Positions 1-53,888 of a DNA stretch of 53,888 bases are shown here, piece after piece. The notes below the pieces were generated by a model. It was not told the origin of the DNA and made no database searches. It worked only from the letters and a program-made list of their open reading frames with translations. Both the position numbers and the translations under genes were made by a program. The DNA is from a virus, in the IMG/VR virus record IMGVR_UViG_3300031578_000046, positions 1 to 53,888 of that record; one strand, 5' to 3'. Positions within the stretch are counted from its first letter, which is position 1, and the number at the start of each line of letters is the position of its first letter.

Positions 1-177
1 AATAAAGCTGATGTTTAAAATTTTTATAATTTTCTCTGCCTATTGGTTGTCTATCTGGTTTAATTCGTAAAGCTCCATAAAAATATTTATTAAATTCACC
101 GGTTGTATCGAAATAAACAACATCATTCATTGACTGTTTTAGCTTCATTACAGCAAGTGTTATCTTCTTTACATACT
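1..177. repeat. Terminal direct repeat, left copy (circular genome)
   Basis: Bases 1-177 match 53712-53888 except at position 51 (C) versus 53762 (T). A single gene reads through the join, so this is overlap of a circular or terminally redundant genome of about 53,711 bp and not a biological duplication. The mismatch changes Arg to Lys and is either population variation or an assembly error. Confidence 0.93.
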
Positions 178-265
178 CGTTACTGTATTTCTTAAACTTA
201 ATCAATTTAAGGCCATCCCATACAGCAATTAATATATGTTTATCGGTTACTTTAATCGTTATCAT
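1..265 (-). CDS. Unknown protein downstream of TerL, N-terminal part (continues at 53711)
   Basis: Joined across the circular break, the gene encodes 163 aa. It starts at 265 (MITIKVTDKH...) and runs off base 1 to continue from 53711 down to the stop at 53485. The ATG overlaps the end of the large terminase gene by 14 bases in another frame, so the two are probably translationally coupled. I recognise no domain. The protein is basic and mixed alpha/beta in appearance, with no membrane segment. Its position directly after terminase suggests a packaging or head role, which is inference only. Confidence 0.85.
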   Translation of the reverse strand, partial: MITIKVTDKHILIAVWDGLKLIKFKKYSNEYVKKITLAVMKLKQSMNDVVYFDTTGEFNKYFYGALRIKPDRQPIGRENYKNFKHQLY

Positions 266-1550
266 TTTTAAATATATTGTTTAGATTGTTTTCATTTATT
301 AAATCACTTGGTGAAATTAAAGGATATTCATAATAAATAAAATATCCACCAGCCTCAGTTATATGATCAAATCCACTAGACTTATCAGGTATCCCATTCT
401 TATCATTTGGCATTCTTTCTAATGCTTCCGTATATTCTGGGCAAGTACGAGTATTTACAAAATAGTTTTTATCTCCATTGCCATTGCAAAACATCCTATT
501 CATATTTTTTATCCGGTCTGTAACAACCGGGTTAGTTGACCTATATTTTACAATGAAACCAGCTTGTTTCAATTGCTCAATATCGGTAGTATCTGCATTA
601 GTTGACCTATTCTTACCACTTGAATCTGGATATATTATAATTTTATTGTTTTTATAACGTTCTTTAATTACATTTATCATTGATTCAGTATCATATACTT
701 TGGTAATTTCATCAACTGCAATAGGTTGTGATCTTATAACATGAGTAACAGCGTGCATATTTCCTATATTAAAATCCATTCCAATATACAACGTATCATT
801 TTCTTTAAAATACTCATCTGAATGATTTTCTTTCCGGTTAAATTTATAATATACCGTTCCTGATGTTAGGTTAACAAATTCACCGTGTAAATAAGCTTTT
901 AATTGTATATCATCGTATAACTCCCGTAAGCCGTCAATATATCCATCACCTAAATTATCAGCATTATCTAAGGTATCTAATTGATATAACTTTTTATTGA
1001 TATTAGCTTGTTTAACAAAAAAATTATACATATAAGCATAACCCTCCGGGGTGCTAACAAAGTCAATACAGTTCTTTGTTGACTTTTTAAATGAGTTCCG
1101 GCTGCTTATCCTTTTAATTGCATCAATCCTCTTATTAGGGTGAACAACATCAACCTCATCTATTAACGAATATCCGACTGAATAAGAAACAATCCTGTCA
1201 GGTGTATCCATTGATCTCATCCATATCTCACCGTAAGGTGTTATTAACTTACTCTCTGCTTTATTGTGCTTATGTACGGTTTTTATGCTTTCAAATATAT
1301 TATCAAATTTAGGAATTAACATATCTTCTATCAAACCATAGGTAGGTAAGTAATAAGCTATTGGAACTCCTGGGGCTTGCAGTAATTTAGTTACAACTTT
1401 AACCGATGCGGCTAAACTCTTCCCACTCTGGTATCCTCCAACTATTCCTGAATGTAAATGTTTTGATTTTATAAAGTCCTTTTGAGTTTGATGTAAACGA
1501 CTTAAATTTAACTTATTGTTTTTGTCGATATATATAATATCATTCATCAA
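252..1550 (-). CDS. terL: Terminase large subunit
   Basis: DNA-packaging motor of 432 aa with ATPase and nuclease domains. Walker A is GGYQSGKS at residues 38-45, Walker B is SLIDEVD at 128-134, and STPEG at about 166 is the coupling motif. The nuclease acidic residues appear as IGMDF (D259), IIIYPDSSG (D309) and GFDHI (D395), the usual RNase H-like arrangement of TerL. It follows the small subunit with an 11-base overlap. The start is Met1 or Met2. The length is normal for siphovirus TerL. Confidence 0.96.
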   Translation of the reverse strand: MMNDIIYIDKNNKLNLSRLHQTQKDFIKSKHLHSGIVGGYQSGKSLAASVKVVTKLLQAPGVPIAYYLPTYGLIEDMLIPKFDNIFESIKTVHKHNKAESKLITPYGEIWMRSMDTPDRIVSYSVGYSLIDEVDVVHPNKRIDAIKRISSRNSFKKSTKNCIDFVSTPEGYAYMYNFFVKQANINKKLYQLDTLDNADNLGDGYIDGLRELYDDIQLKAYLHGEFVNLTSGTVYYKFNRKENHSDEYFKENDTLYIGMDFNIGNMHAVTHVIRSQPIAVDEITKVYDTESMINVIKERYKNNKIIIYPDSSGKNRSTNADTTDIEQLKQAGFIVKYRSTNPVVTDRIKNMNRMFCNGNGDKNYFVNTRTCPEYTEALERMPNDKNGIPDKSSGFDHITEAGGYFIYYEYPLISPSDLINENNLNNIFKNDND

Positions 1551-1863
1551 ATGTTATCCCTTTTATATCTATGCTTTTAGTCTCAACCTTTTCGGCTATT
1601 TTTCCATACAAAGTATCTTTTATTTCTTTATATGCTGCAACATCTCCTTTTAATGCTTTTAATATTATGGCCAATTCAATCTTATCTTCAAATGTTCCTT
1701 TAATTTCTTTTCCACTTGTAGGGTCTTTAACTTTAGTATTAGCCTCAATCCATTGTCGTAATAATGTAGCCCTATTTTTAGTTCCTTTTGGTTTCCCTTT
1801 TGGATTTCTTATTTCTCCTTTAACAGGAGGTTTTATATTTTGAGGATTTGGCATATTTATCAA
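1540..1863 (-). CDS. terS: Terminase small subunit-like protein
   Basis: 107 aa. The N-terminal motif IRNPKGKPKGTKNR is the GNPKGRPKG-type signature of Bacteroidota small terminase or DUF5681-like proteins, followed by helical sequence. TerS binds the packaging site and delivers DNA to TerL. It lies immediately upstream of terL and overlaps it by 11 bases, which strongly supports the call. Start is at 1863, with an alternative at the internal Met4. No HTH was checked by profile. Confidence 0.82.
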   Translation of the reverse strand: MINMPNPQNIKPPVKGEIRNPKGKPKGTKNRATLLRQWIEANTKVKDPTSGKEIKGTFEDKIELAIILKALKGDVAAYKEIKDTLYGKIAEKVETKSIDIKGITFDE

Positions 1864-1916
1864 ATCAATTTCAAATCAATTAAACAAAATTATAAATTAT
1901 TTATATCATTTCAAAA

Positions 1917-2699
1917 TTATAAATTCAAATAATCTTCATTTGTCTCATTTCCAGATAAATAAACTCCTTTGTTATGAATTAACAAATCTTTTTTAATATA
2001 AAATTTATCATTCATATTTGATTGTCTTAATATTCTAACTGATTCAAATATAAATTTTGACCAATCAATTGATTTATCAATTCCTTTATAATTATTTATT
2101 TTACCTATTTTAACATGATCAATAAACTCAACTACTTTTGATAGTAAATTTAATGACTGTTCTGGAAATATAACAGGCTCAAAACTTGCCCAGGTTTTTA
2201 TCCCATTATTTGCTAATATTTCTAATATATTAATTCTTTCAATTGGTAAGGCTGCCCCAGATTCCCAATATAAAGAATCTTTATTATTGTCAAATGTTAA
2301 TGTAGCACCTATTTTAATTCTACTACCAAATAATTTAATAAGTTCTAAATCTTTTAATATATTTTTACCCCCCTTAGTAAGGATTGCCACTTTGTGATTA
2401 TACTTATTTAAAATTGTTAATACCTTAGTAGTTATTTCAGGATTAATACCACAATAAGGGTCTCCGGTAAATGAAAGTAATATCTGATGACATCCTTTAT
2501 TTTTTTGTGCAGATTTTTCAAGTTCTTTAAATCCTTTTTCATCTGGAATAAAAATAATTTTATGATTATAATTACTATTAAATCGTCCTAACATGTTGGG
2601 AACATAACAATACTTACAATTATGAGGACATCCTTTGTAATAATTCAGTGCTAATGGGCTATATTCTCTTGCCCTACCTGTTGGTTCATAAATTTTCAT
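1917..2699 (-). CDS. Radical SAM protein, spore photoproduct lyase-like
   Basis: 260 aa. GCPHNCKYCYVP supplies the C-x3-C-x2-C iron-sulfur cluster motif (C24, C28, C31). It is followed by a TIM-barrel-like sequence with LLSFTGDPYC and VAILTKGG, typical of the SplB/COG1533 group (DNA repair photolyase). Such proteins generate a 5'-deoxyadenosyl radical. The true substrate here is unknown; DNA lesion repair and nucleotide modification are both possible. It lies just upstream of terS in the same direction, 53 bases apart. Confidence 0.88.
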   Translation of the reverse strand: MKIYEPTGRAREYSPLALNYYKGCPHNCKYCYVPNMLGRFNSNYNHKIIFIPDEKGFKELEKSAQKNKGCHQILLSFTGDPYCGINPEITTKVLTILNKYNHKVAILTKGGKNILKDLELIKLFGSRIKIGATLTFDNNKDSLYWESGAALPIERINILEILANNGIKTWASFEPVIFPEQSLNLLSKVVEFIDHVKIGKINNYKGIDKSIDWSKFIFESVRILRQSNMNDKFYIKKDLLIHNKGVYLSGNETNEDYLNL

Positions 2700-2880
2700 A
2701 TATTTATATATTAAGTTTGAAAATAAAAATAATTTTTTCTGTCAATAAAATATCCCTATCCTCTGAGTATTATTTTGTAAAACACCGTCTATATAAATAT
2801 GATTTAGTAATAAGTTTTTTGTTTTTTCACTTACGTTTTTTTGTTTATTCCTTCTTTTATTTCTTTTCTTTAGTTCCTAT

Positions 2881-3111
2881 TTAGATATTATGTTCCCCGT
2901 CATCAATCCACTCAAACCCGGCGGATTCTATTTTAGCATATTTTTTAGGCATTCCCATATTTTCTGCAAATACATTAGAAAAATCTTGTAAAAAATGAGC
3001 TGTTTTAATTACGTTTTTTAGATCAATCAGAAAATTATCTAAATTATTTTTATTAGTACACTTTATCATATCTTGTACTGTATTTATTTGGTGTTTTTTA
3101 TTTTTTTTCAT
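2881..3111 (-). CDS. Small unknown protein
   Basis: 76 aa, basic N-terminus (MKKNKKHQ) then helical sequence, with an acidic C-terminus containing EWIDDGEHNI. I do not recognise it. It sits in a run of short co-directional genes between the terminase region and the first cassette island. The 180 bases between it and the radical SAM gene (2700-2880) hold no convincing gene. Confidence 0.68.
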   Translation of the reverse strand: MKKNKKHQINTVQDMIKCTNKNNLDNFLIDLKNVIKTAHFLQDFSNVFAENMGMPKKYAKIESAGFEWIDDGEHNI

Positions 3112-3143
3112 GTAATTTTATAAATATTAATTTTTCATATTAT

Positions 3144-3428
3144 TTAAGTAAATAACCAAATTATTAAACCTATAATAATTAATGCACATCCAAATATTAA
3201 ATATCCTAATTTTTGATCTTCATTTACATTGTTTAAAGGTATAATTTTTTTAATGAAAAAACTATTTAACACATCGTCTTCATGCCCAGCTGGTAAATTA
3301 TATTCCTTTATTCTTTTTTTGCTTTTTATAAAAAACAACTCTCTAACATATTCTTTTGATATTCCACACATACGCTCAACGCCTTGCTGGCCTCCTATTT
3401 CATAATATATGTCGTAATAGTTATTCAT
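3144..3428 (-). CDS. Small C-terminally anchored membrane protein
   Basis: 94 aa. Residues about 74-92 (LGYLIFGCALIIIGLIIWLF) form one strong transmembrane helix at the extreme C-terminus, so most of the protein would face the cytoplasm as in tail-anchored proteins. The N-terminal part is soluble and contains GISKEYVREL and a basic stretch KSKKRIKEY. No family recognised. It is preceded by a 60-bp hairpin at 3441-3503. Confidence 0.7.
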   Translation of the reverse strand: MNNYYDIYYEIGGQQGVERMCGISKEYVRELFFIKSKKRIKEYNLPAGHEDDVLNSFFIKKIIPLNNVNEDQKLGYLIFGCALIIIGLIIWLFT

Positions 3429-3440
3429 AATTTTTAAAAT

Positions 3441-3503
3441 AAAGTGGAGTAAACGATAATCTCTATTGCTTACGATTGTAAATTATTTGGTTTCTCCACT
3501 TTT
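3441..3503. other. Intergenic hairpin with 9-bp complementary arms
   Basis: AAAGTGGAG at the left pairs with CTCCACTTT at the right across about 40 bases, and the inner AAC/GTT pairs may extend the stem. A related GTGGAGTAAAC lies on the opposite strand near 52640. It could be a transcription or RNA-processing hairpin or a decayed recombination site. There is no clear T-run. Confidence 0.5.
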
Positions 3504-3505
3504 AT

Positions 3506-3697
3506 TTAATTTATTTGTGATTCATCAAAATGCGTTTCAATTGCTTTAATACAATTTTTCGCATCAATGTTGAGGCTTAATCTTTCATTATTCAATCTTA
3601 CAGCGTCTTTAGTACTCAGCTCTTCAATTGCTTTTAAAACAACTTTAATTTCTTTCTTAAATTGTTTTTTCTCTTTATCATTAAATTGTTGTGCCAT
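3506..3697 (-). CDS. Small charged helical protein
   Basis: 63 aa with two predicted helices rich in Lys and Glu (FNDKEKKQFKKEIKVVLKAI), no Cys and no membrane segment. Unrecognised. It could be a small DNA- or protein-binding phage protein. It lies 2 bases from the next gene downstream on the minus strand only across the hairpin, so it may start a separate transcript. Confidence 0.62.
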   Translation of the reverse strand: MAQQFNDKEKKQFKKEIKVVLKAIEELSTKDAVRLNNERLSLNIDAKNCIKAIETHFDESQIN

Positions 3698-3699
3698 AA

Positions 3700-3993
3700 T
3701 TAATTAATTTTTAAGTTTTGGTAATGTAAATTTTTTATTTCTGCTAATTCCAAATCTTTTTCTAATTCCTCAATATCTAAATTTCCAAATGTAGGTATTG
3801 GAGGCTCAATTAAAATCGAATTTTTTAAATATCCAGATAATTCAAAATAATATTGAATCCTTTCTAAATGCCAATCATAACCACATCCACTCAATGCTTT
3901 GTTATTTTTTTGATAACATGCCCAGTCTATATGATAATCTATAAGTGATTGGGTTGTCTTTATTAAATACTGCTGTTTTTTAGTATATTGCAT
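3700..3993 (-). CDS. Small unknown protein
   Basis: 97 aa, with HIDWACYQKNNKALSGCGYD and DWHLERIQYYFELSGYL suggesting a compact helical fold. I cannot name the family. Its start overlaps the stop of the upstream gene by one base (3993), typical of a translationally coupled phage operon. Confidence 0.68.
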   Translation of the reverse strand: MQYTKKQQYLIKTTQSLIDYHIDWACYQKNNKALSGCGYDWHLERIQYYFELSGYLKNSILIEPPIPTFGNLDIEELEKDLELAEIKNLHYQNLKIN

Positions 3994-4178
3994 TAATTTA
4001 AATAAATTATTTCAATTTCTCCTTTTTTTAATATATCAGTTTTTAAAAATACATTACCATCTTCATTAGTTATTGGTATTATATATTTTACCATTAATGG
4101 CTTTTTATCATCACCTATTATTATTTCCCTTAAATCATAAACTTTTTTATTCTTTAAATTTCTAACCTGTATTTGCAT
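3993..4178 (-). CDS. Small beta-rich unknown protein
   Basis: 61 aa, alternating hydrophobic and charged residues (MQIQVRNLKNKKVYDLREII), suggesting a small beta barrel or hairpin fold. The gene overlaps the preceding one by 17 bases. Function unknown. Confidence 0.62.
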   Translation of the reverse strand: MQIQVRNLKNKKVYDLREIIIGDDKKPLMVKYIIPITNEDGNVFLKTDILKKGEIEIIYLN

Positions 4179-4347
4179 GGTGAATTTTTTTTATATCAAA
4201 AATATATTTATGCCTGTTATTATTATAAAATCTGTAAATTAAATTATCACCATAAAGCTCGGTTATTAAATCCATTAATAACTTGCTATTTTGGAAATTA
4301 TCTATTAACCTTATTAAAGCTTCCTGTTCTTCTAGGTTTTTAATCAT
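4162..4347 (-). CDS. Small unknown protein
   Basis: 61 aa, helical, opening MIKNLEEQEALIRLIDNFQN. It overlaps both neighbours, by one base upstream and 17 downstream, so it belongs to the same tight operon. No family recognised. Confidence 0.62.
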   Translation of the reverse strand: MIKNLEEQEALIRLIDNFQNSKLLMDLITELYGDNLIYRFYNNNRHKYIFDIKKIHHANTG

Positions 4348-4712
4348 TATTTTATAATGAAAGTATCAGGTTTTGCAATATATAATTCTCCGCATCTTAA
4401 ACATTTACGTCTAAATGGCCTGCAATTAGGTTTTATTAAATAAGTTTTTCTTAATGTTGCTATTCCGGTAGTAAACTCATCTACATATACGCATTTACAT
4501 GAATCATAAGGATATTTTTTTGTGTAAATAATATCTCTTAAATAAAAAATTCTGGAAGGAATATGATTTTTACAAATTTCTTTCTTGCCTATTGTATCAC
4601 CTTCAAATATATAAATTTGTTGAGAATACATTTTATTAGCCAATAAAAGCCATAAAATTATTACAAATAGGACTATTGCTAAAATTTTATATGTATTTAT
4701 TCTAAATTGCAT
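4347..4712 (-). CDS. Membrane-anchored Cys-rich protein
   Basis: 121 aa. Residues 10-25 (ILAIVLFVIILWLLLA) form an N-terminal signal anchor. The rest should be periplasmic and carries CKC near 71 and a C-terminal CRPFRRKCLRCGEL with spaced Cys, possibly a zinc or disulfide site. Not recognised. Superinfection exclusion or envelope roles would fit such a small anchored phage protein, but this is inference. Confidence 0.68.
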   Translation of the reverse strand: MQFRINTYKILAIVLFVIILWLLLANKMYSQQIYIFEGDTIGKKEICKNHIPSRIFYLRDIIYTKKYPYDSCKCVYVDEFTTGIATLRKTYLIKPNCRPFRRKCLRCGELYIAKPDTFIIK

Positions 4713-4749
4713 AGTTCAAAAATATAAAATATTAATTAGAATTGCAAAT

Positions 4750-4980
4750 TTAATAATTATCGGTTACAAGTTTTAAACCATTAAATTTATAAATTTTTAA
4801 TTTTCGTTTTATTGCCCCCTGATAGCTTATATTTTCATCTTTGGCATATTGTGATAATGTTTTAATATTTAAAATAATAGCAACGTGTTCAAAAATTTGA
4901 ACCAAATCATCATTATTTAGCTCTCCCTTATGAATACATGCAAATAATCTATCTTTTATAATAAGCGATCTATCAGACAT
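4750..4980 (-). CDS. Small helical protein at the 3' end of cassette island 1
   Basis: 76 aa. The C-terminal half (TLSQYAKDENISYQGAIKRK) resembles a helix-turn-helix that reads like a MerR/excisionase-type recognition unit, so DNA binding is plausible. Its first and last segments occur again, fused by an internal deletion, at 22785-22830 and 25039-25084. Each time they lie immediately downstream of a cassette island on the gene strand. A role as an island-boundary gene is therefore suspected. Confidence 0.72.
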   Translation of the reverse strand: MSDRSLIIKDRLFACIHKGELNNDDLVQIFEHVAIILNIKTLSQYAKDENISYQGAIKRKLKIYKFNGLKLVTDNY

Positions 4981-4991
4981 TTATGTTAAGT

Positions 4992-5026
4992 TTAAAATTT
5001 TGAACTGACTTTATACAATTGTTAGC
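4992..5026 (-). repeat. Island 3'-boundary repeat, copy 1
   Basis: Consensus on the gene strand: GCTAACAATTG, then TAAAGT, then AGTTCAAAATTTTAAACT. Related copies end islands at 17041-17075, 22840-22871 and 25094-25125. It supplies the last left-half core (GCTAAC) and an AT-rich near-palindrome but no right half. Confidence 0.75.
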
Positions 5027-5294
5027 GGCAAGCGAAGAAAGGCTTCGGCATTGGCTTCCAATATATTATTTTATTACTTGGTGGTGGACTGCTTTTATAT
5101 CTATTTTCCCACTTCTCACTACCATCGGTAAATTTAAAGTGCATTAAATGGTGTATTGTTCTGTTTTCAAGCATTACAATATATTCTGCTGTCATATCTG
5201 TTTGCGGTGGATAAAAAATATATGAACGCCAGCCGCTAACAAGCAATATAAAAAATGCCTTAAAGTGTGCTAAAATTGAAGTTCTTGTTTTCAT
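5022..5294 (-). CDS. Cassette protein, chimeric start inside attC-like site
   Basis: 90 aa. I chose the ATG at 5294 (MKTRTSILAH) over the longer frame because the upstream part lies over the neighbouring gene. The first 20 residues are encoded within the attC-like site 5235-5364 and end in LLVS, where GTTAGC is the right core. The cassette body begins GWRSYIFYPP. The stop codon TAA is part of the next core, GCTAAC, at 5021-5026. The N-terminus is hydrophobic (FKAFFILLV) and could act as a signal anchor. No family recognised. Confidence 0.72.
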   Translation of the reverse strand: MKTRTSILAHFKAFFILLVSGWRSYIFYPPQTDMTAEYIVMLENRTIHHLMHFKFTDGSEKWENRYKSSPPPSNKIIYWKPMPKPFFACR

Positions 5295-5364
5295 ATTTAC
5301 TTTATTTTTAATTGATAAATTAGTTCTTTGTAGTCGGCACTTTTCATATTGCCGACCATTAGGC
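5235..5364 (-). repeat. attC-like site 1 (start codon inside)
   Basis: 130 bp. The left half begins GCCTAATGG at the DUF3307 stop codon with left arm GCAATATGAAAAGTGCC. The right arm is GGCATTTTTTATATTGC, ending in core GTTAGC. The arms pair almost completely. The interior holds the ATG of the next gene. Confidence 0.82.
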
Positions 5365-5697
5365 AACATAATGCGCTACTGCTGCCATCCAAAGTATATG
5401 TATAACGTTATCAACTATCACATGCCCCCAAAATTTGCTAAAATCATTCTGGAATTTACCAGTCACCCTGCAAAACCAAGCTACAAAATGTGTTCGGTCT
5501 TGTATGTAATGTTGTACTGCAATAAGCAATAGTTGTATTAAACTTAGTTCTGTAAATATAAACGGTATCATGTACGTTAAAATGTGTACACTACACGCAA
5601 AGTCGCTTTTCTTTTTGTTACCTGCCATCCAATCATTTTGTAGCAAGTAGTCACCTATTAAGTGGGCTAATATCCAAGGCAAATTTAGTCCTATCAT
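5359..5697 (-). CDS. DUF3307-like membrane protein
   Basis: 112 aa from the ATG at 5697, eight bases after the core GTTAGGC. LPWILAHLIGDYLLQNDWMA followed by a basic NKKK matches the DUF3307 signature (AHLIGDFLLQ-W). Two or three transmembrane helices follow (YMIPFIFTELSLIQLLLIAV; HVIVDNVIHILWMAAV). DUF3307 proteins are small inner-membrane proteins of unknown function found in phages and bacteria. The stop TAA lies in the core GCCTAAT of site 1. Confidence 0.86.
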   Translation of the reverse strand: MIGLNLPWILAHLIGDYLLQNDWMAGNKKKSDFACSVHILTYMIPFIFTELSLIQLLLIAVQHYIQDRTHFVAWFCRVTGKFQNDFSKFWGHVIVDNVIHILWMAAVAHYVA

Positions 5698-5706
5698 AAT
5701 TACGTT

Positions 5707-5834
5707 GCCTAACAATAAATATAGCAAATAGCCAAGTTAGGCGTGCATTTGTCACTATCTGCGTGTTTATAATCATTTTACTGTATTCAAAGTTTGTGCT
5801 ATTTATGGCTACTTGCCATATTCTCAACGTTAGC
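5707..5834 (-). repeat. attC-like site 2
   Basis: 128 bp. Left half begins GCTAACGTTG with arm ATATGGCAAGTAGCCA. Right arm TTGGCTATTTGCTATATT ends in core GTTAGGC. It is nearly identical to site 8 at 8618-8746, which follows an unrelated cassette. An ATG in the interior opens a frame through the right arm. Confidence 0.88.
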
Positions 5835-5857
5835 AAACATTAAAACGATTTGCTAAC
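5829..5857 (-). repeat. Empty mini-cassette
   Basis: Only 29 bp lie between right core GTTAGC and left core GCTAAC. The sequence is the start (GTTAGCAAATCGTTTTA) and end (AATGTTTGCTAAC) of the cassette at 12240-12474 joined together. It is therefore a deletion remnant of a gene cassette. Confidence 0.75.
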
Positions 5858-6499
5858 ACGGTATATAACCAATGCTTACCGTGTAGCTTCGTATTAAGTT
5901 TCTGCAAGTGCTTTAAAAATTTTGCCAACGCTCTTTAATTTTTTTCAAAAATTATTTTTTAGTTTCATCACAAATATTATATTTTGGACAATAAGTACAT
6001 GGCTGTGGAGGTTTTAAAAAATCATCATTTTTTACAGTAAAAAATTCATATAAGTCTTTGCATAAATATCTATCACACTTTAAAGGCATTCTTTCACCTC
6101 CATTTTTAATTATTGATTTTATTCTTAATTTACCATAACGCCAAGGTGATTCTAATTTATATGAATACATTTGTATATTTTTTACTTTACAATAAAAATC
6201 TATACTTAAATACTCACCATCTTCAGATGTTTCAGTTTCTTTTATTAAATGTTTACAAAAATTAAAACACGAATGTTTATTATTAGGATTTTCTTTACAT
6301 GCTTTTTCGTGTTTTATGCAATCATTTGACCTTTTATAAATTTTATTACAGTAATCGCATTTAAAAGCTTCTATTTTTTCCATAATTTATTTATATTAAT
6401 GTTAAAAAATGCCCCCTAAAAATTTTTAAAACAGGAACTCCTGTTCTCGTATCGAAATTTGTAGGTTTATTCGCACTGGTCATATACCCACCGTTATGT
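5852..6499 (-). repeat. attC-like arms enclosing a complete gene (site 3)
   Basis: The left half at 6470-6499 (CATAACGG then GGGTATATGACCAGTGC) pairs with the right half at 5852-5880 (GCATTGGTTATATACC then core GTTAGC). The 648-bp span is far longer than other sites because the gene 5952-6383 lies between the arms. Confidence 0.7.
5952..6383 (-). CDS. Zinc-finger-like Cys-rich protein
   Basis: 143 aa. FKCDYCNKIYKRSNDCIKH with a following C (KAC) reads as a C2H2/C2HC zinc finger at residues 8-30. Further Cys clusters follow (CFNFCKHL; CDRYLCKDL) and a C-terminal CTYCPKYNIC. Multiple zinc sites are likely and nucleic-acid binding is plausible. It is not a typical cassette gene: it lies between two arms of an attC-like repeat and is as AT-rich as core phage genes. 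Confidence 0.75.
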   Translation of the reverse strand: MEKIEAFKCDYCNKIYKRSNDCIKHEKACKENPNNKHSCFNFCKHLIKETETSEDGEYLSIDFYCKVKNIQMYSYKLESPWRYGKLRIKSIIKNGGERMPLKCDRYLCKDLYEFFTVKNDDFLKPPQPCTYCPKYNICDETKK

Positions 6500-6547
6500 A
6501 CAAGCGCAAAGCAGTACATCTAATAAAGTTCAGTGGGAGTAATTTTA

Positions 6548-6736
6548 TTATTTTTTCTTCCTACCTCCTCTTTTAACATCAAGTTTTCTAACTTCTAATT
6601 GCCAATCTAAATGTATCGGAAATTTTTTACCTTTTAAAGTATGATAATTATAACCTAATTCATCACACATAATTTTTAAATTACCAAACGGCATAATTTG
6701 CTTTTTATACCAATCAATATATAGTATTGTTTTCAT
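6548..6736 (-). CDS. Small basic protein
   Basis: 62 aa with a strongly basic tail (VKRGGRKKK), probably nucleic-acid binding. MCDELGYNYHTLKGKKFPIH may form an HTH-like unit. It overlaps the preceding small gene by 23 bases. It is the last of three genes in one long cassette (about 6493-7229) that has its own promoter. Confidence 0.65.
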   Translation of the reverse strand: MKTILYIDWYKKQIMPFGNLKIMCDELGYNYHTLKGKKFPIHLDWQLEVRKLDVKRGGRKKK

Positions 6737-6866
6737 TTTTATTTTCCCAAAATATTATTGATGATTCAAATGGATATATAACTCTTGCTTGATGTTTTCC
6801 ACATTTAATACATTTTCTTTCAGAAGGAGTTATCATAATCCATTTATGTCTATGTAATAATTTCAT
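6714..6866 (-). CDS. Small zinc-ribbon-like protein
   Basis: 50 aa (MKLLHRHKWI...). C-x2-C in RKCIKCGKH with flanking His suggests a small zinc site. It overlaps the upstream gene by four bases (ATGA) and runs 23 bases into the next, a typical coupled arrangement that supports this short gene. Function unknown. Confidence 0.66.
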   Translation of the reverse strand: MKLLHRHKWIMITPSERKCIKCGKHQARVIYPFESSIIFWENKNENNTIY

Positions 6867-7054
6867 ATTTGTGTAGCTTTTAAATTACTTAAATCTGGAA
6901 AATTTATTAAACAATTGAGTTTATTAATCGCTCTGTGTTTTGCATTATCTTTAGTTGTGGCATCAATAAACATTGTTTTTCCTTCTGGAAATAATTTTTG
7001 AGCAAGTTTACAATTTCGCCCCTTACTACTTAATTCTACTGCAAATGTTTTCAT
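6863..7054 (-). CDS. Small unknown protein
   Basis: 63 aa. MKTFAVELSSKGRNCKLAQKL followed by KDNAKHRAINKL looks like a compact alpha/beta peptide. No family recognised. It is first in a three-gene set behind the promoter at 7082-7112. Confidence 0.66.
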   Translation of the reverse strand: MKTFAVELSSKGRNCKLAQKLFPEGKTMFIDATTKDNAKHRAINKLNCLINFPDLSNLKATQI

Positions 7055-7081
7055 ATATTATGTGATTTTTTTAATTATACG

Positions 7082-7112
7082 TAAATATAGTTATTATGTT
7101 TCTAATAAACAA
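7082..7112 (-). promoter_or_regulatory. Bacteroidota-type promoter for genes 7054-6548
   Basis: On the minus strand TTG (7112-7110), 20 bases, then TATATTTA (7089-7082), one base from the TAnnTTTG -7 consensus. It sits 28 bases before the ATG at 7054. Confidence 0.6.
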
Positions 7113-7220
7113 GAATTATAGTGTTTATTTTTCTATTTTAATTAAAATATTTTTGCCATCACACAAAAAATAATAAAATTACCTTTCTTCGTAGCGTGCT
7201 AAGTGGCTGATAATGCGCCA

Positions 7221-7276
7221 GTACATAACACGCAATAAAGCACATTAAAACGATGCCTTATTGCTGTCCGTTGTAC
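7221..7276 (-). repeat. attC-like site 4 (short)
   Basis: 56 bp. It runs from GTACAACGG with arm GCAATAAGGC to arm GCTTTATTGC and core GTTATGTAC. The 234-bp stretch 7055-7286 otherwise holds only the promoter at 7082-7112. Confidence 0.75.
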
Positions 7277-7286
7277 GCAATAAAAA

Positions 7287-7493
7287 TTACTTACGTACTA
7301 GTATATTTAATGGTTCTTTGCCTTTTCCTATCAAATATTTATCTACCGCAATTGCAGCTTCTCTTTCTGTATCATAAGTTTTTCTGCAAACATTTGGCAG
7401 TGTTATCATCCAGTAATTTTTATCAGTAGTTTGAGCACACTGCTGTACATATTTGTATTTACTTTTTCCGTATTTTGTTGTCTGTTGTGCCAT
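7287..7493 (-). CDS. AP2-domain-like DNA-binding protein
   Basis: 68 aa from the ATG at 7493 (MAQQTTKYGK), 20 bases after core GTTGTAC. KYKYVQQ, then NYWMITLPNV, then KTYDTEREAAIAVDKYLIGK follows the AP2 pattern of three strands (W in strand 2) and a helix (TE-EAA-A-D). Phage AP2 domains bind DNA and often accompany HNH nucleases or act alone. One gene per cassette. Confidence 0.72.
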   Translation of the reverse strand: MAQQTTKYGKSKYKYVQQCAQTTDKNYWMITLPNVCRKTYDTEREAAIAVDKYLIGKGKEPLNILVRK

Positions 7494-7512
7494 AAGTCGT
7501 AATTTTAAAAGC

Positions 7513-7608
7513 GTACAACACGCTGTATAGTTAATAAGCCGGATAGTTTTGTGCGTTGATTTGGGGCTGTGTGGTCGGCTTACATAACCATACAGCCATC
7601 CATTATAA
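7513..7608 (-). repeat. attC-like site 5
   Basis: 96 bp. Left half starts ATAATGGATG at the stop of the next gene with arm GCTGTATGGTTATGTAAGCC. Right arm GGCTTATTAACTATACAGC ends in GTGTTGTAC. Confidence 0.85.
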
Positions 7609-7896
7609 ACAAGCGTAAATAAGCACACCTAAGATTAAACCAACTACAAAACCTACAATTCTGTTATTTATTGGATCGTTCCAAAAACGCCAGTTTATAA
7701 CATTTTGTAAATGCAAGCCGTTTGCGCTCGCATCAGCTTTCACAGCCGCACTATCTAAACTATCAAATACGGTGTCTTTAATCTCATCCCATATTTCAGG
7801 TTCGTGTTTTTTAATCAACCTTAATAATTTAAAGTAAGTTTCTCCATTCATTGAAACTCCGCTAATTGTCACTTTTACATCTTTAATATCTGCCAT
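7603..7896 (-). CDS. Chimeric cassette protein with C-terminal membrane helix
   Basis: 97 aa. Residues 1-65 are soluble and acidic/helical (ETYFKLLRLIKKHEPEIWDE) and lie between the arms of site 6. The right core GTTATA falls at about residue 66, after LHLQN. The cassette body then gives INWRFWND and one transmembrane helix (IVGFVVGLILGVLIYACL) at the C-terminus. No family known. The two halves look like independent modules joined at the core. Confidence 0.7.
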   Translation of the reverse strand: MADIKDVKVTISGVSMNGETYFKLLRLIKKHEPEIWDEIKDTVFDSLDSAAVKADASANGLHLQNVINWRFWNDPINNRIVGFVVGLILGVLIYACL

Positions 7897-7980
7897 CGCT
7901 CGGTTATTTATAATTTATATTCACGTTCATAATTTTGTGCTATTTTCAACAACGGCCAGCACTTACAAGTTGCCGTTAGC
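7695..7980 (-). repeat. attC-like site 6 with long interior
   Basis: Left half GCTAACGGCAACTTGTAAG at 7957-7980, followed by TGCTGGCC, pairs with right arm GGCTTGCATTTACAA and core GTTATAA at 7695-7722. The 286-bp span includes the start and first two-thirds of the gene at 7603-7896. Confidence 0.78.
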
Positions 7981-8281
7981 GGCAAGCTGGCCTCCACAAT
8001 TCAAATTTATCCATTAATCCGTCATCCCTCATCACCTTACCTACTCCTATATATTCAGCTTCTACCCAATCTATATTTCCTTTATATCTAATTCTATCAC
8101 CTATTTCTGGCTTTTCATCTTCAATATTCAGCCAGCCGCTAACATGCGGTATAGGTAATTTGCCGTCCTCCGATTTAAGTTTGTGCAAATCTGCCAAAAA
8201 ATTATCAACTAATTCTTTTGTTTCAAATCCTTCCAATGCTTTAGAAAGATTTTCATACTTTGTTATTAATTTCTGTATCAT
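7976..8281 (-). CDS. DUF551-like protein with shuffled N-terminus
   Basis: 101 aa. GWLNIEDEKPEIGDRIRYKG and the ending FELWRPACR match DUF551 (W-I-----LPE-G--V ... W-P). The core GTTAGC encodes Val-Ser immediately before the GW that opens the domain, at about residue 48. The 47 residues before it are helical and encoded between the arms of site 7. DUF551 is widespread in phages, of unknown function. The stop TAA lies in core GCTAAC. Confidence 0.82.
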   Translation of the reverse strand: MIQKLITKYENLSKALEGFETKELVDNFLADLHKLKSEDGKLPIPHVSGWLNIEDEKPEIGDRIRYKGNIDWVEAEYIGVGKVMRDDGLMDKFELWRPACR

Positions 8282-8361
8282 AATTTTTTTAAGTTAAGTA
8301 TTTCAATTCAAGTCTGGTGCGGTGCGTGGGGCAAACATACCCATACCGCCAGCCGTTAGGC
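8138..8361 (-). repeat. attC-like site 7 with long interior
   Basis: Left half GCCTAACGGCTGGCGGTATG with GGTATGTTTGCC pairs with right arm GGCAAATTACCTATACCGC and core GTTAGC. The span is 224 bp. Six extra bases sit next to the left core, as in attC spacer asymmetry. Confidence 0.85.
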
Positions 8362-8607
8362 ACAATGGTAAGTTGCACCTTTCTTCCATTCCTCCACACG
8401 CTTTTGTGCTGCCTCTAATGTTTTAAAGCTTTTACTAAATGGTTGTAGTATCGGCCAAGTTTGTATCACACCACCCCACGCATTTGTTCTGTACCAACTC
8501 CATTCTTTGCGTTTCCACCAAAGCATTCCTTTTTCTTCATATCCTCGTATTTGTATCTCAAATGCTCCGCAATATTCTCTAATTCTATATTCTACTTCTT
8601 TTTTCAT
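8356..8607 (-). CDS. Trp-rich cassette protein
   Basis: 83 aa. The first half (EYRIREYCGAFEIQIRGYEE) is beta-strand-like, then KGMLWWKRKEWSWYRTNAWG is Trp-rich, followed by a helix (FKTLEAAQKRVEEWKKG). This strand-helix pattern with a terminal amphipathic helix resembles small phage proteins of unknown role. The stop TAA falls in core GCCTAAC. The ATG follows core GTTAGGC of site 8. Confidence 0.75.
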   Translation of the reverse strand: MKKEVEYRIREYCGAFEIQIRGYEEKGMLWWKRKEWSWYRTNAWGGVIQTWPILQPFSKSFKTLEAAQKRVEEWKKGATYHCA

Positions 8608-8617
8608 AAACCACTGT

Positions 8618-8746
8618 GCCTAACAATAAATATAGCAAATAGCCAAGTTAGGCTTGTATTTGTCACTATTTGCATGTTTATAATCATTTTACTGTATTCA
8701 AAGTTTTGTGCTATTTATGGCTACTTGCCATATTATCAACATTAGC
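8618..8746 (-). repeat. attC-like site 8, duplicate of site 2
   Basis: 129 bp, nearly identical to 5707-5834 although the flanking genes are unrelated. Core GTTAGGC lies at the right end on the gene strand, and the left core has decayed to GCTAAT. Confidence 0.88.
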
Positions 8747-8748
8747 AA

Positions 8749-9000
8749 CTATAAATTGCCTTCAATAAATCTATCTACGTGTCTTTCTGGTATGTACAGG
8801 TGCATTTCCTCGTCCTCATTAATCCATTCACGAAAGGCAATTAACAGTTCCCTTCGGTTGCTAACAACGGGTATAGCAAATAATTTTACTATCTTTTCTG
8901 TGTAATTGTTAATACTTTCTTGTATTTCACCAATTGTATTATCTCTCTCGGTAATCTGATTCTCAAATTCAATTAATAATTTTTTTACTTCTTTTTTCAT
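8749..9000 (-). CDS. Chimeric helical cassette protein
   Basis: 83 aa. Residues 1-45 form a coiled-coil-like helix (LLIEFENQITERDNTIGEIQ) encoded between the arms of site 9. At about residue 46 the core GTTAGC encodes Val-Ser, after which the body begins NRRELLIAFREWINEDEE. Both halves are mostly helical and acidic. No known family. The stop TAG precedes the decayed core GCTAATG by three bases. Confidence 0.72.
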   Translation of the reverse strand: MKKEVKKLLIEFENQITERDNTIGEIQESINNYTEKIVKLFAIPVVSNRRELLIAFREWINEDEEMHLYIPERHVDRFIEGNL

Positions 9001-9061
9001 AATATAGTTTTTTAGTGTTTCAAATCCGTAAAATTACATTGCCATACCCAAAACGTTATAA
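8860..9061 (-). repeat. attC-like site 9 (start codon inside)
   Basis: Left half TATAACGTTTTGGGTATGGC with AATGTAATTTT pairs with right arm AAAATTATTTGCTATACCC and core GTTAGC. Span 202 bp. Confidence 0.84.
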
Positions 9062-9295
9062 AACATTTGCCAACCGCACTATTGTTGTCAATTTAATTTC
9101 TTCTTTTTTCAGTGGACATTCATTTGGGATATTTCCGTCACGGCTATTCTCGTGTGTTATTATCATACACTTGTATGGGTCTTTAAGCTTTTCAAAATAT
9201 GGATGACCACATTTCATAGCATTTCCTGATGTCGTGTAGAATGGACATTCATTCCAACATCCTTTTACTTTTTTGGTTTTCTTTATAATTTCCAT
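9056..9295 (-). CDS. Cys-rich probable zinc-binding cassette protein
   Basis: 79 aa. CWNECPFY, MKCGHPYF, YKCMII and NECPLKKEE provide five or six Cys and His in zinc-knuckle-like spacing (C-x3-C ... C-x-H ... C ... C). It is probably a small zinc protein, of a type common in phage accessory regions. The ATG lies 14 bases after core GTTATAA, and the stop TAA is in core TATAAC. Confidence 0.75.
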   Translation of the reverse strand: MEIIKKTKKVKGCWNECPFYTTSGNAMKCGHPYFEKLKDPYKCMIITHENSRDGNIPNECPLKKEEIKLTTIVRLANVL

Positions 9296-9308
9296 CGTTA
9301 AAAACGTT

Positions 9309-9435
9309 TTATAACAACGTATAAAATTAATTGCTACGTTATTGGGTTATTTAATGTATTTACTTTTAATCAATTTTTAGTAGTTTGCGAAAGTCGTGCA
9401 TCTAACACGCAACTAATCTTATACCAACGTTATAC
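9309..9435 (-). repeat. attC-like site 10
   Basis: 127 bp. GTATAACGTTGGTATAAG with ATTAGTTGC pairs with GCAATTAATTTTATAC and core GTTATAA. The sequence upstream of its left core (9431-9493) recurs at 50481-50543. Confidence 0.83.
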
Positions 9436-9493
9436 ACAAGCGTAAGAAAGTTTCGTTCATTTAATCAACACCTGTGCAACCTTGCCATAATTA
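9431..9493 (-). repeat. Dispersed repeat, copy shared with 50481-50543
   Basis: About 63 bp are nearly identical at the two places, covering the 3' ends of two unrelated genes plus the start of the attC-like left half. Exchange between islands 1 and 5 is the simplest explanation. Confidence 0.85.
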
Positions 9494-9679
9494 TTTTTTG
9501 CCTTCGCTCTTACAATTTTTCAAATTGTTTAGGAATTGGTTTAATGGTTCTTCCCAATGTTTAGCAAGTTTTTGAGAGCCGTTAACAGCTTTTACTAAAG
9601 TAGTGTCGGGCATCTTTAATTGTCGTTCTATTCCTCTAAGGCTTAACGAGTCTTTATTTTTTCTTAGCCATTCTAACAT
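9491..9679 (-). CDS. Small HTH-like cassette protein
   Basis: 62 aa. LSLRGIERQLKMPDTTLVKAV reads as a helix-turn-helix, and WEEPLNQFLNNL follows. It is possibly a transcription regulator or antitoxin-like protein. It is the second gene of a two-gene cassette: its ATG overlaps the stop of the upstream gene (ATGTTAG), so translation is probably coupled. Confidence 0.75.
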   Translation of the reverse strand: MLEWLRKNKDSLSLRGIERQLKMPDTTLVKAVNGSQKLAKHWEEPLNQFLNNLKNCKSEGKK

Positions 9680-10050
9680 GAAGCTCCGCTTAAATAGTTA
9701 GCCATATTGCATGTATCAAATAATGATGCAGGTTTTTTAATCCTTTCATTATTTTCTTCTAATCCTTTTAGGATCCATTCTAATTTTTGAATGTCTTGTA
9801 TTTGCTCCATTATCGTAATTCTGCCTTTACTTTCTCCTTCGCTACCAGTTTTATGAACTAAACACACAACACCACCAACCGAAACATAAGCACCTATTAT
9901 TTCATATTGGATTAAATCATCTTCAATATAATCAACCCAACCGCAACTACAATAAGCGTTTGTTTTTATACTATTATTAATAATACGCTCAGCCTCATTA
10001 CACATTAGCTTGATAAGGGCTTGTTTTGCTTCTTTAATTTCAGTTTTCAT
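9673..10050 (-). CDS. Unknown protein, first gene of a two-gene cassette
   Basis: 125 aa. N-terminal helices (KEAKQALIKLMCNEAERIIN) lead to a region with CSCGWVDYIEDD and IGAYVSVGGVVCL, then a helical C-terminus. Probably one alpha/beta domain of unknown family. The leader before the ATG contains two copies of an AATATCC-type motif (10072-10117), so this cassette may carry its own regulated promoter. Confidence 0.72.
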   Translation of the reverse strand: MKTEIKEAKQALIKLMCNEAERIINNSIKTNAYCSCGWVDYIEDDLIQYEIIGAYVSVGGVVCLVHKTGSEGESKGRITIMEQIQDIQKLEWILKGLEENNERIKKPASLFDTCNMANYLSGASC

Positions 10051-10071
10051 AATCTTAGTTTTTCGTTAAAC

Positions 10072-10117
10072 AATATCCAAATATAAGGGTAATATATTTA
10101 ATATCCTAATATAAAGG
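10072..10117 (-). promoter_or_regulatory. Tandem direct repeats with possible -7 element
   Basis: On the plus strand AATATCCAAATATAAGG (10072-10088) and AATATCCTAATATAAAGG (10100-10117) are near-identical and 28 bases apart. The first contains TATATTTG on the gene strand, an exact TAnnTTTG. They may be a promoter overlapped by regulator sites for the 9673-10050 gene. Confidence 0.5.
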
Positions 10118-10118
10118 T

Positions 10119-10286
10119 AAAAAAAGAACCCCTCCCTAAAAAATAATTATTACTTCCGTGTTTCAAATGTAGGTAAGTGATTAAACGCCAGTGTATAACA
10201 ACGCATAAAAATAAAAGCCTTTGGAAGCTTATTATTTCAAATTAACGTTGTAGTGTCGGCTTCAATTCTTATGCAAACCGTTAGGT
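10119..10286 (-). repeat. attC-like site 11 plus flank, duplicated at 51089-51255
   Basis: The site proper is 10195-10286, from ACCTAACGG with arm GCATAAGAATTGAAGCC to arm GGCTTTTATTTTTATGC and core GTTGTTA. About 76 further bases after the core are shared with 51089-51165. Past that point the two copies diverge into unrelated genes. Confidence 0.88.
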
Positions 10287-10496
10287 TTCATTTGCCACCG
10301 CCACACGGTTATCAGACTCCCACGCCTCAATTGCAAAATGCTGTGACCGTATGTAGTTTTCATGACTACGATAGCCACATTTAGAACATTCAAGCCTAAA
10401 AGCAACACCGTTAAACGAACTGCCATTGTCTCCACATTCTTTGTCTATTTCTGCTTCTCCTCCGCATTTTTTACATGGTATTTTTTCTGTACTCAT
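10281..10496 (-). CDS. Lar-like zinc-ribbon protein (possible restriction alleviation)
   Basis: 71 aa from the ATG at 10496 (MSTEKIPCKK). IPCKKCGGEAEI, a later ECSKCGYRS and the ending FAIEAWESDNR follow the Lar/PF14354 pattern (CPFCGG ... C-x2-CG ... A-EAWN-R). Lar of phage Rac alleviates type I restriction, but most family members are untested. It is carried in a single-gene cassette; the stop TAA is in core CCTAAC. Confidence 0.8.
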   Translation of the reverse strand: MSTEKIPCKKCGGEAEIDKECGDNGSSFNGVAFRLECSKCGYRSHENYIRSQHFAIEAWESDNRVAVANET

Positions 10497-10529
10497 AATC
10501 TTGTTTTTACCCCACCGCACAAAACGAAA

Positions 10530-10658
10530 ACCTAACAATTTATATATTGCAAATTTTTTAGTAATTGTAGGTGAGTGGTTATTAATTTATTTTATCTCTA
10601 ATTGTTAATTTATCTCATTCTGGTTGCAAAATTCGACAACATATAAGTTGCCGTTAGC
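10530..10658 (-). repeat. attC-like site 12
   Basis: 129 bp. GCTAACGGCAACTTATATG pairs with TATATAAATT and core GTTAGGT. Confidence 0.8.
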
Positions 10659-10670
10659 AGCCATACAAGG

Positions 10671-10847
10671 CTACTTTTCATATCTTATTGCTCTGTCTTT
10701 CATTATGTGCCCACACTCAATGCATGGCTTTTCAAACCACACTTTACCATCATGCTTACATCCTTTACATACAGTTATTTCAACCTTAGTAGTACGGCTG
10801 CTAACAATATGTTTAGGTAATTGGGATTTTGTGTTATCTTGTTTCAT
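10671..10847 (-). CDS. Small zinc-ribbon cassette protein starting inside attC-like site
   Basis: 58 aa, MKQDNTKSQLPKHIVSSRTT. The ATG at 10847 and the first 16 residues lie in site 13, and the core GTTAGC encodes the Val-Ser of HIVSS. The body has VCKGCKHDGKVWFEKPCIEC with two C-x2-C pairs, a zinc ribbon. Its own cassette has no upstream ATG before the zinc ribbon, so expression depends on the attC-borne start. Stop TAG at 10671. Confidence 0.76.
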   Translation of the reverse strand: MKQDNTKSQLPKHIVSSRTTKVEITVCKGCKHDGKVWFEKPCIECGHIMKDRAIRYEK

Positions 10848-10926
10848 TGCATTTCAATTTTAAGTTTATCAATATTTGGTAGGGTAGTGCAAGTAATCCC
10901 AACTACCCAAACACTCAACATTAGGG
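10800..10926 (-). repeat. attC-like site 13 (start codon inside)
   Basis: 127 bp. CCTAATGTTGAGTGTTTGGG with TAGTTGGGATT pairs with AATCCCAATTACCTAAAC and core GTTAGC. Confidence 0.87.
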
Positions 10927-10930
10927 CGAA

Positions 10931-11251
10931 TTAAGCCGACTTAATAAGTTTAAGGCTATCTTCACCAAAACCCGAAAAAGAATTGAAATTATAGCAGGTG
11001 TTTGCTTTTACAAATGCTTTCTGCCAAAGTTCCATCCCTTTGCTTCCAAGTACATATAATGGAGTTCCGTCACAATCTCTAACGCATCCAATTATATACA
11101 GTCTCATTCCTGCATATTCACAATCTTCATCCCAAGCTATAATTTCAACCAAGTCATCTACTTTATACTTGTGCTGTTTAGCGTTATTTTCTTCTCTATA
11201 AGTTTTCCCAGTTTTCGGGTTTTTAAGGTCTGCAATATTTATAAGTTCCAT
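10931..11251 (-). CDS. Cassette protein with SH3/KOW-like beta core
   Basis: 106 aa. KYKVDDLVEIIAWDEDCEYA, then MRLYIIGCVRDCDGTPLYVL looks like a small beta barrel similar to SH3/KOW-like folds. The C-terminus includes NFNSFSGFGEDSLKLI. Exact family unknown. It has its own ATG, 16 bases after core GTTAGGG, and the stop precedes core CCTAAT. Confidence 0.73.
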   Translation of the reverse strand: MELINIADLKNPKTGKTYREENNAKQHKYKVDDLVEIIAWDEDCEYAGMRLYIIGCVRDCDGTPLYVLGSKGMELWQKAFVKANTCYNFNSFSGFGEDSLKLIKSA

Positions 11252-11267
11252 ATCTAAAAATTAACTC

Positions 11268-11365
11268 GCCCTAACAATAAATAAACCCAATATGGCAGGG
11301 GCAAGGTTCTGCCATTGTTTAAAGTTCGGTAGGCTGCCAAACTGTGTTTATTAAAACCGTTGTGT
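11268..11365 (-). repeat. attC-like site 14
   Basis: 98 bp. ACACAACGG then AATAAACACAGTTTGGCA pairs with TGCCATATTGGGTTTATT and core GTTAGGGC. Confidence 0.86.
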
Positions 11366-11371
11366 GTAATA

Positions 11372-11665
11372 CTACTTACTAAGCTCAATTAAGCAATTCT
11401 TTAGTATTTCAAACGCATCCTCTTGCGCTGCTTCTGTTGTGGAAAATCCAGCCCCACGCTCACTCGGTTCATGCAAGCTTTCTTCTAACACTTGCAATGC
11501 TTTTTCGGCAGCATCTTCTATTGCGTTATCCACACGCTCACGCTCTTCAATTTCTTCCATAGCTATTCCATAACCTTCCCAGTTATCTACTCCAGCGCAT
11601 TCCAACGCACGCATTTTAGCTTCAATCAACTCTAATTCTTTTAATCTACTTTTTGAAATTTCCAT
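11372..11665 (-). CDS. Acidic helical cassette protein
   Basis: 97 aa, almost wholly helical and acidic: KSRLKELELIEAKMRALECA, MEEIEERERVDNAIED and EKALQVLEESLHE. No Trp-rich or Cys motif. Small acidic helical phage proteins can mimic DNA or bind host enzymes, but nothing specific supports that here. Base composition is visibly less AT-rich than the phage core. Confidence 0.72.
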   Translation of the reverse strand: MEISKSRLKELELIEAKMRALECAGVDNWEGYGIAMEEIEERERVDNAIEDAAEKALQVLEESLHEPSERGAGFSTTEAAQEDAFEILKNCLIELSK

Positions 11666-11697
11666 TTTATTTAAGTTTTGCGGCTTAAAGTACTACA

Positions 11698-11790
11698 CAC
11701 AACAACGTATATAGTTAAAAAGCCATGTTAATATTCGTTCATTTAATCAGCGTTTGCAGTTGGCTTTCAAACCATATACCAACGTTAGCG
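11698..11790 (-). repeat. attC-like site 15
   Basis: 93 bp. CCGCTAACGTTGGTATATGG with TTTGAAAGCCA pairs with TGGCTTTTTAACTATATAC and core GTTGTTG. Confidence 0.86.
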
Positions 11791-11797
11791 GTAATTG

Positions 11798-12178
11798 CTA
11801 CACCACTATCGGCTCTTCGCAAAATGGACATTCGCCAATCTGTATTACTTTTGTTTTGTAGAAGCTCCACGCACTAGCCCTATCAATTTCACTTTCGGTT
11901 ATTGGTGTATACCAGTTTCCAGAAACTTCGCCTGTAATATCATAATATCGTCCATTGTATTTAGTTATTACGTGGTCTTTTTCTTTGCTTATAAAAGCCT
12001 CACTTTCTGGGAAGAATGTTTTTAGCAACAAGTGAAATTGATAACACGCACCATTCATATAAATCATTTCAATATACCTATCTGTTTGGCGAAGTGCGTT
12101 AATAAACCGCAACATACCGCTAACAATACCTATATTTAATTGGGCGTTTACTGCCTCTTCAAACTCTTTTGCTTCCAT
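11798..12178 (-). CDS. Chimeric cassette protein with conserved DHVI-YYDITGE domain
   Basis: 126 aa. After 19 residues encoded within site 16, core GTTAGC (IGIVSG) opens the body. GACYQFHLLLKTFFPESEAF, then DHVITKYNGRYYDITGEV resembles a widespread phage and bacterial small domain of unknown function. The C-terminus has IGECPFCEEPIVV, a C-x2-C zinc-like tail. It has the same gene-site geometry as its neighbours. Confidence 0.76.
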   Translation of the reverse strand: MEAKEFEEAVNAQLNIGIVSGMLRFINALRQTDRYIEMIYMNGACYQFHLLLKTFFPESEAFISKEKDHVITKYNGRYYDITGEVSGNWYTPITESEIDRASAWSFYKTKVIQIGECPFCEEPIVV

Positions 12179-12245
12179 TTTGCTTTACTTTATATTGATA
12201 ATTTAGTGCTATTAATGCCCAACTAAACATAGCCGAGCCGTTAGC
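12119..12245 (-). repeat. attC-like site 16 (start codon inside)
   Basis: 127 bp. GCTAACGGCTCGGCTATG with TTTAGTTGGGC pairs with GCCCAATTAAATATAGG and core GTTAGC. The interior is related to that of site 20 at 18569-18696. Confidence 0.89.
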
Positions 12246-12251
12246 AAACAT

Positions 12252-12455
12252 TTATAAACCGAATCGTTCAGGTTTATAAATTTCGTGCTTCCAATCTTTT
12301 AAATGAGTTTCAGTACTCTTTTTAATTTTTGCGTGTGCAGGTATTTTTTGGTCAGTAAGCAAACATTCGAATATCAAGCCAGTAAATACCTTAGGAGCTG
12401 TATAGTCTTCTAACCAGTAAACTATTCCTATTTCTAAATTTTGTGTGTAGTGCAT
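12252..12455 (-). CDS. First cassette gene of island 1
   Basis: 67 aa from the ATG at 12455 (MHYTQNLEIG). A GTG in the core could add seven residues but is less likely. EIGIVYWLEDYTAPKVFTGL and LKDWKHEIYKPERFGL are unrecognised. The stop TAA lies 9 bases before core GCTAAC. Its two ends, without the middle, survive as the empty cassette at 5829-5857. Confidence 0.7.
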   Translation of the reverse strand: MHYTQNLEIGIVYWLEDYTAPKVFTGLIFECLLTDQKIPAHAKIKKSTETHLKDWKHEIYKPERFGL

Positions 12456-12468
12456 AATAAAACGATTT

Positions 12469-12505
12469 GCTAACACAACCTATACACCATAAAGCGATAT
12501 AGTAT
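12469..12505 (-). repeat. Half attC-like site at the 5' end of island 1
   Basis: Right arm and core only (GCTTTATGGTGTATAGG then GTGTTAGC). No matching left half is visible upstream, so this is the island boundary, comparable in position to attI or a secondary target. Confidence 0.6.
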
Positions 12506-12564
12506 TGTATTAAGATTAAACATTGTGCTCTTTTTGCTATGTCTATTTTTGGCATGAGTATTTT

Positions 12565-12705
12565 TTAATTTTTATTTATTAATAAGATATTATTTTTACC
12601 GGCTTCTTTACCTGCATAATAAAATTCTAAAAATTTAGTAAAAAATAACATATCAAATTCTTTTCGTGTAAATTTATTACTTATAGTTTCATAAACTTCG
12701 TCCAT
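12565..12705 (-). CDS. Small helical protein between DnaB and island 1
   Basis: 46 aa (MDEVYETISN...). Two amphipathic helices (FTRKEFDMLFFTKFLEFYYA) and a basic end. It lies 40 bases after dnaB in the same direction and shares core-phage AT-rich composition. Unrecognised. The 260 bases between dnaB and the first cassette hold this gene and the half site only. Confidence 0.55.
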   Translation of the reverse strand: MDEVYETISNKFTRKEFDMLFFTKFLEFYYAGKEAGKNNILLINKN

Positions 12706-12745
12706 AAATTTAGTTATATCAAAACATTATTTTTCTTCAAAAAAA

Positions 12746-14134
12746 TTAAAACATGTCATTTTCGAATTCTTTATTTACTTCTAAATAATTATCAAATATT
12801 ACAATATCTTCAACATCCCATTTTGTAAGACTATTATCATTAACCTTTACTATTATATCATCTAACATTCCATTCCTATGTTTAGATATTATAATTTCGA
12901 CAATATTAACAAGCGAATTACCCTCATCATCTTGAAAAATTCCATATTTTTCAGGCCTATGTAAAAACATTACAATATCTGCATCTTGCTCAATAGCTCC
13001 TGATTCTCTTAAATCAGAAAGCTGAGGTCTTTTACTACTTCTGTTTTCAACACCTCTGTTCATTTGGCTTAATGCAATAATAGGTATATCTAATTCTTTT
13101 GCCAAAACCTTTAGCCCCCTGGATATACTTGATATTTCTTGTTCTCTACTTTTTTTATTTTGTTCATTCGAATTTGTCATTAATTGAATATAATCAATTA
13201 TTATCAATTGAATATCATATTTCATTTTTAATCTTCTTGCTTTAGCCCTTAATTCCATTAAAGATAATGCCGCCGTATCATCTAAATATATAGGCAAATC
13301 GACTATTTTGTTTAAATGATTATCCAATATTTCCCATTCTATATTACCATCTCTTAAATTAGTTGGTGTATATTCTGAATCAATACACATTAATCGCCCT
13401 GTTAATTGATTTGTTGACATCTCTAATGAAAATAAAGCAGTTGGCACATTTGAATTTTTAGCACAATTAAGCGCATAAGCAGTTTTTCCCATTGATGGCC
13501 GAGCTGCTATAATTATTAAATCAGTTTTTTGCCATCCTGAAATAATTCTATCCACCCTTGTTATACCAGAAGGAATACCAGTTAATTTATTTTTTTGCTT
13601 TTGTATTATTTCGATTTCTTTAATCTTATCTCTTATAGCTTCTTTTAAAATAACGGCATCTTTTTTAATATTAAAATCAGTCACTTGATATAATTCATTT
13701 TCAGAATAATCTATTAAATCTTCTAATTCAATTGATTCATCAAAGGCCATATTTTGTATGGCCGATGAAACCCTTATTAATTCCCTTTGTATAAATTTCT
13801 GATAAATAATTCTAGAATGAAACTCTATATTTGATGCAGAAGCAATACTATTAGTAAGTTGTATAATATAAAAAGGGCCACCAATTTGATCTAATTTGCC
13901 TGATAATCTTAATTGTTCTGTTATTGTTAATATATCAATAGGATTTGACTTTGTATTTAATTCTATTGCAGCTTTATATATTATTTGATGAGCTTCTTTA
14001 TAAAAGCTATCTGGTTTTAAAAAATCACATATTTCATAAATAGCATCTTGTTCTAACATTAAAGCTCCTAATACAGCTTCTTCCATATCCACAGCTTGCG
14101 GAGGTATTTTACCGTATTCAAAATAATTATTCAT
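12746..14134 (-). CDS. dnaB: Replicative DNA helicase, DnaB family
   Basis: 462 aa, full length. N-terminal DnaB domain (PPQAVDMEEAVLGALMLEQD), linker, then a RecA-like ATPase with Walker A ARPSMGKT at 211-218, Walker B IIIDYIQLM near 307 and the hexamer motif SREQEISSISRGLKVLAKEL. Unwinds DNA at the phage fork. Its start overlaps the upstream 51-aa gene by four bases (ATGA), and the putative initiator precedes that, giving a replication operon. Confidence 0.96.
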   Translation of the reverse strand: MNNYFEYGKIPPQAVDMEEAVLGALMLEQDAIYEICDFLKPDSFYKEAHQIIYKAAIELNTKSNPIDILTITEQLRLSGKLDQIGGPFYIIQLTNSIASASNIEFHSRIIYQKFIQRELIRVSSAIQNMAFDESIELEDLIDYSENELYQVTDFNIKKDAVILKEAIRDKIKEIEIIQKQKNKLTGIPSGITRVDRIISGWQKTDLIIIAARPSMGKTAYALNCAKNSNVPTALFSLEMSTNQLTGRLMCIDSEYTPTNLRDGNIEWEILDNHLNKIVDLPIYLDDTAALSLMELRAKARRLKMKYDIQLIIIDYIQLMTNSNEQNKKSREQEISSISRGLKVLAKELDIPIIALSQMNRGVENRSSKRPQLSDLRESGAIEQDADIVMFLHRPEKYGIFQDDEGNSLVNIVEIIISKHRNGMLDDIIVKVNDNSLTKWDVEDIVIFDNYLEVNKEFENDMF

Positions 14135-14286
14135 TTTTGTCTTTTTATATATTCCATTAAACCAGGTAAGTTTTCTTCAATACCAAAAACTATAAATTTC
14201 ATTCTATCATTCATATTAATATGTTGTTTAGGTTTTTTAGTTTCAAAACCTTCTAATGATAATTGATTATCTAATTGGTTTTTCAT
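14131..14286 (-). CDS. Small protein between initiator and helicase
   Basis: 51 aa (MKNQLDNQLSLEGFETKKPK, ending EYIKRQK). It overlaps dnaB by four bases and the upstream initiator by 20, strong support for translation. Its position between initiator and helicase makes a helicase-loading or adaptor role conceivable, but I recognise no domain. Confidence 0.68.
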   Translation of the reverse strand: MKNQLDNQLSLEGFETKKPKQHINMNDRMKFIVFGIEENLPGLMEYIKRQK

Positions 14287-14941
14287 TTTGTAATTGTTTT
14301 CTTAAATTAATACCCGTTTTTATTTGTGTATTTATTTTATTTTCATCTTTAAACCAAACATTAATAGCTTTTTGTTTCCAATTTTTAACTGGCTTGTCAT
14401 TTGAATCTTTCCAGTCATTTATTGAATATGATTTAAACATTTTAATTGCAGTATCTTCTTTATATCCGTTTTCTTTAAAATATTGTTTAACATCATCTAA
14501 AATTGGAGGTATAAATATATTTACTTTCTTTTTCTTTACTTTACTTTCCTTTACTTTAATAGTATTACGTTTTATATTCGATTGTTTTACGTTCGTATTA
14601 CGTTCGTATTTTTCCCAACGTTTATTAATACTTTCACGTGCCTTTTCACTTTTCGCAGCCCTTAAATTCAATCTATCTATAACACTTTCTGACCAGAACT
14701 TTTTATCATCTTTTTTAAATAAATCAAAGTCAAATAATAGTGATTTTATAAGTTCGTTATTTGTTCGTAATTCGAATGAAATACGTTCGTATTCAGTAAA
14801 TAATAAATAGCCGCCTTCTTCATAAAGCATTTCAATTAAACACCAATAAAGCCCAATGCCCTCAAGTTTATGTTTCATTAAAACTTTAACAAGCTCTTTG
14901 TCATTTCTAGCGTAGTAATCGTGTGAAAAATAATCCTTCAT
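14267..14941 (-). CDS. DUF4373/Lin1244-like replication initiation protein
   Basis: 224 aa. FSHDYYARNDKELVKVLMKH, then GIGLYWCLIEMLYEEGGYLL is the N-terminal winged-helix signature of the DUF4373 (Lin1244/Lin1753) family, found in phage replisome organisers. A basic linker (KVKESKVKKKKV) and a C-terminal DnaD-like segment (VKQYFKENGYKEDTAIKMF) follow. It probably binds the origin and recruits DnaB two genes downstream. A structured leader (14959-15015) lies just before the ATG. Confidence 0.87.
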   Translation of the reverse strand: MKDYFSHDYYARNDKELVKVLMKHKLEGIGLYWCLIEMLYEEGGYLLFTEYERISFELRTNNELIKSLLFDFDLFKKDDKKFWSESVIDRLNLRAAKSEKARESINKRWEKYERNTNVKQSNIKRNTIKVKESKVKKKKVNIFIPPILDDVKQYFKENGYKEDTAIKMFKSYSINDWKDSNDKPVKNWKQKAINVWFKDENKINTQIKTGINLRKQLQNEKPIR

Positions 14942-14958
14942 AATTCTTAATATATGAA

Positions 14959-15015
14959 GCAGTCACCCTGTTAGGAATACAGCTAACTCAGTAGAGGAAG
15001 TGCCAGGGCAACTGC
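14959..15015 (-). ncRNA. Structured leader RNA candidate
   Basis: On the minus strand GCAGT pairs with ACTGC, CCCTG with CAGGG and TTAG with CTAA, with a possible CTC/GAG hairpin, giving a compact three-way junction 18 bases before the initiator ATG. It is clearly more GC-rich than its surroundings. A cis-regulatory RNA is likely. It does not match tRNA, and no known riboswitch was recognised. Confidence 0.6.
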
Positions 15016-15088
15016 ATATTTTAATTGTGTGTGTGTTTTCATTAGACTAAATTAACTATATTCCTACAACAAATATACTAATTTATAA

Positions 15089-15436
15089 TTAAAAAATACT
15101 ATTCTTAATTAAGTTTTTAAAATGTTTTTTTATTAACCGTCCAGTTAATTTATAATAATTTTCACTGCAATGTACATATTCATACCGTTTTATAGTTGAT
15201 TTAGAATAACCAGTTAATTTTGACATTTCTTTTCTACTTAACTCCATTTTTTCACGCCTTAATTTCACTATATCCGATATGCAAATATCAAATGGATCAA
15301 TACATGAATCGCATATATCACATTTTTCGCCAACCCAACCTATTCTTAGATAGGATATGTGTAAACAAATAAAACATTTACTTTTAATTTTAGATGCATT
15401 AATTAAAAAAGATTCTTCGGTGCATATATGTCCCAT
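15089..15436 (-). CDS. Zinc-ribbon plus HTH regulator
   Basis: 115 aa. The N-terminal half has CFICLHISYLRIGWVGEKC and CDICDSC, several Cys in zinc-ribbon spacing. The C-terminal half is an XRE-type HTH (LRREKMELSRKEMSKLTGYS, then KSTIKRYE). Likely a DNA-binding regulator in the early region. It overlaps nothing, lying four bases after the next gene upstream. Confidence 0.8.
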   Translation of the reverse strand: MGHICTEESFLINASKIKSKCFICLHISYLRIGWVGEKCDICDSCIDPFDICISDIVKLRREKMELSRKEMSKLTGYSKSTIKRYEYVHCSENYYKLTGRLIKKHFKNLIKNSIF

Positions 15437-15439
15437 AAT

Positions 15440-15643
15440 TTATTTTTTTATATTTTTATTAAATTCATATTGTGATTTATTAATTTTATTATCGGGTTTT
15501 TTTGTTAAAATAAAAGTTCTATCATTTATTTTAACTTTTCGGTATAATTTTTCTCTCTCTCTTTGTTTTGCTTGCAATTGAATAATTTTTTTTTTATGCT
15601 TAGTGATTTTTTCTAAATCTTGATTTTTATTTATTATTTCCAT
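15440..15643 (-). CDS. Basic coiled-coil small protein
   Basis: 67 aa, very Lys-rich: MEIINKNQDLEKITKHKKKI, then LQAKQREREKLYRKVKINDR. Probably one long basic helix, potentially nucleic-acid binding. Unknown family. Confidence 0.65.
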   Translation of the reverse strand: MEIINKNQDLEKITKHKKKIIQLQAKQREREKLYRKVKINDRTFILTKKPDNKINKSQYEFNKNIKK

Positions 15644-15650
15644 GATACAA

Positions 15651-15869
15651 TTATTTATTTTTTTGGTAACCTATTATTTTTTTAGGTTCAATTTCAACTC
15701 GAATTATATTTTTATATTTATTATTCCATTTTTTTTTAAAAAATTCAATTTCATTGGTGTTTAAAGAACCATATATATAATTTATATTTTTGTTATTGCC
15801 TGTGACAATGCAGAAGTGACAATAATAAATTACACCCTGTTTTAATTCGCCTTTATATATTAGGTTCAT
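15651..15869 (-). CDS. Small unknown protein
   Basis: 72 aa with YYCHFCIVTGNNKNINYIYG, a C-x2-C and beta-like pattern. It overlaps the upstream DnaA-like gene by 17 bases. Function unknown. Confidence 0.65.
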   Translation of the reverse strand: MNLIYKGELKQGVIYYCHFCIVTGNNKNINYIYGSLNTNEIEFFKKKWNNKYKNIIRVEIEPKKIIGYQKNK

Positions 15870-16317
15870 TTTTTATTAAATTTTCAATTTCCTTAATCAT
15901 TTTTCTATATTCTGTATTTGTTTCGCATAAATTATTAACAGTTTTACACGAATATAATACAGTTGCATGGTGTTTATTACCAATTTCACTCCCTATTTTT
16001 GCCAATGTTAATTTTGTTAAGTTTTTTGAAAAATAATGAGCAATTTGCCTGGCTTGAACAAATTCTCTTTTTCTATTTTCACAGTTTAAATGAAAGTCTA
16101 ATATATTAAAATAATCGCAAATAACCTTTATAATATAATAAATATCTATATATTTTTTTCCAATTACTTTTAAAATTGCTTTACGACAATTCCATTTATG
16201 TTTAATTTTATTAATATTTTTTGAATTAATTTTATTAAGTTCGTTTGCTATTAAATTTATTTCATCAATTGAATAATAATTTAGAGTTTTTTTCATTTTA
16301 CATTTATTTTTATCCAT
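15853..16317 (-). CDS. DnaA domain IV-like DNA-binding protein
   Basis: 154 aa. QARQIAHYFSKNLTKLTLAK, then IGSEIGNKHHATVLYSCKTV matches the DnaA C-terminal signature (AR-IAMYL ... IG-FG-RDHSTVLHA). There is no AAA+ ATPase domain. The N-terminal 70 residues are helical and basic. It could bind DnaA boxes in the phage or host origin and so take over or modulate initiation, which is inference from the domain. Confidence 0.84.
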   Translation of the reverse strand: MDKNKCKMKKTLNYYSIDEINLIANELNKINSKNINKIKHKWNCRKAILKVIGKKYIDIYYIIKVICDYFNILDFHLNCENRKREFVQARQIAHYFSKNLTKLTLAKIGSEIGNKHHATVLYSCKTVNNLCETNTEYRKMIKEIENLIKNEPNI

Positions 16318-16562
16318 CTATTTAATATAGCATTTGCAGTATTTATATTGAATTTATACCGGCAATATAATCGTTCAATATAATTGTCAAAGTTAGGACA
16401 GCCGATAAGATTTTCATTAACTTTAATTTCAGATATAACACCTTTAATCCAAGCTTCTTTACGGTAGATTTCTAATTCTTTTTTATTCATTTTATTAGCT
16501 GCTATGCAAACGTAAATGAATAAAATTAGAATTGTTATGAAAATTATTGATAGTGTTTTCAT
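16293..16562 (-). CDS. Small signal-anchored protein next to transglycosylase
   Basis: 89 aa. N-terminal hydrophobic helix (LSIIFITILILFIYVCIA) then a basic cytoplasmic-exclusion pattern and a soluble tail with a Cys pair (CPNFDN, LYCRYK). Probably exported or anchored in the inner membrane, facing the periplasm. It overlaps the DnaA-like gene by 25 bases and the transglycosylase by four, so the three are one operon. Confidence 0.7.
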   Translation of the reverse strand: MKTLSIIFITILILFIYVCIAANKMNKKELEIYRKEAWIKGVISEIKVNENLIGCPNFDNYIERLYCRYKFNINTANAILNRWIKINVK

Positions 16563-16987
16563 AAATTATAGTTTTTAAGGAATTTATTATAATAATTATC
16601 TGTTTTGTGTTTAGGTAAAAATCCACCACACCAAAACCGGGCTACTTTTTCAGGATTATATTCCGAGTTCCAATAATCGTTAATAATATAAAACATTTCA
16701 ATAGATTTGGAAAAGTTAAATCTATCATCATAAGAATAGTTAAATCCAGAAATACGATTAGCCTCATCAACAGCAATTTTAAACATTTGTAATATTCCAG
16801 AAGCTTTAGATCGTTTATTTATTGCCTTTTCATTAAAGTTTGATTCGATTTTCATTATAGTAAAAAGACATTTTTCTTTTCTTAAAACAAGCTCCTTAAA
16901 TTCTTTAAAAATATCAAAGTTTAATTCTTTGTTTTTTAGTGGAAGAAAAATAAACGTTATAAGTATAATTATAATCATTTTTTTCAT
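16559..16987 (-). CDS. Lytic transglycosylase-like protein
   Basis: 142 aa. Hydrophobic export signal (MIIIILITFIFLPL), then an SLT-type domain with catalytic Glu in FTIMKIESNFNEKAIN, then SKASGILQMFKIAVDEA (the S-x-x-G-x-x-Q motif) and a C-terminal NPEKVARFWCGG. It cleaves peptidoglycan. It is in the early replication region, not the lysis block, which may suggest an infection-time or envelope role. Confidence 0.85.
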   Translation of the reverse strand: MKKMIIIILITFIFLPLKNKELNFDIFKEFKELVLRKEKCLFTIMKIESNFNEKAINKRSKASGILQMFKIAVDEANRISGFNYSYDDRFNFSKSIEMFYIINDYWNSEYNPEKVARFWCGGFLPKHKTDNYYNKFLKNYNL

Positions 16988-17040
16988 TAATATTAATTTG
17001 GTTAATATTTAAGACAATAGATTTTCTATTGAATATTGGT

Positions 17041-17075
17041 TTAAAATTTTGAACTAACTTTATTCAATTGTTAGC
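17041..17075 (-). repeat. Island 3'-boundary repeat, copy 2
   Basis: Same GCTAACAATTGAATAAAG plus AGTTCAAAATTTTAAAC consensus as the other island ends. The DNA beyond it differs from the other three copies. Confidence 0.75.
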
Positions 17076-17448
17076 AATCAGTTTGCCGAGCAGAGCAATC
17101 ATAATCACCGTGTTTACATATATTGTTTTCATTATTTGCACAAGCATTTGAGTAGCAAACCGAATTGCTAACAAGTTGTATAATTAATGCTTTGTTCTCG
17201 TCTGTAATTTTTGCCCACGCACACTTTTCTTTGTCAAGTCCGTACAAGGCATTGCTAATCTCATTGTTAATATCTTCCCACCTATCATCTTCCTCAATCT
17301 CCTGCTCTTCCTCACATCCGCATTGCCTGCATATAGTTGTGTTTAAATGCCACTTATTACTACATACACCATCGTTTAGGTCAAATATTGCTCCGCAATG
17401 CTCGCAGGGTGTTGGCATTTCCATTTGTTCTAAATCATATTCTTCCAT
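17071..17448 (-). CDS. Chimeric zinc-binding cassette protein
   Basis: 125 aa. N-terminal module: CEHCGAIFDLNDGVC and CRQCGCEEEQ (zinc ribbon) followed by acidic helices. At about residue 94 the core GTTAGC encodes Val-Ser, and the last 32 residues are a separate Cys-rich module (NSVCYSNACANNENNICKHG). A similar short Cys-rich tail follows a core in the 23315-23683 gene, suggesting a shuffled C-terminal module. The stop TAA is in core GCTAAC. Confidence 0.76.
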   Translation of the reverse strand: MEEYDLEQMEMPTPCEHCGAIFDLNDGVCSNKWHLNTTICRQCGCEEEQEIEEDDRWEDINNEISNALYGLDKEKCAWAKITDENKALIIQLVSNSVCYSNACANNENNICKHGDYDCSARQTDC

Positions 17449-17535
17449 CGCTCGTAAATTTTAAAGTTTGTATCTCGTATTATCTTTTCTGCAAATTTGG
17501 TAAAGCGCACTAATCATACAACAGTACCGTTATGC
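17167..17535 (-). repeat. attC-like site 18 with very long interior
   Basis: Left half GCATAACGGTACTGTTGTAT with GATTAGTGC pairs with right arm GCATTAATTATACAACTT and core GTTAGC. Span 369 bp, with 93 codons of the downstream gene inside. Confidence 0.8.
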
Positions 17536-17841
17536 CCCATTAGGCTTAACATCTTCTACTCTATATTTAAGTACTTCTGTTTCTGAAACACCGCAACACA
17601 CGCATCTAATTACATCTACTATTTCATCGTGCATTATTTCGGCTGCAGGGCTTTGTACTGGCACATCTACCCAAGTGTTACTACGTAGTCGCCCAATAAC
17701 TTTGTGTGTGTATTGTTCATTTTTACAGCCATGTCTTTTCTGCTCAATTATTCCGTAATCTCCAAAATCTAAAACGGGGCATAACAATGCATCATATTGC
17801 ATAGCCTCGTTGTTATCGGTAGTTTCGTTCTTTTTATTCAT
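17530..17841 (-). CDS. Chimeric cassette protein, zinc-like CVCCG motif
   Basis: 103 aa. The first 20 residues (MNKKNETTDNNEAMQYDALL) lie in site 19, and the core GTTATGC follows directly, opening the body CPVLDFGDYGIIEQKRHGC. Later VIRCVCCGVSETEVL contains closely spaced Cys. No named family. The stop TAA is in core CATAAC. Confidence 0.74.
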   Translation of the reverse strand: MNKKNETTDNNEAMQYDALLCPVLDFGDYGIIEQKRHGCKNEQYTHKVIGRLRSNTWVDVPVQSPAAEIMHDEIVDVIRCVCCGVSETEVLKYRVEDVKPNGA

Positions 17842-17908
17842 TTCAGTTTATATTTTAAGGTTTGTAATTCTAATCAAAAGGCTACGCAACATATGCTAGC
17901 CATTATCG
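17779..17908 (-). repeat. attC-like site 19 (start codon inside)
   Basis: 130 bp. GATAATGGCTAGCATATG with TTGCGTAGCC pairs with GGCTATGCAATATGATG and core GTTATGC. Confidence 0.84.
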
Positions 17909-17913
17909 GCAAC

Positions 17914-18624
17914 CTAAAAAGACAGCGTACCTTGTTTGATACTTTCTGAAATTCGTTTGATTGCCTTGTCAATATATTCTTTGTCGATTTCACACGCTGT
18001 TAAGTGTAAATTCATTTTATCTAATCGGTTTGCTTTATCAACTGCCAAAGCTATTGAGCCGCTCCCGAAATGGGTATCTAATATCTTCATTCCTTCGGTT
18101 GCGTAGTTTTTTAAAGTATAACTATACAAACATATTGGTTTTTGTGTGGGATGGAACGTGCCCCCTTCACGCACTAAAACAAGTGGATTTTTAGTATATT
18201 CACGCAAAGCCCTATTAAATGAAGTGTAAGCAAGTTCAGCATCGGAACTGCTAAAATTACCACGGTCTTTTCTCCATATAATCCAGCCCATCGAAGGCTT
18301 TAAATATTCCACCATATAGTTAGCTCCCCAAATTATTTGGTTTTTGCTTACTCTGTATAATTCTTTAAAGTAATCTTCTGTTGGTATGTTTGTATCCCAG
18401 CCTTTAAATTCGTGGGCTTTTCTTCCTCCGTGGCTTCCGCTTGTTTGTTTTGCACCATCATACCCAATCCCATAAGGTGGGTCAACAATAGCCAAATCAA
18501 AGTATTTATCAGGGTATTGCTTCATAATTTCCATACAATCAGCGTGGAAAAGAGAAAGAAAAGGCAGCCGATAACACTCGCTATATGCAATTTGGGGGTC
18601 GGTGGTATTCGTAAGTTCGTTCAT
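17914..18624 (-). CDS. DNA methyltransferase, beta class (N4/N6)
   Basis: 236 aa. DPPYGIG (48-54, catalytic motif IV) precedes HPTQKP and ILDTHFGSGSIALA (SAM motif I), the beta-class order. It methylates DNA, adenine N6 or cytosine N4. No restriction enzyme is adjacent, so it is probably an orphan that protects phage DNA or regulates. The first 16 residues (ending IAYSE) come from within attC-like site 20; the body starts at the Cys-Tyr (TGTTAT) core and continues RLPFLSLFHADCMEIM. Confidence 0.93.
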   Translation of the reverse strand: MNELTNTTDPQIAYSECYRLPFLSLFHADCMEIMKQYPDKYFDLAIVDPPYGIGYDGAKQTSGSHGGRKAHEFKGWDTNIPTEDYFKELYRVSKNQIIWGANYMVEYLKPSMGWIIWRKDRGNFSSSDAELAYTSFNRALREYTKNPLVLVREGGTFHPTQKPICLYSYTLKNYATEGMKILDTHFGSGSIALAVDKANRLDKMNLHLTACEIDKEYIDKAIKRISESIKQGTLSF

Positions 18625-18696
18625 TTAATTTACATTTGTTAAGTTTGATAGTGCAGTGCTTTTAATTCCCAAACTGCACATAGCGGAAACGTTAGC
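18569..18696 (-). repeat. attC-like site 20 (start codon inside)
   Basis: 128 bp, 5' end of island 2. GCTAACGTTTCCGCTATGTG with CAGTTTGGG pairs with CCCCAAATTGCATATAGC and core GTTATCG. Confidence 0.86.
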
Positions 18697-18730
18697 AATA
18701 ATTAGCCATCACACGCCATTCATTCTACTT

Positions 18731-18838
18731 TCAATGATTAGAAATCCATTCTACTATTTGGCGAACCCTCAAAGTTCTAATAAATTCCCTTTGTATTTTA
18801 AGCAAATTATACCTAATAATATTTGAATTATTTCCCAT
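18731..18838 (-). CDS. Micro-protein after the HNH gene
   Basis: 35 aa (MGNNSNIIRYNLLKIQREFI ...), basic and helical. It starts 12 bases after the HNH gene stop. It is too short for family assignment; composition and position argue for translation but coding is uncertain. Confidence 0.42.
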   Translation of the reverse strand: MGNNSNIIRYNLLKIQREFIRTLRVRQIVEWISNH

Positions 18839-18849
18839 ATTAATCCATA

Positions 18850-19188
18850 TTATAAATTGAAAGGTATGTTATTTTTCTCTAAATTCAAAATTATTTTGTT
18901 AAAAATAGCCTCATCAATTAATAAAATATCCATCATTACATCATTGAATAATGGTAATATTTCAATTGCATCTGTTATATTATTATCAAAAATATCATGA
19001 CATTGGTGATGTGCTAACCCTGTATTCAAATCCATACATTCATATTCTTTACTCTCAGATATTCTAATCTTATGGGCTAATTGACCATGACTTCCAATAA
19101 AATGGCCGCAAAAAATACAATAAGGCTCTTTTTCTATTAGCCACTTTTTACGTTTTGATTTCCAGTTTTTTATCTGATTATTTGTCAT
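18850..19188 (-). CDS. HNH/NinG-like endonuclease
   Basis: 112 aa. PYCIFCGHFIGSHGQLAHKI then LAHHQCHDIFDNN gives C-x2-C ... H ... H-x2-C-H, an HNH-type beta-beta-metal zinc nuclease arrangement also seen in NinG/Rap-like Holliday junction nucleases. It follows a DUF1367-like gene by one-base overlap, a pairing common in phages. Probable recombination role. Confidence 0.8.
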   Translation of the reverse strand: MTNNQIKNWKSKRKKWLIEKEPYCIFCGHFIGSHGQLAHKIRISESKEYECMDLNTGLAHHQCHDIFDNNITDAIEILPLFNDVMMDILLIDEAIFNKIILNLEKNNIPFNL

Positions 19189-19640
19189 TATATAAAGTTT
19201 AAAATATCCCGTTCAAAATCCTCCATTGAAATATCTTTTAAAAAGTGTTTCAATATTACATCTAGAGATTTACTATAAATCTCGCTAAATTTATTATTAT
19301 CCATGCTTTTAAATGATATACTTCTTGCTTGCGGTATTGGATTACTATCCTCTTTTAATGTTGGGATTACATCAAATTCACCTATTAATATCATTATATA
19401 TTTTCTTATCTTATCAATATGGCCAAAATCAACCATTAAATTTTCCGGTAAATGATTAATAGTACAATTTAATAAAGCGAAGTACTTTCTATGAAAATCA
19501 ATATTCCTTTCTTTCCATGTTTCAATCTCACAATAATCGCCCTCATCTAATTTAAGTAACTTTTTAAAATTATCATCATTTATAGCACTAATTCCGGTCA
19601 TAAAAAATTCTAAGTTTTTTATTTGTAATTTAGCTTTCAT
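19188..19640 (-). CDS. DUF1367-like phage protein
   Basis: 150 aa. WKERNIDFHRKYFALLNCTI is the characteristic RN--FHRKYFALL motif of DUF1367. Members are phage proteins of unknown function beside recombination nucleases. Start at 19640. Upstream lies a long structured RNA candidate (19743-19875). Confidence 0.84.
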   Translation of the reverse strand: MKAKLQIKNLEFFMTGISAINDDNFKKLLKLDEGDYCEIETWKERNIDFHRKYFALLNCTINHLPENLMVDFGHIDKIRKYIMILIGEFDVIPTLKEDSNPIPQARSISFKSMDNNKFSEIYSKSLDVILKHFLKDISMEDFERDILNFI

Positions 19641-19742
19641 AAATTAATAGTCTCTTTATGTTGGGATGATTTGAATATCATTATTTGCATTTTTTACGTT
19701 CAAGTTTTTTCATGTTCTTTATTTTAATTTATATGTTTTAAA

Positions 19743-19875
19743 GAATATAGCCCCATTTATTATATAGGAGGTTTTAGGTAGAGCATGTTGCGACTAGTAC
19801 GCAGAGCATGGATAAATGGCTAATGTTTTTCTCCCTAGGATTGAGAACTTCATGTTAGCCCCTGCTGCTATATTC
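19743..19875 (-). ncRNA. Structured RNA candidate, about 133 nt
   Basis: Outer 9-bp perfect arms GAATATAGC/GCTATATTC enclose two hairpins: GGCTAA/TTAGCC (19818-19860) and CATG-TGCG/CGCA-CATG around a TACTAGT loop (19784-19810). It is unusually GC-rich, lacks any open frame, and ends about 100 bases before the DUF1367 gene. I tested it by eye as tRNA and it does not fold as one. It could be a regulatory RNA or packaging/structural DNA. Confidence 0.58.
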
Positions 19876-19915
19876 ATATTAATTTTTAGTTATTTTGTAG
19901 TCATTTTTTTTACTT

Positions 19916-20161
19916 TTAAACAATACCATCATCATTAGTTAATAGGTTTTTAATTAAATCGTCTCTTGTTTTAAAGATAAACTCCTCATTAATAATACAA
20001 GGGGAGTAATTTTCTTTAGTACCTTTATTTAAGTAATATTGTATATTCGCAATACCTTCATCTACGGTTATATCAATTTTAGTAATAGGTAAATGCCTTG
20101 CTTTACTTTGAATTATTACCCACACTTGTTGACCTTCGTTGAATTTAGTTTCAATTTTCAT
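19916..20161 (-). CDS. Small beta-rich unknown protein
   Basis: 81 aa, FNEGQQVWVIIQSKARHLPI opens like a small SH3-like barrel of the kind common in phages; the tail is helical and acidic. Family not recognised. It lies after the 41-aa gene, four bases apart. Confidence 0.68.
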   Translation of the reverse strand: MKIETKFNEGQQVWVIIQSKARHLPITKIDITVDEGIANIQYYLNKGTKENYSPCIINEEFIFKTRDDLIKNLLTNDDGIV

Positions 20162-20165
20162 AATT

Positions 20166-20291
20166 TTAGTTTTTAGTTATTTTATAATTAATTTCATTGC
20201 TTTTTAATAGTCTTATTTTTCGAGTATCTAGCCTTTCAATGGCCCATCCCATTAATTGTTCTATCTGTTTTAAGTCGTCTTTAGTTTTCAT
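20166..20291 (-). CDS. Micro-protein downstream of the nuclease gene
   Basis: 41 aa (MKTKDDLKQIEQLMGWAIER...), helical and basic. It fits tightly between two genes (5-base gaps on both sides), which supports coding. Function unknown. Confidence 0.6.
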   Translation of the reverse strand: MKTKDDLKQIEQLMGWAIERLDTRKIRLLKSNEINYKITKN

Positions 20292-20296
20292 AATAT

Positions 20297-21073
20297 TTAA
20301 AATAAAGTGTTATCAACATTTTCTTTTTTGAAACTTAATGGATATTCAAGTATTTTAGGATTAGCCTTTTTATTTGCCCTCCACCATAATTTTTGACAGT
20401 ATTCAAAATATTCATAATTTTCATCAATACTATTTTTCGACTCTTCTAATTTCCAACCCTTCCCCTGTATTACTTTGCCTGTTTTATCTTCGCCCCTGGT
20501 TGCAGCTTTTAAATGAAGTATTCCGGTTTTCTCAATCTTATAGTTAGGATTAAGCATATCCCATGCCTTAGCATAAGCCGCAATTTGTAAATAATGGCTA
20601 TCATAAACAGCATTACCTGACTTATAATCAATTAACCAAATTGAACCATTTAATTTGCATATCATATCAATTGTGCCGCCAAAACCTAGTTCATCTGATG
20701 CAAAAGAAAATTCATGAACTATAATTTCAGGATTATATTTAAACATAAATTCCATCGCCTTACAAAGAAGTACCCATTCATCCCATTTCCACAATTCAAC
20801 TTCATTATCATTCATATATTTTAATTGTCCTGTTTTAACAAATTGATCTATTCCGTTGTGTACATTACTCCCAATTTCACCAGCTTCTTTTAATATTTGC
20901 GAAGCATTCATCCCCACCTGTTTAAGCCAAATAGTAAAAGCAGCACCTTTTGGGTAGGCTTCAAGAAACGTTGTAACTGAGGGTAACCATGTACCCGGGT
21001 TTTTCTTTGATTCGTAGTAATGTTCGTCCGGAATTACTATCTTATTATTAAGATTGTCTATAAATTTATTCAT
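20297..21073 (-). CDS. PD-(D/E)XK exonuclease, RecB/Cas4-type
   Basis: 258 aa. GSNVHNGID, then GFGGTIDMICKLNGSIWLID and DYKSGN with LQIAAYAKAW give the conserved G-x2-H, GG-x-ID, D-x-K and Q-x3-Y residues of PDDEXK_1 nucleases. It probably processes phage DNA ends during recombination with the HNH and DUF1367 proteins downstream. Full domain length. Confidence 0.88.
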   Translation of the reverse strand: MNKFIDNLNNKIVIPDEHYYESKKNPGTWLPSVTTFLEAYPKGAAFTIWLKQVGMNASQILKEAGEIGSNVHNGIDQFVKTGQLKYMNDNEVELWKWDEWVLLCKAMEFMFKYNPEIIVHEFSFASDELGFGGTIDMICKLNGSIWLIDYKSGNAVYDSHYLQIAAYAKAWDMLNPNYKIEKTGILHLKAATRGEDKTGKVIQGKGWKLEESKNSIDENYEYFEYCQKLWWRANKKANPKILEYPLSFKKENVDNTLF

Positions 21074-21161
21074 TATTTTTTATTTTATTATAGAATAGTA
21101 TTTAAAAATTTCTTGTTTTATTTTCATTAAATTCAATATAAACATCCATACTTTTTTAAAC

Positions 21162-21674
21162 TTATTTATGAATTTTACCACCCGACAATTCACATAAAAA
21201 TTGAAGCACCATTTCTAATTCAGGATTTCTAAATGCAAAAGACAAATAATCAATTGGTTCTCTATAATGATAATCATTTAATCTAATGTGTTCACGACAA
21301 GCTTTTTCTGTTAAGAATGCATTTTCATATTTATCTGATAGCTCGTAATTTATTTTATAAAATCCCATATCTTCAAGTAATTCCTCTATTTCGCCTCCAT
21401 CTAAATTATTATACAACTCATTATCCTCTTTCGAATCGTTATCCCATTCTTTATATTCGAAAATAGTTTCCCTTATATCTTCATCAGTTTCAATTTTTGA
21501 ACCATCATAATACCATGCTTCAATTCCACAACCTTCAGCGGCGGCGACTTCTTCTTTTGTTTGTATTTGGAAGAAATAAGGCATTGCAGTACACCTATGA
21601 TTTTGTGTGTTTAATTCTTCAGATAAGTTCATTAAGAACTCATACATTTCATCATTTACTTTGATTGTTTTCAT
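21162..21674 (-). CDS. Unknown acidic phage protein
   Basis: 170 aa. It opens MKTIKVNDEMYEFLMNLSEE (RHH-like N-terminal strand and helix) followed by HRCTAMPYFFQIQTKEEVAA and CGIEAWYYDG. Similar acidic proteins occur in Bacteroidota phages but I cannot assign a function. Three bases separate it from the upstream gene. The 88 bases after it (21074-21161) hold no gene. Confidence 0.75.
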   Translation of the reverse strand: MKTIKVNDEMYEFLMNLSEELNTQNHRCTAMPYFFQIQTKEEVAAAEGCGIEAWYYDGSKIETDEDIRETIFEYKEWDNDSKEDNELYNNLDGGEIEELLEDMGFYKINYELSDKYENAFLTEKACREHIRLNDYHYREPIDYLSFAFRNPELEMVLQFLCELSGGKIHK

Positions 21675-21677
21675 TAT

Positions 21678-22046
21678 TTATTTTTTATTTAAATATTCAT
21701 AAAACTTTTCAGCAAGCGCAATTATATTTTCGGTTTTTACTTGTTGATCTGTAATTTTAATTGCGGTAATAGCACATTCAAGACTTATTTTTCTTTTTTC
21801 CAATGTCCAGTCTTTTTGAAATTTACCTCCGGATTTTTGATTTGGAATGTTGAAGATATATCTTTCTTCATTATTATAATCTTTTCGCTTCATGTCAACT
21901 TCAATTTCCTGACCAATTGGCAACCCTAAAAATAGAGTATCAAAAGCAGACCCTTTACGGCCATCTTCTAGCTCAATTTCAATTATTGGTTTTTCATTCC
22001 ATTTTTTACCGGAATCAATACAGTTTTTTATTTTTACTTTTTCCAT
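21678..22046 (-). CDS. Probable OB-fold/ssDNA-binding-like protein
   Basis: 122 aa. KPIIEIELEDGRKGSAFDTL, then IGQEIEVDMKRKDYNNEERY looks like the strands of an OB fold, next to recombination genes, so ssDNA binding is plausible. The C-terminus is helical (AITAIKITDQQVKTENIIAL). Inference only. Confidence 0.72.
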   Translation of the reverse strand: MEKVKIKNCIDSGKKWNEKPIIEIELEDGRKGSAFDTLFLGLPIGQEIEVDMKRKDYNNEERYIFNIPNQKSGGKFQKDWTLEKRKISLECAITAIKITDQQVKTENIIALAEKFYEYLNKK

Positions 22047-22053
22047 AGTTTTA

Positions 22054-22248
22054 TTATTTAAATTTCCAAAATACGTCTAAATCTTGATTTATTTCTATTT
22101 CTTTTAATATTGTAATTTTAATAAATGCTAATGATTCAGGATTGTTCTTATAGTAAGATTCGGCTATTTGTTTAGCAATATTGCAGTCAGTCGTACTACA
22201 TTCTTTTTTATTTGTTAATATGTTTCTAAATTGGTATATCATGGACAT
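22054..22248 (-). CDS. Small unknown protein
   Basis: 64 aa, MSMIYQFRNILTNKKECSTT with a Cys pair, then helical. It overlaps the upstream gene by ten bases. No family recognised. Confidence 0.64.
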   Translation of the reverse strand: MSMIYQFRNILTNKKECSTTDCNIAKQIAESYYKNNPESLAFIKITILKEIEINQDLDVFWKFK

Positions 22249-22562
22249 ATATATTTATAATTTTTAATATTAGTCTTCAATATATAATCCTTGTATGAAT
22301 TGGTTATTTCACTAATTATCAACTCAACATCACTTTCTGATATTGGATAACAATACTCAATTAGCCCTATTTCTTCTGCAAATTCACCGGCATCATATAT
22401 ACATTCTAATTGAATATCAATTTTTCTAATTCTATCCTGTATAAATATTCGATGAATAAAGCTTACCGCACTGTTAGATTTAATTTCGTGTGTTATATCC
22501 ACCTCTTTCATATTTAAACCATTTTCTAAAAATGATATAAATTGTTGGTAATTTTCAAACAT
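22239..22562 (-). CDS. Unknown alpha/beta phage protein
   Basis: 107 aa. FENYQQFISFLENGLNMKEV and IQLECIYDAGEFAEEIGLIE suggest an alpha/beta fold. Unrecognised. It is second in the early operon, after a 39-aa gene. Confidence 0.68.
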   Translation of the reverse strand: MFENYQQFISFLENGLNMKEVDITHEIKSNSAVSFIHRIFIQDRIRKIDIQLECIYDAGEFAEEIGLIEYCYPISESDVELIISEITNSYKDYILKTNIKNYKYICP

Positions 22563-22566
22563 AGTT

Positions 22567-22686
22567 TTAAATTTTGGTTTCGTTTAAATAATAAATATAA
22601 GCCAAAAATTCTTTCATGATCTGATTATCATTTTCAGTTACTTCGCTGCCTGGTGATAATTGATAAAGTTTATTTAATTGTTTCAT
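22567..22686 (-). CDS. Micro-protein at the start of the recombination operon
   Basis: 39 aa (MKQLNKLYQLSPGSEVTEND...), four bases before the next gene. Helical. The short length limits confidence, but the spacing is that of the surrounding operon. Confidence 0.55.
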   Translation of the reverse strand: MKQLNKLYQLSPGSEVTENDNQIMKEFLAYIYYLNETKI

Positions 22687-22736
22687 AGCTGTTTGTTTAA
22701 TTATATTTAAAGATAATTAATAATTTTTATAAAATA

Positions 22737-22871
22737 TATGACTTTTATCATGTTTTGTTATTTATAATCATTATTAATAATTATCAGTTACAAGTTTTAA
22801 ACAAATTAATAAGCGATCTATCAGTCATTTATATTTAGTTTAAAATTTTGAACTAACTTTATTCAATTGTT
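22737..22871 (-). repeat. Boundary repeat with deleted gene, copy 3
   Basis: 135 bp, about 97% identical to 24991-25125. It contains only the first and last codons of the gene at 4750-4980 (now MTDRSLINLFKTCN then stop) plus the island 3'-end element. Confidence 0.85.
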
Positions 22872-22879
22872 GTGCGCAA

Positions 22880-23170
22880 TTAAAACGCACCTTCCTGCTC
22901 AATTTCTTCTATCTTTAATTCAAGTTCATCCACATTTTCTGCTTCTTCAATACCCCATTGTCTTAGTTCGTCATTACTTGCCCTTAATTCTTCCAAATAA
23001 TCAATGCAACTTTCAAGTTCATAAGACATATCAGCGGCTGCGGAGTATAAATCATCGTATTCAAGTCCTTCTAACTCTCTGTCTTTATACAATACTTGCT
23101 TTATAGCTTTTATGTATTTATCAATATCAGGGCAAGTATGCTTTATCGGTTCTCTAATATGTGAAGCCAT
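22880..23170 (-). CDS. Acidic coiled-coil cassette protein
   Basis: 96 aa. An N-terminal helix (CPDIDKYIKAIKQVLYKDRE) is followed by two long acidic helices (LRQWGIEEAENVDELELKIE). The ATG lies just after core GTTGTGC of site 21. The stop TAA lies close to core CACAAC. Function unknown. Confidence 0.72.
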   Translation of the reverse strand: MASHIREPIKHTCPDIDKYIKAIKQVLYKDRELEGLEYDDLYSAAADMSYELESCIDYLEELRASNDELRQWGIEEAENVDELELKIEEIEQEGAF

Positions 23171-23179
23171 AATTAACTG

Positions 23180-23304
23180 CGCACAACACTAAATAAAACA
23201 AATAGCCGTGCTATGCGGTCTTTTTAAAGCTATTTGTAAGTTTGTAATATATTTAATCTTTGTAGCTATTATCTTGGGCTACTAGTTTTATTATTTACGT
23301 TAGC
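23180..23304 (-). repeat. attC-like site 21
   Basis: 125 bp. GCTAACGTAAATAATAAAAC with TAGTAGCC pairs with GGCTATTTGTTTTATTTAG and core GTTGTGC. Its interior resembles that of site 33 at 51556-51684. Confidence 0.87.
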
Positions 23305-23314
23305 AACAAGCCTG

Positions 23315-23683
23315 CTATTCAAAGCATTTTTTATTCTTGTTGCATACGTGGTTTATTGGTCTTATAGTGCAATTACTAGCATTTTTGCAGGCCAGATTGC
23401 TAACACCAAATATATTTAATGCTTGGTTGGTGCTTTTAATAGGCATTTCGCCCTCACACACTTTTTGCAAAGCTTCTATATCTATCAAGTTTAGTTCTTC
23501 AGCAATACTATATGCTATCTCATACGTGCCTTTTGCTTTTTTGGGCTTATGGTTTCTAAACTCAATTTCTCTGCCTAACTCAAAGTCGTATCTCTTATCT
23601 GTAAAAGGCACTTGCTTCGTGTAGCTGTAATCAACTATTAGCTTCCTTTGGTGTCCATCAAATTTTATGTTATATATTGCCAT
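23315..23683 (-). CDS. Chimeric cassette protein with Cys-rich tail
   Basis: 122 aa. The N-terminal 95 residues (MAIYNIKFDGHQRKLIVDYS, then ELNLIDIEALQKVCEGE) lie between the arms of site 22. Core GTTAGC encodes Val-Ser, then SNLACKNASNCTIRPINHVC gives a short Cys-rich module related in spacing to the tail of the 17071-17448 protein. Stop TAG. Confidence 0.75.
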   Translation of the reverse strand: MAIYNIKFDGHQRKLIVDYSYTKQVPFTDKRYDFELGREIEFRNHKPKKAKGTYEIAYSIAEELNLIDIEALQKVCEGEMPIKSTNQALNIFGVSNLACKNASNCTIRPINHVCNKNKKCFE

Positions 23684-23762
23684 CGCTCTGTATTTTTATC
23701 GTTTGTACTATTAATTAAAGTTCGTGCTAATTTTACGCACTAAACATATTTTTTTCGTTAGC
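23399..23762 (-). repeat. attC-like site 22 with very long interior
   Basis: GCTAACGAAAAAAATATG with TTTAGTGC pairs with GCATTAAATATATTTGG and core GTTAGC. Span 364 bp, like site 18. Confidence 0.76.
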
Positions 23763-23967
23763 GGTCATTGTCGTTCTTTTTCAACCATCGCATAAATGAG
23801 TTAAACCCTGCATCTATTTCGGCTTCTGGGCTATATGGTGCAACTTCTCCTAAGTTTGTAGCTTTCCATTCATCTACCAATTTTTCTACTTTTTGGTAAA
23901 ACAACGAACCGCTAACACTAAATATAGGCAAATTGCCGTTTTTATTTGTTTCTTTATTTGTACTCAT
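23758..23967 (-). CDS. Chimeric cassette protein
   Basis: 69 aa. MSTNKETNKNGNLPIFSVS is the leader from within site 23 (core GTTAGC = Val-Ser). The body is GSLFYQKVEKLVDEWKATNL, then EIDAGFNSFMRWLKKN, a small helical protein. The stop TAA is in core GCTAAC. Confidence 0.72.
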   Translation of the reverse strand: MSTNKETNKNGNLPIFSVSGSLFYQKVEKLVDEWKATNLGEVAPYSPEAEIDAGFNSFMRWLKKNDNDR

Positions 23968-24037
23968 AGGTCAGTTTATTTTATTAAGTTTCTACTAATT
24001 TTCAAGGGCAATCAGCCCATATTATTTTCCATTATAA
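23911..24037 (-). repeat. attC-like site 23 (start codon inside)
   Basis: 127 bp. TATAATGGAAAATAATATG with GGCTGATTGCC pairs with GGCAATTTGCCTATATTT and core GTTAGC. Confidence 0.85.
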
Positions 24038-24220
24038 ACAATAAAAATATGACAGCATTGCCATTAATCCAACCACACCAATCATACCACAAATCACAGC
24101 AATTTTACCACCTATCATTAATCTTCTACCATGTTTTTCATTTTCAACCACCACTCCCCACACACGGTATTCTGGTTCAATGTGTATTATCTTACTTTCG
24201 TCAATTATTGGTTCTTTCAT
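24032..24220 (-). CDS. Small C-terminal membrane-anchor protein
   Basis: 62 aa. Soluble N-terminus (MKEPIIDESKIIHIEPEYRV) and one C-terminal helix (IAVICGMIGVVGLMAMLSYF). Its C-terminal YFYCL-stop resembles that of the 7603-7896 protein (IYACL-stop), because both run into the same core type (TTTATAATG). Confidence 0.7.
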   Translation of the reverse strand: MKEPIIDESKIIHIEPEYRVWGVVVENEKHGRRLMIGGKIAVICGMIGVVGLMAMLSYFYCL

Positions 24221-24231
24221 GTTTTAAAAGT

Positions 24232-24345
24232 TTATAACAATATACATAGTTAATTTACCGTGCTTTATTGCTACATTGGTTTATAATTTAATCTTTATCT
24301 TTTTGTTGTTGCCTCAGTTTAAACGCACCTTACCCAAACGTTAAC
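24232..24345 (-). repeat. attC-like site 24 (weak), 5' end of island 3
   Basis: 114 bp between AGTTAACG and GTTATAA. The arms pair less well than elsewhere. Confidence 0.5.
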
Positions 24346-24613
24346 TTTTGCATTTTATGCATTTTTTATCAGAAATTGAATGTTCCTTTAGTGCTATAAA
24401 TGCCTTATTTTTTTCAATTGGACTTCCATTTTCATCGGTAAATTTACATTTTTCAATTTGAGTTACTATCTCACTTAAATATTCGTATTTCATAAAAAAA
24501 TCACGAATAAGTTTAGCACATTGCTTTACCATACTTCGACCTTCCTTTTTACAGGCTTCTTTAAATTTCTCTTTTTCCTCGTCTGTTACTTTTATTTTTT
24601 CTATGTATGCCAT
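24341..24613 (-). CDS. RHH-like small protein
   Basis: 90 aa from the ATG at 24613 (MAYIEKIKVT). KVTDEEKEKFKEACKKEGRS then VKQCAKLIRDFF is a plausible ribbon-helix-helix or short helical regulator. The C-terminus has CKFTDENGSP and KKCIKCKS, a possible zinc site. The stop TAA is in the GTTAAC core. Confidence 0.68.
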   Translation of the reverse strand: MAYIEKIKVTDEEKEKFKEACKKEGRSMVKQCAKLIRDFFMKYEYLSEIVTQIEKCKFTDENGSPIEKNKAFIALKEHSISDKKCIKCKS

Positions 24614-24637
24614 AATTTTATAGTTTTTACCACCAAA

Positions 24638-24696
24638 AGCCCGAACGTTTCCGAACGGGCTGAAATCCTGCAAGAACTTTACAGGAAACTTGCAGG
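24638..24696 (-). terminator. Double hairpin terminator after the 24698-24913 gene
   Basis: First CCTGCAAG/CTTGCAGG (8 bp), then AGCCCG/CGGGCT followed by TTTTGG on the minus strand. Probable rho-independent terminator or attenuator. Confidence 0.62.
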
Positions 24697-24697
24697 G

Positions 24698-24913
24698 TTA
24701 AAATATTCCTTCAATTCTATAATTTACAGTTGAACGAGCAAGTAAATTATCTATTTGAAATTCCAATTCATCATAATTTTCTGGCTCTTCTTCAAAGAAA
24801 TAACACCCAAATTCTGAATTCCATTCAGTATAAAAATCAGAGTTTGCAATAGCTTCGTGAATAACTCTTTCTGCATCCTTTGTACTTGGAGTTAATTGTA
24901 GTCCTGTTTTCAT
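24698..24913 (-). CDS. Small acidic phage protein
   Basis: 71 aa. MKTGLQLTPSTKDAERVIHE, then SEFGCYFFEEEPENYDELEF. It has the same 5' leader (ACTAAAAACTTTACAAAATG) as the genes at 26807-27157 and 27185-27448, so the three probably share a translation or promoter context. No family recognised. Confidence 0.72.
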   Translation of the reverse strand: MKTGLQLTPSTKDAERVIHEAIANSDFYTEWNSEFGCYFFEEEPENYDELEFQIDNLLARSTVNYRIEGIF

Positions 24914-24990
24914 TTTGTAAAGTTTTTAGTTAATAATTATTTGTTTTATTAATTATAACGTCTAAATTACGTATAAGTTTTAATATATTA

Positions 24991-25125
24991 TATGACTTTT
25001 GTCATGTTTTGTTATTTATAACCATTATTAATAATTATCAGTTACAAGTTTTAAACAAATTAATAAGCGATCTATCAGTCATTTATATTTAGTTTAAATT
25101 TTTGAACTGACTTTATTCAATTGTT
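24991..25125 (-). repeat. Boundary repeat with deleted gene, copy 4
   Basis: Copy of 22737-22871 with about four differences, again directly downstream of an island on the gene strand. Confidence 0.85.
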
Positions 25126-25194
25126 ATCGTTCATTGCCGTGAAAAGGCAGTGTTTAAAACGAATAGAAAGAAGCACGGCAACGAAAACGATAAC
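25123..25194 (-). repeat. Minimal cassette between two cores
   Basis: 72 bp bounded by GTTATCG and CGATAAC in perfect inversion, with inner TTGCCGTG/CACGGCAA arms. It holds no own start; a frame entering from upstream could read VIVFVAVLLSIRFKH and stop after the core. Confidence 0.66.
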
Positions 25195-25284
25195 AATGCG
25201 TAAATTCCATGCTTACTTTCTACCTCGTTTCTAAGTCGGTGGGTAATCGAGCAATTAAAAATAAAAGCCCTCACACCGTTCTAA
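25188..25284 (-). repeat. attC-like site 25 (weak)
   Basis: TAGAACGGTGTG to core GTTATCG, with limited arm pairing. Listed because it occupies the expected place. Confidence 0.4.
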
Positions 25285-25511
25285 TCAACTTCGGTAAAAT
25301 CTACATAATAAGTTTTACCAGGAACTAAATAATCTTTGGCAACTGCATTTTTATCAACCTGTATGGTTATGTTACCAGACGGTGTCGCTTCTGCAAACTG
25401 ATTATTTTCCTCGTTGTCTTTGTCATTAGTTCCGTAAACCGCTGACAATTTTGCCTCTTTGTTTCCATAACTGTATTCAGTTACAGAATCGCAATTAAAT
25501 TTTGCTCTCAT
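25281..25511 (-). CDS. Small conserved-looking phage protein
   Basis: 76 aa. MRAKFNCDSVTEYSYGNKEA, then FAEATPSGNITIQVDKNAVA and ending YLVPGKTYYVDFTEVD resembles a beta-rich protein widely seen in phages (function unknown). A weak core GTTATGG falls in codons for EYSYG. The leader CTTTACAAATG resembles that of neighbouring genes. Confidence 0.8.
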   Translation of the reverse strand: MRAKFNCDSVTEYSYGNKEAKLSAVYGTNDKDNEENNQFAEATPSGNITIQVDKNAVAKDYLVPGKTYYVDFTEVD

Positions 25512-25634
25512 TTGTAAAGTATTTATTATTTGGGTACTCTATTAAAAGTTTTCCCCTTCCCTTTTTTATTTTTAATTTGTTCTCGTTTCAACTTCATCGG
25601 TTATTCCGCACGTAACTTACGCTAATCATTATAT
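25465..25634 (-). repeat. attC-like site 26 (weak)
   Basis: TATAATG ... to core GTTATGG, with partly pairing GTTAC/GTAAC arms. Interior contains a 23-codon frame of doubtful meaning. Confidence 0.4.
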
Positions 25635-25638
25635 GGCA

Positions 25639-25821
25639 TTAAAGAGCAAGTTCACAAGCCTTACTTCCGTCTTTTAATCTTAAGCAGAATTTACAGTGTT
25701 TATACTTTGGTAAGTTACACCAACTACTATCAGCGTGTGGGCATTTATCATTATTATGGTCGTAGTCTTTATTAACGCCATATAACACGCTGTCATAGGT
25801 AATTTTGCTATCTTTTTTCAT
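25639..25821 (-). CDS. Chimeric Cys-rich cassette protein
   Basis: 60 aa. MKKDSKITYDSVLYG is encoded in site 27 (core GTTATA in the VLY codons). The body has CPHADSSWCNLPKYKHCKFC, four Cys and two His in zinc-finger-like spacing, and a tail ACELAL. Likely a small zinc protein. Confidence 0.75.
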   Translation of the reverse strand: MKKDSKITYDSVLYGVNKDYDHNNDKCPHADSSWCNLPKYKHCKFCLRLKDGSKACELAL

Positions 25822-25908
25822 CTTTAGTATGTATTTATAAGTTTGTAATTCTAATTAATTTTAGTGCTGTTTGTAGGGCAAAACTACCCATACAGCCATT
25901 CATTAGCC
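25790..25908 (-). repeat. attC-like site 27 (start codon inside)
   Basis: 119 bp. GGCTAATGAATGGCTGTATG with GGTAGTTTTGC pairs with GCAAAATTACCTATGACAGC and core GTTATA. Confidence 0.86.
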
Positions 25909-25913
25909 GTAAT

Positions 25914-26276
25914 TTAAACGACCGTTGTAACTGTATAGTCTTTCATTACTATTTGAAAATCTTTGACAGGGTATTTACCAGACCCACCAAGTTTTTCAAT
26001 TAATGAAAGCACTTCATCGGTTAATATTTCTCGTTCAATTTCGGAAATATTTAAACCCTTTACTCGTTCCATATATCTAATAATAGCGTGTTCTGAAACT
26101 TTAACATTACTGTTATTGTTAAATGAATTAATAGTTTCTTTTAATTTAGTTATTGCCTGTAATTTTTGATTGTATTCTCGTTGTTTATTAGCAACTTCAA
26201 TTTTCAAAACTTCGGCATCTCCAATCATTATATTTAATTGAGATTGTAATTGTTTTATTTTTCGTATATCATTCAT
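25914..26276 (-). CDS. Coiled-coil cassette protein
   Basis: 120 aa from MNDIRKIKQL. An in-frame start inside site 28 (26351) would add MTNLNNSTTLIGAWHIYRVS and four to five further residues, so both starts are possible. Residues 5-60 are coiled coil. The second half (VKVSEHAIIRYMERVKGLNI) resembles a small conserved phage/bacterial domain with H-A-x-x-R, as in some nuclease-like or toxin-like proteins, but I cannot name it. Confidence 0.74.
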   Translation of the reverse strand: MNDIRKIKQLQSQLNIMIGDAEVLKIEVANKQREYNQKLQAITKLKETINSFNNNSNVKVSEHAIIRYMERVKGLNISEIEREILTDEVLSLIEKLGGSGKYPVKDFQIVMKDYTVTTVV

Positions 26277-26291
26277 AATAAATAAACTACG

Positions 26292-26383
26292 GCTAACACG
26301 GTATATATGCCATGCGCCAATTAGTGTCGTGCTATTATTTAAGTTTGTCATGGGCGCACGTCACATATACCCATCCGTTAGGT
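26292..26383 (-). repeat. attC-like site 28
   Basis: 92 bp with well paired arms: ACCTAACGGATGGGTATATG with TGACGTGCGCC, against GGCGCATGGCATATATACC and core GTTAGCC. An in-frame ATG lies in the interior. Confidence 0.88.
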
Positions 26384-26387
26384 TTAA

Positions 26388-26672
26388 TTAAAAAATACCA
26401 CGAATCAGAGTATCAATCATGGGCTTCAATAATTTAAAACTATCGAGTTTATTGCTATCTACATCATTCTCGGTTATTCCAAACCAAAACAATATAGGAA
26501 GTGGAACATTTGTAGCCAATGCAATTTTCTCTATTACATCCATACTTGGCTTTTTTTGTCCATTTTCCACTTGGCTTAAATACGTTTGTGTAATTCCTAT
26601 TTGTTGAGCAAAATTGCATTGTGTTTCATTTCTGCTCTTCCTAATTGTTTTTACTGCGTTACCTATTTGCAT
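26388..26672 (-). CDS. XRE-family HTH regulator
   Basis: 94 aa from the ATG at 26672 (MQIGNAVKTI). QCNFAQQIGITQTYLSQVEN then KPSMDVIEKIALATNVPLPI is a typical Cro/C1-type HTH. In a cassette it might be an autonomous regulator or an antitoxin-like protein, with no partner visible. The stop precedes core CCTAAC. Confidence 0.9.
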   Translation of the reverse strand: MQIGNAVKTIRKSRNETQCNFAQQIGITQTYLSQVENGQKKPSMDVIEKIALATNVPLPILFWFGITENDVDSNKLDSFKLLKPMIDTLIRGIF

Positions 26673-26752
26673 AATATTTAGTTTTAAATTATTTACCAAA
26701 GGTAATATAATATTCCTAATAATGAAACATTGCAAGGTATTTTTTAACTAAA

Positions 26753-26805
26753 ACCTAACAATGTATAAAATTCATTAAAACGAAATTTTATACTCAACGT
26801 TATAG
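26753..26805 (-). repeat. attC-like site 29 (compact)
   Basis: 53 bp, closest to a textbook short attC. TATAACGTTGAGTATAAAATT pairs with AATTTTATACATT around an 11-base loop, ending in core GTTAGGT. Confidence 0.88.
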
Positions 26806-26806
26806 G

Positions 26807-27157
26807 CTATTGCCCTTCAAAATCTTCATTTAGGTATATGCCCTCACCGTCTAACTCATAGCCCATCTCATCTGTCTTCCATTTTACGTGTTTGGTAATT
26901 ATTCTCTTTGTTCCTGCTTTCTCCCCCCACTCTTCTTTGTCGTTTTTGATTGTCACCTCAGTGCCAACTGGCAACAAGCCAATAACAAAGTGTAAGCCCA
27001 ATAATTTTAACTTAGCAGTATTCTGTTTAATAAACTGCGTAGTTATTTGGTCAAGGTCATAATTTCCCTCTGTATCTTCTTGTTGTGCGTTGTCAACATA
27101 TTCCCAATAATCCTTTAATAAATTTTTCATTTCGTTATTTTTAAGTCGTTTTTTCAT
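26807..27157 (-). CDS. Cassette-end protein of island 4
   Basis: 116 aa. Helical N-terminus (MKNLLKDYWEYVDNAQQEDT) and a beta-rich C-terminus (VGTEVTIKNDKEEWGEKAG). The stop TAG touches core CTATAAC. No attC-like right arm is found in or before it, so it marks the 5' edge of the island. It shares its 5' leader with two neighbours. Confidence 0.74.
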   Translation of the reverse strand: MKKRLKNNEMKNLLKDYWEYVDNAQQEDTEGNYDLDQITTQFIKQNTAKLKLLGLHFVIGLLPVGTEVTIKNDKEEWGEKAGTKRIITKHVKWKTDEMGYELDGEGIYLNEDFEGQ

Positions 27158-27184
27158 TTTGTAAAGTTTTTAGTTAATAATTAA

Positions 27185-27448
27185 TTAATTGATATAAGCT
27201 CTTGAGGCATCATAACTCAATGATGAAGCATATTTATAGGATGCGTTACTATTTTTCCAATCTTCTTTATCTGATTTTAAAAAATTAAATGCACTTGATA
27301 ATGCTTTAACAGCTTCCTTTTTTGTGTTGAAAATTAGTTCTTTATTATTAAATTGCAGATTTTTTTCTACACAATTATCTGTCATAATTGAGTTTCTTAA
27401 TGTTGAATTTCCTGCAAATTGGCCGGTAATAATAATTGAAGTTTTCAT
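27185..27448 (-). CDS. Small unknown protein
   Basis: 87 aa. MKTSIIITGQFAGNSTLRNS, then KKEAVKALSSAFNFLKSDKE, and a C-terminal SLSYDASRAYIN. Unrecognised. It is first gene after promoter 27484-27515. Confidence 0.72.
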   Translation of the reverse strand: MKTSIIITGQFAGNSTLRNSIMTDNCVEKNLQFNNKELIFNTKKEAVKALSSAFNFLKSDKEDWKNSNASYKYASSLSYDASRAYIN

Positions 27449-27483
27449 TTTGTAAAGTTTTTAGTTTGTAATTAATTATACGT

Positions 27484-27515
27484 TAAATATACGTATAAGT
27501 TTCGACATATACAAA
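27484..27515 (-). promoter_or_regulatory. Bacteroidota-type promoter for 27448
   Basis: TTTG (27515-27512), 20 bases, TATATTTA (27491-27484) on the minus strand. It shares the motif TTTGTATATGTCG with the promoter at 51046-51077. Confidence 0.68.
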
Positions 27516-27540
27516 TGTTTTCGTAGTTTATAACCATTCT

Positions 27541-27572
27541 AAATAAAAAACCCCGTACATTTCTGGACGGGG
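27541..27572 (-). terminator. Terminator of the structural/lysis operon
   Basis: CCCCGT pairs with ACGGGG (minus strand GC-rich hairpin) and a run of T follows on the minus strand. It ends the late transcript just after 27600. Confidence 0.86.
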
Positions 27573-27599
27573 CCTAACTAAACTAAAACCTATGAAAAA

Positions 27600-27878
27600 C
27601 TACTTCTTTTTACCGAAAAACTGTTTTTTAATTATATTCCATAATTTCAATCCTTCATCATAAGCTTCTAATGTTTCATTTGCCGAAACTTCTAATAATT
27701 TTAAAAGTTTTGTTTTTTCTTCTTTTGTTAATCCATCTTTAAAAGCTTCTTTAGCATATTTAGCTAATTTAATATTAGCATCAATTGCCTCTTTAGCTTC
27801 CTTAATAAAAGCCCTCACAATACCTATTAATGTCCCGGCGACTGCAAGTATTCCTAAAATCAATGTTAATTTTTCCAT
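27600..27878 (-). CDS. Small membrane protein of lysis block (holin/spanin candidate)
   Basis: 92 aa. N-terminal helix LILGILAVAGTLIGIVRAFI then a long amphipathic basic helix. One transmembrane helix with a cytoplasmic or periplasmic coiled tail fits a class III holin or a spanin-like protein. It is last in the late operon, after the endolysin-like gene. Confidence 0.7.
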   Translation of the reverse strand: MEKLTLILGILAVAGTLIGIVRAFIKEAKEAIDANIKLAKYAKEAFKDGLTKEEKTKLLKLLEVSANETLEAYDEGLKLWNIIKKQFFGKKK

Positions 27879-28081
27879 ATTATTATATTTAAAGTGTTTT
27901 GAAATGCTTCGTGTATATCTTTTTTGCCATTATCTAATTCTAATGTTTCAATTTCATCAATAACCCCGTCTTTTTTAGCTTTCCTTTTTCTTATAATTTG
28001 CCGTGTAGCATAATAAACTAATAAATAAAAGTCCTTATCGGTTAGTAATAATTTTAATATTGAAAATGCTATTAATCTCAT
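27866..28081 (-). CDS. Small basic protein of lysis block
   Basis: 71 aa, MRLIAFSILKLLLTDKDFYL amphipathic/hydrophobic N-terminus, then a charged region (TRQIIRKRKAKKDG). It overlaps both neighbours (1 and 13 bases). Possibly an accessory lysis protein. Confidence 0.62.
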   Translation of the reverse strand: MRLIAFSILKLLLTDKDFYLLVYYATRQIIRKRKAKKDGVIDEIETLELDNGKKDIHEAFQNTLNIIIWKN

Positions 28082-28482
28082 TATGATTTTATTGTTATTA
28101 ATGATTCATTTGGTAATATATCGTAAATTTTATTCATTGTATTACGTGAATTTATTACATCTCTAAGTCTATCATTATTAATATCAATAAACATTTCTCC
28201 AGGCAATAAACATCCTTTAGAATGGCTTACATAGTTCCCCGGGTGCATTAAAACACCTGCACGATTTGGAACATTAAAAAATCGTAATACTTTACCATAT
28301 TTTTTATGCACTTCTTTTTTAACCTTATAAATTCCCTCTGGAATACAGCTTGTATTTTTTTGGTTATTCAACCACGGACGCTCTAAAATGTAGCATTTAA
28401 ATATTAATTTTTCATCTTCTTTAATTTCAAACAACCCCTCTGTTTGTTTTTCAAAATAGTTTCTTTTTAATATTAAACTCAT
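28081..28482 (-). CDS. DUF5675-like endolysin candidate
   Basis: 133 aa. SLILKRNYFEKQTEGLFEIK, then SCIPEGIYKVKKEVHKKYGK and VLMHPGNYVSHSKGCLLPG are characteristic of the DUF5675 family, whose H-x-G and S-x-GC motifs resemble an L,D-transpeptidase-like or peptidoglycan hydrolase active site. It lies among holin-like genes, so a cell-wall role at lysis is likely. Confidence 0.85.
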   Translation of the reverse strand: MSLILKRNYFEKQTEGLFEIKEDEKLIFKCYILERPWLNNQKNTSCIPEGIYKVKKEVHKKYGKVLRFFNVPNRAGVLMHPGNYVSHSKGCLLPGEMFIDINNDRLRDVINSRNTMNKIYDILPNESLITIKS

Positions 28483-28485
28483 TAT

Positions 28486-28830
28486 TTATTTTGTTAAAAT
28501 GTCTATTATTTGCTTTTGATGTTGGCTTAATTTACTGTCCATATTTATTGATAAATTATCAATTTTAGTTTCAATTTTTGTAATATTGTCTTTATTTATC
28601 TTATGAAGATTTGTAAGATTATCTATTTTAATATTCACCTTATCAATTTCTTCACTAACAATTTTTTTATCGGCCTTTGTTTTCATAGCAGATTCAAATT
28701 GCTTAAATGAATTTTTTTTCATCTTATAAAATAAACCCCATGTTGAAATAATTATAGCAGCCCCTGTTCCAGTTATTGTTGCCCCTCCGGTTGATGTAAG
28801 CTCAATAAATAATAAATAAAATTTATACAT
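28486..28830 (-). CDS. Holin-like membrane protein with coiled coil
   Basis: 114 aa from MYKFYLLFIE. A glycine-rich hydrophobic helix (TITGTGAAIIISTWGLFY) is followed by a basic coiled coil with heptads (VNIKIDNLTNLHKINKDN). A single membrane helix plus soluble coil fits holin or spanin-type lysis proteins, four bases before the endolysin-like gene. Confidence 0.72.
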   Translation of the reverse strand: MYKFYLLFIELTSTGGATITGTGAAIIISTWGLFYKMKKNSFKQFESAMKTKADKKIVSEEIDKVNIKIDNLTNLHKINKDNITKIETKIDNLSINMDSKLSQHQKQIIDILTK

Positions 28831-28988
28831 AATGTAATAATTAAGCACCAAATAACTTTATTAACTTCTAAATATTTATTATAAATATCTGTTTTATAAT
28901 ATTTATCTAAAAATTTAAAAAAATCATTTAATAAATAAGAAAATAAAAAAACTTTAAAGAACCAATTAACCGGAATAAATAAAAACAA
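28773..28988 (-). CDS. Small hydrophobic protein
   Basis: 71 aa with two hydrophobic segments (FIPVNWFFKVFLFSYLL and VIWCLIITLCINFIYYLLSL), likely inner-membrane. It overlaps the next gene's start by 58 bases, more than usual, so its frame is less certain. It is a second holin candidate. Confidence 0.52.
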   Translation of the reverse strand: MFLFIPVNWFFKVFLFSYLLNDFFKFLDKYYKTDIYNKYLEVNKVIWCLIITLCINFIYYLLSLHQPEGQQ

Positions 28989-29080
28989 TCTTGATTTTTT
29001 ATTAAACTCGCTTTTTATTAGCCCCTCGGTTAATATGACTATTCCTGTATCTTTTATTGTTAAAATATATTGTTAATAAT

Positions 29081-29111
29081 TTGTTAATATCATTTATTTT
29101 TTGTATCTTTC
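29081..29111 (+). promoter_or_regulatory. Promoter of the lone plus-strand gene
   Basis: TTG at 29081-29083, 20 bases, then TATCTTTC at 29104-29111, one base from TAnnTTTG. It is 25 bases before the ATG at 29137. Confidence 0.65.
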
Positions 29112-29136
29112 TTTTTTTAAACTAAAATTTACTACT

Positions 29137-29631
29137 ATGAAAAATTTATTTATTTTAATCGGTTTAGTTTTTGTTGTTAATTGTTATTCTCAAAGAGAAA
29201 ATATCCTAAGTTTTTCTTATGCTCCTGGTTCAAATGAAATAGGATTAATTTACATTTCAAAACCTATTTTTAGCTTGCAAAAAGATTATAAGCTTTATTC
29301 TTCATTCGAATATGGTAATTATAAACTAATTGAAAGAAAAGTAAGCCGTATTGGTCTAGGGTTTTCAACTGATATAGATTCGAGAGTTAGTTATAACTTT
29401 GCTATTTCTATAAATATTGAAAAATCAGATACCGTTATTATTAGTTATACATCTGGAGGTATTACAACTAATGTTATTCCAGTAAGACCAATTACCTCTG
29501 AAATGGGGTTAACATTTCAAATTAGTCAAAGAACTTATTTAACAATTATGTCTGATCTAATTCATCAAGCCATATTTTATAATAATTTTGCAGCCCCTCA
29601 TTTTAAATTTGGACTAGGTTATAAATTTTAA
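29137..29631 (+). CDS. Outer-membrane barrel-like moron protein
   Basis: 164 aa from the ATG at 29137. Signal peptide MKNLFILIGLVFVVNCYSQ, then amphipathic strands (SFSYAPGSNEIGLIYIS; RKVSRIGLGFSTDIDSR) and a C-terminal aromatic GLGYKF, the hallmark of outer-membrane beta-barrels. It is the only plus-strand gene, with its own promoter, opposite to the late operon. Such morons can be expressed outside the lytic program, for example as superinfection exclusion or conversion proteins. Confidence 0.84.
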   Translation: MKNLFILIGLVFVVNCYSQRENILSFSYAPGSNEIGLIYISKPIFSLQKDYKLYSSFEYGNYKLIERKVSRIGLGFSTDIDSRVSYNFAISINIEKSDTVIISYTSGGITTNVIPVRPITSEMGLTFQISQRTYLTIMSDLIHQAIFYNNFAAPHFKFGLGYKF

Positions 29632-29644
29632 TTCAAAGAACTTA

Positions 29645-30304
29645 TCAATCTTTTATTAATCTTATTGACATGCCGTCATAAGCGTTTGAGGGACCTAAAC
29701 AAGGATTAAGAATACTTGCTGTATTATAATGCAACCTCATAAAATAATAATAAACACTCGTGCTTTTAAATTTCATATAAAAATATTGATTTATTTGTGA
29801 AAAATTATATATATCTAATTGATAAAAGCCGCATGGTCTAGCACTAAAATGAATAGTATCAATAGCCCCTGTATTTGGACTTTGCCAATATGTAGTTCCT
29901 TCCTCTTTTAAAAAACCTCCATTAATAGCATAATCACAGTTTCTTGGTATTCCGAGGATTAATCTGAGTGTTTGAAATTCATTAGTGTCCGGGATATGCC
30001 AACCGCTTATATTTTCTGACATTCTATTAGCTCCTGTATCAGTATACAATATTCCATATTCCCAATATGATGTGGAATCATTATCATACCAATACATTCC
30101 GGTATCATTATCCATATACCTAAGGTTTTCACACATCCAAGTTTGAGTGCCTACCGTCACAATTTCATATTTTATTCCACCGATAGTAGAACTATCAAGT
30201 GTGTACACAATACTATCATTATTATTACCTATTATAAAAAATGGCACTTGACAAAAACTGTCAAGACTAAAAACAATAAATAATATTATTAATATTTTTT
30301 TCAT
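29645..30304 (-). CDS. Secreted Fib_succ_major-like adhesion protein
   Basis: 219 aa. Signal peptide MKKILIILFIVFSLDSFCQ. VGTQTWMCENLRYMDNDTGM, then SGWHIPDTNEFQTLRLILG is the Fib_succ_major (TIGR02145-type) pattern typical of Fibrobacter and Bacteroidetes surface proteins. It follows a large fibre gene two bases away and is likely the tip or chaperone of that fibre, or a secreted cell-binding protein. Confidence 0.86.
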   Translation of the reverse strand: MKKILIILFIVFSLDSFCQVPFFIIGNNNDSIVYTLDSSTIGGIKYEIVTVGTQTWMCENLRYMDNDTGMYWYDNDSTSYWEYGILYTDTGANRMSENISGWHIPDTNEFQTLRLILGIPRNCDYAINGGFLKEEGTTYWQSPNTGAIDTIHFSARPCGFYQLDIYNFSQINQYFYMKFKSTSVYYYFMRLHYNTASILNPCLGPSNAYDGMSIRLIKD

Positions 30305-30305
30305 A

Positions 30306-33305
30306 TTATAAATCTTGTAAATCATCAATACTTGTTACAATCATTTTCCAGCCATTATAATAACAGCTTAATAAAGTATGTGAGCTTGCTGTTGCTGTTA
30401 TTGTTGGCTGAGTGCCTTCGGTTGCTCTCCATTTATCGGCTGCTAATGTTACCGCATACCCTGTACCCCCTTGTATTATTTCAATTAAATAAGTGCCTAT
30501 TTCAGCATTACTATAATCTAATACTGTTATTTCATCAGGTGTTAAAACAAATAAATTTGAGCCGCTTAAATCTAAAGTATAACTACCTCCATCATTAATT
30601 GAATCTCTATTTGTAAAAATTATTTGATCGAACTGAGAATTAGTGGCTTTTATATTCCCATTAATCTCAAAAGTATCTGTTGCGGCTGGTAGAGTTACTA
30701 TTAAATCATTGCCGTCTTCGTGCAATGATACTGAGCCTATTTTTAAGCTGTCATTAATTAACACATTCCCATTTACCTCTAGTTTTTCTGAGGGGGTTGT
30801 TGTTCCTATCCCAATAAATCCAGTATTTCCTTTTATAACTAAAGCATCAACAGAAGCCCCTATGCCATTAAAATAAAAATCAGGGGAATTATTATCATCA
30901 TAATCATAAATTCCAAAACTCCAGCTATTATCTTCATTTTGTATCCGCATAGAAGCATCCCTATCACTTTCATACAAATGAAAAATATTAGATGGATTAT
31001 TAACTCCTATTCCAACATATCCATTCTCAGCAATTCTCATTTTCTCATCCCCATCAATATTAAATATATGAGATGAAGCATCATAATAACCACTATCGGC
31101 TGTGATGTATAATTTCAATGTGTTTGACCCAATAAATAAAGTGTCCTTTAAATGCAACCCCAAAGAAGTAAGCCACATTTTGCGAGTGCCGTTAATACTA
31201 AATACAGTTGAATCCTGACTTGTGTAAAAACTGGTATTAGCATAACTGCCTGCTTTTAATGGATTAACGATAAAAGCAATCCTTTCACTCCCTCCAGTTC
31301 GATTTTCTATTTTACCCCCTGTTATTAATGAAAAATCCTCATCTGTTGCATCCATTCCATAGGCTTGAGTTGCGTAGTTTCCTACGGTGGCATTTGAATT
31401 GGTTATTAAAGAAGATATTGTCGGGGTTGTTGTTGCACTTGCACTTTCAATGTGGAGTTTGGCGAGGGGGGATATTGTTCCTAGACCTAATTTTCCATTA
31501 TATTTTAATCTCATTTTTTCTGTCCCCACTGTATTAAAATCTAAATTACTACCCGATGGGGCTGTTCCGAAAAGTATATCCCCATATTCTGCCCCATTTG
31601 CGTTATTAATTATCTGCCCAAAAATACCAGCATATATATGTGGATTTCCGCCTACATCTTTTAATCCAAAAGAACCGCCCCCAGAATAATCCCCTATCTG
31701 AGCTACTGCCCCCCCGGCTCGGCCTTTTATATATGAATGCGTTACCCCGTATGTATTATTTGAATTTCTTTGTTGATAAACAGAACTTGAATTATTATCT
31801 ATACCTACTATATTCAATGCAAAAATTGGTGTTGCTATTCCTACTCCTATATTATCAAAATAACCCGTATCTGCCTGAAATTTCCGCCCGTCTGTTTTTG
31901 GGCTTATTATATTACCTATTAATTCAAATAAACTCGTATCTGCTATGTCCGCTTTTAAAGCCAAAGAATCAATTAATTGAGCATCCGTTACAAAATTACT
32001 ATCACCAACACTTACAAGCGTCCTATCAATTATACTTCCTGCAAAATCTGATGTATCTGAGCTATGTATATAACCGGATGTATCTGCAATAAGATTATTA
32101 ATATTAGTTAGATTAGTATTAATACGGGTGTTATGTTCTTGTAAGGTATCGAGATGCACGGCGGCCGTATCATATAATGCTGATATACTATCATGTACGG
32201 CTAATAATGAATCATTAATAATTGCTCTTATACTATCGATTGTTTCGGTAGAGTCTATAAAATCTCTATTTAATAGTGAATCATAAAAATCTGCTAATTT
32301 CAAATAATTATTAGTAAAATACTCCTCGGATAAAGGTGTTAACCAATTACTAGCTTCTTCACCCTGGTAATATATATATGTTGTTGTATTCTGAGACCCC
32401 CCTGTTGTTTGCATGTAAATTTTACCGACTAATCGTGAATTACTTGCAGCAGTTCCATAGCTAGTTGACAAAACAGTTGATATTTGAAATTCATCCTTAC
32501 TTGTAACTAAACTACTTAAATTTGATGTTGAAATTAGGTGTTCAGTACCATCATTTTCACGTTCATAAAAATCCCAATATAAACGTACACTTCTATTCCC
32601 TGCTGTTTTTTGAGCATGAATATGAAGTGTATATATACCGGCAATTAAGCTATCGAATGCAAGCCCCGATGGTGAAATCCACTCTTCAATAAGTGTATTC
32701 GTTTCAGCATCGACTGATGTATTTACTGATGCTGTTGTAAGTTCGCTAGGAGTTAATGATGTTTGTTTATATGTAGCTACCGCAATATCAGCAGCATCTA
32801 ACAAATAATATCTAGCTCCTAAATTAACATTTGCAGCCACATATTTTTCTACCCATTCAGCATCAACAAGATTATGCTGCATAAGAGAGTCGTGGTCATC
32901 TCTAAGGCTTGGATTATTATTAAACAATGTTATTGAAGCTGTATCAATTTCTGCATAGGTAGAATAAATCGAATCAGCTATTAATGTATCGAGCGTTAAT
33001 GTTGGACGTAAACTATCTTGTAAAGCATCTTTTCTTAATAAATCTGTTCTTAAATTACTTGCGGTGTCATCAATTTCAGATTGTATAGTAACAATGGTAT
33101 CTTTTAATTGAGTTATTGTCACCCATTCGGTAATGCTATCTTGAATCATTGGGTGACGTGTTGAGTCATAACGATAAGTTTGTCCATTTCCAGAACCGGC
33201 AAATTGAATAGAATCAACATTTATATAATATACATCATTAGCATATTGTTGAGAAAATACACTAATTGAAATAAAGCTAAATAATAATAATAATATCTTT
33301 TTCAT
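30306..33305 (-). CDS. Large tail-fibre-like protein with signal peptide
   Basis: 999 aa from MKKILLLLFSFISISVFSQ, an evident signal peptide. The centre contains VGIATPIFALNIVG, LGLGTISPLAKLHI, VGIGVNNPSNIF and IGIGTTTPSEKLEVNGNV, the VGIGT-P--KL-V-G repeat of tail-fibre/head-fibre proteins. It probably forms a trimeric beta fibre contacting the host. A signal peptide in such a protein is unusual for a virion part. Confidence 0.82.
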   Translation of the reverse strand: MKKILLLLFSFISISVFSQQYANDVYYINVDSIQFAGSGNGQTYRYDSTRHPMIQDSITEWVTITQLKDTIVTIQSEIDDTASNLRTDLLRKDALQDSLRPTLTLDTLIADSIYSTYAEIDTASITLFNNNPSLRDDHDSLMQHNLVDAEWVEKYVAANVNLGARYYLLDAADIAVATYKQTSLTPSELTTASVNTSVDAETNTLIEEWISPSGLAFDSLIAGIYTLHIHAQKTAGNRSVRLYWDFYERENDGTEHLISTSNLSSLVTSKDEFQISTVLSTSYGTAASNSRLVGKIYMQTTGGSQNTTTYIYYQGEEASNWLTPLSEEYFTNNYLKLADFYDSLLNRDFIDSTETIDSIRAIINDSLLAVHDSISALYDTAAVHLDTLQEHNTRINTNLTNINNLIADTSGYIHSSDTSDFAGSIIDRTLVSVGDSNFVTDAQLIDSLALKADIADTSLFELIGNIISPKTDGRKFQADTGYFDNIGVGIATPIFALNIVGIDNNSSSVYQQRNSNNTYGVTHSYIKGRAGGAVAQIGDYSGGGSFGLKDVGGNPHIYAGIFGQIINNANGAEYGDILFGTAPSGSNLDFNTVGTEKMRLKYNGKLGLGTISPLAKLHIESASATTTPTISSLITNSNATVGNYATQAYGMDATDEDFSLITGGKIENRTGGSERIAFIVNPLKAGSYANTSFYTSQDSTVFSINGTRKMWLTSLGLHLKDTLFIGSNTLKLYITADSGYYDASSHIFNIDGDEKMRIAENGYVGIGVNNPSNIFHLYESDRDASMRIQNEDNSWSFGIYDYDDNNSPDFYFNGIGASVDALVIKGNTGFIGIGTTTPSEKLEVNGNVLINDSLKIGSVSLHEDGNDLIVTLPAATDTFEINGNIKATNSQFDQIIFTNRDSINDGGSYTLDLSGSNLFVLTPDEITVLDYSNAEIGTYLIEIIQGGTGYAVTLAADKWRATEGTQPTITATASSHTLLSCYYNGWKMIVTSIDDLQDL

Positions 33306-33315
33306 AAGTTTTATA

Positions 33316-34137
33316 TTAAGGTACATCTGATGTTAGATACGAAAACGCAAAGGCTAATTTATATGTTGATGCAAAATTATAATCATAAAATATCTTTATT
33401 TGTCCATTATAATAAAAATCAGCACCCCAATCATAAGAATCTGATCCCCCCCAATTTCCTAAAGACAAAAAAGATGAAGTAGCGACCCCACAATTGTGGG
33501 GTCTAAGGGCTGATGGTATTGTATAATTAGTGACTGTAACGGAAGTTCCTCCATTATCAAATATTAAACATATATTACCTATTACCATATCTCCCGTTTT
33601 TCTCAGCGACATATATCCTATAGTATCTGCCCCTACTTTTAATATTTGATCGTCTACCTCTGTAATATTTAAATCAATCACTAAATTTACGCTCGCCCTC
33701 CATTGTGTGGTTTCATCAATATCCTGTAAAAATTGTGATACTGATAATCTTCTATCTTCAGTTTCGCTTAAATCATAGAGTGTCATATAATCATTAACGC
33801 TAGCCGTTACTAATGGGGTTTGTGATACTATATAAGGGTTAAGCTGAAGTAATGATACTTTTCTTTCTATATTGGACGTGGTGTCGGTCGTTATTCTTGC
33901 AAATGTTGCTGATCGGCTTAAATCACCATTCAACAATTGTTCATGTTTAATTTTAGGACTTACAATTGACCATGGGATAGCCATAGTGTAATCATTTACT
34001 ACGCTTGTAGAATCATCAACTATAAACTTAGCTGAATCAGTATAAACGCTTAATTGACTCATTTCAAAAATTCTTTCATTTTGTCCATAAATATTTACGA
34101 CAAATAATAATAATACGATTTTTAATAGTGTTTTCAT
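33316..34137 (-). CDS. Fibre-associated protein with signal peptide
   Basis: 273 aa. MKTLLKIVLLLFVVNIYGQ is a signal peptide. The rest is beta-rich (VTVTNYTIPSALRPHNCGVA, then WGADFYYNGQIKIFYDYNFA). Its place between tail proteins suggests a tail-tip or receptor-binding component. Function inferred from position. Confidence 0.74.
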   Translation of the reverse strand: MKTLLKIVLLLFVVNIYGQNERIFEMSQLSVYTDSAKFIVDDSTSVVNDYTMAIPWSIVSPKIKHEQLLNGDLSRSATFARITTDTTSNIERKVSLLQLNPYIVSQTPLVTASVNDYMTLYDLSETEDRRLSVSQFLQDIDETTQWRASVNLVIDLNITEVDDQILKVGADTIGYMSLRKTGDMVIGNICLIFDNGGTSVTVTNYTIPSALRPHNCGVATSSFLSLGNWGGSDSYDWGADFYYNGQIKIFYDYNFASTYKLAFAFSYLTSDVP

Positions 34138-34141
34138 AATT

Positions 34142-35086
34142 TTATCTTATTTTGTGTCTTAATGTGCCTGTTTTTGTTCTTATTGGGTTTCTGTTTTTAT
34201 CTATCACATAATGTGTTTCTTCAGCGGCTACAGCCTCCAACACATCATAACTCTCAAATCCTATATCCTGTAATTTTACACTACCACTATAGATATATGT
34301 ATTTGGTATTTTTTCATAATTTAAAGAATCTTCTGCCCTATATTGTCTATTGTTTATAAAAAGATTATCATGTAATATAGCAAGATTTAATTGACGTATT
34401 ACCCAAAAAGGAACGGGGCCAAGCTGTAAATTTACATACTCAAGCGCATTCCCTTGTAATAAATTGAATATTCCATTAACCCCGGAATATCCTGTTTTTA
34501 TTTGCCCCGGTTCTATATCAAAAAATCTAGATTCTAATCTAAAAATATTATATTTTACGCCGTAATAAATGCCATCATTATTATAAGATGTTGTATTATT
34601 ATAATATTTAACCACAACAGTATCGCCCTCGTTAATAGATGATACATAAAAAGGTTCACATCTATAAGTTTGTGACGTATTTATTGTTGCAATAACATAA
34701 TACCAGCCTCCTAATACTGAGCAGTCTATATTAAAATCATAATAACTTACTAAACCGTATGAAGTGTTGACAGTTGTTGTAGCCGATGGAATGGCGATAC
34801 TAGATACTTCCACATCTGTTCTAAAATTACGGAGGCTAAATGAACCGATAGTATGTATAGTTGCAATTTGCGTGTTTATTTGATCCCCAGTTCCTGTATT
34901 GTCATATTTAGGAAAATAATTCCAATCGTCATCAGTATTTGGTACAACTAAATTACCTAGTAATCTATTATCTAACAATGGTAAAGTTCCTGCTTGATTA
35001 TCAGTTCTAACCCATCGTAAAACATTACTTTTGGCAATTCTTACGCCTCCATCACTTATATCAATATCTCCGGTAGTTGCGCTCAT
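34142..35086 (-). CDS. Tail structural protein
   Basis: 314 aa, no signal peptide, beta-rich (SATTGDIDISDGGVRIAKSN). It shares one base with the upstream gene. Probably a tail-tip or adhesion protein because it lies between the baseplate-like protein and the fibres; family unknown. Confidence 0.72.
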   Translation of the reverse strand: MSATTGDIDISDGGVRIAKSNVLRWVRTDNQAGTLPLLDNRLLGNLVVPNTDDDWNYFPKYDNTGTGDQINTQIATIHTIGSFSLRNFRTDVEVSSIAIPSATTTVNTSYGLVSYYDFNIDCSVLGGWYYVIATINTSQTYRCEPFYVSSINEGDTVVVKYYNNTTSYNNDGIYYGVKYNIFRLESRFFDIEPGQIKTGYSGVNGIFNLLQGNALEYVNLQLGPVPFWVIRQLNLAILHDNLFINNRQYRAEDSLNYEKIPNTYIYSGSVKLQDIGFESYDVLEAVAAEETHYVIDKNRNPIRTKTGTLRHKIR

Positions 35087-35535
35087 TAAATTTTTTCTAT
35101 TATTTTATATTTTACCGTTATGGTATTTCCCGTTCCATTATAAATATCCCAATAAAATTGTCCAGCAATTACAGAACTTTGTTTAAAATTTATTAATGCA
35201 TCTATAGTGCCAAGCCCTGATTTTGGAATAAATTTACCAGTAGTTCCATCATATACAAATTCCATTTCAATTTTATATCTATCTGTAGAATTTATTATAA
35301 ATGCTTTTACTGACCAATATTGATAAGTCGCTACGGCTCCTAATGGTATAGCTGTACTTCCCAATGTTGTTACTGTTAATGGAGTCCATTCACCTACAGC
35401 AATAGCTAATACATAAGCATCAAAACCAGCTTTCGAAAGTCTTTTATTAGTAGCATTTGAATCTCTAGTCATCATAAAATGATCATCTGCTATTGGTTCG
35501 GTTATAATTGTTGCGTTTGCTGAAAATTTAGCCAT
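35086..35535 (-). CDS. Tail protein, small
   Basis: 149 aa, MAKFSANATIITEPIADDHF, then RDSNATNKRLSKAGFDAYVL. Beta-rich, likely part of the tail tip. Its start follows the 585-aa tail gene by 11 bases. Function unknown. Confidence 0.7.
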   Translation of the reverse strand: MAKFSANATIITEPIADDHFMMTRDSNATNKRLSKAGFDAYVLAIAVGEWTPLTVTTLGSTAIPLGAVATYQYWSVKAFIINSTDRYKIEMEFVYDGTTGKFIPKSGLGTIDALINFKQSSVIAGQFYWDIYNGTGNTITVKYKIIEKI

Positions 35536-35546
35536 TTTTTATATTT

Positions 35547-37304
35547 TTATGCTGCCTCAAATTCTATCATTGAACTTTCATCTTCAAATTCTATATAATC
35601 ACTTTCATCTTCAAATTCCATGTAAGTGGGTTCTAATGCTGTAATACTTCGGGGTTCCCATCCCATTATATTAAAATCACTTCCATCTGTTGGGTTTATT
35701 GATGTTTCCCGTAACCATATATAATTATAATCATCATCTATTTCACTCCAATATTTAAGATAATAACCGGGATAATCTCTTATTTCTGCAAAATTACCTG
35801 GGCTTAATGATGCATTTAAATCAATTTGCATACCGCTTAATAATACGGCTGTATCAGGAGCTAAATCATCAATTGCAATATTTGTATTATCAGTTACAAC
35901 AATTGTACTTCCTGTTAACTGACTGCTTACTTTGCTTAAATTTTCAGCCCCTTGAAATTTCAAATACTCACCTGTATTATGTAATAAACTCGTTTTTATC
36001 CAACGGCCTCTATTATATATACATTGTGTTGGTCTTATTCTTAAATTTGTGTAAAGGGGAGCCGCTCCATAAATTCCAGTTACTACACTTTGCCAACCTT
36101 CAATATTATCTCGGCTTTTTAATGTTGCCCCGTCATAATAAGCGTCAATTACAAATATAGCCTCATCAGTATCGAATGCCTCAGTATCTTTACTACGTCC
36201 GCTTACAGGGTTAGCTCTTGCCCTTTCTATATCTGCTGGACTTGCTGAAAAGTTACTTATTATAGATTGTGTATTACTAAAATTAATTAACGGGCTTGTA
36301 TAACTTACCTTTCCGCTGTAATCACTTAACCCTTCTTCATTATCCTTTGAAAATTTAGTATAACCAACTTCATAAATATTATTAAAAAATTCTGAAATAG
36401 GTTTTTTTCTTATATCACTTATATCACCTTTTTCTAATACAAATGAATATTGTTTATTTTTAAAAAAATAACTAAGTTCTTCAATTATAATATAGGGTAA
36501 TCCATCAATATACTCAACTGCCATACCTAAAGGCTGGATAAGATTTAAAACTTGAAAAATATAATCAAAGTTTGTTACAAAATCTGTTTTCCCTGATACT
36601 TTAGAATTGTTTTCATTTGGTAAAATACCGCTTATTAAAAGCCCTTTACTAAACATTACTAAACTTAAATCACCATTAACTGCATAATCATAACTAGCAT
36701 TAAATCCGTTTGAACTTAAATTAGTGCGGCCAAGTATTGAGCTTTTTAAAAGATCATGGCCGAAGTCGGTTATTTTTTGTAATAATTTAGTTACTAACTC
36801 AAAAGGCGGTATTACTTTTATTGATGTTGCTTCGTAACCACCTGCCCCATCGCTTCCCGTTAATGATAAATCAAAAAAGTCGCTTAAAAATCCTAAAGTT
36901 TCAAGTCCTCCCAAAGAGTATTTTGAATTATAATCTATTTCTAATTTTGAACGGTCATTTAATTTCGTGTTAAAACTCGAATCGCTTACATTGGCATTTA
37001 TAAAAAATCTCTCTTCATTATGTCCTTCTAAATTTATTATGCCATCTATTAAAATTTTCCATTCAGAATTTTCAAAATATTCAATTGAACATTCAATAAT
37101 AATATCTAATCCATCGGCTGCTATTTTAGATTTTATCCAAGTTCGTGATGTTTCAGTAAATCCAAATTCTTCAGTAAATTCCCTAATAACATTATTAGTT
37201 GGATTAACCTTTAATTTATAACCCATTTGCCCGAATCCTCTCGGTAAATCGTTTATATTAATCGTTAAACTATCAGAATCATATGTTAAAACCATTCTCC
37301 ACAT
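35547..37304 (-). CDS. Baseplate/distal tail protein
   Basis: 585 aa. It opens with beta sequence (YDSDSLTININDLPRGFGQM) and repeats EFE-DES at the very C-terminus (MEFEDES, IEFEDES, IEFEAA, residues about 560-585). Position directly after the tape measure in the transcription order matches distal tail or tail-tip proteins. The acidic repeats are unusual and may bind metal or a partner protein. Confidence 0.8.
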   Translation of the reverse strand: MWRMVLTYDSDSLTININDLPRGFGQMGYKLKVNPTNNVIREFTEEFGFTETSRTWIKSKIAADGLDIIIECSIEYFENSEWKILIDGIINLEGHNEERFFINANVSDSSFNTKLNDRSKLEIDYNSKYSLGGLETLGFLSDFFDLSLTGSDGAGGYEATSIKVIPPFELVTKLLQKITDFGHDLLKSSILGRTNLSSNGFNASYDYAVNGDLSLVMFSKGLLISGILPNENNSKVSGKTDFVTNFDYIFQVLNLIQPLGMAVEYIDGLPYIIIEELSYFFKNKQYSFVLEKGDISDIRKKPISEFFNNIYEVGYTKFSKDNEEGLSDYSGKVSYTSPLINFSNTQSIISNFSASPADIERARANPVSGRSKDTEAFDTDEAIFVIDAYYDGATLKSRDNIEGWQSVVTGIYGAAPLYTNLRIRPTQCIYNRGRWIKTSLLHNTGEYLKFQGAENLSKVSSQLTGSTIVVTDNTNIAIDDLAPDTAVLLSGMQIDLNASLSPGNFAEIRDYPGYYLKYWSEIDDDYNYIWLRETSINPTDGSDFNIMGWEPRSITALEPTYMEFEDESDYIEFEDESSMIEFEAA

Positions 37305-37306
37305 AA

Positions 37307-39652
37307 TCAGCCGTATTTTTTATTAAGGTAAATTTTACGTTCGTTTCTTTGTCTTACTTCTGCAATTGTTACACCTTTATATATTGTTTGCGGTGTGTTT
37401 GATATTCCTTTAATAATTTTATTTCCAAGTTCATCAAAATCTTTTTTTCTTATTGTATTAATATCGCTTACTTCACGTCCTCTCATTGCTAAACTAGCAA
37501 GTTCACTTTGTATATTATCGTTCGGAATAACATCACTACCTTTGGGTAAGTTTATCATTGTTGGTTCGTTAACAAGAAACTTATCATTATTAGGTAGTTT
37601 TATTAATTCAGTTTGCGAACCTCCGGTGGCCGAGTCTCCCACTACTGCTATACCTCCCTCAAAATTTTTCACTCCTTTGTAAAATGATGGTATTTCTGGT
37701 AATGGTTGAGCTAAAACAGTTGATGCTTGTAAAACCCCTGATGCAATAACTAAAGGTACTGCAAAAATTGCCCCGACACCAGTTTGCCCAGTTACTTTCA
37801 TCGCTCCTACGGCTGTATTTATTGCAATTTCACTTAATGCAATGGATTTATTTAATATCGCTTGCTTACGTTGTATTTTAGCTACTGCTATTGCCTTTTC
37901 TTGTTCTAATTTTTCAGTATCCTTCCCGTTCTTTTTTGCTAATGCAATATCATCATCATATCCTCTTGCTGTCATTTCTTGTTTACGATCAAATAACTCA
38001 TTAGCCAAATCAAAAGCAGCGTAGGCAGTTTCTTTTTTTAATTCCCCTAGTTTTTTTTCTAATTCTATTTGATCTAATATTCTTTGAGCTTCTTTAGCGT
38101 ATGCCTCTTGATTTTGTTTATCTATTTCATCTAAATTTTCTTGATTTAATGACTCGCCCTCTGCAAACATTTCTTCTTCTAACTTTAGAATATCTTCATT
38201 AAATTTCTTTTGTTCAGAGATTTTGCTTTTTTTAATAGCTATTGCCTTTAAATTTTCTTCATCCTGAATAGTAAACAATGTAGCAAACATCCTTTTATTA
38301 TCTTTAAACACAGATTCTTGTACTGTCAATAAATCAATATATGTTTTTGTTAAAGCTTCACGCCCTCCAATTCCCTCATCAACTATTTCATTTTGTCCTT
38401 CATATTTACTTGTTAAATCTTCATTTCTTTTAATTGCCTCTTGTACATAATTTAACTCTGTTTCATAAGAATCTATCATAAAAGGAATACCATCTTCCCT
38501 AGCTCTACGTAAATTTGATGCTATATTTATTTCCTTTTCCCTTAATATTGTTAACTCATTTTGAGCTTTTGAAATTATCCCGTAGTTTTTTAAATAATCA
38601 ATTATTTCTTTTTCGCTCATTCCTGATCGTTGCTCTGCTATCTTAAATTCAGCATCAAAAGCTAATTTAGCATTCTCAACTCTCCCCTTATTTAATTTTT
38701 CCTGTATTGCTATAAACTCTTTAGCTGACTTCGTTCTTTCAGCATTTGTTTTTGAAACATCTTTAGCAATCTTCTCTAATTCTGTTAAATTATGAGTTTG
38801 TTCAGCTTCAAGTATTGATTGCATCCTTACCCTATCACCTATATCATCTAAAGTTTTTGCATATTCCTCTCCAGCCTTTCTTGCATCTTTAAAATTTTGG
38901 ATTAATTCTTTAAATGACGTTTCGCCAGTTGCAATACTTCTAAAAACTCCATTCATTCCCTCTTTTAATCCACCTGCAAATATCGCAAACTTATCTCCAG
39001 TACTTTGTACTGAATTAATCATTGTATCTAAACCTTTCTTTAACAATTGAACACCTACATTAACACCTGCAAATGCTAATCCACCTTTTACTATTGCCTT
39101 GAAATAACCACCAATTCCCTTTGTTTGTTTTTGAGCTGCATTAGCAGCTTTATTCATTAATTTATTATTTTTATCTTGCTCAGTATTTATTGCCTGTAAA
39201 TTTTTACGCCCTTGTTTAGTTGTTAAATCTAATTTCTTTTTTTGTTCATTAAGTTCTTTATTTCTATTTGTTAATTTTTGTAAAGTACCTATTTCTTTAT
39301 TTTGCTCTGCGATCTCTTTTTTAGCCTGTTCAGTTACTTCTTTGCTTTTTCTTCTTTTTTCTTCCTTTGCCTTTGCTAGTAATAATTCAGCATCTTTTTG
39401 TTTAGTACTTGCGTTTTTTAAATCTGTTTCAAGTTTTATAGTCTGATTTACAGTATCAGTATATTTTTTTTGTTCTGTATTTAATTGTGTTGTTGCTGTT
39501 TTTAATTCATTAATATTTTTTGCACCTGAAATTTTACTCCCATAAGTAGACATAGTTTTTAACTGCTCGTTTACTTTCAATAAACTGGCATAAATATCAT
39601 CAAACGCTTTTTTTACGTTTGGATTAACTAATTGTTTATCATTTATAGCCAT
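37307..39652 (-). CDS. Tape measure protein
   Basis: 781 aa. Extended N-terminal coiled coil (KKYTDTVNQTIKLETDLKNA and LQKLTNRNKELNEQKKKLDL), one hydrophobic stretch (IVKGGLAFAGVNVGVQLL) near 190-210, more helices, and hydrophobic GAMKVTGQTGVGAIFAVPLV near 625. The mix of long helices and membrane-like segments and its place before tail-tip genes fits a tape measure. The length predicts a tail of roughly 110-120 nm using the 1.5 angstrom per residue rule (estimate only). Confidence 0.9.
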   Translation of the reverse strand: MAINDKQLVNPNVKKAFDDIYASLLKVNEQLKTMSTYGSKISGAKNINELKTATTQLNTEQKKYTDTVNQTIKLETDLKNASTKQKDAELLLAKAKEEKRRKSKEVTEQAKKEIAEQNKEIGTLQKLTNRNKELNEQKKKLDLTTKQGRKNLQAINTEQDKNNKLMNKAANAAQKQTKGIGGYFKAIVKGGLAFAGVNVGVQLLKKGLDTMINSVQSTGDKFAIFAGGLKEGMNGVFRSIATGETSFKELIQNFKDARKAGEEYAKTLDDIGDRVRMQSILEAEQTHNLTELEKIAKDVSKTNAERTKSAKEFIAIQEKLNKGRVENAKLAFDAEFKIAEQRSGMSEKEIIDYLKNYGIISKAQNELTILREKEINIASNLRRAREDGIPFMIDSYETELNYVQEAIKRNEDLTSKYEGQNEIVDEGIGGREALTKTYIDLLTVQESVFKDNKRMFATLFTIQDEENLKAIAIKKSKISEQKKFNEDILKLEEEMFAEGESLNQENLDEIDKQNQEAYAKEAQRILDQIELEKKLGELKKETAYAAFDLANELFDRKQEMTARGYDDDIALAKKNGKDTEKLEQEKAIAVAKIQRKQAILNKSIALSEIAINTAVGAMKVTGQTGVGAIFAVPLVIASGVLQASTVLAQPLPEIPSFYKGVKNFEGGIAVVGDSATGGSQTELIKLPNNDKFLVNEPTMINLPKGSDVIPNDNIQSELASLAMRGREVSDINTIRKKDFDELGNKIIKGISNTPQTIYKGVTIAEVRQRNERKIYLNKKYG

Positions 39653-40302
39653 TATGCGGCTTTATTTTGAGCGTTCATCTGTTCACGAGTTTTTATTACT
39701 TCAATCATTCTCTTCTTAGCACTTATAAATGTTAACATACTATCTTTATATATGTCTATCTTTATATTTGCCATGCTTTCGATAAGTAATACTATTTCTA
39801 AATAGCTTGTATTCCCTTTTTTTTCTTTAGTTTTCTTTTCAATTAAGTCCTCAATTTCTTTGTTTTTTCGGTTTATCTGATTTGTTTTATTTATAGCTCT
39901 GTTTCTTAATCGATCTATTTCTTTTTCAAGTTCATCAATATTAGTATAGTTTAATTTGTAATCCATTTGAGCCAATATGTTTTCAAAAAAATCAAAGTCT
40001 AATTTTATTCCAGAATATTTATAACCCATTAAAAAAAGAACATTTAATATAAATTGCTGATCTGACTGTAATCTAACAACCATTTTACTTAAATCTAAAA
40101 GCTCATTTTGTTGTGGAGGATCAATCTCATCATATTTTTCTTTTAATACATCCCTTGTTTCTTCAAGTTCTTTAATATTATCAACATCAGGCAGTTCCAT
40201 GTAATTATCTAAAACAAGTAAATACCTGGCATCTTCAAAACTTTCGAAAAAGCTAAATACTGTACAAAATTTTAGTTCTTTATATACCTTTGGTAATATC
40301 AT
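39652..40302 (-). CDS. Tail assembly-type helical protein
   Basis: 216 aa, largely helical (NIDELEKEIDRLRNRAINKT). It sits between the major tail protein region and the tape measure, where tail assembly chaperones are usually encoded, and shares one base with the tape measure start. Inferred role only. Confidence 0.72.
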   Translation of the reverse strand: MILPKVYKELKFCTVFSFFESFEDARYLLVLDNYMELPDVDNIKELEETRDVLKEKYDEIDPPQQNELLDLSKMVVRLQSDQQFILNVLFLMGYKYSGIKLDFDFFENILAQMDYKLNYTNIDELEKEIDRLRNRAINKTNQINRKNKEIEDLIEKKTKEKKGNTSYLEIVLLIESMANIKIDIYKDSMLTFISAKKRMIEVIKTREQMNAQNKAA

Positions 40303-40714
40303 TTAATATCTCTTTTTCAAAGTCCGGTGCTAAGTTTAGATTATCAATTTTTTGAATCCCAAAAATAGGCTGGCCACTTACTAAGTTGACCAGCTTATCT
40401 CTTTTACTATCTTTGGAATCTATCTCAGAATTATTATTATTCTGTTTTAAAAAGAACTTTTCAGTAAAATCACCCTCTAAATAAAAGTTATAACGCTTTC
40501 CAGCATTGAATAAAAGCCCCTCAGCCGCTTTACCTTTATAATAATCTTGGCTTGCATATTCAGGAAACTTACCACCATTAGCATCTTCACCCCTTTTTAG
40601 TTGGTTTACATTTTCATCAATCAACTCCGCTTCATTTTTCTTTAGAACCCTTGCTTCTATTTCCTGAAGGTTTAGATTCTTTAGATTTGTCAATAGTATC
40701 TGTATTACTTCCAT
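40280..40714 (-). CDS. Tail-completion-like protein
   Basis: 144 aa. ARVLKKNEAELIDENVNQLK, then GKRYNFYLEGDFTEKFFLK. Overlaps both neighbours (23 and 83 bases). Between the major tail protein and the tape measure; possibly a tail terminator or chaperone. No confident family. Confidence 0.65.
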   Translation of the reverse strand: MEVIQILLTNLKNLNLQEIEARVLKKNEAELIDENVNQLKRGEDANGGKFPEYASQDYYKGKAAEGLLFNAGKRYNFYLEGDFTEKFFLKQNNNNSEIDSKDSKRDKLVNLVSGQPIFGIQKIDNLNLAPDFEKEILNDITKGI

Positions 40715-40865
40715 TATCTTTTATTTTACCACCGAGTTGAACAAAAATCTTTTCATAATCAAATGGAACATTATGAAAGATTGCTTTAAATTTCTCTAAA
40801 GTACACTTGCCTTTTATTCCAAGTGTGATATTATGTTCTTTGCCGGTCTTATCAAATACTATCAT
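40632..40865 (-). CDS. Small tail protein, possible assembly chaperone
   Basis: 77 aa. N-terminal beta (MIVFDKTGKEHNITLGIKGK) then a basic, disordered tail (KESKPSGNRSKGSKEK). The gene overlaps the next by 83 bases in another frame. Such overlaps and position match tail chaperone pairs, but I see no slippery frameshift signal. Confidence 0.68.
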   Translation of the reverse strand: MIVFDKTGKEHNITLGIKGKCTLEKFKAIFHNVPFDYEKIFVQLGGKIKDNGSNTDTIDKSKESKPSGNRSKGSKEK

Positions 40866-41755
40866 TATGCTACTGCTGGGGTTACACTTCCTGTTACTCC
40901 TTTACTCTCGATAAATTCATAATCTATTCCTGCATAAACTAAGGCCGCTGAGACTAGATTATAAGTCGTTGCCGTTCCGTCTGTCATTGTAAAAGTATAA
41001 GTTCCGCCTCCATCATCTGAAAATACCGAAGTAGTTCCGCCGGTCACAGTAAATAAAGATTCTGTTAAATTAGCAACGCCATTTCCTGATTCATCAATAA
41101 CAGTTACTGTTACGTTATATAATGCGCCTGTTGCCGTTGCTGCAATTGTAACCTCTCTTACTGATTCAAGTTCATCAAATAAAAAAGCCGTTGGCTTAAG
41201 AATTTTATTATACTGCTCGTGATCTGATTTATTACTAAATGAAACGCTTCCTTTGACAACCATAATGTCATTAAAAGGAATAGTTTTTTGATCAATCGAA
41301 AAGTCTGCAACTCGCAAAGGGTAAAAAATAGTTCCCGTTGCATCTGTTCGACCTTCAATAATATTATCATTCCAAATAATATATAGATCGAAATCTTTAT
41401 TATTAAGAGTGAAAAGATTGTTCATTACAGCATTTTCAACATTAAACATAAAGTCAAATCCATATTCGCCATCATTTAAGGTGTTGATTTGACCGCTTGT
41501 AAATGTTTTCTTTTCTGCTGCTGTTGTAGTTTCTGCACCTTCTACAATTAAAGGTGTTTTATACCATCTTCCAGTAGTTTGTAATAACCCTGTTGAATAG
41601 GTTGCTTTTAATATAGCCGCCGCTGCGGTTGCTATATTTGCTCCTTTTGGCACAAGTAACATCCATTTTGCATGAAGCTTTTTTTCAGCTACACGCCCTG
41701 CCTTAGTACCAATAGGCGTGACATCATCTGTGTTCGGTAATTGATTAAATCCCAT
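40865..41755 (-). CDS. Major tail protein with C-terminal Ig-like domain
   Basis: 296 aa. The first 200 residues are a tail-tube-type beta domain (DGEYGFDFMFNVENAVMNNL). The C-terminal 80 are Ig-like (VTVIDESGNGVANLTESLFT and GGTYTFTMTDGTATTYNLVS), as often displayed on phage tail tubes. Position before the chaperone and tape measure genes supports the call. Confidence 0.82.
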   Translation of the reverse strand: MGFNQLPNTDDVTPIGTKAGRVAEKKLHAKWMLLVPKGANIATAAAAILKATYSTGLLQTTGRWYKTPLIVEGAETTTAAEKKTFTSGQINTLNDGEYGFDFMFNVENAVMNNLFTLNNKDFDLYIIWNDNIIEGRTDATGTIFYPLRVADFSIDQKTIPFNDIMVVKGSVSFSNKSDHEQYNKILKPTAFLFDELESVREVTIAATATGALYNVTVTVIDESGNGVANLTESLFTVTGGTTSVFSDDGGGTYTFTMTDGTATTYNLVSAALVYAGIDYEFIESKGVTGSVTPAVA

Positions 41756-41759
41756 TTTT

Positions 41760-42290
41760 TTAAATTTTATTTACGTTAATATTTTTAAAGCTCAAATAAA
41801 TTGCATCGACAATAAGATTGAGTTTGTTTTGTTTTGTATCCTCAGCACCTAAATAATAAAGGTCTTCATGATCATGTTCTATTTCTTGTTTATTATTCCA
41901 AAACCAATTACTTACTTCCATTTTTGCCATAAATGAATTATAAATTGGATATAAAGAAGTTTTGAAAACATTACTTAGTCTCTCATCTGATGTATATTTT
42001 CGATCTGATTCATCAATAATATACATATCGAAACTAAGCTCATTAAAAGGGCTAAAACTCACTTCTTTAAATTTTATAGTAGGAAGTATCAATAAAATAG
42101 CAGGAAATTTCTTACCAACTACACTATATTGTGACAATACTTGTAAGTTATTGGCTATCTCTAACCAATGACCTGAATAGAATTTAGGAATATTATTAGG
42201 ACTATCACCTGTTTGAATAGATGTAACCAACGCCGATATTACATCGGTAGGGTAAAAAATTGTATCTTGTGATATGTTATTAAATCCCAT
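41760..42290 (-). CDS. Head-tail connector/tail terminator-like protein
   Basis: 176 aa from the ATG at 42290 (MGFNNISQDTIFYP), overlapping the preceding stop (TAATG). Mixed alpha/beta with LSFDMYIIDESDRKYTSDER. Located between the head-tail adaptor and major tail protein, where tail terminators are coded. Function from position. Confidence 0.72.
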   Translation of the reverse strand: MGFNNISQDTIFYPTDVISALVTSIQTGDSPNNIPKFYSGHWLEIANNLQVLSQYSVVGKKFPAILLILPTIKFKEVSFSPFNELSFDMYIIDESDRKYTSDERLSNVFKTSLYPIYNSFMAKMEVSNWFWNNKQEIEHDHEDLYYLGAEDTKQNKLNLIVDAIYLSFKNINVNKI

Positions 42291-42826
42291 TATTCTAATG
42301 ATAAATATTGTCCATAATTTGTACAATCAGTTAAAAGTTCAGGGTAATAATCAGTTGATAACCCATTTTTATAATCCATGTAATCAATTGCGTCCTTATA
42401 ATAATCAACTCCCTTATTCCATGCCCTTATCATTTTAACCCTTAAATTACCGAGTGAAGAAACCGAATTTTCAGTCTCCGATTTCTTTTCTCCGGTATCT
42501 GAATCAAAACTTTGCTTTTCTCTCTTAAAATAAAAATAAACAAAACTGGCTAACATCTTTTTCAAACCTACCCATTCATATTTATACCCGTCAATAGTTA
42601 CTATCTCACCATCTCTTAAAACTGTATAAACATCTTCATCTTCATTATCTGTTAAATATTGATAAAGAGCTTCACCAAATAACTCCCGGAATATCTTTTG
42701 TTGATACTCGGTTATTATCGTATTTAAATCAGCTTGTTTAGCTAAATCAATAACGCTAGTTGGTCCTATATTTAAATATAAAATGCCTGTAAAATCCTCA
42801 TATGTTATAATGTTAGCCAGTGCCAT
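42290..42826 (-). CDS. Head-tail adaptor-like protein
   Basis: 178 aa. NIITYEDFTGILYLNIGPTS, then YQQKIFRELFGEALYQYLTD resembles the gp6-like (DUF6712-type) connector of Bacteroidota phages. Helical core. It probably joins portal and tail. Confidence 0.76.
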   Translation of the reverse strand: MALANIITYEDFTGILYLNIGPTSVIDLAKQADLNTIITEYQQKIFRELFGEALYQYLTDNEDEDVYTVLRDGEIVTIDGYKYEWVGLKKMLASFVYFYFKREKQSFDSDTGEKKSETENSVSSLGNLRVKMIRAWNKGVDYYKDAIDYMDYKNGLSTDYYPELLTDCTNYGQYLSLE

Positions 42827-42833
42827 GTTATTC

Positions 42834-43022
42834 TTATTTTAAAAACCCTTTTTGTTGCTTTTGCTTTTCGGCTGCTTTTGCTTTCTTTGCATCGTTCATC
42901 TTTTGAATCTTTGCTTTATTAGCCTCTTCATCTTTTAAATAAATGGCTTTTTTAGCTTTTACCAAAATGTCAGCAACTATGCCGGTGCAAATTTTTTGAT
43001 TACTTTTTATTCGTGCTTTCAT
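42834..43022 (-). CDS. Small basic protein near connector genes
   Basis: 62 aa, strongly Lys-rich C-terminal helix (KMNDAKKAKAAEKQKQQKGF). Could bind DNA or another head component. It lies seven bases before the connector gene. Confidence 0.65.
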   Translation of the reverse strand: MKARIKSNQKICTGIVADILVKAKKAIYLKDEEANKAKIQKMNDAKKAKAAEKQKQQKGFLK

Positions 43023-43033
43023 TGTTAATTATT

Positions 43034-45766
43034 TTAATTACCTGCAGGTGATACTAATACCCATTGAGTTCCATCATAAACAGCCATAACTACTGATCCT
43101 GTATTAATTTCGCTGCCTTCTAATGCGCTTGGAGCTGCACCTGGAGCTTGTTCATATACATTTTTGGCAGTACCGCCATCAACGGCAATAGTAAGGGTAG
43201 TTGTATTTGCCCCCTCGGCTACAAACATAATCATTAATCCAGCCTGTAATGCAGGTAAATCAGGAGTATAATCAAGTGCTACGGCAGAAGCAGCAGTACC
43301 ACCAACTCCGGCAGCATCGCAAAAATTCCACGTTGCCCCACGTATATTACTATTCCCTAAATTAGTTACTCCATCAGTTGCATTATTAATTACTTCTCCA
43401 TTCTGCAATTTAATATCATTATCGCACCCGGTAATTTTAATGCCATCGAACCAATCTAAACCATTTGATTTAATATATAATCCAGAAAAATTAGCACTTG
43501 CGTTAATAGTAGCCCCTGCATTTATTGATCCATCAATTGTTATTCCAGTTACATGTTCAGTTGCTCCAACTGAAAACCCTGCTTCTGATTCAATTGCTGC
43601 ACTTATAGCGTCAAATGTGCCATTACCGCTTAAAACTGATGTTCCTGATTGTTCAGCATAAGCCCAAAGACCAGCATGTACTCCGTCAGCTATATTAACA
43701 TCCCTTAATCTAAATTGGCTTTCACTTCCAACAATAGTTGATTGATTTGTTTGATTAGTTGTCATTGCCAAAGCACGTGAATATGTTCCAGCAAATACTT
43801 TTCCTGCTGTAGCCGAATAATCAACCATACTGTAAATCCCAAGCCCTGCATTAGTATTAGAAGATGTTTCCGGCAAAACTATATGTTCGCCTGTATACCC
43901 CCAGCTACCAACTGAGCCAACTGTATCAATTAACAACGGGTCGCTAACAGTTATGTTAGTCCCATCGGCTGTTAAAGCATCTAAAGCAATAGAACCAACA
44001 TTAGCAATATCCCCATCGCTTAAATCAAGCGCATCGGTGGCTAAATTTATAGTTCCATAATCAACGCTTGTTACTCCCGTTGAGCTTGTTGCTGTCCATG
44101 TATCAGCAGAAGGTGTTAAAACTAAATCTTCTGATTGTCCTAATAATTGAATACTTAAAACATCATCCGATCCAATTACTACACCAGAAGCTCCATCGAC
44201 ATCATATACATCTGAAAGCATTGTAGCTGCAACGATTGTATCTGTAGTAAGTATTTTCCCATCAGAAGTAATATCGCCTAATCCTGTGGCAATTCCAGTC
44301 ACCCCAATATCCCAATCGCTCGTATTTATTGCCACCGTCTCAGTTCCTGCACCAATAGCAATTGCTGAACCATCAGCTTTAATTGAATCTAATTCAATAT
44401 TTCCTACATTAGTAATATTTCCATCAGATAAATCAATTGAAGTTGTAAATGTCGGGGATGTAGAGAAAACCAAATTAGTTGATGTAGTTCCAGTAGCACC
44501 AGAAGCCGTATATCCAGTAATATTATTAAAAGATGTTATTGAAGCTGTTAAAGCATTAGTGCCTCCGTTTGCAACTGGTAATACACCTGTTACACCTGTT
44601 GTCATAGGTAAACCAGAGCAGCTTGTCAATATACCTGCTGATGGAGTTCCAAGTGTGGGGGTTACTAAAGTTGGAGATGTAGCCCTCACGGGTGCGCCTG
44701 TTCCTGTTGCTGTTGTCCAAACTGGTGCGCTTCCTGCGCCACCACCGACTAATATTTCAGTAGTAGCTCCGTTATCTAATGTTAATAATTCTGCATCAGT
44801 TATTGAACCATCACTACCATAAGTTGCTGCGCTTACTGTGCCGCTTGCTTTAATAGCTCCGGTAACATCAAGTTCAACTGTTGGAACGGCTGTTTTAATA
44901 CCTACCAAACCATCTGGATTTAAATTAATGTCCCCCTCCGCTGCTGCCGCATCTACTGTAGCAATTGTTAATGCTCCATCGGCTGCAACCGTTGCAGTTG
45001 CGTAATTAGTTGCATCATAATTTAACCTTAATTGTTCTGTAGTGGCAGTCGTGCTAATTTTACCTGTGCCTGTAATTGTTGTTCCACTTATTGCGCCTGT
45101 TGATGTAATAGCTCCTATCCCGGTCATTGCTCCAGTTGCATCAATAGCCCAATCACTTGATGTAATTGCGGTTGTACTTCCTGCATCTCCTAAAGTTAAA
45201 GCTCCAGTTCCCCCAGCCGCAATCGTTAAAGCTGCATCGGCATTATTATCAGCACTTGTTATCGTTACAGTTCCGGCGGTTGCCCTTGATACTGTTAATG
45301 TACCTGAATTAGCAGGTATATCATAAGCGTTACTAGTTTTAACCTCGAAAACATCAATTAAAGTTTGTTGAGTTGCTCCACTTGCTACAAATTCAACTTT
45401 CAAATAATTATAATTAATTGGCGATGTACTTGTAATTGATCCGTCATCACTATCGGAGGTCCAAGTTATAGCCGAACCGATTGCAACCCATGAGCTAGTT
45501 GATGTTACTTTTCCATAAGCTGTAATAGTTACTGAAGGGGTTCCTGAAACATCTTCTAATCCAATTGTGAAAACTTGGTTTTGTGCGTATTTCTGCCTAT
45601 TTTCTATCGTGAAAGTAGTTGTTTCGCTAGTATTTGTCGTGTCGCTTGCATCTAAAGATACTGGCCTTAATTCTGTGTAACCAGTCCTAATACTTAATGT
45701 TCTATCTGCTGCATTACTGATTAATGCTGCAAAAATCAGTAATATTAATATAGTATATTTTTTCAT
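43034..45766 (-). CDS. Head- or tail-fibre-like protein with signal peptide
   Basis: 910 aa from the ATG at 45766, four bases after the capsid stop. A signal peptide (KKYTILILLIFAALISNA) is evident. Long series of beta repeats (TTAITSSDWAIDATGAMTGI; ELDVTGAIKASGTVSAATYG; NTSDWDIGVTGIATGLGDIT) as in trimeric beta-helical fibres. Placement between capsid and connectors suggests a head fibre. The repeated Thr/Gly-rich text produces false reading frames on the plus strand. Confidence 0.84.
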   Translation of the reverse strand: MKKYTILILLIFAALISNAADRTLSIRTGYTELRPVSLDASDTTNTSETTTFTIENRQKYAQNQVFTIGLEDVSGTPSVTITAYGKVTSTSSWVAIGSAITWTSDSDDGSITSTSPINYNYLKVEFVASGATQQTLIDVFEVKTSNAYDIPANSGTLTVSRATAGTVTITSADNNADAALTIAAGGTGALTLGDAGSTTAITSSDWAIDATGAMTGIGAITSTGAISGTTITGTGKISTTATTEQLRLNYDATNYATATVAADGALTIATVDAAAAEGDINLNPDGLVGIKTAVPTVELDVTGAIKASGTVSAATYGSDGSITDAELLTLDNGATTEILVGGGAGSAPVWTTATGTGAPVRATSPTLVTPTLGTPSAGILTSCSGLPMTTGVTGVLPVANGGTNALTASITSFNNITGYTASGATGTTSTNLVFSTSPTFTTSIDLSDGNITNVGNIELDSIKADGSAIAIGAGTETVAINTSDWDIGVTGIATGLGDITSDGKILTTDTIVAATMLSDVYDVDGASGVVIGSDDVLSIQLLGQSEDLVLTPSADTWTATSSTGVTSVDYGTINLATDALDLSDGDIANVGSIALDALTADGTNITVSDPLLIDTVGSVGSWGYTGEHIVLPETSSNTNAGLGIYSMVDYSATAGKVFAGTYSRALAMTTNQTNQSTIVGSESQFRLRDVNIADGVHAGLWAYAEQSGTSVLSGNGTFDAISAAIESEAGFSVGATEHVTGITIDGSINAGATINASANFSGLYIKSNGLDWFDGIKITGCDNDIKLQNGEVINNATDGVTNLGNSNIRGATWNFCDAAGVGGTAASAVALDYTPDLPALQAGLMIMFVAEGANTTTLTIAVDGGTAKNVYEQAPGAAPSALEGSEINTGSVVMAVYDGTQWVLVSPAGN

Positions 45767-45770
45767 ATTA

Positions 45771-47147
45771 CTATACATATATAAGTGCATTCCAATCAGT
45801 ATCTACAGAATCAGAATATATTACAGCCGCCTTGTCACGTACTGCAAATGCTATTCTAACTTTTACAATAACAGTTTTTTGTCCTTCAGTGGCATCGGTT
45901 CCATTATAAAGAATCTCTAATGTCATTTCTTTACGTTTACCAATTATCAATTGTTTAGTATCGACAACTGCCATTGTGTCGGCTGTAATCCCGGTTGATT
46001 CAAAAATCCTTAATCCGTTTACAAAAACAGGTCTACCTATATTATCAAAAGACACTCTTCTATCACTAACTGAGTTATTTAATAGGTCTTTCAATTGACT
46101 GAGAATAGTCACTTCCTGGGGATTCATAATTATTGCATTCGGAATATATTTATTTGCCTTGCATTCATCCGCCATAATACCAATAAGATCAATAATATTT
46201 GCTCCAGGTATAGCTGCTGCATAAGCAGTACCAGAATAATCAGTATGCTTATTTGCCGTAAACAAACCAGCCAACGCCGTTGAATCATCTCCGGCAGTTC
46301 CTAAAATCTGACCATCAATATTGTCAAGAATTTTATCAGGAAATACAATTGCAATTTCATCTAATGCTTCAGGAAGATCATCTAATGTTTCATCAGATAA
46401 AGTACCATATGTTGAAATATAAAACGCTTTAAATTCAACGGTTTTAAGTAAGAAGCTTGATTGACTTGGTGCTGATCCTTCTGTTTTTGTACCAGCTCCA
46501 TCAGAATAACTATACGCAACCATCACAGACATATATGCTTTAGATATTCCTTTTGATGGCATCCATTCCATTACATGAGGATAAATTGTAAGAGGTATTC
46601 CAACTCTTGTAGGGTCAAGTTCAGTTAAGCGAACAGTAGCTACATTTGATTGGACAATATTACTCTCTAACATATCAACCGCTTTCATTGTGAAAACAGG
46701 AGAGGTGTTATTGCCTTTTTCGGTAAAATAATCTTTTAAAGATAGCCTGTGACCGTTATCGTCATTTTTTTCTGTAAGGACATCTTTCTTTTCCATTATT
46801 GCTTCTTCTAAGGCTTTCCTAAAAGTTCTTGGAGCTTTATTAGTATTGCCGTTTTCTTGCATTCCTTTTACAGCTAATCCAATTTCCTCAATTGATTTTT
46901 CAGCTTTTGCCTGTGCTTCAATCATTTTGGCTACTGAATCATTTAGTTTTTTCATGCCTTCGTTGTCAAGATTATCAGCAATTTGCTTATTAATCTCATC
47001 AACTTTTTTATTCAATTGCTTTTCTGTTATTGATTCTTTTTTCGAATCATCTAACATTTTTTGCACCTTACTTTCTATATCGGAAAGCAAAGCCGCTTTT
47101 TCTTGCTCGTCTTTTACTTTTTGAGCTTCAATCTCTTCTTTTGTCAT
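45771..47147 (-). CDS. Major capsid protein, HK97-like
   Basis: 458 aa. N-terminal coiled coil (residues 1-100, KKESITEKQLNKKVDEINKQ) as in the delta/scaffolding domain removed by the protease. Then the HK97 fold (FKAFYISTYGTLSDETLDDL; GRPVFVNGLRIFESTGITAD; VRIAFAVRDKAAVIYSDSV). It follows the prohead protease by a four-base overlap. Confidence 0.92.
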   Translation of the reverse strand: MTKEEIEAQKVKDEQEKAALLSDIESKVQKMLDDSKKESITEKQLNKKVDEINKQIADNLDNEGMKKLNDSVAKMIEAQAKAEKSIEEIGLAVKGMQENGNTNKAPRTFRKALEEAIMEKKDVLTEKNDDNGHRLSLKDYFTEKGNNTSPVFTMKAVDMLESNIVQSNVATVRLTELDPTRVGIPLTIYPHVMEWMPSKGISKAYMSVMVAYSYSDGAGTKTEGSAPSQSSFLLKTVEFKAFYISTYGTLSDETLDDLPEALDEIAIVFPDKILDNIDGQILGTAGDDSTALAGLFTANKHTDYSGTAYAAAIPGANIIDLIGIMADECKANKYIPNAIIMNPQEVTILSQLKDLLNNSVSDRRVSFDNIGRPVFVNGLRIFESTGITADTMAVVDTKQLIIGKRKEMTLEILYNGTDATEGQKTVIVKVRIAFAVRDKAAVIYSDSVDTDWNALIYV

Positions 47148-48001
47148 TTTTTAAAATTTAAATTGTTTCTTAAAAATTCATATTTGCTTTGAGTGCTTTC
47201 ATTTAGCGGCTCTATTTTTTCTTGAGTGGATTGCTCCGGCTCATTATATAATTTTTGAGTGTCTTTTAAAGACGGCTCATAATTTTTTACCCATAAAGTA
47301 GGCGTTACGCTATTACTTCCGAATACAACTGCACTGCCCTCTCTCTTTTTAGCTTCGTAAACAACCCAGAAATAACCATATTCATCAGCTACATCTGGAT
47401 TAACAGCTTTCTTTTTCATTTCTTCAAAAAATGCCATTTGCTTTTCGCTTTGTTCATCATAATATGCCAAATCTATATTTACATAAATCATCCCTATAGA
47501 ATGTTGCTTCACATCACCATTTATATAAGTATCAAACATAAATGGCATTTTAGATTTTTCGAGTATAAATTCGTTTATATTTATTGTCGTTTTAAAATCA
47601 ATATCTAATCCTATTTTATTAAAATTTGTTTTTTCATTATAACTTTTTGCTTTACTTGATATTACATTTTCAAATTCAGCTTTATGTTGTTTTAAATGGT
47701 AAGAATAAGGATTATCACTAACCGTTTTATTCCATATTTCTGGCATGTGTAAATCTAAATGACTATCAATAATATTTGTTGAGTTTATTACAGATTTCAC
47801 ATGTATTATATCAGATGTTATATTCTCAATTACTGGTTCATATTCTTTTGTGGTTATATTATCAATAAGTGCTGATGAATTAGTTTTATATTCAGACATT
47901 TTGATTTGTCTCATTTCATCAAAATTATTTTTAATAAAACGTGTTTGATCCATTTTAGTCTCAAACTTTTTGTCTGGAAATTGTTTTATGATATAATTCA
48001 T
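47144..48001 (-). CDS. Prohead protease, HK97-type
   Basis: 285 aa. SHLDLHMPEIWN, then LKQHKAEFENVISSK (the H-D-x-x-IG region), QHSIGMIYVNIDLAYYD and EGSAVVFGSNSVTPT (catalytic Ser region, compare EVSLV-P-N) outline the U35-type prohead protease. Located between portal and capsid, as usual, and cleaves the capsid delta domain. Confidence 0.88.
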   Translation of the reverse strand: MNYIIKQFPDKKFETKMDQTRFIKNNFDEMRQIKMSEYKTNSSALIDNITTKEYEPVIENITSDIIHVKSVINSTNIIDSHLDLHMPEIWNKTVSDNPYSYHLKQHKAEFENVISSKAKSYNEKTNFNKIGLDIDFKTTININEFILEKSKMPFMFDTYINGDVKQHSIGMIYVNIDLAYYDEQSEKQMAFFEEMKKKAVNPDVADEYGYFWVVYEAKKREGSAVVFGSNSVTPTLWVKNYEPSLKDTQKLYNEPEQSTQEKIEPLNESTQSKYEFLRNNLNFKK

Positions 48002-48005
48002 AGCT

Positions 48006-48104
48006 TTATTTTTTAATTATTTTACCCTCATTTAAAGCTTTTTTCTTTTTCTTATCAAGCTTTTTAATTTTTTCAATTTCTTCTTTTGTCAATTTAGTTT
48101 TCAT
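48006..48104 (-). CDS. Micro-protein between portal and protease
   Basis: 32 aa, extremely Lys-rich (MKTKLTKEEIEKIKKLDKKK). It overlaps the portal stop by 11 bases and precedes the protease by four. Could be real but short, possibly a scaffold-like peptide. Confidence 0.45.
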   Translation of the reverse strand: MKTKLTKEEIEKIKKLDKKKKKALNEGKIIKK

Positions 48105-49392
48105 TGTTATTTTCTTTTGATTTTAATCCTCGACCTGTTGGTTTTAAACCTTGGGATATTAAAACGTCATCTCCGGTAACTAACCCTTCGTTATATAAAG
48201 CCAACATCCTATTATTTTGCTTTGTTAATATATCTTCTTTGGTACTTAAATTTTCTTGTAATACTTCTATTTTACTATAATCAGGAACTATCCATTTATT
48301 ATTTTCAGCTAATCCGAAATCAATAGATTGCGTTTCTCTATAATCTTCAACCATCGGCTGAATTATAGAGTTATATAATTGCTTAAGCGTTTCAGCTCCA
48401 TTCCTTAACAAGGCAACTCGGTTATCCATTAATAAAGAAGGGGGAAAACCTCCTATTGCTTTACATATTGCCCTAAAATCTGCTTCGTTATTTTCATTTA
48501 TATTAAGGCTTCCAAAATCAGGTGATATATTCTGATAAGTCATATTATGATTCATAAATTTAAAAAGGCTTCCTCCTTTTTTTGCACCATAATTATATTT
48601 AAAATCATCTATTACTCTTTGCTTTTCTTTAGGGTCCAATATAGCACCATCAGGATCGTTATTAATAAACATGCCCCAAGCTCCACGATTTATATAAAAA
48701 TGATATTTAGTCTCATAACCTTCTTTGATTGTCTTTGTAGCCATGATAGCCGAGTAAGCCCTCGACTGCCCATAAGCATAGGCTCCATCATCAAAATTAA
48801 GTTGAGAATCTTTAAAATGACTTATATCTTTAGGGGCTATATTTTTAACGTTATTTATCCCATATTTAAGTTGGTAATATTTTATATAATTATCTCGAAA
48901 ATCCACATTAGGATCAACTTTATCATATAACATCTTATCAAAAATAATATTAACATACTTAACAGGTAATAAATAAAGGTGATTTGCAAACTTCATACTT
49001 CCAATGCCTCTATGCATGTTCGTATAATTATCGCCAAATAATAAATAATTTATAAATGTCGTTCGTAAAAAATTTGTTGAACTTTGATAAGGGTTTGGTT
49101 TATCCAATATCTTATCTATCTCAGGTAGTTTTATTGGTATTTCTTCACCTTTAGTATTATAACTTACTGTTTTATATGGTATTTTTGCAGCTAAATTAGC
49201 GCAATACTTAATTGGTGATGATAATTCCGGAACTGAATTAAACATATCAAGTAATACCGTATCGCTTTTTGTTATTGATGTTTGATTACTTAATAAATTT
49301 AATTGAGATGAATTTGGAGTCCAACTTATATTTCTTTCTTGAAATGATTTTGTGGTAATATTATCTATCTTATCAAATAATTTTATTTCCAT
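48094..49392 (-). CDS. Portal protein
   Basis: 432 aa, HK97-type portal. SPIKYCANLAAKIPYKTVSY, then LLFGDNYTNMHRGIGSMKFA and IGGFPPSLLMDNRVALLRNG with NGAETLKQLYNSIIQPM are typical portal motifs. It forms the dodecameric ring through which DNA passes. First main gene of the late operon, with terminase distant at the other end of the map. Confidence 0.93.
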   Translation of the reverse strand: MEIKLFDKIDNITTKSFQERNISWTPNSSQLNLLSNQTSITKSDTVLLDMFNSVPELSSPIKYCANLAAKIPYKTVSYNTKGEEIPIKLPEIDKILDKPNPYQSSTNFLRTTFINYLLFGDNYTNMHRGIGSMKFANHLYLLPVKYVNIIFDKMLYDKVDPNVDFRDNYIKYYQLKYGINNVKNIAPKDISHFKDSQLNFDDGAYAYGQSRAYSAIMATKTIKEGYETKYHFYINRGAWGMFINNDPDGAILDPKEKQRVIDDFKYNYGAKKGGSLFKFMNHNMTYQNISPDFGSLNINENNEADFRAICKAIGGFPPSLLMDNRVALLRNGAETLKQLYNSIIQPMVEDYRETQSIDFGLAENNKWIVPDYSKIEVLQENLSTKEDILTKQNNRMLALYNEGLVTGDDVLISQGLKPTGRGLKSKENNNEN

Positions 49393-49550
49393 TCTGTTAT
49401 TTTATTAGGTAAATAACAAAATATAGTAATAGTTAATAAGGTCCCAATGATTTGAAAACCTAAATAAACATCATACCAAATAGATATAAGTATAGCAGGA
49501 AGTATAAGGATAATAGATATATACGCAATAACCTCTAGTATTTTACGCAT
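49383..49550 (-). CDS. Small two-helix membrane protein at start of late operon
   Basis: 55 aa (MRKILEVIAYISIILILPAI, then IIGTLLTITIFCYLPN). Two transmembrane helices. Its stop overlaps the portal start by ten bases. It is the first gene after the main late promoter. Confidence 0.68.
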   Translation of the reverse strand: MRKILEVIAYISIILILPAILISIWYDVYLGFQIIGTLLTITIFCYLPNKITEWK

Positions 49551-49590
49551 TTAATAATGCTTATTTTAATTTAGACTAAATAAATATAAG

Positions 49591-49622
49591 CAAAACTAAA
49601 ACAAAAAAAACGAAATAGCAAA
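49591..49622 (-). promoter_or_regulatory. Main late-operon promoter
   Basis: Minus strand: TTTG (49622-49619), exactly 20 bases, TAGTTTTG (49598-49591), an exact fit to TAnnTTTG. It is 41 bases before the first late gene. Confidence 0.78.
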
Positions 49623-49632
49623 TTATTTCGTT
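49601..49632 (-). terminator. Terminator overlapping the late promoter
   Basis: AACGAAATA pairs with TATTTCGTT around six bases, followed by a T-run on the minus strand. It would stop read-through from island 5 just before the late operon. Confidence 0.7.
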
Positions 49633-49744
49633 AATTTATTTAGAATTGTTCTAAATAATTTTTGTCTTCTGTTTTTTTTTCATAGTATTATTTTATTTTT
49701 CTAAGTTTCATATTTAGTATTTTTACAGATTCATATTATTACCG

Positions 49745-50044
49745 TCATGGCAAATATTTACCCACTACACGTATTTGAGTTAAAGAGTATCCTTCTTCAT
49801 GTTTATTTGTTTTTACAAAAAAACCATAAGCCCCAGCCCATTCATGCGCCCCAGTTGGGAAATATGCGTCAAACTCGCCAAAACAGACAATTCCATATTC
49901 TGAATCATCCCAACTCGCAAATTCTCCCTTTACCTTGTCGCCTATCCTATATTTTATTCCATCTATTTCACAATAAATACTTGCCATAACAATAGATAAA
50001 ATCCATTGCTTAAATTGTGCTAATTTGTTACGTAAGTATTTCAT
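49745..50044 (-). CDS. Chimeric SH3-like cassette protein
   Basis: 99 aa. The first 19 residues (MKYLRNKLAQFKQWILSIV) lie in site 30; the core GTTATGG follows. The body MASIYCEIDGIKYRIGDKVK, then FGEFDAYFPTGAHEWAGAYG is beta-rich with SH3-like features. An internal ATG follows the core, so the cassette body could also start there. Confidence 0.74.
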   Translation of the reverse strand: MKYLRNKLAQFKQWILSIVMASIYCEIDGIKYRIGDKVKGEFASWDDSEYGIVCFGEFDAYFPTGAHEWAGAYGFFVKTNKHEEGYSLTQIRVVGKYLP

Positions 50045-50110
50045 ATTAAGTTTATTTTGTATTTGAACATTTGTTTTCTAAATCGCAACGTATCTTATCT
50101 GAACCGCCAA
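49984..50110 (-). repeat. attC-like site 30
   Basis: About 127 bp. TTCAGATAAGATACGTTGC pairs with GCAATGGATTTTATCTATT and core GTTATGG. The left core is degenerate. Confidence 0.68.
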
Positions 50111-50335
50111 TTAAGACGTACGGATAAACATTTCACACATTGTGCATCCGTATTGTGATTTTTTAAATATTGAGCATTTACGAAAATCGTTTTTCTCTTT
50201 GCAGTAATTTTCACTATCAACTACATTTGACAAATCCTCAATTCTATCACATTGCGATTTTAATCTTTCAGAAGTTCGGTTTTCCTCTTTGATACATCTT
50301 GCAATTAGGATAATTTCTTGTAATTCAGTTTTCAT
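50111..50335 (-). CDS. Cys-rich cassette protein
   Basis: 74 aa from the ATG at 50335 (MKTELQEIILIARC). Six or seven Cys (CIKEENRTSERLKSQCDRIE, then YCKEKNDFRKCSIF, GCTMCEMF) suggest zinc or disulfide binding. Stop TAA. Follows core GTTACCG. Confidence 0.7.
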   Translation of the reverse strand: MKTELQEIILIARCIKEENRTSERLKSQCDRIEDLSNVVDSENYCKEKNDFRKCSIFKKSQYGCTMCEMFIRTS

Positions 50336-50356
50336 TTTGATTAAAATATTAACTGG

Positions 50357-50485
50357 CGGTAACACACAATAAAAAATATATGGGTGTTTGTGCCAAATTG
50401 TGCAGCTGTACCTTTAATTTGATTCAATGTATGCGGATAGGCTACTGCTTTAAATCCCATACATTTCTTATTGCCAACATTATAC
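50357..50485 (-). repeat. attC-like site 31
   Basis: 129 bp. TATAATGTTGGCAATAAG with AAATGTATGGG pairs with CACCCATATATTTTTTATT and core GTTACCG. Confidence 0.82.
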
Positions 50486-50543
50486 ACAAGCGTAAGAAAG
50501 TTTCGTTCATTTAATCAACACCTGTGCAAACTTGCCATAATTA
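50481..50543 (-). repeat. Dispersed repeat, copy shared with 9431-9493
   Basis: Copy of the cassette tail in island 1, ending in the stop codon area of the gene 50541-50675 instead of 9491-9679. Confidence 0.85.
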
Positions 50544-50675
50544 TTTTTGCCCTCGCACATGTTCTACAAGTAAGTCCTGTATATAATTTTTAAGGTCTTT
50601 TTTTGCCTTTACTGCAAGTATTTGAAGCTTTTCAAGTACTTTGTTTTCTTCTGGTATATCTATTAGTTTTCGCAT
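50541..50675 (-). CDS. Small antitoxin-like helical protein
   Basis: 44 aa (MRKLIDIPEENKVLEKLQIL...). A short strand (KLIDIP) followed by helices, as in RHH proteins and many Bacteroidota antitoxin-like peptides. It overlaps the upstream gene by 13 bases. A toxin partner is not identified, so the label is tentative. Confidence 0.62.
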   Translation of the reverse strand: MRKLIDIPEENKVLEKLQILAVKAKKDLKNYIQDLLVEHVRGQK

Positions 50676-50815
50676 TTCCACATTTTTTCAATTTCACTTC
50701 CAGTTAGCGCATGTGCTTTTCTATTTTCATAGTATTTATCACACAATTCTTGTTGCTCAAATTTTGCAAGGTCATAGTTCCACCACGCCATTGCACTTTG
50801 TCTATATTTGCTCAT
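50663..50815 (-). CDS. Small Trp-rich protein, middle of three-gene cassette
   Basis: 50 aa from the ATG at 50815 (MSKYRQSAMAWWNYDLAKFE). Helical with a C-terminal TGSEIEKMWKCEN. Four bases separate it from the upstream gene. Unknown function. Confidence 0.66.
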   Translation of the reverse strand: MSKYRQSAMAWWNYDLAKFEQQELCDKYYENRKAHALTGSEIEKMWKCEN

Positions 50816-50819
50816 GTTA

Positions 50820-51020
50820 TTAAAAATTATCCCATTCAGAAATACTTCCACTATTGTTTTTCAATCTCAATCTTAGGTTTACAATTCCTTTTATATCATA
50901 AGTGCTTCTTACGTACTTGATAGCCGATTCCATTTTGTGAAATCCTAAACCAAAAACCTCTAATCTATTCCAAATATCACTATGTCCTAGCGCATATTCA
51001 ACTTCAAAAATATCTTCCAT
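50820..51020 (-). CDS. First gene of a three-gene cassette
   Basis: 66 aa from the ATG at 51020 (MEDIFEVEYALGHSDIWNRL). HKMESAIKYVRSTYDIKGIV suggests an alpha/beta small domain. It has a promoter of its own (51046-51077) inside the cassette. Confidence 0.7.
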   Translation of the reverse strand: MEDIFEVEYALGHSDIWNRLEVFGLGFHKMESAIKYVRSTYDIKGIVNLRLRLKNNSGSISEWDNF

Positions 51021-51045
51021 AATCTTAGTATTAAATTTGTTTCTG

Positions 51046-51077
51046 TAAATATATAACATATATACGACATATACAAA
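51046..51077 (-). promoter_or_regulatory. Cassette-internal promoter
   Basis: TTTG (51077-51074), 20 bases, TATATTTA (51053-51046); same TTTGTATATGTCG start as the promoter at 27484-27515. Confidence 0.66.
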
Positions 51078-51088
51078 TAAAAATTATA

Positions 51089-51255
51089 GAAAATAACCCC
51101 TCCCTAAGAAAATAATTATTACTTTCGTGTTCCAAATGTAGGTAAGTGATTAAACGCCAGTGTATAACAACGCATAAAAATAAAAGCCTTTGGAAGCTTA
51201 TTATTTCAAATTAACGTTGTAGTGTCGGCTTCAATTCTTATGCAAACCGTTATGG
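51089..51255 (-). repeat. attC-like site 32 plus flank, duplicate of 10119-10286
   Basis: Site proper 51165-51255 (CATAACGG to GTTGTTA). Near-identical to site 11 and to the first 76 bases of its cassette. Confidence 0.88.
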
Positions 51256-51542
51256 GCATTAACCACTTGTCGTAATCTATCAAATTCTTTATTGTCAAAT
51301 AAATCATCGTCTGGATAAATTTCAAACTCATAAAGCTTTATTTGCTTATATTCTGGATACATATTTTCATACATCCAATTTTCAATCCAAGAGCTATTTT
51401 CAAATTCAGTTCTAATAGTATCTCCTTGGCATAAATTTATATAGCATAACAATTGCTGTTTATCTTCAAAATCTCCATAAAGCTTTTTGGTGTCAACAAC
51501 TTGTTTTTTTGTTTCGTTTATAAAGTACATTTGAATACTCAT
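51231..51542 (-). CDS. Cassette protein reading into the attC-like left half
   Basis: 103 aa from MSIQMYFINETKKQ. Mixed alpha/beta (KLYGDFEDKQQLLCYINLCQ, then KLYEFEIYPDDDLFDNKEFD). It does not stop at the core: CATAACGG is read as HNG and the protein ends LHKN inside the left arm. Confidence 0.72.
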   Translation of the reverse strand: MSIQMYFINETKKQVVDTKKLYGDFEDKQQLLCYINLCQGDTIRTEFENSSWIENWMYENMYPEYKQIKLYEFEIYPDDDLFDNKEFDRLRQVVNAHNGLHKN

Positions 51543-51555
51543 ATCACACAATGCC

Positions 51556-51684
51556 ACATAACAATTTGTAAAAATAATAGCCTGCTATGTGGTCTTTTTA
51601 GAGCTATTATCGATTATTAAACTATTGTATTTCAATCAATATTTCTGCGTATTTACGGCTACTATTCTTATACCAACGTTATAT
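51556..51684 (-). repeat. attC-like site 33
   Basis: 129 bp. ATATAACGTTGGTATAAG with AATAGTAGCC pairs with GGCTATTATTTTTACAAATT and core GTTATGTG. Confidence 0.86.
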
Positions 51685-51690
51685 GCAAGG

Positions 51691-51942
51691 CTACACCCGT
51701 TTAAATTCATAAGTTATATCCTTGTTTTCGTGCTGCGTAAAAATTACGTCATACTGTGGCACAGCATCGCCCTCTTTTAGTTTATCAAACATTTTTGAAA
51801 CTCCATACATATACCAAGTATCATTTTCCCAATGCCTAAACTCTATATGCGTTGGGCGAAAATCTTTCATAAAAATACATAATCGTTCCCAATCATTTAC
51901 ATATAATTCATTGCTAATTTTTACTAATCCTTTATTCATCAT
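51691..51942 (-). CDS. Small alpha/beta cassette protein
   Basis: 83 aa. DWERLCIFMKDFRPTHIEFR, then TWYMYGVSKMFDKLKEGDAV and DVIFTQHENKDITYEFKRV suggest a single alpha/beta domain. Stop TAG shortly before core ATATAAC. Starts at Met1 or Met2. No attC-like right arm is evident at its 5' side, so the island is interrupted here. Confidence 0.68.
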   Translation of the reverse strand: MMNKGLVKISNELYVNDWERLCIFMKDFRPTHIEFRHWENDTWYMYGVSKMFDKLKEGDAVPQYDVIFTQHENKDITYEFKRV

Positions 51943-51949
51943 TCAATCT

Positions 51950-52006
51950 TTATCTATCAATAGTTTCGCCAGCGCTAAATTCAATTTCTCTGTAATTTGT
52001 TTTCAT
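51950..52006 (-). CDS. Possible leader peptide after the exonuclease gene
   Basis: 18 aa (MKTNYREIEFSAGETIDR), overlapping the tail of the exonuclease region upstream without a gap. Too short to confirm; listed because it fits between two genes and its start is well placed. Confidence 0.3.
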   Translation of the reverse strand: MKTNYREIEFSAGETIDR

Positions 52007-52007
52007 T

Positions 52008-52589
52008 TTATATTATTTTAAGTTTTACAAGTTCATTAAAACAACGCTCAGTAGCTATCACATCATTAGCAGCATTATGAGCCTCAAATGTTTCACTAAA
52101 TAGTTTAAAATATAGCTCTTCAAGTGTTGGAAACTTTGGTTTATTACTATTTTTTTGTTTAAGGCCGCAAAACTTAATAGTCTTCATCATTGTGTCTATT
52201 CGTTTATTTTTGTGTAGAGCAAAAATAAGACTATCAACATTACTATTATTATATAATCTTAAATAATTTGCCTTAATTATTGAAGTATCGAAATAAATGT
52301 TATGACCAATTATCTTATCAGCTATTAAACAATTTTTAATAAATTCTAAAAAAACTAATCCAAAATCAACACCCGTTTTATTAGCTATTTCATTTGTTAT
52401 ACCATGTATTTTAGTTGATTCAATTGGTATTTCGTAGCCTTCAGACTTAATAATATAATCATTTACATTAAGTTCATCTGATCTTTTCCAGGCAATCTGC
52501 ACTATATAAGGAAATTGCATGTAATCAGTTTTCCAATGCAATCCTTTAGGAACTAATCCGGTTGTTTCTATATCAAATGTTATATTCAT
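52008..52589 (-). CDS. DEDDh 3'-5' exonuclease, DnaQ-like
   Basis: 193 aa. FDIETTG (5-11, ExoI), IGHNIYFDTSII (ExoII) and HNAANDV near 170 (ExoIII, with His and Asp) are the four acidic and one His catalytic positions of DnaQ-family exonucleases. Full-domain length. It sits between two parts of island 5, and its base use is like the core genome. Confidence 0.92.
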   Translation of the reverse strand: MNITFDIETTGLVPKGLHWKTDYMQFPYIVQIAWKRSDELNVNDYIIKSEGYEIPIESTKIHGITNEIANKTGVDFGLVFLEFIKNCLIADKIIGHNIYFDTSIIKANYLRLYNNSNVDSLIFALHKNKRIDTMMKTIKFCGLKQKNSNKPKFPTLEELYFKLFSETFEAHNAANDVIATERCFNELVKLKII

Positions 52590-52651
52590 TCTAATTATTT
52601 TAAAGTTTTTTTAATTGATCTTCTAAATATTCATTGTGAGTTTACTCCACT

Positions 52652-52658
52652 GTTATAA
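52652..52658 (-). repeat. 3' end of island 5 (second part)
   Basis: Core TATAAC followed by AGTGGAGTAAAC, without right arm in the neighbourhood. The GTGGAG motif is also found at the 3441 hairpin. Confidence 0.5.
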
Positions 52659-52662
52659 ACAA

Positions 52663-52869
52663 TTAGCCCTCGCACCGCTCTTTCAAGCATACTTTTGAAG
52701 AACATCTTTTGAGGTACTTATTGCAGAAATAAACCTGCTTAACCTCCATGCTTTCTATTCCCTTAGTGTTAGGTCTAAATTCTACTTTTTCAGTTTCTTT
52801 CGTATTCATTAATTCCGCAGTTTTGTTCTGCAAACACTCGCTGAATTGTATTCTAAATGATTTTGCCAT
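52663..52869 (-). CDS. Small Cys-rich cassette protein
   Basis: 68 aa. MAKSFRIQFSECLQNKTAEL, then VKQVYFCNKYLKRCSSKVCL ending KERCEG gives four closely spaced Cys, suggesting a zinc knuckle or disulfide-stabilised tail. The stop TAA lies in the cassette end near core TATAAC. Confidence 0.7.
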   Translation of the reverse strand: MAKSFRIQFSECLQNKTAELMNTKETEKVEFRPNTKGIESMEVKQVYFCNKYLKRCSSKVCLKERCEG

Positions 52870-52882
52870 CGCTAATAAAAGT

Positions 52883-52972
52883 TTATAACAATATGTATAT
52901 GTAATACAGCCAATTAAGTTTAGTTTTAAGTTGAAAATATGTGCAAGGCTGTACTACACATACATTCAACGG
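52883..52972 (-). repeat. attC-like site 34
   Basis: 90 bp. TTGAATGTATGTGTAGTACA with GCC pairs with GGCTGTATTACATATACATA and core GTTATAA. The left core lost its stop codon. Confidence 0.8.
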
Positions 52973-53161
52973 TGTACATAAGGTAATTGTGCAATCTGGG
53001 CAAGTCCCATTAGTCATTAAGATATGTTCGTTGCAAATTTCGCAAACCGCCACTTCGTTATTTCTAACAATAGATAAACGCAATATTTCGTTTTGCATTT
53101 TACCTTTTGTTAGTTCTCCTTTATTGTATCTGTCTACAATTTTTTGTATTTCTAATCTCAT
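52883..53161 (-). CDS. Chimeric zinc protein reading through the attC-like site
   Basis: 92 aa. N-terminal 33 residues (MRLEIQKIVDRYNKGELTKG) lie in site 35. Core GTTAGA then VCEICNEHILMTNGTCPDC, a zinc-ribbon. No stop follows at the left core; the frame continues through all of site 34 and stops only in GTTATAA, adding a hydrophobic tail (WLYYIYILL). Probably a read-through after loss of the usual stop. Confidence 0.66.
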   Translation of the reverse strand: MRLEIQKIVDRYNKGELTKGKMQNEILRLSIVRNNEVAVCEICNEHILMTNGTCPDCTITLCTPLNVCVVQPCTYFQLKTKLNWLYYIYILL

Positions 53162-53188
53162 AATACTGCGTTTATCATTAACATTAGC
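53063..53188 (-). repeat. attC-like site 35 (start codon inside)
   Basis: 126 bp. GCTAATGTTAATGATAAACGC pairs with GCGTTTATCTATT and core GTTAGA. Confidence 0.84.
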
Positions 53189-53217
53189 TAATTACTTTCA
53201 TAATATTTTAGTTTAAG

Positions 53218-53409
53218 TTATTTTTTTAATAATCTTATTTCATATCCAAGATAGTTGGCATATTTTACTAATAAATCATGTGGCATTTTTCTTTTTTTAG
53301 CTTCATATCGACTCATTGTATCATCATTAACTTCTAAATGTTTTGCTGCTATTTTTTGTTTTATTTTTTGCTGCTTTCTTAATTCTACTAAACTATCTAA
53401 TATATTCAT
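53218..53409 (-). CDS. XRE-family HTH regulator
   Basis: 63 aa. LVELRKQQKIKQKIAAKHLE then VNDDTMSRYEAKKRKMPHDL is a compact Cro/C1-type HTH, complete on its own. It sits upstream of island 5 with AT-rich composition of the core genome and may control early or cassette genes. Confidence 0.88.
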   Translation of the reverse strand: MNILDSLVELRKQQKIKQKIAAKHLEVNDDTMSRYEAKKRKMPHDLLVKYANYLGYEIRLLKK

Positions 53410-53484
53410 TTTGTCAATTAGTTTTAGATAAACTAGTACAAATTTACAATTAAATAATTAGAATAACAAAACTTTATACACATT

Positions 53485-53888
53485 TTATCCCATTCCCTTT
53501 AGAACTGCAAAGAATCTATAAGAAAGTAAATCTACTAAATCAATATCCCGGCCTAAAGATTCAATTATCTGTTTACGTGAAATGATTTCAAGTTTATTAT
53601 TCTCTGAATATTTATTTTGCTTAACATGCTGTAATTCCTGTTTTAATTCATCATTAGGAAACTTACATTCAACAGATAAAGTACCGTTATTGATTGATTT
53701 AATGAAATAAAAATAAAGCTGATGTTTAAAATTTTTATAATTTTCTCTGCCTATTGGTTGTTTATCTGGTTTAATTCGTAAAGCTCCATAAAAATATTTA
53801 TTAAATTCACCGGTTGTATCGAAATAAACAACATCATTCATTGACTGTTTTAGCTTCATTACAGCAAGTGTTATCTTCTTTACATACT
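53485..53888 (-). CDS. Unknown protein downstream of TerL, C-terminal part (continues from base 1)
   Basis: Continuation of the gene starting at 265 in the circular genome. This piece ends at 53485 with HHH-free, basic/mixed sequence (HVKQNKYSENNKLEIISRKQ, then LVDLLSYRFFAVLKGMG). Read with 1-265 it gives 163 aa. Bases 53712-53888 duplicate 1-177. Confidence 0.85.
   Translation of the reverse strand, partial: YVKKITLAVMKLKQSMNDVVYFDTTGEFNKYFYGALRIKPDKQPIGRENYKNFKHQLYFYFIKSINNGTLSVECKFPNDELKQELQHVKQNKYSENNKLEIISRKQIIESLGRDIDLVDLLSYRFFAVLKGMG
53712..53888. repeat. Terminal direct repeat, right copy
   Basis: Copy of 1-177 with T in place of C at 53762. One of the two should be removed to obtain the circular map. 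Confidence 0.93.

What the first reader, a model, noticed from the sequence alone, without database searches (positions are those of the whole stretch)
5020..12505. attC-like cassette island in a phage genome (islands 1-5)
Seen: in 5.0-12.5 kb all genes are in one direction and nearly all are separated by imperfect inverted repeats (56-286 bp; many 125-130 bp). They begin with a core such as GCTAAC or TATAAC overlapping or just after the stop codon and end with GTTAGC, GTTATA or GTTAGG. Arms pair with several extra bases next to the left core, as in attC. The same structure recurs in 17.0-18.7, 22.9-24.3, 25.1-26.8 and 49.7-53.2 kb. Known: in integrons, attC sites have RYYYAAC and GTTRRRY cores, with extrahelical bases and cassettes of one or two genes. 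Inference: these are integron-type gene cassettes in a Bacteroidota phage.
Basis: partly seen in the sequence, partly recalled or inferred. Interest (0 to 1): 0.95.

Follow-up and report, generated by a model that had tools for sequence, protein, structure and literature searches.

The report
Inverted, integron-like cassette arrays in phage
This phage carries about 25 small swappable genes, each bounded by a folding DNA site like those of bacterial integrons; the sites belong to an apparently undescribed class common in Bacteroidota, and in phages the genes sit backwards, so that the recombination site itself seems to encode the start of many of the proteins.

Summary
On the minus strand, 5.0-12.5 kb and four more islands hold about 25 short cassettes. 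Each starts GTT.. and ends ..TAA(C/T) with 9-10 complementary bases; imperfect hairpins lie between them. Start and end cores match within a cassette far beyond chance (sum 90; permuted pairings mean 27, max 56). The sites work like attC but are not canonical attC: a covariance model from IntI-adjacent Bacteroidota attC finds nothing in the window. A model from the window's own sites (R2) finds them in other phages and in 141 of 395 Bacteroidota genomes, against 1 of 299 control genomes. At the upstream end of nine bacterial R2 arrays sits a tyrosine recombinase that is neither IntI nor Xer and lacks the IntI insertion. In bacteria genes lie opposite to the R2 strand (32:3); in phages they lie on it, so the site is at the gene's 5' end. 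In 10 of 21 window cassettes and 23 of 37 in other phages the reading frame starts inside the site and runs through its core; in IntI arrays 0 of 65. The stop codon is often the TAA of the core. The window has no recombinase; movement would need one in trans. No activity has been shown.

The parts
5020..12476 (-). Island 1: about 16 cassettes. Start..end on the minus strand: 12474-12240, 12124-11784, 11703-11359, 11275-10920, 10805-10653, 10536-10280, 10199-9429, 9315-9055, 8865-8741, 8624-8355, 8143-7975, 7701-7602, 7519-7270, 7229-6493, 5713-5358, 5240-5021; plus a gene-less mini-cassette near 5858-5830
   Evidence: start/end core complementarity of 9-10 bases and flanking hairpins
17056..18702 (-). 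Island 2: methyltransferase cassette 18575-17902, cassette 17785-17529, and a gene ending at a TAAC core near 17073
22869..24240 (-). Island 3: cassettes 24238-24031, 23916-23757, 23187-22869, and gene 23683-23315 between two R2 sites
25129..26810 (-). Island 4: cassettes 26759-26377 (HTH regulator), 26297-25902, 25786-25628
49976..53186 (-). Island 5: cassettes 52889-52652 and 51168-50479, unit 51562-51249 by eye, and weaker R2 sites 53064-53186 and 49976-50117
12110..12251 (-). Attachment site (R2 class) with a start codon in its loop; frame MEAKEFEEAVNAQLNIGI|VSGM.. runs into the YunG-like gene (12178-11798)
   Evidence: R2 102 bits; Pfam PF24591 starts at residue 22
10791..10931 (-). Attachment site with leader MKQDNTKSQLPKHI|VSSRTT..
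   Evidence: R2 96 bits
8859..9061 (-). Long attachment site with a 45-codon leader ..IVKLFAIPV|VSNRRELL..; a similar arm precedes another body in L008 (..IVKIFAIPV|VMQRSELL..)
8137..8361 (-). Long attachment site with a 46-codon leader ..GKLPIPH|VSGWL..
7695..7982 (-). Longest attachment site (about 288 bp) with a 65-codon leader joined to a short, apparently membrane-spanning body (7701-7602)
5226..5369 (-). Attachment site with leader MKTRTSILAHFKAFFILL|VSGWR..
   Evidence: R2 96 bits
18561..18702 (-). Attachment site with leader MNELTNTTDPQIAYSE|CYRL.. of the DNA methyltransferase 18624-17914
   Evidence: R2 106 bits; homologs align from residue 20-24
17771..17913 (-). Attachment site with leader MNKKNETTDNNEAMQYDAL|LCPVL..; the same arm precedes a different body in L008
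   Evidence: R2 81 bits; homologs align from residue 24
23902..24042 (-). Attachment site with leader MSTNKETNKNGNLPIFS|VSG..; its arm is shared with at least six other phages before different genes
8610..8752 (-). Attachment site without leader, 94.7% identical to 5699-5840 although flanked by other genes
5699..5840 (-). Attachment site without leader, near-copy of 8610-8752
10122..10291 (-). Attachment site plus 5' region duplicated at 51090-51260 (97.5%); the match begins at the TAAC core upstream of the hairpin
51090..51260 (-). Second copy of the site plus 5' region at 10122-10291
4960..5026 (+). Repeated element at the end of island 1, one of four copies (others near 17039-17075, 22807-22871, 25061-25129); possible attI-like recipient or shared promoter
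   Evidence: 91-95% identity between copies, always directly after the last core and with no hairpin

Best explanation
The islands are arrays of site-specifically recombined gene cassettes that work like integron cassettes but belong to a separate class found in Bacteroidota and their phages. Each cassette is one folding attC-like site plus, as a rule, one gene. On the coding strand the order is C - left arm - loop - right arm - GTT - gene body - TAA, and the exchange point would be TAA^C, just after the stop codon. Compared with bacterial arrays of the same class the gene is turned round, so the site lies at the gene's 5' end; the start codon and first 11-65 codons of many genes lie inside the site, and the frame runs through its inner core. 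A tyrosine recombinase related to, but distinct from, IntI and Xer, lacking the IntI insertion, sits at the upstream end of bacterial arrays and probably acts on these sites; the window phage has none and would need it in trans. Shown here: cassette signature, site class by covariance model, gene orientation, open frames through the site, position and phylogeny of the recombinase. Inferred: recombination itself, the exact cut, use of the in-site start codons, which enzyme acts, and the attI-like role of the repeated element.
For: Cassette start/end complementarity 90 against at most 56 in 5000 permutations. Directional G.T oppositions in the arms, 43:1. R2 model: 141 of 395 Bacteroidota genomes against 1 of 299, arrays in bacteria, other phages on the gene strand; R1 and R2 exclude each other. 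Genes opposite to R2 in bacteria 32:3, on the R2 strand in phages. Duplicated units share upstream hairpin, 5' region and gene end, not the downstream hairpin. Islands end at a core followed by a repeated element without a hairpin. Frames through the site: 10/21 and 23/37 against 0/65; homology begins at or just inside the boundary. Recombinase within 0.8-2.8 kb of the array in eight cases and 8.6 kb in one, at the upstream end each time, one group apart from IntI and Xer (97/95 support), no IntI insertion.
Against: No recombination has been observed. No PF00589 enzyme in the window or in 17 of 19 other phage records. About a third of the window's end cores are AAT, which may be inactive. Phages other than the window and G001 were found with a pattern resembling the leader, so their leader rate is biased. 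R2 does not reach P12002L, whose site is the only one of this layout near an experiment. The control phylum is richer in GC.
Confidence: 0.68

Rival explanations
1. Ordinary integron cassettes (a CALIN) with divergent but canonical attC, moved by a host IntI.
For: IntI passes its cut-off in 105 of 395 Bacteroidota genomes; IntI arrays show the same start/end complementarity; IntI1 recombined sites of Polaribacter phage P12002L (PMC9892861), and that phage shows the same layout here.
Against: R1 model: no hit in the window, R2: none in IntI loci. Most R2-array genomes examined have no IntI among their listed matches but have another recombinase at the array. No bulged bases in the arms; genes inverted.
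Confidence: 0.17
2. Same class, but each hairpin belongs to the gene before it: the site of one cassette lends start codon and N-terminus to whichever cassette follows, so that proteins are assembled by shuffling.
For: The same arms stand before different bodies in frame in several phages; 18 of 25 junctions share one phase.
Against: Duplicated units carry the upstream hairpin; the last gene of several islands has no hairpin after it; bacterial arrays of the class have the gene on the other strand.
Confidence: 0.08
3. The hairpins are terminators, mRNA structures or small palindromic repeats, and the mosaic gene order comes from ordinary homologous recombination between them.
For: On the RNA the stems are well paired through G-U; phages are mosaic and this one has a recombination-type exonuclease.
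Against: Core complementarity belongs to the cassette and not to the hairpin (mean run 0.86 within hairpins); no Rfam family; arrays of single genes in many bacteria with a recombinase at one end.
Confidence: 0.05

Closest known systems
Integrons (IntI plus canonical attC), including the IntI arrays of Bacteroidota
   Same: Single-gene cassettes, hairpin site with GTT/AAC cores, core complementarity within the cassette, recombinase at one end of bacterial arrays.
   Different: Site not matched by the canonical model; G.T oppositions in place of bulges; recombinase outside the IntI clade and without the IntI insertion; in phages the gene is inverted and partly encoded in the site.
CALINs in phages (Qi et al. 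2023, PMC9892861)
   Same: Cassettes without integrase in phages, among them a Polaribacter phage with the same layout.
   Different: That work reports 17 CALINs in 10,705 phage genomes by canonical methods; in the passages searched it does not describe this site class, the inverted genes or translated sites. Here one phage has about 25 cassettes in five islands.
Fused or start-less cassettes in class 1 integrons (PMC4670013)
   Same: A reading frame that depends on sequence outside the gene body.
   Different: There fusion follows loss of part of the attC; here the site is intact and the frame runs through it.
XerC/XerD and NCBIfam NF040815 (tyrosine recombinase / integron integrase)
   Same: NF040815 is the best NCBIfam match of the array-linked recombinases (198-237 bits for the three complete proteins, cut-off 220).
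   Different: A broad naming model; the enzymes group apart from the genomes' own Xer proteins.

Membership tests
Integron cassette array | Cassettes bounded by cores that match within the cassette (exchange at G^TT) | tested here: met
   sum 90 against a maximum of 56 in 5000 permutations
Integron cassette array | attC recognised by a covariance model of bona fide attC | tested here: not met
   R1 from IntI-adjacent Bacteroidota attC: no hit up to E 10. The published IntegronFinder and HattCI models could not be run here
Integron cassette array | R''/R' cores RYYYAAC and GTTRRRY | tested here: inconclusive
   GTT and AAC kept; inner bases such as GTTAGCG or GTTATAA often break the consensus, and AAT occurs
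Integron cassette array | Extrahelical bases in L'' | tested here: not met
   arms mostly of equal length with G.T oppositions, 43 G:T
Integron cassette array | attC at the 3' end of the gene | tested here: not met
   phage genes on the R2 strand, bacterial genes opposite 32:3; duplicated units
Integron | IntI with its specific insertion | tested here: not met
   no tyrosine recombinase in the window; array-linked enzymes in bacteria have 32-33 residues where IntI has 74
Integron | attI site next to the array | tested here: inconclusive
   four copies of one element at island ends, role unproven
Integron | Recombination of the folded single strand by the integrase | not testable with these tools
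   needs an assay
Known RNA element | Match to an Rfam family | tested here: not met
   none at gathering scores

The most novel reading that the evidence does not exclude
A second integron-like system, with its own recombinase group and its own hairpin site, is widespread in Bacteroidota; phages use it with inverted, partly start-less gene bodies, so that the recombination site is translated and serves as an exchangeable N-terminus. One arm is read in one frame as a soluble leader (NGNLPIFS|VSG) and in another as the hydrophobic part of a signal-peptide-like N-terminus (TAICLYLVLAVC).
Probability: 0.45. Interest if true: 0.93.

Novelty: new variant of a known kind. Interest (0 to 1): 0.86.

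Why it matters
If true, canonical attC models miss a cassette system present in about a third of the sampled Bacteroidota genomes and in their phages. It would mean that integron-like gene shuffling is run by a recombinase without the insertion reported as essential in IntI, would give phages a route to exchange small accessory genes (a methyltransferase, regulators, many unknowns) between unrelated genomes, and would offer a natural case of a recombination site that is also coding sequence.

Tried and rejected
Exact 7-base core pairs and a simple arm score did not stand out in this AT-rich genome; the detector needed long arms plus cassette complementarity. Relatives by portal and DnaB gave only a 99.97% identical contig, so gene order could not be compared between moderately close relatives. 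Rfam: nothing. I first read the leaders as start codons lent by the preceding cassette; duplicated units, island ends and the bacterial orientation made the gene's own 5' site the better reading. Host IntI acting on these sites was tested with model R1 and lost ground. tblastn with two leader-type proteins found nothing in isolates. The genome pattern scan gave nine hits, several of them in GC-rich or unrelated genomes and so probably chance. A first recombinase tree was spoiled by wrongly extracted IntI frames and was rebuilt. A stricter count of start codons stops at the first ATG of a frame and so undercounts; both counts are given.
Full report
WHAT IS THERE. The window is an IMG/VR virus record of 53,888 bp. 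It encodes TerL, portal, major head protein, DnaB helicase and an exonuclease, with a 177-bp terminal repeat; a 99.97% identical contig runs across the join. So it is a complete tailed-phage genome, circular or permuted. All relevant genes are on the minus strand, and cassettes are given in that direction.

THE CASSETTES. In island 1 (12476 to 5020) nearly every gene lies in a unit that starts with GTT plus 6-7 variable bases and ends with the complement of those bases plus AAC or AAT: GTTAGCGGTA..TTACCGCTAAC, GTTATAAAAC..GTTTTATAAC, GTTAGGCACA..TGTGCCTAAC. After 9-10 pairs there is usually a mismatch and three or four more pairs. Between units lies an imperfect hairpin, mostly 86-130 bp, some 195-288. 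The detector picks 27 cassettes, two or three of them probably chance; under the related filter used for the control it gives 27 on the minus strand and 1 in a shuffle. In a fairer test, with hairpins chosen alone, the cores at the two ends of a cassette agree (sum 90) while permuted pairings reach at most 56, and the two cores of one hairpin agree poorly (mean run 0.86). Exchange at the core produces this; terminators or repeats do not.

CLASS OF THE SITE. IntI is common in Bacteroidota: 105 of 395 sampled genomes pass the curated cut-off. I took 20 regions around such integrons, built a covariance model R1 from 25 of their sites, and found 84 sites in these loci but none in the window. A model R2 from 20 window sites finds eight further window sites at E up to 0.1 (49976-50117, 52875-52982, 26745-26810, 7215-7281, 53064-53186, 8242-8366, 23645-23768, 6406-6504) and sites in other phages, on the gene strand, but none in the IntI loci. 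R2 matches 141 of 395 Bacteroidota genomes, and 1 of 299 in the phylum of G024, a Sphingorhabdus genome by its record title; that control phylum is probably richer in GC. The bacterial matches form arrays of single genes that R1 does not see (two weak hits). So there are two classes of site in Bacteroidota, and the phage belongs to the second. E-values of these models are rough.

ORIENTATION. In bacterial arrays of the second class genes lie on the strand opposite to R2 in 32 of 35 intervals: gene first, site after, as in integrons. In the phages genes lie on the R2 strand, so the site is at the 5' end. Independent support: the duplicated unit at 10283 and 51252 shares the upstream hairpin, the 5' region and the gene end, but not the downstream hairpin; in phage contig G001 two neighbouring units with different genes share upstream hairpin, 5' region and end. 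Four islands end right after the last core with the same element and no hairpin (near 5020, 17075, 22871, 25129), and other phages have repeated elements of their own in that place. Read on the other strand this is where an attI would lie; that role is inferred, and a shared promoter is possible.

TRANSLATED SITES. Because the site is 5' of the gene, start codons can lie inside it. In 10 of 21 window cassettes that pass the filter, and 23 of 37 in other phages, the frame starts in the site, passes the GTT core and covers the cassette; in IntI arrays 0 of 65 do. The phages other than the window and G001 were found with a pattern that resembles such a leader, so only the window and G001 (three of six units) are unbiased. 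A rule that stops at the first ATG of each frame gives 25 of 73, still far from 0 of 65 (p about 1e-8). Several bodies have no in-frame start codon near their beginning: in the 17785-17529 cassette homologs align from residue 24, just inside the boundary; the methyltransferase 18624-17914 aligns from residue 20-24 in most records, and the YunG-like protein from residue 18-22, its Pfam domain starting at 22. The core is read in the same phase in 18 of 25 cases (p about 1e-4), and in 30 of 73 cassettes the stop codon is the TAA of the core itself. The same arm occurs before unrelated genes in at least six phages; read in one frame it gives NGNLPIFS|VSG, in the next TAICLYL|VLAVC or VLTAG, which look like signal peptides, in G010 and G018. 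Hence arms and gene bodies have been recombined at the inner core at some time, by whatever means. Use of these start codons is inferred from open frames.

RECOMBINASE. Neither the window nor 17 of 19 other phage records has a PF00589 recombinase. Of ten bacterial genomes with R2 arrays, eight have one or two close to an array (nine enzymes: G062, G070, G206, G135, G222 twice, G327, G250, G390): eight at 0.8-2.8 kb and one at 8.6 kb, each at the upstream end of the array when gene direction is taken as opposite to R2, as intI is in integrons. These nine, three related enzymes and the two phage enzymes (G012, G004) group apart from IntI and Xer (97/95; IntI 100/100, Xer 100/99), keep the catalytic Arg, HxxR and Tyr, and have 32-33 residues where all 25 IntI have 74. 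The G012 copy is a fragment lying beside its cassettes. That this enzyme acts on the sites is inferred.

COMPARISON. CALINs in phages are known (PMC9892861), including P12002L, which shows the same layout here although R2 does not reach it. A term search of that paper found no mention of start codons or translation. IntegronFinder 2.0 reports few integrons in Bacteroidetes (PMC9024848). A survey of tyrosine recombinases notes that the IntI insertion is essential for integron function though not fully conserved in its integron-like subgroup (PMC8138268), which makes an array-linked enzyme without it noteworthy. Literature searches cover only the open library held here and found no description of this class.

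VERDICT. Observation confirmed; interpretation right in kind, wrong in class and orientation. I file it as a new variant of the integron kind, not as canonical integron cassettes, because defining features were tested and not met. Functional claims remain inference.

Noticed in passing
window 1-177 and 53712-53888: 177-bp direct terminal repeat, 99.4% identical; the genome is complete and circular or permuted.
   Followed up: yes
L148 (IMGVR_UViG_3300017782_004483): A 4.4-kb viral contig made up almost wholly of nine such cassettes.
   Followed up: partly
G250, L189 and L190: A dense bacterial R2 array of about 20 cassettes in which one 822-bp unit (GTTGTAAACAGTT..AATTGTTTACAAC) recurs five times.
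   Followed up: no
L129 (G306:C13:160000-177742): An IntI-adjacent array whose sites match R1 on the strand opposite to the larger open frames and which holds two duplicated cassettes; possibly an inverted-gene array of the canonical class too.
   Followed up: partly
105 of 395 sampled Bacteroidota genomes carry an integron integrase over the curated cut-off, far more than the few reported for RefSeq genomes in IntegronFinder 2.0.
   Followed up: no
window 5952-6383: A gene that seems inserted in the loop of a site whose arms lie near 6490 and 5855.
   Followed up: no
window 5830-5858: A gene-less mini-cassette GTTAGCAAATCGTTTTAATGTTTGCTAAC whose ends match those of the first cassette (12474-12240), as if its gene had been deleted.
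   Followed up: no
window 1917-2699: Radical SAM protein gene between TerL and island 1.
   Followed up: no

Follow-up and report, generated by a model that had tools for sequence, protein, structure and literature searches.

We have identified an element of about 35 bp that occurs in four copies in a phage genome. Each copy immediately precedes, on the 5' side, the first cassette of an integron cassette array, which is where attI would lie, and the sequence stays constant among the four arrays. Its likeness to attI is one of position and junction only. We consider it probable that the element is a phage-borne landing site (attI-like or attG-like) for cassettes, served by an integron integrase acting in trans. 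The window, by which we mean the whole stretch of DNA analyzed here, is the 53,888 nucleotides of IMG/VR record IMGVR_UViG_3300031578_000046. Because this record has a terminal overlap of 177 bp (53712-53888 repeat 1-177 at 99.4% identity), the phage genome is probably complete at about 53.7 kb. Its identified genes include those for a large terminase, a portal, a major head protein, a DnaB-like helicase and a replication initiation protein, and its host group is probably the Bacteroidota. An ORF at 1917-2699 on the minus strand encodes a CxxxCxxC-like motif, KGCPHNCKYC, which suggests a radical SAM protein.

The four copies reported in the earlier note are real repeats. On the minus strand, GCTAACAATTGAATAAAG occurs at 5009-5026 with 1 mismatch, at 17058-17075 with 0, at 22857-22874 with 3 and at 25111-25128 with 1, where 0.36 copies are expected by chance and none of 100 shuffles reaches four. 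AGTTCAAAATTTTAAACT comes next after it, with 0-1 mismatch, at 4989, 17038, 22837 and 25091. The strings given for the element previously represent a consensus from which single copies depart: copy 1 reads TGTATAAAG, copy 4 includes AAAAATTT, and copy 3 begins CACAAC and copy 4 GATAAC. No further copies are found in the window at up to 3 mismatches. The element and its neighbors are as follows.

4989-5023, plus strand: landing element copy 1, AGTTTAAAATTTTGAACTGACTTTATACAATT|GTT, junction G|TT at 5021
17038-17072, plus strand: landing element copy 2, junction at 17070
22837-22871, plus strand: landing element copy 3, junction at 22869
25091-25125, plus strand: landing element copy 4, junction at 25123
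4750-4980, minus strand: small phage gene of 76 amino acids without a Pfam match, adjoining copy 1, its start also beside copies 3 and 4
22724-22871, minus strand: duplicated block of 148 bp, the element plus a 14-codon remnant of the 76-amino-acid gene
24978-25125, minus strand: second copy of the 148-bp block, 95% identical to 22724-22871

The islands that these copies border are CALINs, arrays of integron cassettes that lack an integrase gene. Most of their cassettes begin with GTTRRRY, the reverse complement of their own last R'' (RYYYAAC); clear examples of this closure are 5021-5240, 8355-8624, 11359-11703 and 22869-23187. Chained along island 1, closure reaches a score of 27; none of 20 shuffles exceeds 9, and two structural regions of the genome score 4 and 9. 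Between the cassettes lie attC-type inverted repeats with an R''-to-R' spacing of mostly about 83 or about 118 nt. The arrays and an example of each attC class are listed below.

5021-12474, plus strand: island 1, about 16 cassettes with genes on the minus strand
17070-18691, plus strand: island 2, cassettes including an N6/N4 DNA methyltransferase at 17914-18624
22869-24341, plus strand: island 3
25123-27100, plus strand: island 4, right end approximate
49744-53184, plus strand: island 5, same attC family, no landing element, with a cassette homologous to 9429-10280
11701-11784, plus strand: short attC class, 83 nt from R'' AAC to R' GTT
12122-12240, plus strand: long attC class, 118 nt, with the start of a minus-strand gene inside the loop

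An earlier scan for attC with loose motifs did no better than shuffles. The detector used here finds 21 attC sites on the plus strand of the window, 1 on the minus strand and 0 in a shuffled control; since its motifs were chosen from the window's own attC family, absolute counts are lower bounds. Covariance-model matches confirm attC sites in the window, and when 14 short attC sites taken from several phages are aligned, 6 of 9 stem pairs show compensatory double changes. Folding of the strand that would form the recombination hairpin gave z = -2.1 and -1.4 in two examples. Several oddities lie within island 1. One 'cassette' of 29 bp (5829-5857, GTTAGCAAACATTAAAACGATTTGCTAAC) consists of R' plus R'' with no space for a gene, and a short piece resembling it also occurs in contigs G412, G416 and G423. 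At 5857-6493 the attC arms GGTATATAACCAATGC and GCACTGGTCATATACC stand about 600 nt apart, with an ORF of 143 amino acids (5952-6383) lying entirely in the loop. The distal end of the island, at 12472-12540, resembles a truncated attC, and the 388-kb viral contig L185 contains a piece homologous to its left part.

The arrays run from left to right on the plus strand, the reverse of the polarity assumed in the earlier note. Pieces containing attC that the window shares with contigs G414, G415, G425 and L185 end 3 nt past the G of the right-hand GTT, and the piece shared by islands 1 and 5 (10101-10283 and 51069-51252) ends at the same GTT point, which places the crossover of the cassettes at G|TT; the left ends of the shared pieces lie at R'' or run into the cassette body. 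The side motifs (AAC-A.. and ..C-GTT) fit canonical attC sites of bacterial integrons. Predicted genes start inside the attC loop in roughly 20 of about 50 phage cassettes, so that only left-to-right polarity keeps such a gene whole in one cassette, and chromosomal cassettes of the same attC family take the normal orientation under this rule. It follows that the element stands at the start of each array, where attI sits, and is not a downstream half site. Its placement at the downstream edge of the islands, as first described, thus holds on the gene strand; in attC polarity this edge is the upstream one, that of the first cassette.

The boundary between element and cassette is sharp. To the left of G|TT the copies agree pairwise at 29-32 of 33 positions, and over the 60 nt to the right of GTT agreement falls to 15-22 of 60, which is background; BLAST matches between the copies generally end at GTT. 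Each copy is followed by a different, unrelated first cassette, and each of these closes upon itself: GTTAGCGGC..GCCGCTAAC, GTTAGCAAT..ATTGCTAAC, GTTGTGCGC..GCGCACAAC and ATTGTTATC..GATAACAAT. An identity that ends exactly at G|TT, with another cassette after each copy, supports the earlier suggestion of a specific insertion point.

The same suggestion gains from two other, related phage contigs. These contigs, G422 (IMGVR_UViG_3300047666_000910) and G571 (IMGVR_UViG_3300046534_001653), which have a core gene in common at 94.5% identity, share a boundary of 130 nt at 90% identity, GTTTCTTTATCAGTA|GTTAGGC, beside the same small gene, and their cassettes differ from the first one onward, beyond G|TT. 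The same boundary with different cassettes indicates that the boundary is phage DNA and the array the variable part. This boundary sequence is their own and differs from the element of the window. The first cassette of G571 and the third cassette of G422 are identical over 27 bp, which hinted at stepwise insertion; this hint was set aside because the genes behind the match differ. A search with the boundary gene of G422 returned only a fragment starting inside the gene.

The neighborhoods of the copies leave a further account to be weighed, in which a single ancestral array was broken up by rearrangement and the four elements are duplicates of its end. Copies 1, 3 and 4 have about 65-69 bp in common, a stretch that takes in the start of the adjoining phage gene; the 148-bp block is common to copies 3 and 4, where the 76-amino-acid gene is reduced to a remnant. 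Judged by their sequence, copies 3 and 4, at least, arose by duplication. Because duplication ties copies 3 and 4, together with part of copy 1, to one another, the number of independent insertions is uncertain. Splitting of one array fits poorly with first cassettes that all differ and with homology that ends at G|TT; copy 2, which lies before another gene, has no more than about 36 bp in common with the others. We therefore regard the relic of a single split array, which the earlier note had offered as an option, as improbable.

The proposal that the last site is an attC half site did not survive comparison with attC itself. It was correct that no right arm follows, in that the best upstream stem partner reaches only the null level. 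The right side of the element ranks 916-1000 among 1185 GTT sites under an attC model, and the element, without attC features, is located at the 5' (attI) end of the arrays and not at their 3' end. Nor does it resemble Bacteroidota attI: it ranks 320-576 of 1185 GTT positions when compared with the attI sites of the sampled integrons, which end like TATAATTATAG|GTTA or GATAATATTAT|GTTA. Several phages have an L-box-like TTTAT in their boundaries that was suggestive by eye, and its rank was not clearly better than that of ordinary GTT sites.

A common transcription terminator that tends to sit at island ends, and that would recur at unrelated sites, had also been named as an alternative. Terminator-like hairpins on the gene strand do occur at the same array boundary in other phages (G418 near 3811, L185 near 1838, G423 near 15097 and 38091). 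The element itself is AT-rich, has no terminator-like fold and no terminator match, and shows no GC-rich hairpin followed by a T run, which makes this explanation very hard to credit.

A regulatory role of another kind deserves more attention. Insertion of cassettes at scattered degenerate GTT sites outside an integron (attG sites) is a known behavior, and it is conceivable that the element is a repeated phage leader, a promoter or operator with no part in recombination, beside which cassettes arrived through weak secondary GTT sites of the attG type. On the gene strand a phage gene lies just downstream of each copy, the start of the same gene is found at copies 1, 3 and 4, and the element contains the palindrome AGTTYAAAATTTTRAACT. 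In other phages, array boundaries of different sequence occupy the same position. On the other side, every detectable copy carries cassettes, identity among the copies breaks off precisely at the crossover, and no promoter-like or terminator-like site rises above shuffles at copies 3 and 4. On balance we think a leader unlikely and favor a landing site, against which it must be said that island 5 has cassettes without the element, which was looked for there (about 49744-53184) and is absent.

The element is narrowly distributed. Among the IMG/VR and GTDB contigs searched, its long pattern occurs only in the window genome and in the near-identical IMGVR_UViG_3300031673_000484. Outside that contig, a core of 16-17 bases is found only at places without these attC sites (26 contigs carry the shorter core, none with these sites nearby); a few chance closures near it proved to be one repeated sequence in unrelated phages of higher GC content. 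The empty locus that the earlier note proposed to compare did not turn up: the relatives searched yielded no empty copy of the element and no cassette-free relative. Terminase relatives have little in common with the phage beyond the terminase, and a search for other relatives of the 76-amino-acid neighbor gene found none. The attC family is more widespread. A pattern search recovered 20 viral contigs, most with the window's attC family, and a contig of a Bacteroidota genome bin (L096) carries a cassette homologous to the methyltransferase cassette. A covariance model finds the family in 35 of 395 sampled Bacteroidota genomes, and several Bacteroidota chromosomal attC sites have lengths similar to the 83 and 118 nt classes.

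The phage integrase domain PF00589 has no match in the window; the arrays are accordingly not complete integrons, and no intI adjoins the element as it does attI. The integron integrase model TIGR02249 has no match in the 16 other phage contigs with these attC sites. Because none is detected in the phage, the integrase probably comes from the Bacteroidota host; an integron integrase above the NCBIfam cut-off is present in 106 of the 395 sampled genomes (27%). No integrase gene was identified next to this attC family, whose exact pattern occurs in 1 of the 395 genomes, and 0 of 149 genomes from the family of that one genome have an integron integrase. Several of the sampled genomes of the phylum (G243, G063, G215) have attC arrays with no integrase in the stretch that was fetched.

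The phage cassettes also differ from chromosomal ones in the orientation of their genes. With orientation defined as the direction of the longest ORF, and with one detector and one polarity rule throughout, 51 tallied phage cassette genes are oriented against attC polarity, with 2 exceptions, or about 49:2 after removal of a duplicate contig and a cassette lacking an ORF. The antisense pattern is seen in islands 1-5 of the window, G414, G422, G423, G425, G002, L096 and phage P12002L (L343). All 15 cassettes assessed in the window are antisense to attC, the opposite of typical cassettes; P12002L follows the antisense pattern at 3 of 4 sites, by its annotated genes, and one further contig (L364, G307), a possible prophage, has 2 antisense cassettes. 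In chromosomal arrays of the same attC family genes run with attC polarity 36:1, and the corresponding ratio for 17 chromosomal integrons is 81:12 (compared with the phage counts, Fisher P = 4e-25). The phage cassette genes are co-directional with the neighboring phage genes and end beside the element, and the stop codon of many of them lies within the R box (xxTAAC).

These observations can be joined in a single scheme. A host integron integrase would recombine the attC of a cassette, circular or single-stranded, with the G|TT that closes the element on the right, so that each inserted cassette begins with its own TTRRRY; later cassettes may be inserted either at this junction or at attC sites. 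The phage would have four arrays because it has four landing sites. The reversed cassette genes would point along the phage operon and may be transcribed with it. The anatomy of the arrays, their junctions and polarity and the orientation of the genes are observed; we infer that the element is recognized by an integrase, that this enzyme is of host origin, and that the reversed genes are transcribed. It is tempting to speculate, with somewhat less than even confidence, that Bacteroidota phages have dedicated multi-copy docking sites and a phage-adapted pool of inverted cassettes, often starting in the attC loop, that the host integrase loads in the reading direction of the operon. If so, these phages are more than passive carriers of cassettes: they would offer fixed ports where a host recombinase loads accessory genes, with cassettes built for phage transcription. 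This would provide a mechanism by which such phages exchange their accessory genes quickly, among them the DNA methyltransferase found here, and would connect these genes with host integrons in a way that can be tested. That genes point in opposite directions in phage and chromosome within one attC family bears on how cassette orientation is selected.

Phage-borne CALINs are already known, for example in the cultured Polaribacter phage P12002L, one attC of which is reported to recombine with attI1 via the bottom strand (Qi et al. 2023, PMC9892861). The islands described here resemble those of that virulent phage in having attC sites and cassettes without an integrase, and the P12002L attC sites fit the description of the window's family. 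They differ in that four arrays are each headed by the element, whereas that paper has neither a repeated landing element nor a general reversal of genes. In the open-access literature searched, we found neither repeated landing elements nor a systematic reversal of genes described, and reversed cassettes together with multi-copy landing elements appear to be a new variant. Like the attI of an integron, the element forms the invariant side of the junction and lies immediately 5' of the G|TTRRRY of the first cassette; unlike attI, it has no adjoining integrase gene, is present in four copies per genome and matches no sampled Bacteroidota attI. With attG, the term used for secondary integration sites in PMC12901181, it shares cassette insertion at a GTT outside an integron, and it is distinguished by being a conserved, repeated element of 33 bp. 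Finally, the phage arrays have the attC family and the spacing of Bacteroidota chromosomal cassette arrays, in which genes follow attC polarity, while in the phages nearly all run against it.

Follow-up and report, generated by a model that had tools for sequence, protein, structure and literature searches.

Clusters of attC sites without an integrase (CALINs) have been described in virulent phages, including Polaribacter phage P12002L (Qi et al. 2023, PMC9892861). Two attC sites of this phage were assayed in that study, and one of them recombined with IntI1; these two may or may not be among the sites that we find in the same genome. In the parts of the study considered here, phage attC sites are given as recombining through the top strand at a lower but real level, the working P12002L site showing none (PMC9892861). 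In a class 1 integron, moreover, gcuF1-OXA-28 is an experimentally proven translational fusion running through attC into the next cassette (PMC3375312). The literature that we searched, mostly outside subscription journals and preprints, yielded no report in which attC-like sites regularly contain start codons, and none of uniformly inverted phage cassette arrays.

The stretch of DNA analysed here in its entirety (the window) is a virus record 53,888 bases long and has a terminal repeat of 177 bases. Because a near-identical contig spans both of its ends, we regard the window as a circularly assembled phage. The isolate phages nearest to it by methyltransferase have Cellulophaga and Flavobacterium as hosts, and a host within the Bacteroidota is therefore likely for the window phage as well. 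The first-pass annotation of this DNA had proposed that attC-like sites supply the start codon and N-terminus of many genes, using the short gene at 10671-10847 as its clearest case.

Attachment-like sites and the cassettes between them

The window holds about 28 attC-like hairpin sites, every one on the minus strand, which is also the coding strand of the array genes. An arm-plus-stem scan found 28 minus-strand sites scoring above 30, none above 29 on the plus strand (where no array was found), and a maximum of 26.2 in five Markov shuffles, scores that are partly circular since the profile was trained on 19 of the 28 window sites. Sites taken up below, with their genes and the repeats at the array ends, are these:

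10799..10926, minus: focal attC-like site, 128 nt; left box CCCTAAT, arms, ATG 10847 in the loop, right arm, core GTTAGCA
10671..10847, minus: focal gene, 58 aa; 14-residue leader MKQDNTKSQLPKHI in the site, then VSSRTTKVEI...; body without an early ATG
10653..10805, minus: focal cassette body, with its own matched boxes GTTAGCAGCC / GGCTGCTAAC
18569..18697, minus: attC-like site, 129 nt; ATG 18624 of the DNA methyltransferase
17914..18624, minus: N6 DNA methyltransferase, 236 aa; putative 16-residue leader from the site; site and body kept together in other phages
12118..12246, minus: attC-like site; ATG 12178
11798..12178, minus: YunG-like phage protein; homology from the core (residue 18) on; own ATG possible at core +9
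5234..5364, minus: attC-like site; ATG 5294; same site and leader with another body in G015 (L092)
5022..5294, minus: gene, 90 aa; leader MKTRTSILAHFKAFFILL then VSGW...; stop codon inside its own 3' box
8137..8361, minus: long site, 225 nt; ATG 8281; gene 7976-8281, 46-residue leader
8859..9061, minus: long site, 203 nt; ATG 9000; gene 8749-9000, 45-residue leader
17779..17908, minus: site; ATG 17841; gene 17530-17841 (phrog_18349), phase 2
17166..17535, minus: very long site, 370 nt; ATG 17448; 92-residue leader and Cys-rich 33-residue tail
23398..23763, minus: very long site, 366 nt; ATG 23683; 93-residue leader and Cys-rich 29-residue tail
23910..24037, minus: site; ATG 23967; gene 23758-23967
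25780..25908, minus: site; ATG 25821; gene 25639-25821, phase 2, Cys-rich
26291..26383, minus: site, 93 nt; ATG 26351; gene 25914-26351, own ATG possible at core +21
53062..53189, minus: site; ATG 53161; gene 52883-53161
10193..10286, minus: site without a usable start, 94 nt; interior identity 1.00 to 51162-51255, same flanking cassette ends, neighbour sites differ
4999..5028, plus: putative attI-like repeat, copy 1, TTTGAACTRACTTTATWCAATTGTT..., opening array 1 in the plus direction
17048..17077, plus: putative attI-like repeat, copy 2
22847..22876, plus: putative attI-like repeat, copy 3
25101..25130, plus: putative attI-like repeat, copy 4

Each site runs from a left box (NGCTAAC and variants) through an arm, a loop and a second arm to a core of GTTAGC or similar. 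The 28 scanned sites carry the R''/R' boxes of attC (RYYYAAC ... GTTRRRY), with cores that are mostly GTTAG, GTTAT, GTTAC or GTTG and left boxes that mostly end in AAC or AAT. Over the 74 sites of the window and its relatives, lengths cluster at about 55-65, 93-97, 128-131 and more than 190 nt. The inverted repeats correspond to L''/L' with a variable loop between them, and their stem scores exceed those of shuffled sequence; a clear long minus-strand stem was seen in six of the nine sites folded, those at 23910-24037, 17779-17908 and 53062-53189 being without one. When folded as RNA, all four sites tried place the ATG within a stem-closed loop (z of -3.6, -3.4, -2.7 and -1.8), the first value belonging to the focal site, whose stem is uninterrupted. 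Bulges occur on either arm, with no consistent extrahelical base to mark the strand, and two G.T wobble positions, a signature noted in these sites, show 156 left-G/right-T pairs versus 23 reversed and 25 A.C among the 74 sites, a set whose selection partly favours that strand. An Rfam search gave no match.

Independently of the arms, gene bodies are bounded by matching boxes, of the form 5' GTTAGCGGC... and 3' ...GCCGCTAAC, so that the 5' end of a cassette is complementary to its own R'' box, as in known gene cassettes. These boxes are about nine bases long and are often followed by a short mismatch and then further complementarity. Of such pairs the minus strand holds 47, where 50 shuffles gave a mean of 24.5 and never more than 37; pairs whose match is extended number 20, compared with 2.3 in shuffled sequence and 6 at most. 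Paired ends of this kind would be the mark expected of a former cassette circle, although they are symmetrical and hence silent on which side of the body the site belongs. One cassette, at 5857-5829 on the minus strand, is almost empty, with about 29 nt between the core and its own 3' box. Another cassette gene, at 11372-11665 on the same strand, encodes a T7 gp5.9-like RecBCD-inhibitor domain (PF25708, E 2.8e-14) and could possibly be counter-defence cargo. The Cys-rich focal protein is weakly zinc-ribbon-like, its Pfam matches being weak and below cut-off.

No tyrosine recombinase was found in the window or in 18 further records, one of which is the same phage, and the locus is accordingly not a complete integron with intI next to attI, even though attI-like repeats are present. 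One could then argue that the hairpins are not integron attC sites at all but regulatory hairpins of 5'-untranslated regions, serving as patches for homologous recombination between phages; such an origin would agree with the phages' lacking a detected integrase, with site interiors that are 84-98% alike between unrelated flanks, and with the strong folding of the gene strand as RNA. It would leave aside, however, the body ends that match each other as in cassette circles, the GTTRRRY cores, the similar sites that lie beside intI in bacterial genomes, and the recombination with IntI1 of one of the two P12002L attC sites (PMC9892861), possibly one of those found here. We consider it improbable, and treat the hairpins below as attC-like sites.

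Start codons and leaders within the sites

The 12 ATGs originally listed as lying between the arms (5294, 8281, 9000, 10847, 12178, 17448, 17841, 18624, 23683, 23967, 25821 and 53161) were all recovered between the boxes with the frame continuing across the core, and with 26351 and 7896 the total reaches the 14 genes that had been given as a minimum. The sites of 17448, 23683 and 7896 are long (370, 366 and 287 nt) and lower-scoring (41, 40 and 33). Of the window bodies, 17 stay open over 90 nt or more from the core, and 11 of these are preceded by an in-frame, stop-free ATG in the site, whereas 4.0 would be expected with site interiors shuffled. The predicted leaders span 11 to 93 amino acids. 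The reading of the core as Val-Ser, in phase 0, is right for the GTTAGC cores, but not for 18624, 17841 and 25821, which cross in phases 1, 2 and 2. Likewise, the statement that bodies often lack an ATG of their own stands for 5 of the 11 scan-listed genes (25821, 23967, 17841, 10847 and 8281, judged on the first 75 nt of the body) and for 17448, 23683 and 7896, but not for 12178 and 26351, which have a plausible ATG at +9 and +21. In 9 of the 20 window genes behind a site the start lies after the core instead. Judged by their open frames, the attC-like hairpins are confirmed to hold the start codon and leader of about half of the genes carried.

With ORFs under 45 aa dropped, 69 cassette genes of 45 or more codons were counted in the window, the related phage contigs, one locus of a metagenome-assembled genome (MAG) and P12002L: 13 with a start in the site only, 25 with both kinds of start and 31 with only their own, after the core. 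Starts are carried by 36 of the 48 sites longer than 100 nt versus 2 of the 21 sites of 100 nt or less (Fisher p 5e-7). All 16 crossings of a GTTAG core in the main set use phase 0, with phase 2 open too. L096 and L097, from the same phage, were dropped from all counts. We also considered a general excess of ATGs in site loops and rejected it, as 65 unique sites had 18 in the bin from -60 to -51, where 14.2 would be expected; the 34 start-bearing sites account for 14 of these 18, and the ATG peak between -110 and -101 comes from the conserved TATG in the left arm.

If the genes in question truly started after the core, at an ATG of their own or a non-ATG codon, the open frames through the sites would be by-products of stop-poor arms and the leaders would remain untranslated. 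The good ATGs available to 12178 and 26351, and the 31 of 69 cassette genes with a start only after the core, would be in keeping with this. Several observations argue the other way, besides the excess of in-frame starts and the eight window genes without an early ATG of their own. Within the methyltransferase family, ATG and core are 49, 61 or 67 nt apart depending on the phage, with the phase unchanged (L088 is an exception, its ATG being absent from the usual place). The window methyltransferase's own ATG, at +41, would cut off the conserved HADC segment, whereas the leaderless homologues examined that are not in cassettes begin a few residues before the counterpart of this segment. Taken together, these are strong hints that the leaders are translated, and an absence of translation seems to us quite improbable. 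The independent annotation of P12002L has gp37 starting inside such a site and crossing the core. The proposal that the site provides the start codon and N-terminus is upheld at the level of the open frame, from which translation would follow, and homologues of the bodies outside arrays are without the leader.

Cassette polarity and the re-use of leaders

The start-bearing site appears to be inherited together with the gene that follows it. In L001 and L013, two methyltransferase relatives, the match to the window begins at 18694, in the left box of the upstream site, and ends at 17903, in the 3' box that belongs to the gene itself; the flanks are unrelated. For recurring bodies, the upstream sites have identities of 0.96, 1.00, 0.88 and 0.88 and the downstream sites 0.26, 0.64, 0.33 and 0.31 (for the twin cassettes of the window, with cores at 10199 and 51168, 1.00 upstream and 0.64 downstream; for their relative in L079, 0.88 versus 0.31-0.33). 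Among 35 non-twin pairs with both sides available, the upstream site is more alike by over 0.1 in 20 and the downstream site in 5, pairs that are not independent and come mostly from one methyltransferase family, the near-identical twins L085, L087 and L095 having been dropped; four of the five contrary pairs share one weak unit, L079:7809. The twin cassettes themselves (10199-9429 and 51168-50479, minus strand) have the same site and the same 5' and 3' ends (93-95% over 166 and 80 nt) with different genes in the middle.

The four attI-like repeats lie at the low-coordinate ends of the arrays, and the phage sites point toward them. A 76-aa gene at 4750-4980, on the minus strand, adjoins copy 1; at copies 3 and 4 (22724-22871 and 24978-25125) what appear to be the two ends of this gene are present with the middle deleted. 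A search of all viral contigs for the repeat returned the near-identical contig and no other phage lineage. We also looked at 20 genomic regions with an intI-type integrase; of 395 genomes, 107 had a match, and the regions were picked from these. The eight sites that score at least 33 and lie no more than 4 kb from intI (in 6 of the 20 regions) all point toward it; over the same distance three of four sites scoring 30-32 point away, as do two sites that score 33 and lie more than 7 kb from intI. On the grounds of co-inheritance, the attI-like repeats and the direction relative to intI, we take the phage gene strand to be the bottom strand, and the genes to be inverted relative to canonical cassettes: the site is co-inherited at the 5' end of the gene rather than at its 3' end. 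The start would then travel with the gene to which it belongs, and ordinary insertion should make no fusion, so that the earlier idea of a fusion arising with any insertion is not supported; recurring bodies usually keep the upstream site and lose the downstream one, and sites point toward intI or the attI-like repeats.

The same leader is nonetheless found before different bodies. Among site pairs at least 0.74 alike, 29 of 49 precede unrelated bodies. In L080 and L082 the site interiors are 0.90 alike, with no good alignment outside the boxes and unrelated flanks, and a predicted 20-residue leader, MNI(E/D)TTNA(Q/P)NTTETAIGFIP, followed by CYR, is fused right at the core to an N6-adenine methyltransferase in one case and a C5-cytosine methyltransferase in the other. 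Different leader-body combinations meeting precisely at the core had been named beforehand as the finding that would establish shuffling, and this pair provides it. Other start-bearing pairs are 1022 of L086 with 1984, with 242 and with 8655 of L084; 15695 of L092 with 16466; and 5240 of the window with 11627 of L092. Both products of 1022 and 1984 match an N6 methyltransferase profile, one of them differently arranged. The phase is the same in these six start-bearing pairs, which are at least 0.80 alike; in five pairs at 0.76-0.79, involving L082 16634 and a phase-1 site, phases differ, in step with the core type. Sequence comparison thus shows that re-use of leaders at the core has happened, and that it is not what every insertion does. 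In L086, L082, L084 and L092, several different DNA methyltransferases are adjacent in the same array, and each has a start-bearing site of its own.

Unrelated bodies sharing the same site and leader are also what one would expect if the arrays had canonical orientation, so that a start-bearing site would belong to the upstream cassette and every body inserted behind it would become a new N-terminal fusion, for which gcuF1-OXA-28 offers a proven example of fusion through attC (PMC3375312). We find this unlikely, because bodies retain the upstream site and lose the downstream one, leader-sharing pairs are unrelated upstream of the site too, and the sites have the opposite polarity with respect to both intI and the attI-like repeats.

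The account that we favour, and hold to be probable, is that a host integrase moves inverted integron-type cassettes in trans, and that their long attC loop has become a leader for ribosome entry and start. Around the sites, frames, co-inheritance and re-used leaders that the genomes display, we infer the integrase, a promoter, translation and a route for leader swapping. The mobile unit would be an attC-like hairpin plus its own gene, whose 5' end the hairpin occupies, and the genes would point toward the end that holds the attI-like repeat; as no phage tyrosine recombinase is detectable, a host integron integrase is assumed to act in trans. With the hairpin placed ahead of the gene, the long loop could have turned into a translation-initiation region. 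The mRNA would have the sequence of the folded gene strand, the loop would carry the ribosome-entry region, and the ribosome, on opening the stem, would read from the start codon in the loop through a leader of about 11-93 residues, the right arm and the core into the body, the leader presumably being a tolerated N-terminal extension. Ordinary crossover would take place at the far box, outside the coding region, moving leader and gene together, and a rarer exchange at the core box would join the same leader to another body, for example through the integrase acting on the other, less used strand, homologous recombination between similar sites, or new cassette formation. The fixed reading phase of GTTAG cores would make such core-box joins productive. 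Comparison of near-identical contig pairs revealed no gain or loss of cassettes through indels, and caught no event of excision or insertion.

It is tempting to go further and see in these phages a pool of inverted cassettes in which the hairpin is a portable start module, and integrase exchange at the core swaps leaders and bodies in a standard frame, to yield combinatorial methyltransferases and other small counter-host proteins. We offer this tentatively, and would sooner bet against it than for it. Should the account that we favour be true, a site-specific recombination site doubling as a coding leader would couple cassette exchange to the N-terminus of the protein, the expression of inverted cassettes in phages without an integron platform would be explained, and N-terminal peptides as well as cassette circles would be predicted.

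Relatives and comparison with known systems

In P12002L (L101), 9 of the 10 sites scoring at least 30 are on the minus strand. Its region 30005-40952 holds more attC-like sites than the two assayed in the published study, and with two tested and published there and nine here, phages might hold more such sites than canonical detectors report, as far as the part of that study considered here goes (PMC9892861).

Wider searches added few loci. The junction pattern of the methyltransferase had no match in genome contigs; a search with its protein returned one Bacteroidota MAG locus and one short match, and a helicase query matched the near-identical contig alone. For relatives by TerL, 17 of 74 loci were scanned without finding a site, and the whole record of one of them (G414) has an array; no site was found in G415. 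The G414 array, added later and kept outside the main counts, extends over 30.8-36.8 kb with 6408 coding bases on the site strand versus 681 on the other. Four of its sites have attC starts, with putative leaders of 21-50 residues (35694, 34095, 33189 and 31429), and the frames with an attC ATG at 30769 and 39308 are doubtful. Its GTTAG cores comprise one in phase 0, one in phase 2 and one doubtful, the phase-2 case being an exception to the single phase seen elsewhere. Below about 30.8 kb (L230), the array end adjoins what we take to be a gene resembling a type I restriction specificity gene.

Of the closest described systems, the CALINs of Qi et al. share with the window attC sites and cassettes in integrase-free phages, P12002L having the same kind of site. 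That account, in the part considered here, notes sites of divergent direction but gives no starts within sites, inverted polarity or leader re-use (PMC9892861). Chromosomal integrons in the phylum of the Bacteroidota MAG have some nearby sites that fit the window profile; they differ in having intI, and in that several regions have the coding beside the sites mainly on the other strand from that of the phage genes, a comparison of coding totals only, which is mixed in other regions. With GCUF1-OXA-28 the window shares a frame that passes through attC and core into the next gene, its translation being presumed in our case; the former, as described in the part of the source considered, is one canonically oriented fusion and lowers expression, whereas in the window about half of the genes are concerned and the site is 5' to the gene it belongs to (PMC3375312). 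A further parallel is found in ORF-11, ORF-17 and ORF-18 of attI1, where a start signal within a recombination site overlaps the crossover and serves the inserted cassette. According to the part of that source considered, those signals reside in attI and act mostly by translational coupling, whereas the putative starts of the window reside in the attC of each cassette (PMC8876359).

Follow-up and report, generated by a model that had tools for sequence, protein, structure and literature searches.

Phage orphan methylases are thought to shield DNA from restriction, and it remains a question how phages match the many specificities of their hosts. In the locus described here, a methylase gene of a phage begins inside a putative recombination site. 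The comparisons set out below indicate that the gene is probably the cargo of an integron-type cassette in reverse orientation, within a phage attC cluster that has no integrase; this orphan beta-class methylase is started within the cassette's own attC-like site and has an exchangeable centre.

The methylase gene and its neighbours

The window, i.e., the whole stretch of DNA that was analysed, is the 53,888-base IMG/VR virus record IMGVR_UViG_3300031578_000046. It has a terminal repeat of 177 bases, and terminase and portal genes identify it as a tailed phage. The terminase (252-1550) is nearest (about 41%) to those of Proteobacteria phages, and the relatives of the methylase are found mostly in Bacteroidota phages. 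A promoter scan was uninformative, with 12 hits and 7.5 expected.

The methylase ORF (Table 1) matched the Pfam family N6_N4_Mtase (PF01555) with 49.8 bits against a cut-off of 26.7 and was called MTase_II by PADLOC (1.5e-33). The catalytic DPPY (residues 48-51) and the AdoMet motif FGSGS (residues 186-190) are both intact and are invariant among the relatives that share its constant ends, termed here the shell. The layout, with DPPY near the N-terminus, the recognition region in the middle and FxGxG near the C-terminus, is the beta-class order. The AlphaFold model, built from 61 sequences, reached a pLDDT of 86 (it was used instead of a run with 11 sequences, which gave 55), and Foldseek matched it to CcrM, MboIIA and M.BceJIV. 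Judged by its sequence, the ORF is a complete beta-class DNA methyltransferase, as the initial annotation had proposed.

The proposal that no restriction enzyme is adjacent agrees with PADLOC, which recognised none in the neighbours tested, nor any partner nuclease of the kind that Res represents in type III restriction-modification; the backbone gene at 18850-19188 was not recognised as such an enzyme. The methylase had further been grouped with a Lar-like cassette as anti-restriction cargo. The idea rests mainly on the methylase and is weak for the Lar-like ORF, which scored 21.6 bits against a Pfam cut-off of 28.6 and matched PHROG 599 at E 4e-6. Near-identical (about 90-96%) distant copies are present within the window at 10196-10283 and 51165-51252 (both attC-like sites), at 5706-5843 and 8617-8755 (5710-5832 being an attC-like site), and at 22724-22871 and 24978-25125.

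Table 1. Features of the methylase cassette and its surroundings, in window positions.
Feature	Position	Strand	Basis or remark
Cassette unit between two predicted crossovers, starting TTATCGGCAACC and ending with the G of GTTAGCA	17903-18691	+ (attC top strand)	divergence of relatives at both ends
3' border past the stop codon (GTTGCCGATAA)	17903-17913	-	common to other cassettes, including those with unrelated genes
Beta-class DNA methyltransferase, complete, 236 aa	17914-18624	-	Pfam, PADLOC, AlphaFold/Foldseek
C shell, residues 183-236 (DTHFGSGS..KQGTLSF)	17917-18078	-	97.4% aa, 92.0% DNA, 71% fourfold sites
Exchangeable centre, residues 53-182, presumed target recognition region	18079-18468	-	43% aa between shell genes; AU test
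N shell, residues 17-52 (CYRLPFLS..DPPYG)	18469-18576	-	94.2% aa, 90.6% DNA, 77% fourfold sites
attC-like site: R'' CGATAAC, 18-bp arms, 71-nt loop, R' GTTAGCA	18569-18697	+	top scan score, minus-strand fold, covarying arms in relatives
R'' core CGATAAC; complement GTTATCG in frame within C17-Y18-R19	18569-18575	+	
Leader, residues 1-16 (MNELTNTTDPQIAYSE), from the inner half of the site	18577-18624	-	residues 1-11 predicted disordered
R' core GTTAGCA, outer crossover	18691-18697	+	bases past G/TT differ between relatives
Next attC-like site, R' mutated to ATTATCG	17779-17908	+	missed by the scan, which required GTTA
ORF of the neighbouring cassette, starting inside site 17779-17908	17530-17841	-	PHROG 18349 of unknown function
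Backbone gene on the other side	18850-19188	-	matches no database family; CxxC/H residues, HNH-like on inspection by eye
Lar-like ORF between attC-like sites 10196-10283 and 10533-10656	10281-10538		

The site in which the gene begins, and the cassette borders

Sites were sought with the pattern TAAC..arm..arm..GTTA and counted at a score of at least 12, which gave nine in the window and none or one in each of four first-order Markov shuffles; the methylase site has the highest score of the window (17.5). The folding energy of this site by itself is unremarkable (z -1.07), so that the case for it rests on comparison. Among 59 distinct arm pairs, taken from related contigs as well as from the window, the two arms of one site pair at 16.1 of 17 positions and arms of different sites at 7.6, a contrast that is partly built in, since sites were chosen by arm complementarity. 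In the homologous methylase sites (five distinct arm pairs) the own arms pair at 15-17 of 17 positions, against 8.4 when crossed. The window site thus has the imperfect inverted repeat, the AAC..GTT cores and the pairing arms of an integron cassette site. Since only 3 of 66 related sites have an R' box fitting GTTRRRY, and the GTTAGCA of the window does not fit it, the sites are named attC-like and not textbook attC. The 67 attC-like sites of the window and the loci fall into two size classes, of about 124 and about 87 bases, with a constant difference in the spacer between the arms.

That the gene begins in such a site and runs through its core into the catalytic body was confirmed, as codons 17-19 pass in frame through GTTATCG. 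The ATG sits in the loop of the site, immediately 3' of an in-frame TAA, and the next in-frame ATG is M31; because of this TAA, and because M31 falls past the conserved first strand, the start encoded by the site is needed. Other methylases likewise begin in such sites, with other leaders. An ATG within the site opens an ORF reaching at least 45 codons past it in 29 of 63 cases in the gene direction and in 0 of 58 in the opposite one; positions drawn at random on the same strand give 36%, so the excess is modest and only the strand asymmetry is informative. Most loci of the 63-site set were fetched via methylases, which biases the methylase share among the cargo. Locus L059 has, at 1918-2042 on its minus strand, a site in which a body resembling a C5 cytosine methylase by eye starts, in frame with the same leader as in L018. 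In this arrangement recombination site and coding sequence use the same bases: the arms covary and yet stay translated.

The methylase block is shared exactly with 12 contigs besides the window, and nearly exactly with more. Two points mark exactly where the relatives part: just past GATAAC, where the gene has its 3' end, and just ahead of TAACG, with which the site ends on its outer side; the 400-nt flanks outside these borders are unrelated between contigs, and so is the sequence beyond the terminal GTTGCCGATAAC that follows the stop codon. The window (L001) and L017 have 96% identity in the site and only background identity (57%) over the 100 bases beyond the outer core. The view of the methylase as a mobile cassette is supported by cassettes of this type in other viral contigs, where the flanks are unrelated and similarity ends at both cores. 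Such borders at the core, and the same cassette in unrelated contexts, are what characterises integron cassettes.

The direction of the cassette requires more attention. In ordinary integron cassettes the ORF reads toward its attC; here the ORF has the site at its 5' end. The initial annotation placed the start of the gene in an attC-like site, and this site is real. In a classical orientation the site would belong to an upstream cassette, the methylase would be the next cassette and the fused leader an accident that changes with each insertion. Similar sites do precede different bodies, as in L018 and L059 (90% identical, before a beta methylase and the C5-like body), in L002 and L115, and twice in L023. 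Against this reading, a host that makes many cassettes usually gives them similar sites whatever their cargo, as with the Vibrio repeats; the site stays with the methylase shell while everything beyond the outer core changes, and several shell methylases close their array without the downstream site that a classical cassette must have: in L010, L014, L018 and L020 an attC-like site precedes the methylase, and behind it there is only a core. The classical orientation was rejected on this linkage and on these array ends, and we regard it as improbable. The TAACA..CGTTA asymmetry of the sites also counts for the reversed orientation. Because the site is linked to the gene, the flanks are unrelated and four arrays end without a downstream site, the mobile unit is to be read from these sequences as the 5' site plus the methylase, reversed with respect to ordinary integron cassettes; the site accordingly belongs to the methylase's own cassette.

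The shell methylases of L022, L025 and L044 are without the outer half of the site (in L044 the gene is also truncated), so the cores are not indispensable to the gene. The contig L064, which holds the L017 cassette, has at 7059-7146 another site (89%) and cassette start in common with the window (51165-51252), hinting at a common cassette pool for the two. In L072 (3134-3257 and 3923-4047), neighbouring cassettes of one array carry two methylases of different shells.

Constant ends and an exchangeable centre

A point absent from the initial annotation is that the methylase is chimeric. In an alignment of 11 shell genes, a group that was defined by its ends, the two shell segments are nearly constant (Table 1), and the 130-residue centre between them has 43% amino acid and 55% DNA identity. 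At fourfold sites the ends agree at 77 and 71% and the centre at 44.5%, which argues that the ends share a more recent ancestry than the centre, beyond what constraint on the protein would give.

The window centre is 85% identical to that of L005, an ordinary phage methylase whose ends differ and whose start lies in no attC-like site. It is 83% identical to the centres of L016, L015 and L008, among which L016 is a methylase of the cassette kind but with another shell, and 40-50% identical to those of other shell genes. Similarly, the L014 centre is 92% identical to that of L080, which belongs to another shell and has ends of 54 and 67% identity. Breakpoints lie near residues 46-60 and 170-185. 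In the tree of the centre the shell label takes 10 changes for 11 genes, and a single clade is rejected (AU p 4e-106), whereas in the tree of the ends it takes 3 changes; since the group was defined by its ends, it is the incongruence of the trees, and not the clustering of the ends, that is informative.

It might be argued that a single lineage without recombination would show the same pattern if its ends were under strong selection and its centre diverged fast, as the ends carry catalytic motifs that are conserved in all relatives. This is hardly credible: the window and L014 centres that match L005 and L080 so closely stand between ends of only 40-69% identity to those genes, and both the AU test and the fourfold sites speak against it. 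Divergence without recombination is refuted at least for L001 and L014, by trees and breakpoints. By these sequence comparisons the methylase is a chimera in which constant ends enclose a centre that was replaced repeatedly by recombination. The centre should set the DNA target; it has motif IV on one side and the AdoMet motifs on the other, and enzymes of this class are expected to have their recognition region there.

In 50,697 named phage records the best matches listed all start at residue 20-23 and lack the shell, and named phages and plasmids gave ordinary relatives only, without it. The exact shell pattern had no match in cellular genome contigs; an alignment search of cellular contigs found seven loci, one of them with the same C shell and border (L122, a 3.5-kb contig of a Bacteroidota bin).

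Movement, role and comparison with known systems

No tyrosine recombinase (PF00589) was detected in the window or in 12 related contigs, most of which are fragments (the control was positive in 14 of 14). The array thus has no integron integrase nearby, which is what defines a CALIN, as far as the window and these 12 contigs go, since fragments may miss one elsewhere. The search for a true empty site gave distant relatives only. In the nearest one found, phage L156 (one neighbouring gene with 71% identity), the 10 kb examined contain no methylase and no attC-like sites. The same gene at the same place in a relative without cores, which would have spoken against a cassette, was thus not encountered there, and L156 is too distant to count as a true empty site.

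With no integrase at hand, the hairpin sites could be another phage or host recombination repeat, or a regulatory one, and the cassettes could spread by homologous recombination alone. The deviation of the R' boxes from GTTRRRY agrees with this, and the constant ends could serve phage recombination as homology. However, the divergence at both ends coincides with the GTT core expected of integrons, and the arms, spacers and TAACA..CGTTA asymmetry match the attC layout. The attC sites of Polaribacter phage P12002L, moreover, have the same layout, one site lying 5' of a methylase gene and the other 5' of a Mom-like gene (in our rescan both lie outside coding regions), and one of the two sites of that cluster recombined with attI1 (PMC9892861). 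We give this alternative a minor share of the probability.

In the integron-type cassette that is preferred here, one end of the shell consists of the attC, the leader and the catalytic motif IV, and the other end of AdoMet motifs I-III with the terminal core. The comparison of contigs shows that the cassette moves as a unit bounded by the two cores. Incongruent trees and breakpoints show that its centre has been swapped many times, probably by homologous recombination at the conserved motifs, from other methylases including non-cassette phage genes. The cassette itself may be moved by a host integron integrase acting in trans, which is proposed because the window and its 12 related contigs are without a PF00589 recombinase, or by homologous recombination between co-infecting phages. 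Finally, the enzyme would methylate the phage DNA, so that a new centre may let the phage escape different host restriction enzymes. Phage orphan methylases can also have regulatory roles, and a role in regulating phage or host genes, or in DNA packaging, would be an alternative to restriction escape; as frequent exchange of a centre that bears the specificity would be more in keeping with an arms race than with a regulatory mark that stays fixed, we consider such a role rather unlikely here.

Taken further, the locus could be a two-level diversification platform, in which site-specific recombination spreads the cassette between phages and the constant ends, one of which is both attC-like site and gene start, serve as homology handles for loading any centre. 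This is put forward tentatively, at somewhat less than even confidence. If true, a cassette with separately exchangeable modules for mobility and specificity would directly answer how phages match many host specificities, and would let them change their protective mark. Shell methylases with different centres make the exchange model testable.

Virulent phages have been reported to carry integrase-less attC clusters (CALINs) with methylase cassettes, including the Bacteroidota phage P12002L with two methylases; attC x attI1 recombination was obtained for five of six phage sites tested, and protection from restriction was proposed (Qi et al., 2023; PMC9892861). The window resembles these phages in having a methylase cassette in an attC cluster without integrase. 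It differs from them in the methylase start inside the attC-like site, unreported there, and in the constant shell and exchanged centre, which are not described there. The modA phasevarion methylases of Haemophilus and Neisseria have conserved 5' and 3' ends (DPPY, FxGxG) and, between them, a recognition domain that varies strongly and is transferred en bloc, from other species as well (Gawthorne et al., 2012; PMC3311624). The window methylase likewise has conserved ends and a centre exchanged by recombination; unlike modA, a phase-variable type III Mod that is encoded in bacterial chromosomes and has a Res partner, it is short, an orphan, and carried by a phage in a cassette whose ends coincide with recombination sites. 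In class 1 integrons, ORF-11 in attI1 takes its translation signals from the site, and its frame crosses the crossover point (PMC8876359). ORF-11 is, however, a short peptide, acting by coupling and terminating at the first cassette, whereas in the window the cargo protein itself has its N-terminus encoded by the attC-like site. The adenine methylases of Flavobacterium, Cellulophaga and Tenacibaculum phages belong to the same family (about 50% identity over residues 23-234); their matches begin past the site-encoded leader and they have no shell, in contrast to the window methylase, which has both. In the limited literature searched, no report combined an attC-cluster methylase, constant ends with a variable centre and a frame across the crossover. 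Phage attC clusters with methylase cassettes are thus known from the literature, and the case of the window is a variant of them, with a swapped centre and a start encoded by the site.

Follow-up and report, generated by a model that had tools for sequence, protein, structure and literature searches.

Signal peptides on virion-position proteins of a probable Bacteroidota phage and on Cellulophaga phage fibres

In the textbook view tailed phages are assembled entirely in the cytoplasm, and a signal peptide on a phage protein is usually read as the mark of a surface 'moron', not of a virion component. The closest systems to the genes considered here are the fibres of several Cellulophaga phages, which likewise lie after the tail tip, begin with Q-rule signal peptides and have long fibre-like or lyase-like tips; they differ in being annotated as identified by MS/MS, in sharing no sequence similarity with the present proteins, and in that a glycosylation motif is avoided in them, not enriched. 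The Q-rule is the occurrence of Gln at position +1 after signal peptidase I cleavage in Bacteroidetes (PMC5837995). Nixviridae phages of Porphyromonas gingivalis also have Q-rule genes; the report describing them assigns no function, suggests a role at the outer membrane of the host, and does not link them to fibres (PMC10367356). In Bacuni phages, Fib_succ_major/DUF1566 proteins are tied to tropism and are targets of diversity-generating retroelements (PMC8143477); the gene at 29645-30304 shares the Fib_succ_major domain, and by eye no reverse transcriptase was recognised among the ORFs read in the window. Conventional fibres, such as those of phi18:1, phi17:2 and crAss001, have the gene position and proposed role of the present ones without a signal peptide; the tip of one of them, phi17:2 gp050, matches a signal-peptide fibre. 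The Q-rule and the Q-rule genes of P. gingivalis phages are already known. Among the papers searched we found none linking signal peptides to phage virion fibres, an absence which is no proof, and the paper proposing several of the flavophage families concerned does not mention signal peptides on fibres (PMC8776804).

The late operon and its signal peptides

The window, i.e. the whole stretch of 53,888 bases (30% GC) that was analysed, is the complete IMG/VR record IMGVR_UViG_3300031578_000046. A single minus-strand late operon runs from the portal through the major capsid protein (MCP), a tape-measure-like gene and the tail tip to three tail-end genes, beyond which lie a DUF5675 gene and small genes. 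The four minus-strand ORFs which the initial annotation had placed in this operon as virion-type proteins with signal peptides were confirmed by direct reading, and are referred to below by their first coordinate (a slash marks the predicted cleavage site).

48094-49392, minus strand: portal, late operon
45771..47147, minus strand: MCP (phrog_10, E 3.4e-16), its stop just before the start of 43034
43034-45766, minus strand: 910 aa, signal peptide 45710-45766, SNA/A, N-terminus MKKYTILILLIFAALISNA/ADRT
45287..45709, minus strand: beta-sandwich domain of the 43034 protein, residues 20-160 (alignment A2, AlphaFold2)
37307-39652, minus strand: tape-measure-like, late operon
34142..37304, minus strand: tail-tip genes (phrog_15220, E 3.8e-35; Dit-like Pfam match, E 0.0023, under the curated cut-off)
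33316-34137, minus strand: 273 aa, signal peptide 34084-34137, IYG/Q, N-terminus MKTLLKIVLLLFVVNIYG/QNER
30306-33305, minus strand: 999 aa, signal peptide 33252-33305, VFS/Q, N-terminus MKKILLLLFSFISISVFS/QQYA
29645-30304, minus strand: 219 aa, signal peptide 30251-30304, SFC/Q, N-terminus MKKILIILFIVFSLDSFC/QVPF
29137-29631, plus strand: 164 aa, fifth Q-rule gene, signal peptide 29137-29190, NCYS/QREN; outside the claim on virion parts

All four late-operon genes start with Sec/signal-peptidase-I signal peptides, called by a rule-based detector together with reading by eye, with positive charge at the start, then a hydrophobic core and small residues at -3 and -1; the tail-tip genes have none. 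The detector scores 2.0% of shuffled phage N-termini as signal peptides and 0.19% as signal peptides with Q at +1; the signal peptides of the window genes are not a chance occurrence. Mature N-termini following SQ had been anticipated, and Gln does occupy +1 in 33316, 30306 and 29645, as well as in 29137, whereas 43034 has the predicted site SNA/A, with Ala. The SFC/Q site of 29645 was read by eye, the script's preferred cut lying before LDSFCQ. The initial annotation is to be corrected in that 43034 is capsid-adjacent and not at the tail-fibre position, and in that the fifth Q-rule gene had gone unlisted. Searches of Pfam, PHROGs and INPHARED gave no match for the product of that gene; lying on the plus strand, against the direction of the late operon, it might, as a guess, encode an outer-membrane protein or a superinfection-exclusion 'moron'.

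The window MCP is distant kin (24% identity) of Flavobacterium phage capsids of the genus Muminvirus; this kinship and the Q-rule signal peptides together point towards a host among the Bacteroidota. A search of GTDB genomes with the MCP alignment revealed no prophage kin, a related-locus search with the tail-tip protein as query gave no matches, and a Bacteroidota promoter pattern occurs 7 times against 4.0 expected, which is not significant. A second record, IMGVR_UViG_3300031673_000484, with an identical MCP and identical residues 1-554 of the 43034 protein, is by these sequences either the same virus or one of its very close strains. Elsewhere in the window, a tail-region gene (40865-41755, minus strand) has a C-terminus with weak similarity to Ig-like domains (Invasin_D3, E 6.5e-5; Big_1, E 0.003; both under curated cut-offs), and a radical SAM protein (1917-2699, minus strand; Pfam E 1.9e-11) is encoded next to the terminase genes. 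Distant from the late operon, an SLT transglycosylase domain (16559-16987, minus strand; Pfam E 2.6e-7) follows a hydrophobic N-terminus, and is adjoined by a small gene (16293-16562) which also has a hydrophobic N-terminus.

Capsid-adjacent and tail-end genes in the window and its relatives

A search of IMG/VR with the capsid-protein alignment yielded 49 loci, 48 of which were grouped into 36 clusters at 90% identity. A signal-peptide gene is located at or adjoining the 3' end of the capsid gene in 33 of the 36 clusters (in L074 by eye) and is absent in three. Gln is at +1 in 19 of 33 scored capsid-adjacent proteins, against approximately 4% expected, a proportion similar to the 59-77% reported in Porphyromonas species (PMC5837995). 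The sequences of the h-regions vary, with the signal-peptide form kept, and the first ~130 mature residues constitute one beta-sandwich family (alignment A2; AlphaFold2 pLDDT 92), members of which occur alone (135-160 aa) or with fibre-like extensions, reaching 910 aa in the window. Two adjoining copies of this domain are present in the relative G010 (33321-33662 and 34309-34680). Foldseek with the 43034 domain gave generic CUB, CBM and jelly-roll matches and no assignable function, and the whole protein has no fibre-family match in Pfam and PHROGs, and short repeat matches only by tblastn against INPHARED. For the fibre-like 43034 protein, encoded directly behind the capsid gene, the probable role is that of a head fibre or decoration protein, its location on the head being a guess from gene position.

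The other three genes, 33316, 30306 and 29645, map directly after the tail-tip genes. Their earlier description as fibre-like fits 30306-33305, a putative long tail fibre matching two PHROG tail-fibre families (E 5e-10 and 7e-10), but not 29645-30304, which encodes a Fib_succ_major protein (Pfam PF09603, E 4.9e-17) and not a fibre shaft; the latter is a probable tip or lectin. For 33316 a receptor-binding tip is suspected from reading of its sequence by eye; this protein has no fibre-family match in Pfam and PHROGs, no match in the related-locus search, and in its mature form, modelled by AlphaFold2 without relatives, a fold that is not predictable (pLDDT 29). None of 30306, 33316, 29645 and 29137 has a tblastn match in INPHARED, and besides the signal-peptide genes no further fibre candidate was recognised in the tail module of the window.

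Two relatives with 73% capsid identity, G006 and G002 (near-identical to each other), have three Q-rule genes behind their tail genes (1088, 137 and 437 aa), which share with the tail-end genes of the window a single 76-residue BLAST match, between the two long fibres. Nine further relatives, G010-G018, were read downstream of the capsid. In five of these (G010, G013, G014, G016 and G018) two to four Q-rule genes, one of those in G013 by eye, lie behind the tail tip, mostly with no sequence similarity to those of the window. Fibre-position genes are present in G012 and G017 too, there without signal peptides; G011 has one small Q-rule gene only, and the G015 record ends too early to be informative. 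Since G016 has signal peptides on its tail genes and none at the capsid, whilst G012 and G017 present the reverse, the capsid-adjacent and tail signal-peptide genes are independent modules. The observation of export signals on virion-position proteins is right for the window and also general, extending to the capsid clusters, the tails of relatives and the Cellulophaga phages.

Fibre-position proteins of Cellulophaga phages

Here, virion status refers to GenBank annotation of MS/MS identification, not to the spectra, and the Cellulophaga proteins correspond to those of the window in position and architecture but not in sequence. Consecutive fibre positions are occupied by 13 MS/MS-marked proteins (phi19:1 gp101-104, phi10:1 gp091-094, phi18:3 gp085-087 and phi39:1 gp25-26), several of which RefSeq labels "tail fiber proteins"; the four phages fall into different families (Assiduviridae, Pachyviridae and unassigned). 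A signal peptide is found on 13/13 of these proteins versus 0/39 of the other MS/MS proteins of the same phages, a contrast for which a Fisher test is circular, as the fibre set was picked via its signal peptides, such that the shuffle control was used instead. By script 11 of the 13 have Gln at +1 (approximately 4% expected), with gp25 a twelfth by eye.

Comparison of these fibres reveals a modular organisation. The phi19:1 gp102 and phi18:3 gp086 proteins are 82% identical at residues 1-118 with no BLAST match beyond, and the match of phi19:1 gp103 to 'pectate lyases' of other phages is limited to residues 1-55; conversely, phi17:2 gp050 matches gp103 from residue 43 onward only, and its own N-terminus is non-secretory. 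The conserved module in the Cellulophaga phages is made up of the signal peptide and the first 35-100 mature residues, the tips being variable, and by these match patterns the N-terminal module and the tip are separately exchangeable. Conventional tail fibres have the same module and tip arrangement; in the Cellulophaga fibres the signal peptide is on the attachment side. In phi19:3 (L041) the gp103-type fibre gene is present twice (7874-8785 and 11173-12087), both copies with Q-rule signal peptides.

Signal peptides are lacking on the fibres of the cultured phages phi18:1, phi17:2, crAss001, snusmum, 11b and B124-14; phi18:1 has the same host strain as phi18:3. Bacteroidota phages can thus do without fibre export, as these six phages together with G012 and G017 show.

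Evidence for export and a proposed assembly route

In Bacteroidota, D[ST][AILVMT] is the site of O-glycosylation on noncytoplasmic proteins (PMC12871550). Against a shuffle null, this motif is avoided in the Cellulophaga signal-peptide fibres (11 versus 40.6 expected, P 4e-8), with the control motifs near expectation (D[ST] followed by other residues, 57 versus 64; N[ST][AILVMT], 58 versus 49), and the avoidance recurred in a partly independent hold-out set (7 versus 14.8 expected, P 0.02). The remaining structural proteins of these phages have 52 versus 61 expected. The three tail-position proteins of the window are instead enriched (30 versus 9.0), which 43034 does not share (4 versus 8), and the signal-peptide fibres of relatives show a deficit of D[ST] followed by other residues (23 versus 63), whereas observed-to-expected ratios are near 1 in structural proteins and in fibres without signal peptides. 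The confinement of these deviations to signal-peptide proteins is hard to explain without contact with the periplasm, and is a hint of it; the test was chosen post hoc, relies on a shuffle null and gave deviations of opposite sign between the two groups, and so carries limited weight. Glycosylation as a uniform purpose of export is rejected given the avoidance in Cellulophaga, as are disulphides as a reason, cysteine counts being low.

Real export is supported indirectly by the +1 Gln and the motif signature, and as both the tail-fibre-like proteins of the window and the MS/MS-annotated fibres of marine phages have export tags, the fibres probably leave the cytoplasm before joining the particle. 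We lean towards a model in which the products of 33316, 30306 and 29645 are virion receptor-binding fibres and tips of a tailed Bacteroidota phage, made as Sec preproteins and exported to the periplasm. There, signal peptidase I would expose a Gln that a host cyclase could convert to pyroglutamate, and some fibres may be O-glycosylated. At lysis, mixing of the compartments would allow the mature N-terminal module to bind the tail tip of particles assembled in the cytoplasm; the capsid-adjacent 43034 protein would follow the same export route. None of the papers found describes such a late-joining step for these fibres. It is plausible, given that fibres and spikes of T4 and P22 can be added to finished particles in vitro.

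The initial annotation had offered three fates for these proteins: secreted decoys, cleavage during assembly, or display on the infected cell. Cleavage is likely, as ordinary signal-peptidase-I processing judging by the +1 Gln and the motif signature, whereas the existence of MS/MS-annotated Cellulophaga equivalents and the lack of another recognised fibre candidate in the tail module make decoys or display less likely for the tail genes. In its wider form, that late-made exported proteins act outside the virion as surface adhesins, decoys or superinfection blockers and contaminate virion preparations, such a role would account for the signal peptides and the Q-rule, and the P. gingivalis phage genes of unknown function have been read so (PMC10367356). 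We nevertheless consider it unlikely: in four phages every MS/MS-backed fibre-position protein carries a signal peptide, with no other fibre listed, ordinary fibres fill the role in phages lacking signal-peptide fibres, and the mosaic of N-terminal module and tip is tail-fibre architecture. Fib_succ_major is a common domain of Bacteroidota surface proteins, a point which would suit a non-virion role and equally, with similar domains, the capture of host genes for surface proteins that do nothing for the phage and whose signal peptides are leftovers. Leftovers would decay, however, whereas these signal peptides recur at two map positions in dozens of divergent phages whose mature sequences are unrelated, rendering capture a very remote prospect.

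Alternatively, the hydrophobic N-terminus could be retained without export as a tail-binding or trimer-forming plug, in keeping with the standard view of wholly cytoplasmic assembly and with conservation of the signal peptide along with the mature N-terminal module. This is improbable in our estimation, as a +1 Gln at the frequencies seen in both the Cellulophaga fibres and the capsid-adjacent proteins has no role without cleavage, the motif is off expectation in signal-peptide proteins only, and the h-regions vary in sequence yet stay signal-peptide-like.

Extension of the preferred reading, export followed by late attachment, to many Bacteroidota phages is more tentative, and we place it a little short of an even chance: an extracytoplasmic fibre assembly line may operate by Sec export, pyroglutamate formation, glycosylation in some hosts and addition at lysis, with the capsid-adjacent protein included in the lineage of the window. 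The question is testable in existing C. baltica phages. Were it true, a signal peptide would no longer mark a phage protein as non-virion in annotation, adsorption would hinge on the secretion and glycosylation systems of the host, host glycans could be present on virions, and particles, once released, might acquire fibres made elsewhere in the lysate.
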